From a virus, in IMG/VR virus record IMGVR_UViG_3300044678_000823, positions 1 to 29,941 of that record: 29,941 bases of DNA, one strand, 5' to 3'. The notes below the pieces were generated by a model. That model was not told the DNA's origin. It worked only from the letters and a program-made list of their open reading frames with translations, and made no database searches. Every line of letters begins with the position of its first letter. Position 1 is the stretch's first letter. A program made the translations under genes and the position numbers. Shown here piece by piece: positions 1-29,941 of this stretch.

Positions 1-1
1 T

Positions 2-790
2 GATTATGAAGAAGCTAAGTTAGATGCAATTAATAACTACGAATTAAATTCAGAACTACCTAATTATGAAACTTTATTAGATACCGAAGACTTATATGCA
101 TTTGATGCTCAATCATCTGGATATGATACATTAATAGATTATTTTGGAACTACACAAACAATAGGAGATTATCCAACACTACCACCAACAGGATCTGTGG
201 TTATTGATTGTCCAATTGGTGCAACACTTACTGGGGAGGTATTTTATGAATATCAACAAATAGGTATGGATAAAAATTCTTTATCAAATGCAGGATTTGG
301 ATTATATGCAAAAAGTGGTACTGGTATTGTTACTGAATTTGATGAAATATTTGGAAACCACCAATTAACTGGAAGTAGAAAAGGAATTTTTCTTGTTAAA
401 GAAGAATTTACTAAAAAAGTAAAAACTCAATTAAGAGGATATCCTACAACACGCTCATTGACGATACCAAATGAGCAAGTTTATTATGAATATATGCCAA
501 CCACCGAATATAAATATAAAGTAGTTCAATTACCTTTTACTGGAAGTATATCACTGGGAACTCAAACTGTAGAAGTTCAATCATTAAATGGTACATTCCT
601 TACTCATTATAGATTTGTTAATAATTTATCAGAAGGATTAAAACGTTCATTTTGGAAAGGGTCTACACAAACAACAGCAACAACTCCTGATGGGTTACCT
701 GCAGTAGAAACATTTACAACTAATCCTAATATTCTTAGAGTGGCTAAGACTGGTAGGGGTTCTGGTGAACCAATACTTGAGGTTGATTAA
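2..790 (+). CDS. Virion (tail/baseplate-like) protein, 5' end outside window
   Basis: The reading frame is open from base 2, so this is the last 262 residues of a larger protein whose start lies before the window. A GTG at 197 is an internal valine codon, not a start. The visible part is rich in Tyr, Thr, Gly and Asn and is predicted to be mostly beta, without cysteine clusters, membrane segments or catalytic motifs. Segments such as GSISLGTQTVEVQSLNGTF look like beta-sandwich strands. It stands directly before a run of virion genes, so a tail or baseplate role is inferred from context only. I do not recognise the family. Its stop codon lies within a sequence repeated at 1501-1522 (see the duplication entries). 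Confidence 0.75.
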   Translation, partial: DYEEAKLDAINNYELNSELPNYETLLDTEDLYAFDAQSSGYDTLIDYFGTTQTIGDYPTLPPTGSVVIDCPIGATLTGEVFYEYQQIGMDKNSLSNAGFGLYAKSGTGIVTEFDEIFGNHQLTGSRKGIFLVKEEFTKKVKTQLRGYPTTRSLTIPNEQVYYEYMPTTEYKYKVVQLPFTGSISLGTQTVEVQSLNGTFLTHYRFVNNLSEGLKRSFWKGSTQTTATTPDGLPAVETFTTNPNILRVAKTGRGSGEPILEVD

Positions 791-811
791 TTTGAAAATA
801 AAAATTACTTC

Positions 812-819
812 TATTTATA
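812..819 (+). promoter_or_regulatory. Candidate phage late promoter element (TATTTATA)
   Basis: Exact TATTTATA starting 31 bases before the ATG at 843. It follows a TTTGAAAATAAAAATTA stretch that recurs before the duplicated gene at 1560. It belongs to the set of such elements placed before virion transcription units in this window. The late-promoter role is inferred from position and recurrence. Confidence 0.55.
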
Positions 820-842
820 GAGTATAGATAAATACATATTAA

Positions 843-1469
843 ATGGCATATTTAGATAACACAGAGATTATAGTAGATGCTATTCTTACAAAAAAGGGTA
901 GATTAAAATTAGCAGCTGGCGAAGAGCTAGGTATAGTAAAATTTGCATTAAGTGATGATGAAGTTGATTATAATTTATATGAAAATAACCATCCAAACGG
1001 TAATTATGATTCTATAATTAGAGGATTACCAATAACGGAAGCAACATCAGATGAAACACAGGTAGTAAGATATAAGTTATTAAGCCTTCCAAAAGGGTCT
1101 GTTTCAATACCTGTTGTATCGTTGGGTATTAATGCAATTACTAGATTTCAATATGAAGGACCTTTTACGATTACACCCCAAACATCTCCTCAAGATGCAA
1201 ATATAACTTCTGGATATACTGCAATTTTATCTGATGCTAGAGCAGGTGTATTAGTTGCATCTGCAAATAACGCATCTTTTATAACTACACCGGTTGCATT
1301 GGGTGACCAAATTGGAGCTACCGCAATTGTTGCAACTGGTACTGAATTTACTTTTACACCAAATCCAGAATTAAGAATTAATATAGCAACTACTATAACT
1401 GTGTATGGTAACGATAGTGGTGGTTCTGTAAGCGTTCCTCTAACTGTAACATATAAAGCAAGAACATAA
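843..1469 (+). CDS. Virion protein, first copy of a tandem pair
   Basis: 208 residues. The N-terminal 70 or so residues (MAYLDNTEIIVDAILTKKG, then KFALSDDEVDYNLYE) match what I remember of a conserved structural-protein head found in marine T4-like myoviruses. The C-terminal part (GYTAILSDARAG, then INIATTITVYGNDSGGSVSV) is beta-rich and resembles an Ig-like fold. The product of the next gene is roughly two-thirds identical over its whole length, with conserved ends. There is no signal peptide or enzyme motif. The start is fixed by the shared N-terminus of the pair and by a TATTTATA element 31 bases upstream. No Shine-Dalgarno is visible (ACATATTAAATG). A virion or tail-decorating role is inferred from context; the molecular function is unknown. 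Confidence 0.85.
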   Translation: MAYLDNTEIIVDAILTKKGRLKLAAGEELGIVKFALSDDEVDYNLYENNHPNGNYDSIIRGLPITEATSDETQVVRYKLLSLPKGSVSIPVVSLGINAITRFQYEGPFTITPQTSPQDANITSGYTAILSDARAGVLVASANNASFITTPVALGDQIGATAIVATGTEFTFTPNPELRINIATTITVYGNDSGGSVSVPLTVTYKART

Positions 1470-1526
1470 TAACATAATACAAATATTATTTTGGAAATAG
1501 ATTAATTTGAAAATAAAAATTAGTTA

Positions 1527-1534
1527 TATTTATA
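1527..1534 (+). promoter_or_regulatory. Candidate phage late promoter element (TATTTATA)
   Basis: Exact TATTTATA within TATATTTATAG, starting 33 bases before the ATG at 1560. It lies in the duplicated copy of the leader seen before 843. A TTTG sits 15 bases before the extended TATATTTA, too close to fit the host promoter spacing of about 20. Confidence 0.55.
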
Positions 1535-1559
1535 GAATATAGAATAAAAACAATTCAAA

Positions 1560-2186
1560 ATGGGATATTTAGATAATTCGGAAATTATAATAGATGCTAT
1601 TCTTACAAAAAAGGGTAGACTGAAATTAGCAGGTGGACAAGACTTAGCAATCACAAAGTTCGCTTTGGGTGATGATGAGATTGATTACACTTTATATGAG
1701 CCAGCACACCCAAAAGGTTCGGCTTATTATGATTCAGCAATAAGAGGAATTCCAGTAACGGAAGCAACTCCAGATGAAACACAGGTATTAAGATACAAAT
1801 TATTAAGCCTTCCAAAAGGCTCTACTTCAGTACCGGTTGTGGAATTGGGTATGAGTTCAATTACAAAGTTCCAATATGATGGACCTATTACAATATCTCC
1901 AAACACAAGTGGTGGTGGAAATATAAATTCTGGTTACACAGCAATCTTATCTGATGCTAGAGCAGGTACATTAATAGCATCTGCAAATAATGCAGCTGTT
2001 GGAACAGCACCTGTTTTCTTAGGTGAAGAAATAGGAACTACTGCAGCTGTTGTAAGTGGTACTGCATTTAGTTTCACACCAAATCAAGCATTGAGAATTA
2101 ATATAGCAACTACTATAACTATTTATGGTAATGATACTGGTGGTTCTGTAAGTATTCCTGTAACTGTAACATATAAAGCAAGATAA
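1560..2186 (+). CDS. Virion protein, second copy of the tandem pair
   Basis: 208 residues, paralogue of the gene at 843. Identical or nearly identical blocks include AILTKKGRLKLA, DETQV-RYKLLSLPKGS, GYTAILSDARAG and LRINIATTIT-YGND-GGSVS. Divergence is concentrated in the middle (about residues 95-165) and in surface-like loops, while the N-terminal block and the C-terminal strands are conserved. This suggests both copies keep the same fold and attachment but present different surfaces. The gene at 2206 follows after 19 bases with no motif of its own and is probably on the same transcript. The function is unknown beyond probable virion structure. Confidence 0.85.
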   Translation: MGYLDNSEIIIDAILTKKGRLKLAGGQDLAITKFALGDDEIDYTLYEPAHPKGSAYYDSAIRGIPVTEATPDETQVLRYKLLSLPKGSTSVPVVELGMSSITKFQYDGPITISPNTSGGGNINSGYTAILSDARAGTLIASANNAAVGTAPVFLGEEIGTTAAVVSGTAFSFTPNQALRINIATTITIYGNDTGGSVSIPVTVTYKAR

Positions 2187-2205
2187 AATAATAAAAGAAT
2201 AGAAT

Positions 2206-3474
2206 ATGGCAAATATAGTAGATACTAATATAACCTCCCAAATAGCTGCAATCGCTAACGCAGCTGCCGGAAATGCGGCAGGTTTGGATGTTGATAGACT
2301 TATTACAGCAATCAATGCTGGTTTAGGTTCAGCTAATCAAATCGGAACACTTACAACTGGAACAACAACTGGTGTTTATAAAAGATTTAGTGAATTTGAT
2401 ATTGTAAAACAAAAAACCGAAGTTGTTACAACTGGTTTATGGAGTGGAGACAGTGGTTCATTAACTAATGCATTTACATCATCTACGCAAGTAGGATTGA
2501 CTAGTGCACAATATTATTATAATGTATATGATTATCATCCATTAGTATATTCAGATAAAGCTGAAGTTCAATTTGCAGTAGCATATGGACACGTTGATGG
2601 TAGTGGTTCATTATCATTAACAAATGATGATAATTCATTGTTAGCATCTAAAGCAACATACGCTCAATATAAATCAATGTTGTTAGAACCAACTGATACA
2701 AGATTTACTGTACCTAAATCAAATGGTACAACTGCAAATATAAATGATATATATGTTGTCAATTTAAGTAGAGCGAGATTCAGAGAAAAAATTGATGCAG
2801 GAAACTGGTCAATGGCACTTTCTGGCTCAAATGGTAGATTTAAATTTATTGATAATAGTGGTAAGAAATTTAGTGATGAAAATGGATTGACTGGTAGAGT
2901 ATTCCAAGTGGGTGTTGGTGAATTGAATTTAGGAACTCAAAACGAAGCAACTATTACATCTTTATATGATACTACATCTGGTGAAGGATTTGGTTTATTT
3001 TATCCTGATAGAGGTATTATCGTTCTTAATCCTAGAGCAGTAGGTAATACTGTTGGTAATGTTTGGAACGAGGAATTCCAAGCTGTAGCTCACTTAGCAC
3101 CTGGTGGAGCTGGAGCAACATCAGCACCGGATAACGTAACATCAACTGCAGCTGAGCAATACTATCATAAGAGATTATACTACGCAATCAAAGCTGGTAA
3201 AGATTTTGAAATGAGAAGAACGGAAAATATATCAACTCAGCATTTCTTTGTAAGAGCAACAAATAGAGAATTCAATTACTCTAACAATCCTACATATGTA
3301 AAAGCAGATGGTACATTTACCGAAACTACTTTCAAAACTGACCCATATAGTTATATAACAACTGTAGGTCTTTATAATGACTCAAATGAATTAATAGCAG
3401 TTGCTAAAACATCGCAACCTGTTGCAAAATCATTTGATAAGGAAGTATTGATTAAAGTTAAATTATCATACTAA
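2206..3474 (+). CDS. Virion/tail structural protein with conserved FNYS-NP C-terminal domain
   Basis: 422 residues. An Ala/Asn-rich N-terminus is followed by a long Ser/Thr/Gly-rich beta region and a distinctive C-terminal part. That part has YPDRGIIVLNP near residue 267, then FFVRATNREFNYSNNPTYV, ITTVGLYNDSNELIAVAKTS and a final Lys/Val-rich strand (KEVLIKVKLSY). I recall close matches to this C-terminal block in structural proteins of marine T4-like phages, without an assigned function. The gene at 3554 carries a related C-terminal domain. A strong terminator follows 15 bases after the stop, so this is the last gene of its unit. The start ATG lies 19 bases after the previous stop, in an A-rich leader. 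Confidence 0.85.
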   Translation: MANIVDTNITSQIAAIANAAAGNAAGLDVDRLITAINAGLGSANQIGTLTTGTTTGVYKRFSEFDIVKQKTEVVTTGLWSGDSGSLTNAFTSSTQVGLTSAQYYYNVYDYHPLVYSDKAEVQFAVAYGHVDGSGSLSLTNDDNSLLASKATYAQYKSMLLEPTDTRFTVPKSNGTTANINDIYVVNLSRARFREKIDAGNWSMALSGSNGRFKFIDNSGKKFSDENGLTGRVFQVGVGELNLGTQNEATITSLYDTTSGEGFGLFYPDRGIIVLNPRAVGNTVGNVWNEEFQAVAHLAPGGAGATSAPDNVTSTAAEQYYHKRLYYAIKAGKDFEMRRTENISTQHFFVRATNREFNYSNNPTYVKADGTFTETTFKTDPYSYITTVGLYNDSNELIAVAKTSQPVAKSFDKEVLIKVKLSY

Positions 3475-3488
3475 TATAATTAAAAAAT

Positions 3489-3523
3489 AACGAAATTTAA
3501 CCCCCTATTGGGGGTTTTTCGTT
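3489..3523 (+). terminator. Intrinsic terminator after the virion gene ending at 3474
   Basis: The inner stem AACCCCC (3499-3505) pairs with GGGGGTT (3510-3516) around a four-base TATT loop and is followed by a T run. An outer arm AACGAAA (3489-3495) can pair with TTTCGTT (3517-3523). The C5/G5 core stands out sharply in such AT-rich DNA. It separates the transcript ending at 3474 from the unit starting with the element at 3531. Confidence 0.9.
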
Positions 3524-3530
3524 AAATGAA

Positions 3531-3538
3531 TATTTATA
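3531..3538 (+). promoter_or_regulatory. Candidate phage late promoter element (TATTTATA)
   Basis: Exact TATTTATA only eight bases after the terminator hairpin and starting 23 bases before the ATG at 3554. The terminator-then-element arrangement supports a real transcription start here. Confidence 0.6.
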
Positions 3539-3553
3539 CTAAATACGAATTGA

Positions 3554-4495
3554 ATGTTTAAAGAAATTCCTAAATCCGATATTGTTATTAGACCTATTAA
3601 GGTTTATAAAGAATGGAGATTGGATGAGAATGATATATCTCCAATATTTGCCACTAGTGGTAGTATTGGTAATTATGATGAAGAAATTGATGAAAAATCA
3701 CAAGGAATTTCTAAAATATCATTATTCCGTTCAATAAAAGCACAATTTTATCTAAACCCAGAAACATCATCGGTTATGACTGAAGTGGGTAGGAGAAAAT
3801 CATACGCATCTAAAGATGAAAGAGTTTTAGAATCTAATTTAGTAGTATTGCCAATACCACGTAGTTATTATGGTGAGGGAATAAAAGTTGGTACTGTTAT
3901 ATTGGAAGATGAACAGGCTCTAAGAACATATACAGACGATGGATACTCTAATTTAGTTGATGTAACTGGTAGTATATGGGGTAATATATTTTATGATAGA
4001 GGATTAGTAGTTGTAACAAAAGATGTAGTTAGTGGGTCGGTATTATCACAGTTTACTTTAAGTTATCGTTCTACAAAAACAATATTTGAAAATGAAATAT
4101 TTCTTTCGGTATTAGAAAATGAATATAATTATTCTCAAAACCCATCTGCTGTTATAGAAGATGGTGGAAAACGAACTAAAATTTTAGTAACAAATCCTTG
4201 GGACCCTTCTGGTAGAACCTCTGTTAGTGCATCTATTTGGGAAAGTGGAATACGATATATTAGAAATAAAAATAGACCTTTTACATCATCATTAAATCCA
4301 AAAGTATTTGGTAGTTTTGATGATTATATGGAAAATAATACAAACGATAGAACTGGTTCATTTATAGCGCCATTTATAACAACAATTGGATTATATGATG
4401 ACTCATTAAATATGGTTGCAGTAGCTAAATTACCTGTACCAATTAAGTCATTACCAGACTATCCTGTAAACTTTATAATTAGATTTGATACTTAA
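3554..4495 (+). CDS. Virion/tail structural protein, C-terminal domain shared with the 2206 gene
   Basis: 313 residues. The C-terminal half aligns by eye with the 422-residue protein just upstream. IFYDRGLVVVTKD matches YPDRGIIVLNP, NEYNYSQNPSAV matches REFNYSNNPTYV, and FITTIGLYDDSLNMVAVAK matches YITTVGLYNDSNELIAVAK. Both end in an alternating hydrophobic strand. The N-terminal part (KSDIVIRPIKVYKEWRL) is unrelated and may form a separate contact. There is no signal peptide, membrane span or catalytic signature. It is probably a tail or baseplate component whose shared domain binds the same partner as its paralogue. It has its own candidate late element and follows a terminator. Confidence 0.85.
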   Translation: MFKEIPKSDIVIRPIKVYKEWRLDENDISPIFATSGSIGNYDEEIDEKSQGISKISLFRSIKAQFYLNPETSSVMTEVGRRKSYASKDERVLESNLVVLPIPRSYYGEGIKVGTVILEDEQALRTYTDDGYSNLVDVTGSIWGNIFYDRGLVVVTKDVVSGSVLSQFTLSYRSTKTIFENEIFLSVLENEYNYSQNPSAVIEDGGKRTKILVTNPWDPSGRTSVSASIWESGIRYIRNKNRPFTSSLNPKVFGSFDDYMENNTNDRTGSFIAPFITTIGLYDDSLNMVAVAKLPVPIKSLPDYPVNFIIRFDT

Positions 4496-4510
4496 ACTGA
4501 ATAATTGTTA

Positions 4511-4518
4511 TATTTATA
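4511..4518 (+). promoter_or_regulatory. Candidate phage late promoter element (TATTTATA)
   Basis: Exact TATTTATA in GTTATATTTATATG, starting 28 bases before the ATG at 4539. Confidence 0.55.
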
Positions 4519-4538
4519 TGTACAATAAATAATAGATA

Positions 4539-4787
4539 ATGGCATCATTAATAGAAAAATTAGCAAAAGAAGCACCGATTTCATCTAAGGCAAAGATAAG
4601 TGTAAACGATAAAACTCCATATTCGGAAGGTACTGGTGTTGATGCTAGTAAAAACGCAGACCCTAAAGTACTAACCGATAAAAAGTTAGCACAAGGACGT
4701 AAATACGGAGAATTGGGCGGAGGTAGTAAGTTTACAGGAGGATATACTCCGACTAAAACTTATTCTTCTACAATTATTAAGAAGTAA
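4539..4787 (+). CDS. Small protein of unknown function, probably virion-associated
   Basis: 82 residues, Lys-, Gly-, Ser- and Thr-rich and low in bulky hydrophobics. The N-terminus (SLIEKLAKEAPI) could be a short amphipathic helix; the rest looks extended or disordered. I do not recognise a family. It has its own TATTTATA element, as the virion genes do, and the next gene starts three bases after its stop. Its placement at the end of the virion block suggests a small structural or assembly protein, but this is an inference from context. Confidence 0.7.
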   Translation: MASLIEKLAKEAPISSKAKISVNDKTPYSEGTGVDASKNADPKVLTDKKLAQGRKYGELGGGSKFTGGYTPTKTYSSTIIKK

Positions 4788-4790
4788 TCA

Positions 4791-5201
4791 ATGAGCTGGA
4801 AATTTAATGGAAATATTGTTACAGAAGAAACCACACCTGAAGGTGCTGTTGGGTTTGTCTATAAAATGATACATATCCCAACCGGTAGATTCTATATAGG
4901 TAAAAAATCTCTATCTCAAACCAGAAGATTAAAGCCCCTTAAGGGAAAGACTCGTAAAAGGGTTGTAAAGAAAGCATCTGATTGGGAGAAATACTATTCA
5001 TCAAACGAATGGATTAAGTCGGAAGTAAAAGCTGGAAACGCTGAATACTTTGAAAGAGAAATCATTCAATTTTGTTTTTCAAAGAAATCCTTATCATATT
5101 ACGAAATTAAATGGCAATTTCATTACGATGTCCTTGCCAACGAACAAGCAATAAACGAAAACCTTATGGGGAAGTTCTTCCGTAGGGATATTATAAATTA
5201 A
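4791..5201 (+). CDS. SegE-like GIY-YIG endonuclease
   Basis: 136 residues. The GIY-YIG core is visible as GFVYKMIHIPTGRFYIGKKS: G21-F-V-Y24 replaces GIY, and Y35-I-G37 supplies YIG. A basic stretch follows (residues 44-62, many Lys/Arg), then the W-K-Y-YSS-W-K segment typical of the SegE type, and a likely catalytic Glu (E105, in SYYEIKWQFHY). A C-terminal Asn (N124) may close the fold. GIY-YIG enzymes cut double-stranded DNA. The T4 Seg proteins are free-standing homing endonucleases that spread their own locus. No separate DNA-binding domain is present. It lies between virion genes and replication genes, three bases after the upstream stop. Selfish homing or a recruited recombination role are both possible. 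Confidence 0.8.
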   Translation: MSWKFNGNIVTEETTPEGAVGFVYKMIHIPTGRFYIGKKSLSQTRRLKPLKGKTRKRVVKKASDWEKYYSSNEWIKSEVKAGNAEYFEREIIQFCFSKKSLSYYEIKWQFHYDVLANEQAINENLMGKFFRRDIIN

Positions 5202-5205
5202 AGTT

Positions 5206-5406
5206 ATGACAATACCTGAAATCGCAAAGAAGTACGGAATCTCCGAAGCTTATTTAAACGCAAAAGATGATGCACTACAAATAGCAGCTGCATCTTTAGT
5301 AGACCTTAAAGGAATGTTGGAAGCAAACCACCCAAAAGCACCAATTGCAGCAAAAATGCAGTTTTTAGCTGATTTCCTTTATGATGTAAAGAATTCCAAT
5401 CATTAA
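5206..5406 (+). CDS. Small protein of unknown function
   Basis: 66 residues, starting four bases after the endonuclease gene, so probably translated from the same message. The first 17 residues (MTIPEIAKKYGISEAYL) resemble half of a helix-turn-helix, and the remainder is an Ala/Leu-rich helical stretch. It is too short and generic for a family call. It ends just before the host-type promoter of the primase unit; TTTG of that promoter begins at its stop codon. Confidence 0.65.
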   Translation: MTIPEIAKKYGISEAYLNAKDDALQIAAASLVDLKGMLEANHPKAPIAAKMQFLADFLYDVKNSNH

Positions 5407-5438
5407 TTTGGATAATTCCCAAAAAAGTTGTATATTTG
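5407..5438 (+). promoter_or_regulatory. Bacteroidota host-type promoter for primase/recombination unit
   Basis: TTTG (5407-5410), 20-base spacer, TATATTTG (5431-5438). This matches the Bacteroidota primary sigma consensus of a -33 TTTG and a -7 TAnnTTTG. The ATG at 5456 begins 18 bases after the last base of the -7 element, so the leader is short. The promoter before 17880 has the same spacer, the same TATATTTG and the same distance to ATG. Probably transcribed by unmodified host polymerase early in infection. Confidence 0.8.
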
Positions 5439-5455
5439 TATAGAATATACCAATT

Positions 5456-6394
5456 ATGCTATCTGGGAAGAATAAACTAACGGTCATTAATATTTTGGAC
5501 ACCGCATTGGGTGTAGGTTCATCTTTGAAAGGAAATGAACAGGCACATCATTGTCCATTTTGTAATCATCATAAGAAGAAACTTCAGGTAAACTTAGATA
5601 CTCAAAGATGGCACTGTTGGGTATGTGATTCAAAGGGAAGGTCAATACAATCCCTTCTTCGCAAACTCAATGTGGATATAAGAGACCTTAATAGATTGAA
5701 AGATATCTATGGTGAGGATGATTATACCTTAGTTGAAAAAGATGAGTATGTGGCTAAGTTACAATTACCATCAGAATTCAAACAATTGCACTTCAAACCA
5801 AAAGGATTCAACCCTGAATACAATCAAGCTATTAACTACCTTAAAGAAAGAGGAATTACCCAAGCTGATATCGTTAAATACAACATCGGATATTGTTCTG
5901 ATGGATTATACTTTGGCAGAATCATTGTACCTTCGTATGATGAGAATGGTGACTTGAATTACTTCGTAGCTCGTTCATATTACAAAGAAGAACGAATGAA
6001 GTATAAGAATCCACCTGTTAATAGAGATGTAATTGTGTTTGATAATCAAATCAATTGGAACGAACCTATTACTTTGTGTGAGGGTGTGTTTGATTCATTC
6101 TCAATTAAAAGAAATTGTATTCCTTTGCTTGGTAAGTTTTTATTGAGTAAATTAAAGAATAAGATTATAGAGAAAGGAGTTAAGGAAGTAACAATTATAT
6201 TGGATTCAGATGCTATTGCAGATTCAACTAAACATACTGATTACTTTTTAAAGAACGGAATCAAAGTTCGTAACATTATACCAACGGATAAGGATGCTGG
6301 TGAGATGGGATTCAAAAAAGTAAACGAACTCCTAAAAGGAGCAAAACAAACTGGATGGGATGACTTAGTTCTATCCAAACTAAATAATATATGA
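5456..6394 (+). CDS. DnaG-type DNA primase (zinc ribbon plus TOPRIM)
   Basis: 312 residues, near the length of T4 gp61 (342). The N-terminal zinc ribbon has two Cys pairs, C33-P-F-C36 and C54-W-V-C57. The TOPRIM core is clear: ITLCEGVFDSF with the catalytic Glu at 209, and VTIILDSDAI with Asp 250 and Asp 252 binding metal. IPLLG (222-226) lies between them. Such primases make RNA primers for lagging-strand synthesis with the replicative helicase; no helicase domain is fused here and none is seen in the window. The stop codon overlaps the next start (ATGA at 6391-6394), so primase and the SbcDC-like protein are translationally coupled. Expression is from the host-type promoter 18 bases upstream, which supports early synthesis. 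Confidence 0.92.
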   Translation: MLSGKNKLTVINILDTALGVGSSLKGNEQAHHCPFCNHHKKKLQVNLDTQRWHCWVCDSKGRSIQSLLRKLNVDIRDLNRLKDIYGEDDYTLVEKDEYVAKLQLPSEFKQLHFKPKGFNPEYNQAINYLKERGITQADIVKYNIGYCSDGLYFGRIIVPSYDENGDLNYFVARSYYKEERMKYKNPPVNRDVIVFDNQINWNEPITLCEGVFDSFSIKRNCIPLLGKFLLSKLKNKIIEKGVKEVTIILDSDAIADSTKHTDYFLKNGIKVRNIIPTDKDAGEMGFKKVNELLKGAKQTGWDDLVLSKLNNI

Positions 6395-9300
6395 GGTTAA
6401 AGAGAATTTATCACATTGCGGATATACACATTCGTAATATCAAAAGACACAAAGAGTTTAGAGAAGTATTTTACTCAATGTTCGAAGAAATCAAAAAAAG
6501 AGGAACGGACGATTCTATTATCTACTTAGCTGGAGATATAGCTCATGCTAAATTGGAAATGAGTCCTGAATTAGTAAGTGAGATTAGCTGGTTGTTTACG
6601 GAATGTAACAAACTATGTCCTACTATTGTAATCGCTGGTAATCACGATTGTAATATGAACAATGCGGATAGATTAGATGTACTTACTCCAATCGTTGATG
6701 CATTGAAGTTACCAAACCTAACGTATTTAAAAGATACGCAAGTTTACGGAATTGGAGATGTTGATTTTGCAGTATTTAGTATATTTGATAACAAAGATAA
6801 TTGGCCTAAAGCCGATACTCTATTTGGTAATAAGAAGATTGCACTATTTCATGGACCTGTTGATAACTCTGCAACCGATGTGGGGTATGTGGTTAGTAGT
6901 AGACACTTTACAACTGAAATATTTGATGGATATGATTTAGCTCTATTGGGAGATATTCATAAAAGACAAGAGATGATATCACCAAGCGGATGTAAGGTGG
7001 TATATGCTGGTTCTTTGGTACAACAAAACTTCGGTGAAACCTTAGACAAGCACGGATTCTTAGTTTGGGATTTAGATACAATGACCTATGAGGAAGTTGA
7101 TATCCAAAACGATTACGGATACTATACTTTGGATGTGGATGGTGGTATTGTGCCGGATGTAACTGATATGCCGTTATACCCTCGTTTAAGAGTGAGGATA
7201 ACTAATACGGATACCGCAGATACCAAACGAATGATGGCCGATATTACGGCAAAGTATGGTGTGGAAGATTTTACAATCATTAGAACGGATACATTCAATA
7301 AGAAGAAAACCAACGATAGAGAAGTAAGGTTGGAAGTAGACAGCATAGCTGATATAAACCATCAAAACTCTTTAATAGGGGAATATGTGGAACGTATGAT
7401 GCCATTCGTAACGAAAGAGGATTTGGATGGAATAGAGAAAATCAATCGTGACATTAATAGTAGAATACAACCATCAGAACTACAAAGAAACATAAGCTGG
7501 AAACCAATTAAGTTTGATTTCAGTAATATGTTCTCATACGGAGAAAGAAATGTAATTAACTTTGATAAGGTAACTGGATTGATGGGATTATTCGCACCAA
7601 ATGCACAAGGTAAATCATCCCTATTTGATGCAATCTCATTTTGTTTATTTGATAAGTGTAGTAGGGCTTATAAAGCATCTGCTATTATGAACAATCGTAA
7701 AGCAGATTTCCATTGCCAATTAGAATTCTCCGTTGATGGAGTTACTTATGGTATTCGTAGAGAGGGTAGAACAATCAATAAGGGAAAGAACGTAAAAGTG
7801 GATGTGGACTTTTGGAGAGAGGGAGATAGTGGTAGAGAATCACTTAATGGAACGGAACGTAGAGATACAAACCAAGTCATTGAAACCTATGTAGGAAGAT
7901 ATGAGGATTTCATTATGACTGCACTTTCCTTACAAGCTAACAACGCACTATTCATTGATAAATCACAATCCGAAAGGAAAGATTTGATGGCTCAGTTTAT
8001 GGGCTTGGATATATTTGATAAGTTGTATGATACTGCTACCAATGATATCAAAGATGTGAATGCACTTATCAGAAATTTCAGAAAGACCGACTTCACTTCG
8101 GAATTAGCCCAAAAAGAAAACGACTTGAATTCAAAGAGGGAGGAGTATGATAGTTTAGATGCGGAGAAGTTAGAATTGGAAAGTAGAAAGAGTGAGTTGG
8201 ATGAGCAAATTGTAGGATTATCTCAACAAATTATTCCAATACAAGGTAATTTAGATATTGATGAATTAAATCGTAATGTTAAAAAGATTGAAACGGATTT
8301 AACAATTTGGGGAGATGGTAAGTTTGATAAAATTCAAAAGCATACTGAAACAAAAGAATTAGTAAGAGAAGCCAAAGAAATGGTTGATTCTAAACTTACT
8401 ATAAATGGAACTGATATTGGTGATGCTCAAATCCAATTGAATTTAGTTAAAGGACAAATCAAAGATACCCTACATCAGATTGAATTATTAGAAAGTGGTA
8501 TTAAACATAATAAAGAAAAGTTATCACACTTAGCAGAGCATGAGTATGACCCTAATTGTAATTTTTGTATGAACAATATATTCGTAAAAGATGCAAAGGA
8601 AACTGAAAAGAAATTAGGTGAACAATCAAATCAATTAGAAACACTAAATATTTTACATGGTGCTCTTATAACTCAATTAGGTGAATTGGCTGGAGTTGAA
8701 GACCAATTCAAACAATGGAAACAATGGACTGATGAACACAAAAGATTAATTGTAGTAAGAGATAGATTGGAATCAGATATTAAGACTTGTGATAGTAAAA
8801 TTGAATTATTACAACTCCAATTAGAAAGAGTAAAAGCGGATATTAAAACATACAACGATAATGTAGAAACAATTACAAACAATCAGGCATTAGATATTCA
8901 AATTCAAAATGTTCGTAGAGAGAAAAAGGGGGTTGAAATACAAATATCCGATGTGAACAAACTTATGTTAAAATTAATGTCAGAGGTAGGTGCAACAAAA
9001 ACCTACATTGATAATATGGTAGCTAAGATGGAGGAAGTAAAAGAATTGGAAACTAAAAATCAATTATATACATTCTACTTAGATGCGGTTAAGAAAGATG
9101 GTGTACCTTACGAACTAATATCCAAAGCACTTCCAGCAATTGAAAATGAAGTGAACAACATATTAGGGCAGGTAGTTGATTTCTCAATATCAATGGATAC
9201 CGATGGAAAGAACATTAACGCTAGAATCGTTTATGAGGACCAGGAATGGGCTCTTGAGATGTGTAGTGGTATGGAGAAGTTCATATCGGGATTAGCGATT

Positions 9301-9534
9301 AGAGTGGCTCTAATTAACATATGCAACCTGCCTAGACCAAACTTCTTAGTAATTGATGAAGGGTTCGGAACATTGGATGCCGATAACCTATCATCACTCT
9401 TTATGATGATGCAATATCTTAAAACTCAATTTGATTTCATATGGGTTATATCTCACTTAGAACAAATGAGAGATATTGTGGATGGACTTATTGAAATTAA
9501 AAAAATAGATGGTTTTAGTAAGATTAACTTCTAA
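6391..9534 (+). CDS. Single-chain Mre11-Rad50 (SbcD-SbcC, T4 gp47-gp46) recombination nuclease
   Basis: 1047 residues combining both subunits of the T4 recombination nuclease. Residues 1-345 are an SbcD/Mre11 metallophosphoesterase: HIADIH (8-13), AGDIAH (47-52), GNHD (83-86), FHG (153-155) and GDIH (187-190). From about residue 368 an SbcC/Rad50 ATPase begins: Walker A PNAQGKSS (403-410), Q-loop Q515, long coiled-coil arms (about 560-890) with a zinc hook C723-N-F-C726, signature CSGMEKF (958-964), Walker B FLVIDE (985-990) and H-loop His 1022. All key residues are present, so it is probably active in end resection, recombination-dependent replication and host DNA breakdown. In T4 the two are separate proteins encoded by adjacent genes in the same order. 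The frame is continuous through the junction. The gene is coupled to primase by ATGA overlap. Confidence 0.95.
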   Translation: MRLKRIYHIADIHIRNIKRHKEFREVFYSMFEEIKKRGTDDSIIYLAGDIAHAKLEMSPELVSEISWLFTECNKLCPTIVIAGNHDCNMNNADRLDVLTPIVDALKLPNLTYLKDTQVYGIGDVDFAVFSIFDNKDNWPKADTLFGNKKIALFHGPVDNSATDVGYVVSSRHFTTEIFDGYDLALLGDIHKRQEMISPSGCKVVYAGSLVQQNFGETLDKHGFLVWDLDTMTYEEVDIQNDYGYYTLDVDGGIVPDVTDMPLYPRLRVRITNTDTADTKRMMADITAKYGVEDFTIIRTDTFNKKKTNDREVRLEVDSIADINHQNSLIGEYVERMMPFVTKEDLDGIEKINRDINSRIQPSELQRNISWKPIKFDFSNMFSYGERNVINFDKVTGLMGLFAPNAQGKSSLFDAISFCLFDKCSRAYKASAIMNNRKADFHCQLEFSVDGVTYGIRREGRTINKGKNVKVDVDFWREGDSGRESLNGTERRDTNQVIETYVGRYEDFIMTALSLQANNALFIDKSQSERKDLMAQFMGLDIFDKLYDTATNDIKDVNALIRNFRKTDFTSELAQKENDLNSKREEYDSLDAEKLELESRKSELDEQIVGLSQQIIPIQGNLDIDELNRNVKKIETDLTIWGDGKFDKIQKHTETKELVREAKEMVDSKLTINGTDIGDAQIQLNLVKGQIKDTLHQIELLESGIKHNKEKLSHLAEHEYDPNCNFCMNNIFVKDAKETEKKLGEQSNQLETLNILHGALITQLGELAGVEDQFKQWKQWTDEHKRLIVVRDRLESDIKTCDSKIELLQLQLERVKADIKTYNDNVETITNNQALDIQIQNVRREKKGVEIQISDVNKLMLKLMSEVGATKTYIDNMVAKMEEVKELETKNQLYTFYLDAVKKDGVPYELISKALPAIENEVNNILGQVVDFSISMDTDGKNINARIVYEDQEWALEMCSGMEKFISGLAIRVALINICNLPRPNFLVIDEGFGTLDADNLSSLFMMMQYLKTQFDFIWVISHLEQMRDIVDGLIEIKKIDGFSKINF

Positions 9535-9697
9535 CAACCGGTAATACATTTTTAGGTGTGGTCTTGTTCAAAGACTGCACCTTTTCTTTTATAAGCGTTT
9601 CTACTAAACCATTTATCTTATATCCTTTTTCTTTACAAAATTCTTTTAGTTGCTGATGTATTTCAGCATCTATTTGTATCATTGCGTACTTCTTCAT
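9524..9697 (-). CDS. Small ribbon-helix-helix DNA-binding protein
   Basis: 57 residues, the only minus-strand gene I can support. The start is CAT at 9695-9697 and the stop TTA at 9524-9526, so its end overlaps the recombination nuclease gene by 11 bases. The sequence fits a CopG/Arc-type ribbon-helix-helix: a short N-terminal strand (KYAMIQID, residues 3-10), helix A (AEIHQQLKEFCKEKG), a Tyr-Lys-Ile-Asn turn and helix B (GLVETLIKEKV). A basic, Pro-containing tail of about 17 residues follows. Such proteins dimerise and bind operator DNA with the N-terminal strand. It is predicted to be a repressor or phage regulator. Two 10-base repeats just before its start are a candidate operator. No host-type promoter is visible upstream. 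It is placed between an early unit and the giant late fibre gene. Confidence 0.75.
   Translation of the reverse strand: MKKYAMIQIDAEIHQQLKEFCKEKGYKINGLVETLIKEKVQSLNKTTPKNVLPVVRS
9554..9590 (+). terminator. Intrinsic terminator of the primase/recombination unit, inside antisense gene
   Basis: AGGTGTGGTCTT (9554-9565) pairs with AAGACTGCACCT (9571-9582) around GTTCA, followed by TTTCTTTT (9583-9590). On the + strand transcript all 12 pairs form, two of them G-U. On the opposite strand the same two positions become A-C mismatches and no T run follows, so the signal is directional. It lies 20 bases beyond the recombination gene and within the codons for the C-terminal tail of the ribbon-helix-helix protein. 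Confidence 0.85.
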
Positions 9698-9700
9698 AAC

Positions 9701-9720
9701 GTTTCTTTAGATTTCTTTAG
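9701..9720. promoter_or_regulatory. Tandem 10-base repeats, candidate operator
   Basis: GTTTCTTTAG followed directly by ATTTCTTTAG: nine of ten bases repeat with a period of one DNA turn. The repeats begin four bases upstream of the ribbon-helix-helix start codon (read on the minus strand as CTAAAGAAA twice). This class of repressor commonly binds spaced direct or inverted repeats at its own promoter. The repeat could instead simply be a purine-rich translation leader. Confidence 0.4.
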
Positions 9721-9759
9721 TTTTCTATATATAATTATAAGAATAAAAAATAATCCCAA

Positions 9760-9767
9760 TATTTATC
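9760..9767 (+). promoter_or_regulatory. Candidate late promoter element, one-base variant (TATTTATC)
   Basis: CAATATTTATCTT, starting 28 bases before the ATG at 9788. It differs from TATTTATA only at the last base. Position and flanks match the other elements. Confidence 0.45.
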
Positions 9768-9787
9768 TTATATAATAGAATAACTAA

Positions 9788-12700
9788 ATGGCAAGATTAA
9801 AAAAATTCGGAGATACATACGAACCTGCATTATCAACCTATAAAACATTTATAACAGATACGGCACCAAATTCTGTATATTTTAGAATTTCTGATTTTAA
9901 TGAAATTTTCACTGGTGGTAAAAATGGATTCCTAATTGAAGGTTCTGAACATTTATTGCAAAGTACTGAAGTAAAAATTCATATTGTTGATGTAGATGGA
10001 AACTCTGTATATGCTGAACCGGGTGATGGTATTCCTGAATACTATGAAGGTATTAATAAAATAGTTTCTGTACATGTATATGAAGATACACCAATAGGTC
10101 AAGCTAAAATTACTATTTTAGGTGAGTTAAAAACATATATTGATGAAAATGGAGTAGTAAGAGATATTCCAGATGATTGGAAAGGAGTTTATAATCTTAA
10201 ATGGGAAAGGGTATTTACATTAAATAAAAATTTATCAAACGAAGATTTGGTAAGATTTTATAGAAGACCTAAAATTTCTATTGCAGAATTAGTAAAACCA
10301 GTATATTCTGCTGGGTTTGTAACAAAAACTCAAACAGGATTGGCATTAGGACAACCATTAGTTCCTATTGAAAATACAAGCATTGTCAACTTTAATTCAC
10401 CAACTTCTTATAGAATAAAAATACCAAATACTAATATGAGTTGGTGGACTGGTTCTATGGTAGATAGTGATATAACATTTCCAACTTTAAATTATACATC
10501 AACAGTAGAATCTATTGTTAATGATAAAGAATTAGTTGTAGTACAACCATATACTGAAAATAATATTGTCAAATCATTTACAGCCGAACCATATAATATT
10601 AACTTTAGACATATTGAAGGAGTTACTAATATAGCAACTGCATTAACTGGTTCATATGCAAAAATTAATATTAACGATTTAACAACTTTTGTTGGAGATG
10701 TTGCTAGAGTTAGAGTTTTTAGAAAATCCGAATCGGATGTATCTGATTATCAATTTGTACAAGAGATACAATTAGAAGCTAATGAGTTATTAATTGATAA
10801 TGGTACTAAAACTAAAAATCAAGAAAACTATGGTACATTCACTCAAGACATTTTATCTACATATTGGAATGCATCAAATCCATCTCTTACTACAACATTT
10901 AATCAAACATATCTTTATTCTTCTGTAAGACTTGATGGTGGTAATACACCATATTGGTTTCATGTTAAAGATGTAAACTCTGCAACAACAACTACAACTG
11001 ATACAACTATACCGATTACAACGGGAGGAGAATACACTCTTGATTTTAATATAAGATTATTACAAAATGTTTCATCGGAAAATTATATTAGAGCTTTTTT
11101 AAGTGGTTCTAAACAAAGTACTTATCAAAATGTAACTAAAACAATTCAAGTTGACCAAACGATAGCTACCATATATTCTGATAATAGTCTTTTACAAAAA
11201 TCAACAAGCACAAATAATATAATAGCTGAAGAAATAGATAATGCTAGATTATATTTTGAAGTAAAGGGTAGTGGTTGGCATATTGCAAATGTTTCATTTA
11301 AAGCATCGCAAGAAACAGCGTTTTCTCCTGATTCAATTACTTTTATACAACCAGTACCAAGAAGTTTACCAGTAGAAACATTTTTATATCGTTTTGAATT
11401 TTATGATATTAATCTCAATTTTATTCCTGTATTGGTTGAAGCAGTAAAAGAATTTAATGGTGGTAATTTACAAAATTTACAAAAATCTTTAAGATTTAAT
11501 CCAAATGCATTATATTTCACATTTGATTCAGCTTCTGTTCCAGTACCACCTACTGTAGTGGGATTCCGAGTAGAGAAAAATTTATTAACTGGTTCTATTA
11601 CATATACATCTCAATCATATGATTCGGAAGGTAACTTATTAAATTCATCTCAATATGCAGGTGCTGGTGCAAGATTTCCTGGCTTTTTGACAAATAGAAC
11701 AACCGATAATCCAATAATGACAGTTACGGATTTTACTGGTTCTAGAGAAGATATAGATGTTCAATATATAGTTGTAACTGGTGAAGTGGAAGGATTTACT
11801 GATAGTGTTACATTTAGTAGAGTGTTGGACGGATTTGGTGGAGTTAGTCATATCATTAGACCTTACAGAGGTACTGATATTAGAAATAGTAGTACTCAAA
11901 GTTTGGAAATACAAGCGATAAGAGTAGATGGTGTAAATGAAATTTTACTAAACGCATCAGCTAGACCAAATAGAGGATGGAACTTGAATCAATTGCATGT
12001 TTTATCACGTTCACTAAATTATGAAGCAAACCCAAATTTAGAACCTGATAGATTTGTAAATTTAATGTATGTTACTGCTAGTAATTATATTAAAGGAGTT
12101 ACTGTTGGTGAATTGGGTACTAAAGAAATTGTTCATAATGCTGTATTTGATAGAGATTCTATTGATAAAAGATTAATAGTATATTTGATGCCATCTTGTT
12201 CTTTGCATGGACCTCCTGCATATGCAACATCCGCATCTGTATTAACTTCAATAATACTTTCTGATTTTCAAGATGGATTGGATTCTGGTATTATACGATA
12301 TGATACTGACCATTTTAATATTAATTTTAGAAATGGTAATAGGTTTATTCCTGTAAGTTCTAATGTAACTGGTTCTTTTTATGTTAGGGGTACAAATGAT
12401 AATCCATTAACGGCATCATTGACTATTTTCCCATCAATGTCAATCAATAAGGATTTTGTTCCTGAATATTGGATGTATTATGTAACCCATAGTAGTACAT
12501 GGAATGAAAATATTACTGTTGTTGCAACCGATGATGATAATAATATTATAATATCACGTCCACCTAATAATGCATACGATTCTTTTTTAACACCAATTCA
12601 TGGTTCTTATGTTAAAGGTCCTTTAGTACAAAGTAAGACATTAACGATAACTTACACTTATACTGAACCATACACAAAGGCAACAACTAGTACGGATAAA

Positions 12701-15700
12701 ACATTTACAATTGTCCCAGAAGGTAAACCGGGAGATGAACCTGTTATATTTGAAGTCACACCGGCAACAGTAGAATTAAAAGCAAATCCAAAGGGAGAAG
12801 TTTTAAGTTACTCATCTTCTGTTACTGAAATTAGATTAAAGCAAGGTTCTAGATATTTGTCTTATACAGCAAGTAGAAAAGATGGTACATTCTACGCTGT
12901 TCAATCATCTATAACATCTGAAAAAATAAATCCTGGTTACATCATAAATGTACCAAAAAATCACATTGGATTTAATAAAGATTATACTGGTTCATTATTT
13001 GTGGGAACTGCAAATAATTTAACTGATTTGAGTGGTAGTGTAACATACAATGTATTAATACAACCATATTATACATCATCTTTGTATAGTGCAAGTTTTA
13101 CACAAAACTATAAAAAGATAATGGATGGTGCCCCACCTATTGAAATTATATTAACTCCATCATCTCAAACATTATTAGCAGATGAGGTAGGTTACATAAC
13201 ACCGGCTAATTATATTGCAGCAAATACAACATTAAAAGTAAGAGAAGGTGCAGATTTTTTAACATTTACTTCAAAATCATCAGCACCTGGAACATTTAGA
13301 ATTCAAAGTCTTCCAGGTAATCCTGGTGGTAGTGTGATTGGTTCAAATATTGCAGTTGGTATAATACATTCATCATCGGCTGATACTGCTACAATTGCAT
13401 TTAATTCGTTTGAATATCCACATATATCGGCAACCGCAGTATATAATATTGTAGTATATCCACATTCATTAACAGCAGGACATCAATACACCGCATCTGT
13501 TTATACTAGAACTCAAACATTTACAAAAAGTGTAGCACAAGCAACAGCTCGTACTGTTACTTTAGATTTATTAGATGGACAAGATGGAAGTCCAATATCA
13601 AGAACTATAAACTTTGATTCCGACGGGTTAAATCCAACGCCATCCCAAGCTACACTACAAGCAACAGCAGTAAATACAACTGGTTCTGTTTGGTATCAGT
13701 TTTTAAAAGATGGAGTAAGTCAAACTGGATTTGATAATACCCCACCTAACTATGGATATCAAACAGAAAACTGGATAGATAGTTCTGTAAATGATTTGGT
13801 TAGTCCTGGCGAAAATACAACTTGGAAGGTTAAGATTAGAGATGGTAATAGTAATTCAGCAACCATACCTGTTAGAGCAGAGGCATCTTTAACACTATCG
13901 GGAGTAAAAGAAGGTTCTAAAGCATATAACGCATTATTAACAAATGAAAATGCTTCAATAGTTTATAAAGTTTCTGGGCAAACATCAAATTCTGGGACTG
14001 GTACTAGAATTATAGCAACAAAAGGAGATGTACCATTAACGCATGTTTCATCATTTGCAGCAAAATCACAAAATCCTGTTACTGGGGCAGAGATTGGTTC
14101 TATTGGGGAATATAGAGTTAAAGTACTTTCTAAATCAGGTCATATAGCATTGGCTGGTGGAATAGATGCAACTCCTGGTACAAATATAGTACCAACTGTT
14201 AGTGGTGTTGCTCAAATTGGAGATTTATCTTCTTGGACAGATCCTGAAAATAATCAAACAGCAACAATTGTATATGAAATTGATTTTGAAAATGGAAGAC
14301 AGATTCTTAATAAAACTCAATCATTTAGTGTACAATATGAAGGTAACGTAGGACCTGGTATTGTAATGAGAGGTGAGTGGAGAAATGATGTTGATTATAT
14401 TGGTGTTGTTGAAACTACAAATTATCGTAGAGATGCCGTAATTTATAGACCTGATGGTGTGACTAGATATTATTTAGCAATAAGTGGTAGTGGACCTGCA
14501 ACATACAATAATCAAGGAACTTTAGTAGGACCACAAACACCTCCTGTGTACACATTACCAGTAGACCCTAAAGGATATTGGGAATATGCTGGTGACCAAG
14601 AGTTTTTTGTGGCAGCTCAAATTTCAATTTTTGATGAATCATTTGTTAGAAATACATTAAACGTTGGTACTAAAAATGATTTTAATAAGTTTGCAAACAT
14701 AGTGTTAGCTGGAGGAAGACCTGACCCATATATAGCATTAGGACAGACTGGAACTGTTGGAACAGCTGGTACGGCGGGAACTACAACTGTAACACCTGGT
14801 ATTTTGGGATATGATAGACCTGGTATTTTTATGGGGTTATATGAAGATGGTGCGGCTGGTACTTCTGGTAGATTATCAATAAAAAGTTCTGGTGGTAGTG
14901 GTACTAGAGGTATTTTTTGGGATGGTGATACATTGACAATCAAAGGACATATTACCCAAACATCGGAAGGTGGTAATGTTGGTAGAAATATGGGAGCTTG
15001 GGCGGCTGGTGTTCAATATTATAATTTAGATGCCGTAACATATGGTGGTTATAGTTGGTCATCAAATTCATCGCATGTATCAACTAATAATACAAATGCT
15101 GGAACTGGATATCCTGGTTCTGGTCCTTGGTCTTTATCTCCATACGCAGCTAAATCAATTAGACAATCAGCATCAGCACAAGTATTTACTGAATTGAAAG
15201 ACGGAACATTAACTCCTGATTATATTCAATTCAGTGCAGCTAAAGAAAATATAACAGCAACAACCAGCTGGTCAACTTCACCATCTGTAACTCTATATGC
15301 TGCAGCAGCTGGTGGTAGTTCAGCATCAACGGGTGATACTGTTTATTTAAGAAAAGCAGATTTTGCAGCAAATCAATTAGTGGAAGTAACATCAACATCG
15401 GACGGTAAGACTGATAAAATTTCAGTTGTTAGAGTAAAAGAAGGTAGTGATGCATTAACAATAGTTTTAACCAATGAAGCTCATACGGTAGCAGCTGCAA
15501 ATGATGGAACTGTTTCTAGTTATGCTGGTAGTGGTACTGATATCTATGTATATGAAGGAGCAACTCAGTTAGATTATGATGGAATTGGTACTGCGGCTGG
15601 TAAATGGACTGTAACGGCAGCAGGTACTAGCGTTACACCGGGAGCACTTTCAGACGGAGGTAATTATGCTTCAATGGCAGTAGTTTCCGGAATGAGTGCA

Positions 15701-17488
15701 AACCAAGCGTTAGTTACATTTACGATTAGTGGTAAGAAATCAAACGGAACAGCATTTAGTGGTATTACAAAAATTCAAAGTTTAACAAAATCTATAAAAG
15801 GAGCTGATGGAGTTGCTGGAGCAGCAACTGCTGGAGCTGGAATTGTATTTAGAGGACTTTGGAAAAATAGTACGTTATATTACAAAAACGCAAATAGAAT
15901 AGATGTAGTAAAGATACCAAGTCATACGGGTGGATTACTATATTGGTTAGCTAGAAATACACATACATCTGCGGCAGATGGACCACCAAGTAGTGGAGCC
16001 GGTCCTGTAACAAACTGGGAATCTTTTGGAGCAAATTTTGATTCGGTAGCAACTGATATCCTATTTGCAGATATGGTTTATGCTGACCAAACTGTTAATA
16101 TTGGTTCTAATGGGTCAGCTACAATAATTCAATTAAACGCTGATAAGGCTAATAGTAATGCAAACCCATATATTTCAATTGGACAGACAGCTCTTGGGCC
16201 AGGATTTGGAAATCCGGGAATTTTCTTAGGTTATGATGGTGGAGTAGGTAAATTAAGTGTTAGTAGTGGTTTAATTGGAGGATGGCTTATTAATCCTTCT
16301 ACAATATCAAGTCCACTTGTTGGTACAGTATCTAGAATGGTATTGAATCCAAGTTCAACTATACCATCTATTAAAATTAATGATGCAAGTGGAACAGAGA
16401 GAGTTAAAATCGCCACAGGTACACTTTCATCCCCAACATCAACTACTGGATTTAGTATGGGTGGTGATGGAATAACCTTTTTGGGAGCTAATAGAAATTC
16501 AACTGGACCGATTACTAATGTAAAAACATATGTTGCTGCACAAACATCTCTTGGTACAGTTACTGCCGGTACATATGAAGCTGCAGTTACATATAATTGG
16601 ACTTCTTCTCCTGGAACCGTTACATCAATAGAACCTAATACTGCAGCATATATAAATTATTGGATTGGATATGATATACTTAATTCATCCGGTGTTATAG
16701 AGTATACTGTTTATTTGGGACAATCTAACTTAAGTAGCTGGCTTGGAAATAGTTCAACAGTCTATAATAACTTTGGACAGGCCTCATCTGAAACAAGAAT
16801 AATTAATATTGGAACAACAGGAACTTATTATTCAAGACCATTTTATGCATATACAATAGTATATGAAGGGACTACGAAGGTTCCTGCTGGGTATGCTGCA
16901 GTATATTCAATTTCACTTACATTACCAAGTGTTAGTTTTAGTAGAGTAAATCAGTTTACGGAAGTAACTGAACAAGGAATACAGGTAGTATCATCTACGA
17001 CTAGATATGTTAGAATAAGTACAAATACATCAACTGATACCGATGCATTATATGTAAAAGGGGATTTTACTGTAAATGGAGGAACAAAGACTTTTAAAAT
17101 AGACCATCCATTAGATGATACAAAATATTTAATGCATTCCGTAATAGAAAGTCCAAAAGCAGATAATATATACAGAGGAAAAGTTGAATTAATAAATGGA
17201 TATGCTGAAATTAACTTAGATACTATTTCAAATATGATGGAGGGTACTTGGGTAAAATTAAATAGAGATACTCAATTCTTTTTACAAAATATGGATGGAT
17301 GGTCTAAAGTAAAAGGTGAAGTTATTGGAAACAAATTATTTATTTATTGTGAGAATATAAATTCAACCGATTTAATATCTTATATGGTAATTGGAGAAAG
17401 ACAAGATGATGCGATAAAACAATCATACTATACTGATAATGAAGGTCATTTTATTACTGAAGTTTCTAAATATGGTTCATCATTATAA
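9788..17488 (+). CDS. Giant modular tail fibre / host-recognition protein
   Basis: 2566 residues. The N-terminus (residues 1-170, with FRISDFNEIFTGGKNGFLI) looks like a virion-anchoring domain. Residues about 170-1350 are serial beta-sandwich-like modules. Ig-like modules with VKEGS----LTNE occur near 1370-1400 and 1875-1900. Carbohydrate-binding-like modules begin with a conserved Trp at about 1531 (RGEW), 1738 (GAWAAGVQYYN) and 2025 (RGLW). A PYI--GQT...PGIF module occurs near 1646 and again near 2127. The C-terminal 135 residues (FKIDHPLDD, then YMVIGERQDDAI) match a domain I recall from phage and bacterial adhesive proteins. There is no signal peptide, membrane span or peptidase motif. 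It probably binds host surface glycan. The neighbouring glycosyltransferases raise the possibility that it is itself glycosylated. No chaperone was seen. Confidence 0.88.
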   Translation: MARLKKFGDTYEPALSTYKTFITDTAPNSVYFRISDFNEIFTGGKNGFLIEGSEHLLQSTEVKIHIVDVDGNSVYAEPGDGIPEYYEGINKIVSVHVYEDTPIGQAKITILGELKTYIDENGVVRDIPDDWKGVYNLKWERVFTLNKNLSNEDLVRFYRRPKISIAELVKPVYSAGFVTKTQTGLALGQPLVPIENTSIVNFNSPTSYRIKIPNTNMSWWTGSMVDSDITFPTLNYTSTVESIVNDKELVVVQPYTENNIVKSFTAEPYNINFRHIEGVTNIATALTGSYAKININDLTTFVGDVARVRVFRKSESDVSDYQFVQEIQLEANELLIDNGTKTKNQENYGTFTQDILSTYWNASNPSLTTTFNQTYLYSSVRLDGGNTPYWFHVKDVNSATTTTTDTTIPITTGGEYTLDFNIRLLQNVSSENYIRAFLSGSKQSTYQNVTKTIQVDQTIATIYSDNSLLQKSTSTNNIIAEEIDNARLYFEVKGSGWHIANVSFKASQETAFSPDSITFIQPVPRSLPVETFLYRFEFYDINLNFIPVLVEAVKEFNGGNLQNLQKSLRFNPNALYFTFDSASVPVPPTVVGFRVEKNLLTGSITYTSQSYDSEGNLLNSSQYAGAGARFPGFLTNRTTDNPIMTVTDFTGSREDIDVQYIVVTGEVEGFTDSVTFSRVLDGFGGVSHIIRPYRGTDIRNSSTQSLEIQAIRVDGVNEILLNASARPNRGWNLNQLHVLSRSLNYEANPNLEPDRFVNLMYVTASNYIKGVTVGELGTKEIVHNAVFDRDSIDKRLIVYLMPSCSLHGPPAYATSASVLTSIILSDFQDGLDSGIIRYDTDHFNINFRNGNRFIPVSSNVTGSFYVRGTNDNPLTASLTIFPSMSINKDFVPEYWMYYVTHSSTWNENITVVATDDDNNIIISRPPNNAYDSFLTPIHGSYVKGPLVQSKTLTITYTYTEPYTKATTSTDKTFTIVPEGKPGDEPVIFEVTPATVELKANPKGEVLSYSSSVTEIRLKQGSRYLSYTASRKDGTFYAVQSSITSEKINPGYIINVPKNHIGFNKDYTGSLFVGTANNLTDLSGSVTYNVLIQPYYTSSLYSASFTQNYKKIMDGAPPIEIILTPSSQTLLADEVGYITPANYIAANTTLKVREGADFLTFTSKSSAPGTFRIQSLPGNPGGSVIGSNIAVGIIHSSSADTATIAFNSFEYPHISATAVYNIVVYPHSLTAGHQYTASVYTRTQTFTKSVAQATARTVTLDLLDGQDGSPISRTINFDSDGLNPTPSQATLQATAVNTTGSVWYQFLKDGVSQTGFDNTPPNYGYQTENWIDSSVNDLVSPGENTTWKVKIRDGNSNSATIPVRAEASLTLSGVKEGSKAYNALLTNENASIVYKVSGQTSNSGTGTRIIATKGDVPLTHVSSFAAKSQNPVTGAEIGSIGEYRVKVLSKSGHIALAGGIDATPGTNIVPTVSGVAQIGDLSSWTDPENNQTATIVYEIDFENGRQILNKTQSFSVQYEGNVGPGIVMRGEWRNDVDYIGVVETTNYRRDAVIYRPDGVTRYYLAISGSGPATYNNQGTLVGPQTPPVYTLPVDPKGYWEYAGDQEFFVAAQISIFDESFVRNTLNVGTKNDFNKFANIVLAGGRPDPYIALGQTGTVGTAGTAGTTTVTPGILGYDRPGIFMGLYEDGAAGTSGRLSIKSSGGSGTRGIFWDGDTLTIKGHITQTSEGGNVGRNMGAWAAGVQYYNLDAVTYGGYSWSSNSSHVSTNNTNAGTGYPGSGPWSLSPYAAKSIRQSASAQVFTELKDGTLTPDYIQFSAAKENITATTSWSTSPSVTLYAAAAGGSSASTGDTVYLRKADFAANQLVEVTSTSDGKTDKISVVRVKEGSDALTIVLTNEAHTVAAANDGTVSSYAGSGTDIYVYEGATQLDYDGIGTAAGKWTVTAAGTSVTPGALSDGGNYASMAVVSGMSANQALVTFTISGKKSNGTAFSGITKIQSLTKSIKGADGVAGAATAGAGIVFRGLWKNSTLYYKNANRIDVVKIPSHTGGLLYWLARNTHTSAADGPPSSGAGPVTNWESFGANFDSVATDILFADMVYADQTVNIGSNGSATIIQLNADKANSNANPYISIGQTALGPGFGNPGIFLGYDGGVGKLSVSSGLIGGWLINPSTISSPLVGTVSRMVLNPSSTIPSIKINDASGTERVKIATGTLSSPTSTTGFSMGGDGITFLGANRNSTGPITNVKTYVAAQTSLGTVTAGTYEAAVTYNWTSSPGTVTSIEPNTAAYINYWIGYDILNSSGVIEYTVYLGQSNLSSWLGNSSTVYNNFGQASSETRIINIGTTGTYYSRPFYAYTIVYEGTTKVPAGYAAVYSISLTLPSVSFSRVNQFTEVTEQGIQVVSSTTRYVRISTNTSTDTDALYVKGDFTVNGGTKTFKIDHPLDDTKYLMHSVIESPKADNIYRGKVELINGYAEINLDTISNMMEGTWVKLNRDTQFFLQNMDGWSKVKGEVIGNKLFIYCENINSTDLISYMVIGERQDDAIKQSYYTDNEGHFITEVSKYGSSL

Positions 17489-17513
17489 GTAATTCAAAAA
17501 TATAAAAACTATA

Positions 17514-17521
17514 TATTTATA
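17514..17521 (+). promoter_or_regulatory. Candidate phage late promoter element (TATTTATA)
   Basis: Exact TATTTATA within ATATATTTATATATA, starting 26 bases before the ATG at 17540. The surrounding 40 bases are nearly all A and T, so chance occurrence is more likely here than at 3531. Confidence 0.45.
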
Positions 17522-17539
17522 TATATAAAATAATATATT

Positions 17540-17824
17540 ATGGCACAAAAAACGGAAAATTTATCTAAAGAAACATTAGATAAATTAACAGAAAAACAAG
17601 CAAAAATTAATAATTCTGTTTTTAATATCGGCCAAGCCGAATTAAGAATTATAAAATTGGAAAAAGAAATTGAGCAAATCAAATTAATGAAAGTTCAATT
17701 TGAATCGGAATATGATAAAATAGATTTAGAATTTAATGAATATATTAAAGAATTGGAAAAGGTATATCCTAATGGTGAAATTGATTTACAAGCAGGCACG
17801 GTTACATTCCATTCTGCAGAATAA
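17540..17824 (+). CDS. Small coiled-coil protein, paralogue of the gene at 21263
   Basis: 94 residues. Residues about 15-75 form a charged coiled coil (IGQAELRIIKLEKEIEQIK). The protein ends in a short conserved tail, YPNGEIDLQAGTVTFH. The product at 21263 has the same plan and a matching tail, YPQGRINLTDGTVQYQ, so the two are paralogues. Comparable small coiled-coil proteins occur in T4-like phages without a known function. It has a TATTTATA element, and a separate host-type promoter follows it, so it is probably not the first gene of the glycosyltransferase transcript. The two paralogues bracket the two glycosylation genes. Confidence 0.8.
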   Translation: MAQKTENLSKETLDKLTEKQAKINNSVFNIGQAELRIIKLEKEIEQIKLMKVQFESEYDKIDLEFNEYIKELEKVYPNGEIDLQAGTVTFHSAE

Positions 17825-17830
17825 AATAAA

Positions 17831-17862
17831 TTTGGTAGTTTCCAAATAATTTCGTATATTTG
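17831..17862 (+). promoter_or_regulatory. Bacteroidota host-type promoter for glycosylation cassette
   Basis: TTTG (17831-17834), 20-base spacer, TATATTTG (17855-17862), with the ATG at 17880 starting 18 bases after the -7 element. Geometry is identical to the promoter at 5407-5438, and the spacers are also alike (both begin with G and include TTCC followed by an A-rich stretch). Confidence 0.8.
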
Positions 17863-17879
17863 TTACAATAAATAGTCTA

Positions 17880-20063
17880 ATGGCAAAAACTCGTAAAAAG
17901 TTACTATATGTTGCTCCCCATTTATCCACCGGCGGACAACCTCAATACCTGTATAAACAAATACAAGAATTCATTAAGGATTTTGATATTGAAGTAGTAG
18001 AAATAAATAATAGTGGTGGTAATGCATTTGTAGTTCAAAAAAATAGAATCAAATCCCTAGCAGTAGTTCATACTTTGGGAGAAGATAAATCGGAAATACT
18101 AAATGTAATTGAAGGATTTAAACCTGATATCATTCACTTTCAGGAAATACCACAATTTGATTTACCTACATACATTTTAGATACTATTTTTAAAAAAGAT
18201 AGAAACTATTTTATTATAGCAAGTACACATGGTTCATTAACAAATCCTGCTGAAATTGTATATCAGCCCGATAAATATATTTTGGTTTCTAAGTGGAGTA
18301 AGAAAAAATTTGAAGATGCTGGGTTAGGAGTTCCGTTAGATATATGGGAATATCCTATTGAAGATTATGTATTTGATAAAGAAGCTGCTCAAAAAGAATT
18401 GGGATTAGACCCAACTTGGAAGCATGTACTTAATGTTGGATTATTTGCACCTGGTAAAAACCAAGGAGAAATATTTGCGATAGCAAGACAATTAGAAAAG
18501 TATAAAATTAAATTTCATTTTGTTGGAAACCAAGCTATGAACTTTGAAGATTATTGGTTACCTTTAATGAAACATAAACCTGATAATTGTGTTATATGGG
18601 GTGAGAGAGATGATGTTCATACATTTTATGAGGCAGTGGATATGTTTTACTTTGCATCAAAAATTGAGTTGAACCCACTTTCAGTTAAGGAAGCACTTTC
18701 ATATAAATTACCATCTGTATTTAGAAAATTAGAAACTTATTTAGATACATACGATAATAATCCATTAGTACAATATATTGATGATGATTTAAAAATTACA
18801 AAAAGATTAATTTTACAAACATTAAAACCTGAAGTATTTGAAATACCAGGTTGGTTTGCATATGAGGATTTATATAATAATGTTGTTGAAAAAGCTCCAT
18901 TTGATGCAAACTTTGTTGAGGTGGGTGCTTGGTTTGGTAAATCTACAAATTATTTAGCAAGTAAAATTAGAGAATCTAAAAAGAATATTAACTTTACAAC
19001 TATTGATACTTGGAAAGGTACTGATGATGAACAACTACATCAAAATATTGTGGGTGCATTTAGTGGAGATATATTTTATGAATTTATAGATAATACTGTA
19101 CTATCAAACAACTATGGTACATTTAATATGATTAAAGATACATCACATAATGCAGGAAATCAATTCCAAAATAATAGTATTGATTTTATAATGATAGATG
19201 CTGGGCATTCTTATGAATCATTAATGGAAGATTTAAAAGTTTGGTATAATAAAGTAAAACCAGGTGGTATTATTAGTGGAGATGATTATGGTGTATTTGA
19301 AGGAGTTACTAGAGCAGCAGATGAATTTTTCTATGGACAATTCAGTAAAGGCTTTAGAAACTTTATTAGAACAAAACCACGTATTCAAATTAAGCATCTA
19401 TTAACTCGTCCTGAAGATATGAGGGAGAGGGTTAGTATTCAATCTATAAAGCAATTAGAAAAATATGGTATCCATTATCAGCCAATAGTAAATAAACCAT
19501 ATGAAGGATTTGCTCCCGCTGAAAATTGTAGAAGGCCTGAACACCTTAGTAAAGATAATAAGCCCGGTGAATTATATCCTGGCGCTGGTTTGGGTTGGAT
19601 AACTGGTAGACATTATGGATGTTATATGGCTCATAGAGGAGCATTGGAAACAATTGATGAAACGAATTATGATTATACATTAATATTTGAAGCTGATGCT
19701 TTCATTTATACTGGATTAGAAGAATTTGTTGAGATAGTTAATAAAGCATGTTTTATGGCTGAGAGAGAAGGAGCATACTTTGTTTCATTTGCAGATAACC
19801 CATCTAGAGGTAAAGAAAAAATAGATGAGTTATTTTCAAAAACAGCAGCAAACCAAGACCTTGCTCATTGTTATTTAATTCCAAATAAAACAAAAAGCTG
19901 GTGGATGGATAGGTTAGTGGATTGTGGATGGGATGTAGGTGACCTTTGGTTTAATCACGTATTTCACCATCACCCAAAATTAAGAGTTACTACAAATAAA
20001 GTATATAGTAAGCAAGCAGAGGGATACTCTCTATTAGATGAAACAGTTAAAACTTGGAGTTAA
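17880..20063 (+). CDS. Three-domain glycosylation enzyme: GT4-like, methyltransferase, GT25-like
   Basis: 727 residues in one frame. Residues 1-310 look like a GT-B glycosyltransferase of the GT4 type: LLYVAPHLSTGGQPQYL at 8-24, ASTHGSL, LVSKWSKKKF, LNVGLFAPGKNQGE at 184-197 and the acceptor-domain Glu region FASKIELNPLSVKEAL. Residues about 325-485 are a class I SAM methyltransferase of the Methyltransf_24 type: VEVGAWFGKSTNYLA (346-360), IDAGHSYESLMEDL (439-452) and KPGGIISGDDYG (460-471). Residues about 500-727 resemble GT25 glycosyltransferases: RERVSIQSIKQLEKYGI, GCYMAHRGALETI (580-592) and LIFEADAF (601-608) as the acidic metal site. The product could build and methylate a short glycan on a virion protein, cell surface or DNA; a protein target is favoured by its neighbour. 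It overlaps the next gene by TAATG. Confidence 0.85.
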   Translation: MAKTRKKLLYVAPHLSTGGQPQYLYKQIQEFIKDFDIEVVEINNSGGNAFVVQKNRIKSLAVVHTLGEDKSEILNVIEGFKPDIIHFQEIPQFDLPTYILDTIFKKDRNYFIIASTHGSLTNPAEIVYQPDKYILVSKWSKKKFEDAGLGVPLDIWEYPIEDYVFDKEAAQKELGLDPTWKHVLNVGLFAPGKNQGEIFAIARQLEKYKIKFHFVGNQAMNFEDYWLPLMKHKPDNCVIWGERDDVHTFYEAVDMFYFASKIELNPLSVKEALSYKLPSVFRKLETYLDTYDNNPLVQYIDDDLKITKRLILQTLKPEVFEIPGWFAYEDLYNNVVEKAPFDANFVEVGAWFGKSTNYLASKIRESKKNINFTTIDTWKGTDDEQLHQNIVGAFSGDIFYEFIDNTVLSNNYGTFNMIKDTSHNAGNQFQNNSIDFIMIDAGHSYESLMEDLKVWYNKVKPGGIISGDDYGVFEGVTRAADEFFYGQFSKGFRNFIRTKPRIQIKHLLTRPEDMRERVSIQSIKQLEKYGIHYQPIVNKPYEGFAPAENCRRPEHLSKDNKPGELYPGAGLGWITGRHYGCYMAHRGALETIDETNYDYTLIFEADAFIYTGLEEFVEIVNKACFMAEREGAYFVSFADNPSRGKEKIDELFSKTAANQDLAHCYLIPNKTKSWWMDRLVDCGWDVGDLWFNHVFHHHPKLRVTTNKVYSKQAEGYSLLDETVKTWS

Positions 20064-21211
20064 TGATTTATAATAATTTAAAGAAAAACGAAAACAATAT
20101 AGTAGAGGTTAAGAATAGATTAATCCTACATTTTATAAGAGGACCTTATGTTGAAATAGTAGGACCTAAATCAGCTCAATACAAAATAAAATTTATTGAT
20201 AACAAAACCAATAAAGTTTTTTATGAAAATAGAATAGGTACAAATTGTTGGTGTAAGTGTGGGGTTGAGTACTTTATTGAATGGAGAGTTGAGATATACG
20301 AAGATGGTAAACTATGGCACGAATCGGTATATAATGCAAAAGGTAAAAGAGTTTATATTGCATTGGATTCAAAAGCATTGGGTGATAGTTTAGCATGGTT
20401 TCCATACTTAGAGGAGTTTAGAAAAACACATGATTGTGAATTGGTAGTATCTACATTTATGAACGATATGTTTATAGACAATTATCCAAATATACAATTT
20501 TCCAATCCGGGTATTGAAGTTCATAATTTATATGCAATGTATACGGTAGGATTGTATTATAATGATGATAATTCTATAAACGGACTCAAAAATCCAACAG
20601 ACCCAAAATCGGTTACTTTACAAAAAATGTGTACGGATATTTTAGGATTGGAATATGAAGAAATAAAACCAAAAATAAAACAAAGACCTGTTAAACAAGA
20701 CCACGACCTAAAACAGGTGTGTATTGGTATATTTGGAACTGCTCAATCTAAATTTTGGAATAATCCAAATGGATGGCAGGATGTAGTTAATTGGTTAAAA
20801 GATAGGGGGTATGTAGTTAGATTAATATCCAAAGAGGGTGATGATTATATGGGAAATAAATTACCAACAGGAATTATTAAACATCCAAACGGACCTATTG
20901 AATTGGTTATGGATGAATTAAAAAAATCCAAAGCATTTATTGGAATTGGTAGTGGGTTAAGTTGGTTAAGTTGGGCATTAGATGTTCCGACTGTATTGAT
21001 TAGTGGATTCTCATATGATTGGGCTGAGATGAAAGATTGTATAAGAATTGCAGCACCAAAAGGAAAATGCGAAGGATGCTTTAATAGAGTTAGATTAGAT
21101 GGGGGTGATTGGAATTGGTGCCCTGACCATAAAGGAACGGATAGACAGTTCGAATGTACCAAATCAATATCATCTATTCAAGTGATAAAAGAATTAGAAA
21201 AATTCTTATAA
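20063..21211 (+). CDS. TibC-like protein O-heptosyltransferase (GT9-type fold)
   Basis: 382 residues from the ATG at 20063, whose A is the last base of the upstream stop (TAATG). A TTG nine bases earlier is in frame but less likely. The N-terminal 95 residues (HFIRGPYVEIVGP, then YFIEWRVEIY) fit the beta-barrel of autotransporter heptosyltransferases. The GT-B core follows with LGDSLAW (106-112, Asp 108 at the position of the TibC catalytic Asp) and IGIGSGLSWLSWAL (293-306). Near the C-terminus are four cysteines, C336-x2-C339-x13-C353-x11-C365, matching the metal-binding finger of TibC. Family members attach heptose from an ADP-heptose donor to Ser of beta-helical adhesins. The giant fibre upstream, or another virion protein, is a plausible target; this is an inference. 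Confidence 0.85.
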   Translation: MIYNNLKKNENNIVEVKNRLILHFIRGPYVEIVGPKSAQYKIKFIDNKTNKVFYENRIGTNCWCKCGVEYFIEWRVEIYEDGKLWHESVYNAKGKRVYIALDSKALGDSLAWFPYLEEFRKTHDCELVVSTFMNDMFIDNYPNIQFSNPGIEVHNLYAMYTVGLYYNDDNSINGLKNPTDPKSVTLQKMCTDILGLEYEEIKPKIKQRPVKQDHDLKQVCIGIFGTAQSKFWNNPNGWQDVVNWLKDRGYVVRLISKEGDDYMGNKLPTGIIKHPNGPIELVMDELKKSKAFIGIGSGLSWLSWALDVPTVLISGFSYDWAEMKDCIRIAAPKGKCEGCFNRVRLDGGDWNWCPDHKGTDRQFECTKSISSIQVIKELEKFL

Positions 21212-21262
21212 AAATATAAAAATACAATAATTATATATATATAAACAACAAAAAACAAATTT

Positions 21263-21655
21263 ATGGCAGAATTAGATAACATTCCACAAAAGCAAACAAT
21301 AGAAATCGAAACAGTTAAGTTAGATGAGAATTTGTTTAATACTATTTTAGAATTACAACAAAAATCAAATCTTTATATAGCCGATTTTGGACAAATCTAT
21401 ATTAGAAAAAAAGAAATAGAAGATGAGATGCTAAGATTAAACGAATTGACTGAAAGAACAGAAGATGAGTTTAAAGCAGTAAATCAACAACTTAAGGAAT
21501 TAGTAGATTCATTAGATGAGAAATACCCACAAGGTAGAATAAATCTAACGGATGGTACTGTACAATATCAACCAGGTGCACCAACTAGAAAGCAACTTGC
21601 TGAGCAACAAGCACAACAAGCACAATCTGGTGGTATGAAAGTTGTAAAAGAATAA
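21263..21655 (+). CDS. Small coiled-coil protein, paralogue of the gene at 17540
   Basis: 130 residues. It has a similar plan to the 94-residue paralogue, with an N-terminal extension (about 20 residues), a charged coiled coil (IYIRKKEIEDEMLRLNELTE) and the shared segment EKYPQGRINLTDGTVQYQ. It then adds a Gln/Ala-rich tail (EQQAQQAQSGG) absent from the other copy. The leader before its ATG (AAAAATATAAAAATACAATAAT...) also resembles the leader of the 17540 gene, although here the late element is degenerate (TATATATA). The function is unknown. Its position marks the downstream edge of the glycosylation cassette. Confidence 0.8.
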   Translation: MAELDNIPQKQTIEIETVKLDENLFNTILELQQKSNLYIADFGQIYIRKKEIEDEMLRLNELTERTEDEFKAVNQQLKELVDSLDEKYPQGRINLTDGTVQYQPGAPTRKQLAEQQAQQAQSGGMKVVKE

Positions 21656-21662
21656 TATCCAA

Positions 21663-21670
21663 TATTTATA
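21663..21670 (+). promoter_or_regulatory. Candidate phage late promoter element (TATTTATA)
   Basis: Exact TATTTATA in CCAATATTTATATAG, starting 24 bases before the ATG at 21687. Confidence 0.55.
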
Positions 21671-21686
21671 TAGCAAGAACTATATA

Positions 21687-24473
21687 ATGAGCGAATTATC
21701 AAACTTTTTAGTAGAAACAATATTGGGAGAGGCGGCTAAGATAGACACTGTGGTGGTTGTTTATTCGGGCCGCTTTCAACCATTTCATAAGGGACATTAC
21801 GCAACTTATGATAATTTAGTACGCAAATTCGGTAAGGATAGTGTATATATCGGAACTTCTAATGTTACCGATTCAAAGAAATCTCCATTTAATTTTAAGG
21901 AAAAGAAAGTAATAATGACAACTATGTTTGGTATTCCATCAAACAAAATAGTCAATATTAAAAATCCGTATGCACCTGAAGAAATACTAAAAAAGTACGA
22001 TGAAGATACAACTGGTTTAATAGTTGTAGTTGGTGAGAAAGACCAAAATAGATTAAGCGGAAAATATTTCACACCATATAAAGGAAAAATAACTCAACCT
22101 TATTTAGATAGAGGATATGTGTACGCTTCTCCAGCAATAGCAAATCCTATTAGTGGTACTGATGTCCGTTATTGGTTAAGTGCTGGAAGCGCAGCTGATA
22201 GAAAGAAAAACTTTACAAAAGCATATCCAAAGTTTGATGACCAAATATTCAAATTAATTACTCTTAAATTAAAGAGCTTAAAGGAGTGTATTAACGAAGA
22301 AATTAAACTAAACGTAAAAGTTGGTGATACTTTGTTAATGGGTAAATTTAAAAATAAAAAAGTAGTTGTTAAATCAATAGGTGAGGATGAGTGGGGAATG
22401 CCAACAATCAATGGTAAAAAAGCAGTAACATTCCGAATTCCTAAAAAAGAACAATTAAAAGAAACCGCATCAAATAGTGGATTTAGTGGAACTGATGAAC
22501 CCGATACATCATTTGTAGCAGATGGACAACCTAGAGTATTAAACACTGCTAAGCCTGAAAATTGGTACGCTCAAGGTGGATATACTCAAATGGATACTCC
22601 AAAAGCTGACGCTATGAGAGGTAGAGGTAAAACAAAAGATACTGAAACTCAATTCAGAAAAGCATATTATAAAGTTAAGAATGTAGTTCAAAGTACATTG
22701 AATCCAGCCGATGACCCATTTAAGGTAGAAGATTGGGAAGATGCGTATAGAGAAAATCCTAACGAAAAACCTAAAAGATTCTGGGAAATGCCTGATAATC
22801 AAAAAGATACAATAATATCAAAAGAAGATATCAAAGAAATAGTTTCAGATTTTGATTCTATATTAGATGAGATGGGACTTGGTGGTGGAGCTGGTGTAGG
22901 TTTAAGTTTACCCGGTGGATATATTAATGGTGCACCAAAAGCTGATGATGTTAAGAAAGTTAGTAAGAAACTTAACAACAAAGGAATGAGTGGATATGAG
23001 GAAATTGATGAAGATAAAATTCCTGGTGGCTTGGCAAAAGGTAAAACTATAATTGATTTGGCTAAGAAATATGATTCTAAAGGATATTATGACCCAACAC
23101 AATTTGCAAAAGAATATATCAAACCTAAATTAATGAAAGGTATTAAAGTTGAAATGGAACATACAACTGATATTCGTATTGCAACTGAAATCGCTATGGA
23201 CCATTTATGGGAAGATATAAACTATTATGATAAGTTAGCTAAAATAGAAAAGTCAACAAACGAATCAATCCTATTAGAAGGTGGAGCTTATGGACATATG
23301 GCACATCCATTTGATATTGAAATGGGTTTAACATTTGGTGATTTAAAACAAATTGTGGTAAGAGCGTTAAATGGTGATTTGGAATTAGCAAGAGAGAAGA
23401 CTGATGGACAGGCATTGGCAGTTAGTTGGGTAAATGGTAGATTAGTTGCAGCTCGTAACAAATCACACTTAAAGAATAAAGGAGCCGGTGCTATGACAAT
23501 AGGACAGGTAGCAGATAAGTTTGCTGGTAGAGGTGGTTTAACTGATGCATACAACTTCGCTATGCAGGATTTATCTAAAGCAATAGCAGCCTTATCAGAA
23601 CCTCAACGTAAGAAGATATTTAAGGATGGTAGTTCGTTTATGAACTTGGAAGTAATATATCCAACGTCTGTAAATGTAATCCCCTACAATCAACCCCTGT
23701 TGGTATTTCATGGTACGTTTGATTATGATATGGATGGTACTATTGTAGGTGAAAACCAACAAGCGGCATCTATATTGGGTGGAATGATTAAGCAAGTAAA
23801 TGCACATGTTCAATCAAAATACACAATTCAAGGACCACCAATGAATAAACTTCCTAAATCAGAAGACCTTTCTAAGTTGCAAGGAAAATATTTGGGAATG
23901 ATTTCTAAATTACAATCTGAATTCGCACTTGCAGATAGTGATGGGGTTGCTGATTATCATCAGGCTTGGTGGGGTAAATTTGTAGAAAAAGCTGCAAAAA
24001 AATTAGATTCTCAAGAAAAAATAGGATTGGTAAAAAGATGGGCATTTGGAGATAAAACATTTAGAATAGCAACAATACAAGACGCTAAATTAAGAGCATG
24101 GGCTGAACAAACCGATAAGCAGGACCAACAAAAGATATCAAAGCAAAATCTAATGAGATTTGAGGAGATATTCTTAGGAGTTGGAGCGGATGTATTATCG
24201 TTTATGGAATCGGTACTTACTGCAAATCCTGATAGTGCTAAAAGACAAATGGTAGCTCGTTTACAATCAACAATCCAACAAGTAAAAGCAAGTGGTGACC
24301 CTAAGAAAATTGAAAAATTAAAATTGGAACTGCAAAGATTAAACGCTTTGGGTGGATTTGATAAAATTGTACCAAATGAGGGCATTGTATTTGTCTATGG
24401 TGGTAACACATACAAATTAACAGGTGCATTTGCACCTCTAAATCAAATTTTAGGTATTTTCTTTGATAGTTAA
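21687..24473 (+). CDS. NMN-adenylyltransferase-like / DUF5661-like / nucleotide-ligase-like fusion
   Basis: 928 residues with three recognisable parts. Residues about 20-195 are a cytidylyltransferase-fold nucleotidyltransferase: GRFQPFHKGH (28-37, HxGH) and ISGTDVR (155-161), as in NMN adenylyltransferases. Residues about 415-525 include GIKVEMEHTTD (485-495) and IAMDHLWEDINYYDKL (502-517), a pattern I associate with DUF5661. Residues about 535-928 look like the covalent nucleotidyltransferase core of RNA/DNA ligases: motif I EKTDGQ with Lys 571, MNLEVIYP (652-659), EGIVF (898-902) and YKLTG (909-913). The linker (200-415) is low in hydrophobics. The ligase part may seal or cap nucleic acid, and the first part may supply NAD or activate a nucleotide; the true substrates are unknown. 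It has its own candidate late element. Confidence 0.8.
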   Translation: MSELSNFLVETILGEAAKIDTVVVVYSGRFQPFHKGHYATYDNLVRKFGKDSVYIGTSNVTDSKKSPFNFKEKKVIMTTMFGIPSNKIVNIKNPYAPEEILKKYDEDTTGLIVVVGEKDQNRLSGKYFTPYKGKITQPYLDRGYVYASPAIANPISGTDVRYWLSAGSAADRKKNFTKAYPKFDDQIFKLITLKLKSLKECINEEIKLNVKVGDTLLMGKFKNKKVVVKSIGEDEWGMPTINGKKAVTFRIPKKEQLKETASNSGFSGTDEPDTSFVADGQPRVLNTAKPENWYAQGGYTQMDTPKADAMRGRGKTKDTETQFRKAYYKVKNVVQSTLNPADDPFKVEDWEDAYRENPNEKPKRFWEMPDNQKDTIISKEDIKEIVSDFDSILDEMGLGGGAGVGLSLPGGYINGAPKADDVKKVSKKLNNKGMSGYEEIDEDKIPGGLAKGKTIIDLAKKYDSKGYYDPTQFAKEYIKPKLMKGIKVEMEHTTDIRIATEIAMDHLWEDINYYDKLAKIEKSTNESILLEGGAYGHMAHPFDIEMGLTFGDLKQIVVRALNGDLELAREKTDGQALAVSWVNGRLVAARNKSHLKNKGAGAMTIGQVADKFAGRGGLTDAYNFAMQDLSKAIAALSEPQRKKIFKDGSSFMNLEVIYPTSVNVIPYNQPLLVFHGTFDYDMDGTIVGENQQAASILGGMIKQVNAHVQSKYTIQGPPMNKLPKSEDLSKLQGKYLGMISKLQSEFALADSDGVADYHQAWWGKFVEKAAKKLDSQEKIGLVKRWAFGDKTFRIATIQDAKLRAWAEQTDKQDQQKISKQNLMRFEEIFLGVGADVLSFMESVLTANPDSAKRQMVARLQSTIQQVKASGDPKKIEKLKLELQRLNALGGFDKIVPNEGIVFVYGGNTYKLTGAFAPLNQILGIFFDS

Positions 24474-24493
24474 TCGTTTTTTGAATTTTGATA

Positions 24494-24501
24494 TACTTAT
24501 A
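24494..24501 (+). promoter_or_regulatory. Candidate late promoter element, one-base variant (TACTTATA)
   Basis: GATATACTTATATATAC, starting 31 bases before the ATG at 24525. One mismatch to TATTTATA; spacing agrees with the others. Confidence 0.4.
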
Positions 24502-24524
24502 TATACAAATATATCGTAAGTAAT

Positions 24525-25208
24525 ATGGCAAAGGAATTCAATAAAAAGTTTATGCATCCAACTCGTAGAAAGTTGGTGGATATGGTATTGACGGGTGGTG
24601 AATACGAAAAAAATACACAAATATCATTCTCTGGTGCAGATAAAGAAACCATAAAAAGAGAAGTTGGTGAAAGATGGACTGATGATAAAGGTAGGTCTTG
24701 GGAACAATATGAAGCAGGTAAAATAGAAGTTTCGGAATTAGGTGATATTATGGCTGAAACTAGAGCTTATTTAGATAAGTTAAATACTTGTAAATCGGAT
24801 AATTGTAAAACAATAAAAGTAGGTAGAGTTGATAAAAAACTAATATCTAAAACTGGATATTGTTTACATTGCCTTGCATTAAGAGAAGCTGAAATAAAAT
24901 ATGATGGTTTGTGGAAAGAATATGAGGATTATAAAATATATTCTAATATGATTGCGCATGGTAATGATATTGTATCTCAATTTAAGCAAGCTTATAAAGA
25001 TGCAAAACAAACATACGAAGTAGTTCAAGAAGATGGTAAGATTGAAACTTGGAGTATGGAAAGAGATGTGGAAGAACTTAAAGCAGAAATACTTTTAGAT
25101 ATTGTTAATTTTGAAAAAGAAATTGAACAAGCTACACAATTAAGAAACGAAGCTTACGATAAATTAAAAGATAAAAACTACGATTTAGTAAGACCTCTTA
25201 AGGATTAA
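24525..25208 (+). CDS. Zinc-ribbon, coiled-coil protein upstream of terminase; possible small-terminase analogue
   Basis: 227 residues. The N-terminus (MHPTRRKLVDMVLTGG) is basic. Four cysteines form a likely zinc ribbon: C89-x4-C94 and C113-x2-C116, within NTCKSDNC and GYCLHC. The C-terminal 100 residues are charged and helical (MERDVEELKAEILLDIVNFE). The terminase gene starts one base after its stop, so the two are almost certainly co-translated. In T4 this slot holds gp16, the small terminase subunit. The length and helical content would suit that role, but I see no sequence match to gp16 and the zinc ribbon is not typical of it. Function is therefore given only as a positional guess. Confidence 0.7.
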   Translation: MAKEFNKKFMHPTRRKLVDMVLTGGEYEKNTQISFSGADKETIKREVGERWTDDKGRSWEQYEAGKIEVSELGDIMAETRAYLDKLNTCKSDNCKTIKVGRVDKKLISKTGYCLHCLALREAEIKYDGLWKEYEDYKIYSNMIAHGNDIVSQFKQAYKDAKQTYEVVQEDGKIETWSMERDVEELKAEILLDIVNFEKEIEQATQLRNEAYDKLKDKNYDLVRPLKD

Positions 25209-25209
25209 T

Positions 25210-26805
25210 ATGAGTACATCAATAGCACCAAAGAAATCATTAAAAGAGATTATTTCGGAAGAATACAAAAAATGTGCGGTAGACCCGATACATTTTATGA
25301 AGAAGTATTGTATGATTCAGCATCCTGTTAGGGGCAAGATACCTTTTCAATTATTTCCATTTCAAGAAAAAACCCTAACACAATTTAAAGATAATAGATT
25401 TAATGTAGTTCTAAAATCACGCCAAACTGGTATATCAACACTTTGTGCTGGGTTCTCACTTTGGAAGATGATATTTAATACTGATTTTAACGTATTGGTT
25501 ATTGCAACAAAGCAAGAAGTGGCAAAAAACTTAGTAACTAAAGTAAGAGTAATGCATGATTTACTCCCAACATGGCTTAAGGGAGGTTCTATGGAAGATA
25601 ACAAGCTTTCCCTTCGTTTACAAAATGGTTCTCAAATTAAGGCTATTGCTAGTTCTCCTGATGCAGGACGTTCTGAAGCCCTATCACTTCTTATATTTGA
25701 TGAGGCTGCTTTTATTGATGATATTGATGAAATTTGGGTATCAGCTCAATCAACCTTATCAACGGGTGGTAGTTGTATCGCCCTTTCTACTCCTAATGGT
25801 GTGGGTAATTGGTTTCATCAAACTTGGATTGGAGCAGAAGAAAGCAGAAATCCATTTAATACAATTAGATTACATTGGACAGTACATCCTGAAAGAGACC
25901 AAAAATGGAGAGATGAACAAGAGAAATTATTAGGTACAAAGAAAGCAGCTCAAGAATGTGATTGTGACTTTGTAAGTTCTGGTGAAACTGTAATTGAACC
26001 TGAAACTTTAATGTTCTATAAAGAAACATATATTCAAGACCCAATAGAGAAAGGTGGATTTGACGGAAACCTTTGGAAATGGGAACATGCTGATTATAAT
26101 AAATCATATATGGTTGTGGCCGATGTGGCTAGAGGTGATGGTGGTGACTATTCCACTTGTCACGTTATTGATGTAGTTAATTCGGTTCAAGTGGCTGAAT
26201 ATAAAGGTAAGGTTGATACTAAAGATTTTGGAAACTTCTTAGTAGCACTTTCAACTGAATATAATGATGCATTACTTGTGATAGAGAACGCAAACATTGG
26301 ATGGGCAACAATTCAGCAAGTAATTGATAGAGGATATAAAAACTTATTCTATATGAGTAAGGATTTAAAATATATTGATACTGAGAATCAAATGACAAAT
26401 AGATACAGGTCAGAGGATAAGGGATTGGTAGCTGGGTTTTCAACAACTTCTAAGACTAGACCTTTAATCATATCTAAATTAACCGATTACTTTAGAGAGA
26501 AATCAGTTATAGTTCGTTCTTCTCGTTTAATAGATGAGTTATTCACATTTATCTATATGAATGGTAGAGCAGAGGCTATGAAAGGTTATAATGATGACTT
26601 GGTAATGGCATTTTCAATTGGATTATGGGTAAGAGATACTGCACTTCGTTTAAGACAAGAGGGAATTGATTTAACTAAAAGTGCGGTAGGTGGTATTACT
26701 TCTCATACATATAATGGCATATATGGTGGTGGGAACACTATGGATGATAACCCTTGGAAAATGAGAGTTGGCGATAATTTTGAAGATTTATCCCAATGGT
26801 TGTAG
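25210..26805 (+). CDS. terL: Large terminase subunit (T4 gp17-like)
   Basis: 531 residues, somewhat shorter than T4 gp17 (610). The ATPase domain shows SRQTGIST (70-77) at the Walker A position, Walker B LIFDEAA (161-167) and the coupling motif STPNG (193-197). The nuclease domain follows with VADVARGDGGD (303-313, Asp 305), LLVIENANIG (355-364, Glu 359) and NDDLVMAFSIG (461-471, Asp 462 or 463), matching the three acidic positions of the RNase H-like fold. It translocates DNA into the prohead and cuts concatemers at the portal. The usual Lys of Walker A is replaced by Ile 75, while Lys 69 and Arg 71 lie just before it. Portal follows after 74 bases, the usual T4-like association. Confidence 0.96.
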   Translation: MSTSIAPKKSLKEIISEEYKKCAVDPIHFMKKYCMIQHPVRGKIPFQLFPFQEKTLTQFKDNRFNVVLKSRQTGISTLCAGFSLWKMIFNTDFNVLVIATKQEVAKNLVTKVRVMHDLLPTWLKGGSMEDNKLSLRLQNGSQIKAIASSPDAGRSEALSLLIFDEAAFIDDIDEIWVSAQSTLSTGGSCIALSTPNGVGNWFHQTWIGAEESRNPFNTIRLHWTVHPERDQKWRDEQEKLLGTKKAAQECDCDFVSSGETVIEPETLMFYKETYIQDPIEKGGFDGNLWKWEHADYNKSYMVVADVARGDGGDYSTCHVIDVVNSVQVAEYKGKVDTKDFGNFLVALSTEYNDALLVIENANIGWATIQQVIDRGYKNLFYMSKDLKYIDTENQMTNRYRSEDKGLVAGFSTTSKTRPLIISKLTDYFREKSVIVRSSRLIDELFTFIYMNGRAEAMKGYNDDLVMAFSIGLWVRDTALRLRQEGIDLTKSAVGGITSHTYNGIYGGGNTMDDNPWKMRVGDNFEDLSQWL

Positions 26806-26823
26806 GATTTTGATAAATTACGA

Positions 26824-26831
26824 TATTTATG
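26824..26831 (+). promoter_or_regulatory. Candidate late promoter element, one-base variant (TATTTATG)
   Basis: ACGATATTTATGGT, starting 56 bases before the portal ATG at 26880, farther than most of the set. One mismatch at the last base. Confidence 0.35.
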
Positions 26832-26879
26832 GTATATAATAATGTCAAAATAGAATTTTGTAGAAATTAATAATAAATT

Positions 26880-28655
26880 ATGGCAGAACAAGAATTAGAT
26901 GATAGGAGTTTTTTTGGTAGATTAAAGAAATTATTTGCATCAAACGCAATCGTAACCGTTGATAAAGATGGTAGACGTAAGGTGGTTGATACGGATGAAC
27001 GCCAAATGAATACAAACTTCGTAAATCTTAGAGATAGATATACAAAGTTACAAAGGTCTTATTATGAGACTAATCAGGGTGCACAATCAATGGCTTATCA
27101 TCAAGTTCGTAGAGAGCTTTTTAGAGATTACGATGCTATGGATAATGACCCAATTATAGCATCCGCATTAGATATTTACGCTGATGAATCTACTACAAAG
27201 AACGAATATGGTGATGTATTAGCAATTAAATCATCAAATGAAAATGTAAGTGCAATACTTCATAACCTTTTTTATGATATAGTTAATATAGAATTTAACT
27301 TATGGCCTTGGGTAAGAAACTTGGTAAAATATGGAGATTTCTTTTTAGCATTAGAAATTGCAGAAGGTAAAGGTATTGTTAATGTAACTCCATACTCTGT
27401 ATATAATACTGAAAGATTAGAAGGTACTGACCCAGCTAATCAAAACTATGTTAAGTTTAAAGTTGAATTAGATAGATTTGGTAAAAAGGAATATGAGAAC
27501 TATGAAATGGCTCACTTCCGTCTATTATCAGATACAAACTTCCTTCCATATGGTAAGGCTATGATTGAAAATGGTCGTAGAGTTTGGAAACAATTATCAC
27601 TTATGGAAGATGCGATGTTAATCCATCGTATTATGAGAGCACCTGAAAAGAGAGTGTTCAAAATTGATATTGGTAATATTAATCCGCAAGAGGTTGATAA
27701 CTATATGCAAAAGATTATCAACAAAATGAAGAAAACTCCGTTTGTTGATAAAAATAGTGGAGATTACAACTTAAAGTACAATATTCAGAATCTTACCGAA
27801 GATTTCTTCTTACCTGTTAGAGGTGGAGATAGTGGTACATCAATTGAAAACTTGCAAGGATTGGAATATGCAGCAGTTGAAGATATTGATTACTTAAAAG
27901 CTAAATTATTTGCAGCATTGAAAGTACCTAAGGCTTACTTATCATATGATGAGAACGTTAATGGTAAAGCTACATTAGCTGCAGAAGATGTTCGTTTTGC
28001 TAGAACTATTGAAAGAATTCAAAGAACAATCGTTAGTGAATTATATAAGATAGCAATTGTTCACTTAGCTGGACAAGGTATTGATGATTCTGAAATGACA
28101 AACTTCCAACTTACTTTAACTAACTCATCTACAATATATGAGCAAGAGAAAGTAAACCTATGGAGTGAGAAAGTTAGATTAGCATCTGACCTTAAGAACT
28201 TAAATATGTTATCTACGGATTGGGCATATCATAATGTATTTGGAATGAGTGAGGAGGAAATGGATATGGAGAGAGCTAAAATGATATTAGACCTTAAAGA
28301 TAGATTCCGTTATACATCAATAGAACAGCAAGGACAAGACCCGGCAAACCCACCCGCACAAACTAATGTGGAGGAGGAGATTGAAAAGATGAAGCAAGAA
28401 ATTGTAGATAAGGGTGGTAGACCAAGAGAGGGAAACACTTATGGTAAAGATAAGCATCCGTATGGTAGAGACCCATTGGGTAACAAAGAAAATGAGAAAG
28501 AGAGAAAGAGAGATACTCGTTCAATTGAATCAAGTAAAAAGCTAGCAAGAGAATATATAAACGGAATTTCAGCAAAAAAGAAGATTTTAAACGAAAAAAC
28601 ACAAAAATCAGACCTTTTAGATGAAAAAAATATATTAGATGACACCAAATTTTAA
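26880..28655 (+). CDS. gp20: Portal protein (T4 gp20-like)
   Basis: 591 residues (T4 gp20 is 524). Typical T4-like portal blocks are visible: MDNDPIIASALDIYADEST (residues about 86-104), RIMRAPEKRVFKIDIGN, a PVRGGDSGTSIENL loop leading into LQGLEY, and LKVPKAYL followed by GKATLAAEDVRFARTIERIQ. It forms the dodecameric ring at the unique head vertex through which the terminase pumps DNA, and it nucleates prohead assembly. The last 90 residues, from about 500, are extra compared with T4, very charged and low-complexity (EKERKRDTRSIESSKK), and probably disordered. The gene follows the terminase directly. The start is the first ATG in the frame after the preceding gap. Confidence 0.95.
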   Translation: MAEQELDDRSFFGRLKKLFASNAIVTVDKDGRRKVVDTDERQMNTNFVNLRDRYTKLQRSYYETNQGAQSMAYHQVRRELFRDYDAMDNDPIIASALDIYADESTTKNEYGDVLAIKSSNENVSAILHNLFYDIVNIEFNLWPWVRNLVKYGDFFLALEIAEGKGIVNVTPYSVYNTERLEGTDPANQNYVKFKVELDRFGKKEYENYEMAHFRLLSDTNFLPYGKAMIENGRRVWKQLSLMEDAMLIHRIMRAPEKRVFKIDIGNINPQEVDNYMQKIINKMKKTPFVDKNSGDYNLKYNIQNLTEDFFLPVRGGDSGTSIENLQGLEYAAVEDIDYLKAKLFAALKVPKAYLSYDENVNGKATLAAEDVRFARTIERIQRTIVSELYKIAIVHLAGQGIDDSEMTNFQLTLTNSSTIYEQEKVNLWSEKVRLASDLKNLNMLSTDWAYHNVFGMSEEEMDMERAKMILDLKDRFRYTSIEQQGQDPANPPAQTNVEEEIEKMKQEIVDKGGRPREGNTYGKDKHPYGRDPLGNKENEKERKRDTRSIESSKKLAREYINGISAKKKILNEKTQKSDLLDEKNILDDTKF

Positions 28656-28673
28656 TAAACATTAAAAAGTTTA

Positions 28674-28681
28674 TATTTATA
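28674..28681 (+). promoter_or_regulatory. Candidate phage late promoter element (TATTTATA)
   Basis: Exact TATTTATA in TTTATATTTATATG, starting 49 bases before the ATG at 28723. Confidence 0.5.
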
Positions 28682-28722
28682 TGTGTTAGTTTATAGACAT
28701 AGGTTAAATTATAGGGAAATAA

Positions 28723-29592
28723 ATGAAAAAAATAAAACATTCTAAGGTTAAGAACACCGGAGTGTTATTTGAGCTTTTGGTAAGACAAATAACATTAGAG
28801 GTACTTAATGGTGATAAAACTGAGAACGCAAAAAATATTGTAAAAGAATTCTTTGCGTCTGGCACTGAATTAAATAAAGAATTACGTCTTTATGATTTAT
28901 TATTAAAAGAGAAATATAATTCTGAAAGTAAAGCAGAAATGTTTGTAGATACTGTATCTCAAGCACATGCTAAATTAAACGAAGGTAAGCTTGTAAAAGA
29001 AAAATATAATCTTATTAAGCAAATTAATGAGAAATTTGAATTAGAACAATTCCTTTCATCTCCTATAACTAACTACAAAGTATTAGCTTCAATATATAAA
29101 GTATTTGAATCTAAGAAGTCCGAAAACTACGATATTAAGGATATATTTAATTCAAAAGTAACCTTAATTGAAAACATTATAGCTAGACCATCTACTAAAA
29201 CTAACAAAATAGAAGATACTAAATTAATTGAATCCTATAAGCAACAAGACAAAGACCTACGTTTATTAACCTATAAAATACTTGTTGAGACTTTCAATAA
29301 AAAATACACTAACTTAGATAGTAATCAAAAGAATTTGTTAAAAGAATATATTAACAACATTTCAAATACATCTAAATTCAAAGATTATCTTTCAGTAGAA
29401 TTACCAAAAATTGTAGCTGAATTGAAATCAATCAAAGCTAAAATTCAAGATAAAGTAACTACTATCAAATTATCTGAAACTATTTCTGTTTTGGAAAAAA
29501 TGAAAATGGGTAAGAGTGTATCTGATGGACAAGTTTCATCTATTATGCTTTCATATGAGCTAATTAAAGAATTAAAATCTAAAGTAAAATAA
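28723..29592 (+). CDS. Conserved post-portal protein, probable prohead assembly factor
   Basis: 289 residues, almost wholly helical, Lys- and Glu-rich. The N-terminus KHSKVKNTGVLFELLVRQIT resembles a conserved block I recall from uncharacterised proteins of marine T4-like myoviruses. A second block (ASGTELNKELRLYDLLLKEK) follows. No catalytic signature, membrane span or signal peptide is seen. In T4-like genomes the genes between portal and major capsid protein encode prohead core, scaffold and protease. Location, helix content and charge make a core/scaffold role reasonable, but I cannot show it. Its stop overlaps the next start (TAATG), indicating coupled translation. Confidence 0.8.
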   Translation: MKKIKHSKVKNTGVLFELLVRQITLEVLNGDKTENAKNIVKEFFASGTELNKELRLYDLLLKEKYNSESKAEMFVDTVSQAHAKLNEGKLVKEKYNLIKQINEKFELEQFLSSPITNYKVLASIYKVFESKKSENYDIKDIFNSKVTLIENIIARPSTKTNKIEDTKLIESYKQQDKDLRLLTYKILVETFNKKYTNLDSNQKNLLKEYINNISNTSKFKDYLSVELPKIVAELKSIKAKIQDKVTTIKLSETISVLEKMKMGKSVSDGQVSSIMLSYELIKELKSKVK

Positions 29593-29941
29593 TGGAAGCT
29601 AGATTAAAAGAAATAATCAGAAGTATAGTTAAGGAAATCCAATCTGAAAAAGAATTGGAAGAAATGTCTGTAACTGGTAATGTAGCTGGATATGATACCC
29701 CAGCAGCATTTTCTAAACCAGGTCAAACTGCAAAGAAAAACAAAAGATTGGCTAATGTAACTGGTGGTGAGGTTGTTGATGATTTAGAAGAAGGTAAGGA
29801 TTGGTTGAAAAACGATGTTCCTGCTGATTCTAAAAAACCATTGGAAATAAAACCAACTGCAACTAAATCAAATGATTCTGGTGAAATTGCAGATAAGAGT
29901 GGTATGATATTAGCAAAGGATGATGATGAAGCTAGTTTAAA
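29592..29941 (+). CDS. Start of a further head-region gene, 3' end outside window
   Basis: The frame is open from the ATG at 29592 to the window end (116 complete codons), with no stop. The first A of its ATG is the last base of the upstream stop codon. The N-terminus (MEARLKEIIRSIVKEIQ) is an amphipathic helix. It is followed by SVTGNVAGYDTPAAFSKPG, a block I recall from proteins in the head region of marine T4-like phages, and then a Lys/Asp/Ser-rich, probably disordered stretch. It is probably another prohead or scaffold component, co-expressed with the gene at 28723. The family function is not known to me. Confidence 0.75.
   Translation, partial: MEARLKEIIRSIVKEIQSEKELEEMSVTGNVAGYDTPAAFSKPGQTAKKNKRLANVTGGEVVDDLEEGKDWLKNDVPADSKKPLEIKPTATKSNDSGEIADKSGMILAKDDDEASL

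Follow-up and report, generated by a model that had tools for sequence, protein, structure and literature searches.

A conserved two-gene phage cassette proposed to O-glycosylate collagen-like tail fibres

We describe a pair of adjacent phage genes that we read, with moderate confidence, as the conserved core of a phage O-glycosylation cassette acting on the phage's own collagen-like (Gly-Ser/Thr-Ser/Thr)n tail-fibre shafts. The leading reading is that the phage makes a methylated glycan for one of its virion proteins, as put forward in the preliminary description. The window, i.e., the whole stretch of DNA analysed (29,941 nt; IMG/VR record IMGVR_UViG_3300044678_000823, positions 1-29,941), is the only 30 kb known of this phage, and a Megablast search found no isolated phage that matches it. 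The cassette consists of two open reading frames joined, as had been claimed, by a TAATG overlap (20061-20065), in which the start of gene 2 overlaps the stop of gene 1. The relevant features are as follows:

9788-17488, + strand: putative fibre of 2566 aa, with a lone short Gly-X-X run, GQTGTVGTAGTAGTT, at 14741-14785
17514-17521, + strand: TATTTATA, putative late-promoter motif ahead of the 94-aa gene (from its intergenic distribution)
17540-17824, + strand: 94-aa coiled-coil protein before the cassette, a conserved neighbour and paralogue of the 130-aa protein (E 1e-9)
17831-17862, + strand: Bacteroidota-type promoter ahead of gene 1, TTTG-N20-TATATTTG (sequence motif)
17880-20063, + strand: gene 1, 727 aa, three-domain fusion GT4 / sugar O-methyltransferase / GT25, kept in about 65 loci
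17892-18833, + strand: GT4 (GT-B) domain, residues 5-318 (PF00534; E..7..E motif ELNPLSVKE kept)
18834-19379, + strand: SAM methyltransferase domain of sugar O-methyltransferase type, about residues 319-500 (PF13578 and PF05711 over cut-off)
19380-20060, + strand: GT25 domain, residues 501-727 (PF01755 sub-threshold; ExD motif FEADAF)
20063-21211, + strand: gene 2, 382 aa, TibC-family (TIGR04414/BAHT) protein O-glycosyltransferase (TIGR04414 and 4rap match)
21263-21655, + strand: 130-aa coiled-coil protein after the cassette, a conserved neighbour and paralogue of the 94-aa protein
21663-21670, + strand: TATTTATA, putative late-promoter motif after the cassette, before a 928-aa gene (from its intergenic distribution)

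In about 75 related IMG/VR contigs (identity 62-96%) the gene pair occupies a constant place between the same flanking genes, and the preservation of open frames and synteny in these relatives is far beyond chance. The carriers of the cassette are a freshwater phage family, and in all close relatives the TibC-like gene sits in the structural region. GT4 and TibC genes are coupled throughout; in the isolate Mel-JY01, a Microcystis phage, and in six further phages, a single open frame spans both. The methyltransferase domain is missing from loci L065-L067 and L078/L079.

Enzymes of the cassette

Profile matches, and AlphaFold2 models of gene 1, support the four activities named from the outset, i.e., two glycosyltransferase domains, a SAM methyltransferase and a TibC-type protein glycosyltransferase, and the structure prediction proposed as a check returned GT-B, SAM-methyltransferase and GT-A folds. 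In gene 1, a Pfam search matches PF00534 at residues 166-288 (E 9.7e-8) and Methyltransf_24 (PF13578) at residues 346-470 (E 1.1e-18). TylF (PF05711) is over its gathering score (E 7e-7, 29.1 bits vs 23), and GT25 (PF01755, residues 574-623) is below it (E 0.004, 17.4 bits vs 24). The modelled domains have GT-B/GT4, sugar O-methyltransferase and GT25 folds. The GT4 model reaches Z 19.8 to HepE and 19.1 to BshA in VIA-align; that of the methyltransferase, with Z 19.5 to MycF and 18.2 to SpnH, is predicted to be a sugar O-methyltransferase of the TylF/MycF type. The GT25 domain, modelled separately (pLDDT 87), finds its top PDB match in the C-terminal GT domain of human COLGALT1/GLT25D1 (Z 16.3 over 205 residues), with Mimivirus R655 (GT25-fold, 9crz) among the top fold matches, and the E and D of its ExD motif are invariant across 18 sequences. 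We set the COLGALT1 likeness aside as functional evidence: identity is 11%, COLGALT1 acts on hydroxylysine, and a likeness at the fold or family level says nothing on acceptor or donor.

TibC-type enzymes are known from pathogens, where they glycosylate autotransporter adhesins, and the hallmarks of TIGR04414/BAHT are ADP-heptose transfer to protein Ser and a dodecameric assembly. Gene 2 scores 284 bits against TIGR04414 (hepto_Aah_TibC; curated equivalog cut-off 200), and its residues 40-376 match the TibC structure 4rap with E 3e-54. The catalytic block and four-cysteine finger first noticed in the sequence hold up well: catalytic D110, together with T226, K230 and W305, and the iron-finger cysteines C339/C342/C358/C370 are kept in 77 of 77 close relatives, as is the hydrophobic pair at the thumb tip (Tyr-Met at 265/266 in gene 2). 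The roles of these residues are those described for TibC (PMC4358343). All 77, on the other hand, have Val in place of the sugar-binding Arg286 of TibC; the sister clade has Val/Ile/Leu/Met there and other phage fusions R, T, L or V, and the P300 position is Gly in the gene 2 group. In TibC, R286A abolishes or largely diminishes activity (PMC4358343); since this residue is replaced in gene 2, its donor pocket should differ. Membership of gene 2 in the TIGR04414 family stands by homology, from which an identical donor specificity does not follow.

Collagen-like repeats and a proposed pathway

The repeats linked to TibC-family genes are Gly-Ser/Thr-Ser/Thr, without proline. There is no collagen-like gene within the 30-kb window. 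All three long relatives examined whose contigs continue beyond TibC for over 20 kb have collagen-like fibres; none was seen in a 133-kb relative (G002) whose contig stops about 19 kb after TibC. Relative G001 encodes, 31-61 kb downstream of the cassette, two giant collagen-like fibres (4539 and 4716 aa) that adjoin the tail sheath gene; both match Pfam Collagen (E 8e-94 and 6.5e-72) and the second ends in Peptidase_S74. Candidate acceptors of the relatives are over the PF01391 gathering score with E 8e-94, 6.5e-72 and 2.7e-60. The Ser codons of the G001 repeats are a mixture of TCN (174) and AGY (146), which indicates that the repeat is kept at the protein level. In L078/L079, a collagen and S74 fibre stands directly upstream of GT4-TibC, without a fibre of the 2566-aa type, and in Mel-JY01 and LR756501 repeat genes flank TibC.

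The association extends to bacteria (Methylococcales and others), where a repeat protein lies at most about 1 kb from TibC in 8 of 9 repeat-bearing loci; there are two further independent bacterial cases (L127 and L129), and 360 kb of background has none. Among contigs picked solely for long repeats, 17 of 36 carry TIGR04414 vs 0 of 31 controls (Fisher p 2.6e-6, with controls not habitat-matched). By size, the matches come from 16/24 of the contigs above 60 kb and from 1/12 of those between 40 and 60 kb. The repeat-bearing contigs with no TIGR04414 match (8/24 large, 11/12 smaller) indicate that the repeat does not require the enzyme, and incomplete contigs may explain part of them. Phage immuto, a relative, lacks both TIGR04414 and the repeats.

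We hypothesize that the TibC-type enzyme would start the glycan by placing a sugar, probably heptose supplied by an ADP-activated donor, on Ser/Thr of collagen-like shafts whose genes lie in another part of the phage genome. Gene 1 would then lengthen the glycan through its GT4 and GT25 domains, and its methyltransferase domain would cap or decorate it by O-methylation. We infer the acceptor and the donor, the glycan itself, the sequence of transfers and the target of methylation; the benefit could be stability of proline-free triple helices, solubility and shielding. A wider proposal is more tentative, and we hold it at somewhat under an even chance: many aquatic phages would build proline-free Gly-Ser/Thr-Ser/Thr shafts and hold or protect the triple helix with dense O-glycans, which a TibC-type enzyme begins with a heptose, supplied in some lineages by HldE-like enzymes of the phage, and which GT4, GT25-like and methyltransferase domains elaborate. 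A bacterial branch (Methylococcales and others) would apply this TibC-type enzyme to collagen-like proteins that are small and secreted.

Alternative acceptors and the donor sugar

The acceptor could instead be the 2566-aa fibre encoded nearby or a different virion protein, e.g., the flanking coiled-coil proteins, which we consider improbable. The order of fibre, 94-aa gene and cassette is constant, homologous fibres stand upstream in most relatives, and a composition of 10.8% Thr and 9.9% Ser would suit such a role. The preliminary description, which took this fibre for the obvious substrate, imagined a beta-helical acceptor and placed the cassette immediately after the fibre gene, is unsupported on the first two points and needs correction on the third. 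The 94-aa coiled-coil frame intervenes; the fibre matches no Pfam, PHROG or NCBIfam family and has no strand-loop-strand or AIDA repeats (NCBIfam, E<=1); and its G[ST][STA] triplets show no excess (13 observed, 13.0 expected), which led us to reject it as a GTS-repeat acceptor, and it has a lone short Gly-X-X run. Repeat partners elsewhere are collagen-like, and the L078/L079 cassette does without such a fibre altogether. Both kinds of fibre may be glycosylated. Little credence goes also to the idea that the cassette alters the host surface (LPS, O-antigen, capsule), excluding rival phages, even though this is the customary reading of glycosyltransferase genes close to phage tail fibres, and the default for phage glycosyltransferases and rfaE in pelagimyophages (PMC7029224), is published likewise for freshwater actinophages (PMC10202952), and would agree with a host-type promoter in place of the late motif. 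Characterised TIGR04414 enzymes act on protein Ser, not lipid (PMC4358343), the gene stays in the structural region, TibC-family genes associate with collagen-like fibres, and bacterial relatives of the enzyme adjoin the same repeat proteins. Glycosylation or methylation of phage DNA is unlikely, and we give it next to no weight: one PHROG label reads 'DNA methyltransferase' (phrog_2675), but the fold and Pfam match of the methyltransferase are those of sugar O-methyltransferases (MycF, SpnH, TylF), TibC-family activity is on protein, and no base-modifying gene adjoins the cassette in the window.

A more serious possibility, although still a minority one in our judgement, keeps protein glycosylation as proposed above and changes only the donor, the sugar pocket being altered for something other than heptose. 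The substitutions at R286 and P300 and the varied residues at 286 in other phage fusions favour it, as does the HldE-like adenylyltransferase of relatives, whose best PDB hits are cytidylyltransferases. Yet an HldE C-domain-like gene directly follows TibC in 26/75 loci, and C- and N-domain-like genes (adenylyltransferase and kinase) occur together in 13/75, so that an ADP-heptose-type donor is indicated; these genes sit between TibC and the 130-aa coiled-coil gene, and the window is without them. HldE domains are the top NCBIfam match of both linked genes by a wide margin (e.g., 95.6 vs 53.9 bits, and 104 vs at most 56.8 for other families), under the equivalog cut-offs (TIGR02199, 86-99 vs 181.5 bits; TIGR02198, 87-104 vs 345 bits). 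No GmhA-like phage gene was found among 12 records. The heptose root first suggested for the glycan gains indirect support from the HldE-like genes, with Val at 286 against it; an ADP-activated heptose is probably the donor. Epimerase genes are present in some relatives, away from the cassette.

Known systems, promoters and host

With TibC/AAH (BAHT, TIGR04414; PDB 4rap, 4rb4), gene 2 shares full-length homology, Asp110, Thr226, Lys230, Trp305, the iron-finger cysteines and the thumb pair, but it has Val for Arg286 and Gly for Pro300, lies on a different side of the family tree, is phage-encoded and coupled to a GT4-MT-GT25 protein, and is linked to collagen-like repeats, not to beta-helical autotransporters. 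No partner autotransporter with strand-loop-strand repeats stands beside gene 2. Bacillus spore BclA (PMC8968730) also works as a prokaryotic Gly-X-Y collagen-like shaft with glycans; it uses other enzymes and is a spore and not a virion protein, and the phage repeats are Gly-Ser/Thr-Ser/Thr without proline. Mimivirus modifies viral collagen with its own bifunctional lysyl hydroxylase/glycosyltransferase (PMC8968730), although the chemistry is that of hydroxylysine, the virus is eukaryotic and no TibC-type enzyme is involved. In mycobacteriophages, as far as the citing text relates (Freeman et al. 2023, cited in PMC12619734), phage-encoded enzymes likewise decorate virion proteins, there the C-termini of capsid and tail-tube proteins in actinobacterial hosts.

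We found no direct report of a phage TibC or of phage collagen glycosylation in the open literature searched. Among viruses as well as environmental bacteria, the TibC family is linked here to collagen-like repeats rich in Ser and Thr. If correct, our proposal would mean that a virus can arrive at glycosylated collagen without a eukaryotic cell, in a viral parallel to the glycosylation of hydroxylysine in collagen, and it would provide a function for a large set of phage glycosyltransferases currently read as LPS or DNA modifiers. It would also offer a testable explanation for the absence of proline from some phage collagens, and it names enzyme-acceptor pairs for laboratory testing.

The gene pair has a Bacteroidota-type promoter of its own, which makes Bacteroidota the probable host. 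In 52/64 loci the full motif precedes the GT4 gene (TAnnTTTG in 64/64), and it occurs at any other gene of those loci 0-1 times; within the window alone, its count is at chance level. The + strand copies of TATTTATA in the window are 7 intergenic and 0 coding. TATAAATA was rejected as a T4-type late promoter, with a count at chance (8 vs 9.0 expected); its reverse-complement orientation is confined to intergenic gaps. With a host-recognised promoter inside the late region, the enzymes could already be available by the time the phage produces its late fibres.

The cassette and its predicted enzymes

The window, a linear IMG/VR virus record of 29,941 bases, encodes a T4-like terminase (PF03237) and carries its structural genes all on one strand. 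The two open reading frames of the cassette (gene 1, 17880-20063, 727 residues; gene 2, 20063-21211, 382 residues) and their TAATG overlap are as the preliminary description had them; the cassette does not, however, stand immediately after the 2566-residue fibre gene, as had been stated, since a 94-residue coiled-coil ORF intervenes.

Features of the window around the cassette
843-1469 and 1560-2186: tandem 208-residue proteins, paralogous by appearance
4791-5201: SegE-type GIY-YIG endonuclease (PF19835, E 4e-26)
17540-17824: 94-residue coiled-coil protein, before the cassette
21263-21655: 130-residue coiled-coil protein, after the cassette
21687-24473: 928-residue protein; its N-terminal domain is cytidylyltransferase-like (GRFQPFHKGH), and its KTDG motif resembles that of nucleotidyltransferases

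The 94- and 130-residue genes are paralogues (E 1e-9); they flank the cassette in nearly all relatives and share the C-terminal motif YP.G.I.L..GTV. The product of 4791-5201 is probably a homing endonuclease within the structural region. The first tandem protein (843-1469) has no Pfam match, and a gene of Flavobacterium phage immuto similar to the 928-residue gene carries a NadR-like annotation.

Gene 1 matches GT4, Methyltransf_24/TylF and, below threshold, GT25 in Pfam. In comparisons of its structure model (pLDDT 76.7), residues 5-318 adopt a GT-B fold with HepE and BshA matches (Z 19-20), and residues 318-500 resemble sugar O-methyltransferases (MycF, Z 19.5; SpnH, Z 18.2) and not DNA methyltransferases. 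The C-terminal domain was modelled separately (pLDDT 87). In a second comparison its best match was the C-terminal glycosyltransferase domain of COLGALT1, which aligns over 205 residues with Z 16.3 and 11% identity; GnT-I and mimivirus R655 rank close behind. These GT-B, MycF-like and COLGALT1-like matches bear out the domains first proposed for gene 1. The TibC similarity spans nearly all of gene 2, whose TIGR04414 score exceeds the cut-off; by this score and by most active-site residues, it is assigned to the TibC family. The enzymes had been named correctly.

Scanning of viral contigs with gene 2 yielded 98 relatives, 80 of which were kept. Nearly all share the order fibre, 94-residue gene, GT4-methyltransferase-GT25, TibC, 130-, 928- and 227-residue genes, terminase and portal, and most retain the TAATG junction. 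Three loci (L065-L067) are without the methyltransferase and two (L078/L079) without both methyltransferase and GT25; GT4 and TibC make up the constant core. Both occur in one open frame in the Microcystis phage Mel-JY01 and six other repeat-bearing phages; in one fused frame (L313) an FkbM methyltransferase is also included.

Promoters and probable host

The gap 5′ of gene 1 contains TTTG-N20-TATATTTG, which matches the Bacteroidota sigma-ABfr consensus (PMC6847099). The complete motif precedes the GT4 gene in 52 of 64 relatives (its -7 element, TAnnTTTG, in all 64) and any other gene tested in at most one locus. Structural genes of the relatives are preceded instead by ATATTTAT: the fibre gene in 7/7, the 928-residue gene in 73/73 and a 289-residue gene in 54/54 cases. 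On the + strand of the window, the 1175 intergenic bases contain ATATTTAT(A) eight times, and coding sequence contains no copy.

Examples of ATATTTAT(A) sites (+ strand, intergenic gaps)
811-819
1526-1534
17513-17521
21662-21670
28673-28681

In this phage group, we regard ATATTTAT(A) as a putative late promoter. Since the cassette has its own motif, it would form a separately promoted unit within the late region. The host probably belongs to the Bacteroidota; the closest terminases are those of immuto (57%) and Mel-JY01 (56%), and the recorded host of the latter, Microcystis elabens, is the single observation at odds with this.

Sugar donor

Among 75 loci with both ends visible, 26 have an ORF of about 129 residues directly after TibC, its start overlapping the TibC stop codon in nearly all, and 13 of these 26 continue with another ORF, about 247 residues long; the distant relative L081 likewise carries both. 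In NCBIfam, the two ORFs match best to the two halves of the ADP-heptose synthase HldE (rfaE_dom_II, up to 98.9 bits; rfaE_dom_I, up to 104 bits), with a wide lead over other families, yet under the equivalog cut-offs. Despite their scattered distribution on the TibC tree, these genes are always found immediately after TibC, and this position links the TibC-type enzyme to an ADP-heptose-type donor. A heptose-type donor is likely, as far as sequence can tell. A search of 12 records detected no GmhA-like gene. In the lineage of the window, HldE-like genes are missing from this position; a supply would have to come from the host or from genes outside the window.

In donor identity, gene 2 departs from TibC at one defining residue. 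Arg286 of TibC contacts the sugar and is required for activity (PMC4358343); its equivalent is Val in 77/77 close relatives, Ile, Val, Leu or Met in the sister clade and R, T, L or V in other phage fusions. Asp110, Thr226, Lys230 and Trp305 are retained.

Collagen-like repeats as candidate acceptor

The 2566-residue fibre, proposed earlier as the acceptor, is probably not the substrate, its sequence giving the idea no support, although it may be an additional one. Elsewhere, collagen-like repeats accompany the enzymes. In L078/L079, repeat runs fall in a 976-residue ORF directly before GT4-TibC (Pfam Collagen and Peptidase_S74); they also lie around the fused gene in Mel-JY01, beside it in LR756501, and downstream of TibC in two longer contigs (G003 and G005). 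A third, G002, has no repeat runs and stops 19 kb after TibC. In the 136-kb relative behind L026 (G001), fibre genes of 4539 and 4716 residues (L155/L156, 74-104 kb) adjoin the tail sheath gene 31-61 kb after TibC. These giant tail fibres carry long Gly-Ser-Ser tracts, with 381 and 219 G[ST][STA] triplets, and match Pfam Collagen (E 8e-94 and 6.5e-72), the second ending in Peptidase_S74. Serine codons in the longest runs are both TCN (174) and AGY (146), sets not one substitution apart, indicating that the repeat is maintained at the protein level.

Bacterial relatives of gene 2 adjoin small proteins built of Gly-Thr-Ser or Gly-Ser-Ser tripeptides, and Methylococcales genomes added two independent cases (L127 and L129). 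Background sequence taken from three of these genomes, 360 kb in all, contained no repeat runs; high-scoring Methylococcales members (about 660 bits) had no repeat neighbour within the short loci fetched. The bacterial pairs are a candidate glycosylated collagen-like system.

Contigs were also picked solely by a DNA pattern of 12 consecutive Gly-[Ser/Thr-like]-[Ser/Thr-like] triplets. TIGR04414 exceeded its cut-off in 16 of 24 such contigs above 60 kb and in 1 of the 12 that measured 40-60 kb; neither it nor the repeat was found in 31 controls (20 chosen by an arbitrary 14-mer, 11 relatives of immuto). Fisher's test gives p 2.6e-6 overall and 6.8e-5 above 60 kb, with controls not matched for habitat and contigs not fully independent. 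The association shows linkage, not chemistry, and no TibC match was obtained for 19 of the 36 contigs with repeats, perhaps in part because those contigs are incomplete.

We propose that host RNA polymerase would transcribe the cassette from its own promoter, that the TibC-type enzyme would place the first sugar on Ser/Thr of Gly-Ser/Thr-Ser/Thr fibre shafts, that GT4 and GT25 would lengthen the glycan and that the methyltransferase would complete it. Dense glycans may, we conjecture, make a proline-free triple helix more stable or protect it, in agreement with roles proposed for the BclA sugar (PMC8968730). This full reading is held tentatively, as a little short of an even chance. The system extends further, and is more specific, than was first proposed.

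Several further observations concern the repeats. In Methylococcales and Polaromonas (L085, L086, L087, L089, L090, L127, L129), small Gly-Thr-Ser-repeat proteins adjoin the TibC-family gene, several with a signal-peptide-like start. Eight large phage contigs (behind L201, L202, L205, L216, L218, L232, L259 and L260) have repeats and no match to TIGR04414, either because they are incomplete or, it may be, because a different glycosyltransferase serves there. In Mel-JY01 (L082:1-3052 and 9446-9650), GTSGSS-rich collagen-like frames are open on the + strand, the first of 1016 codons, and were deposited as antisense hypothetical proteins; the annotation there is probably wrong.
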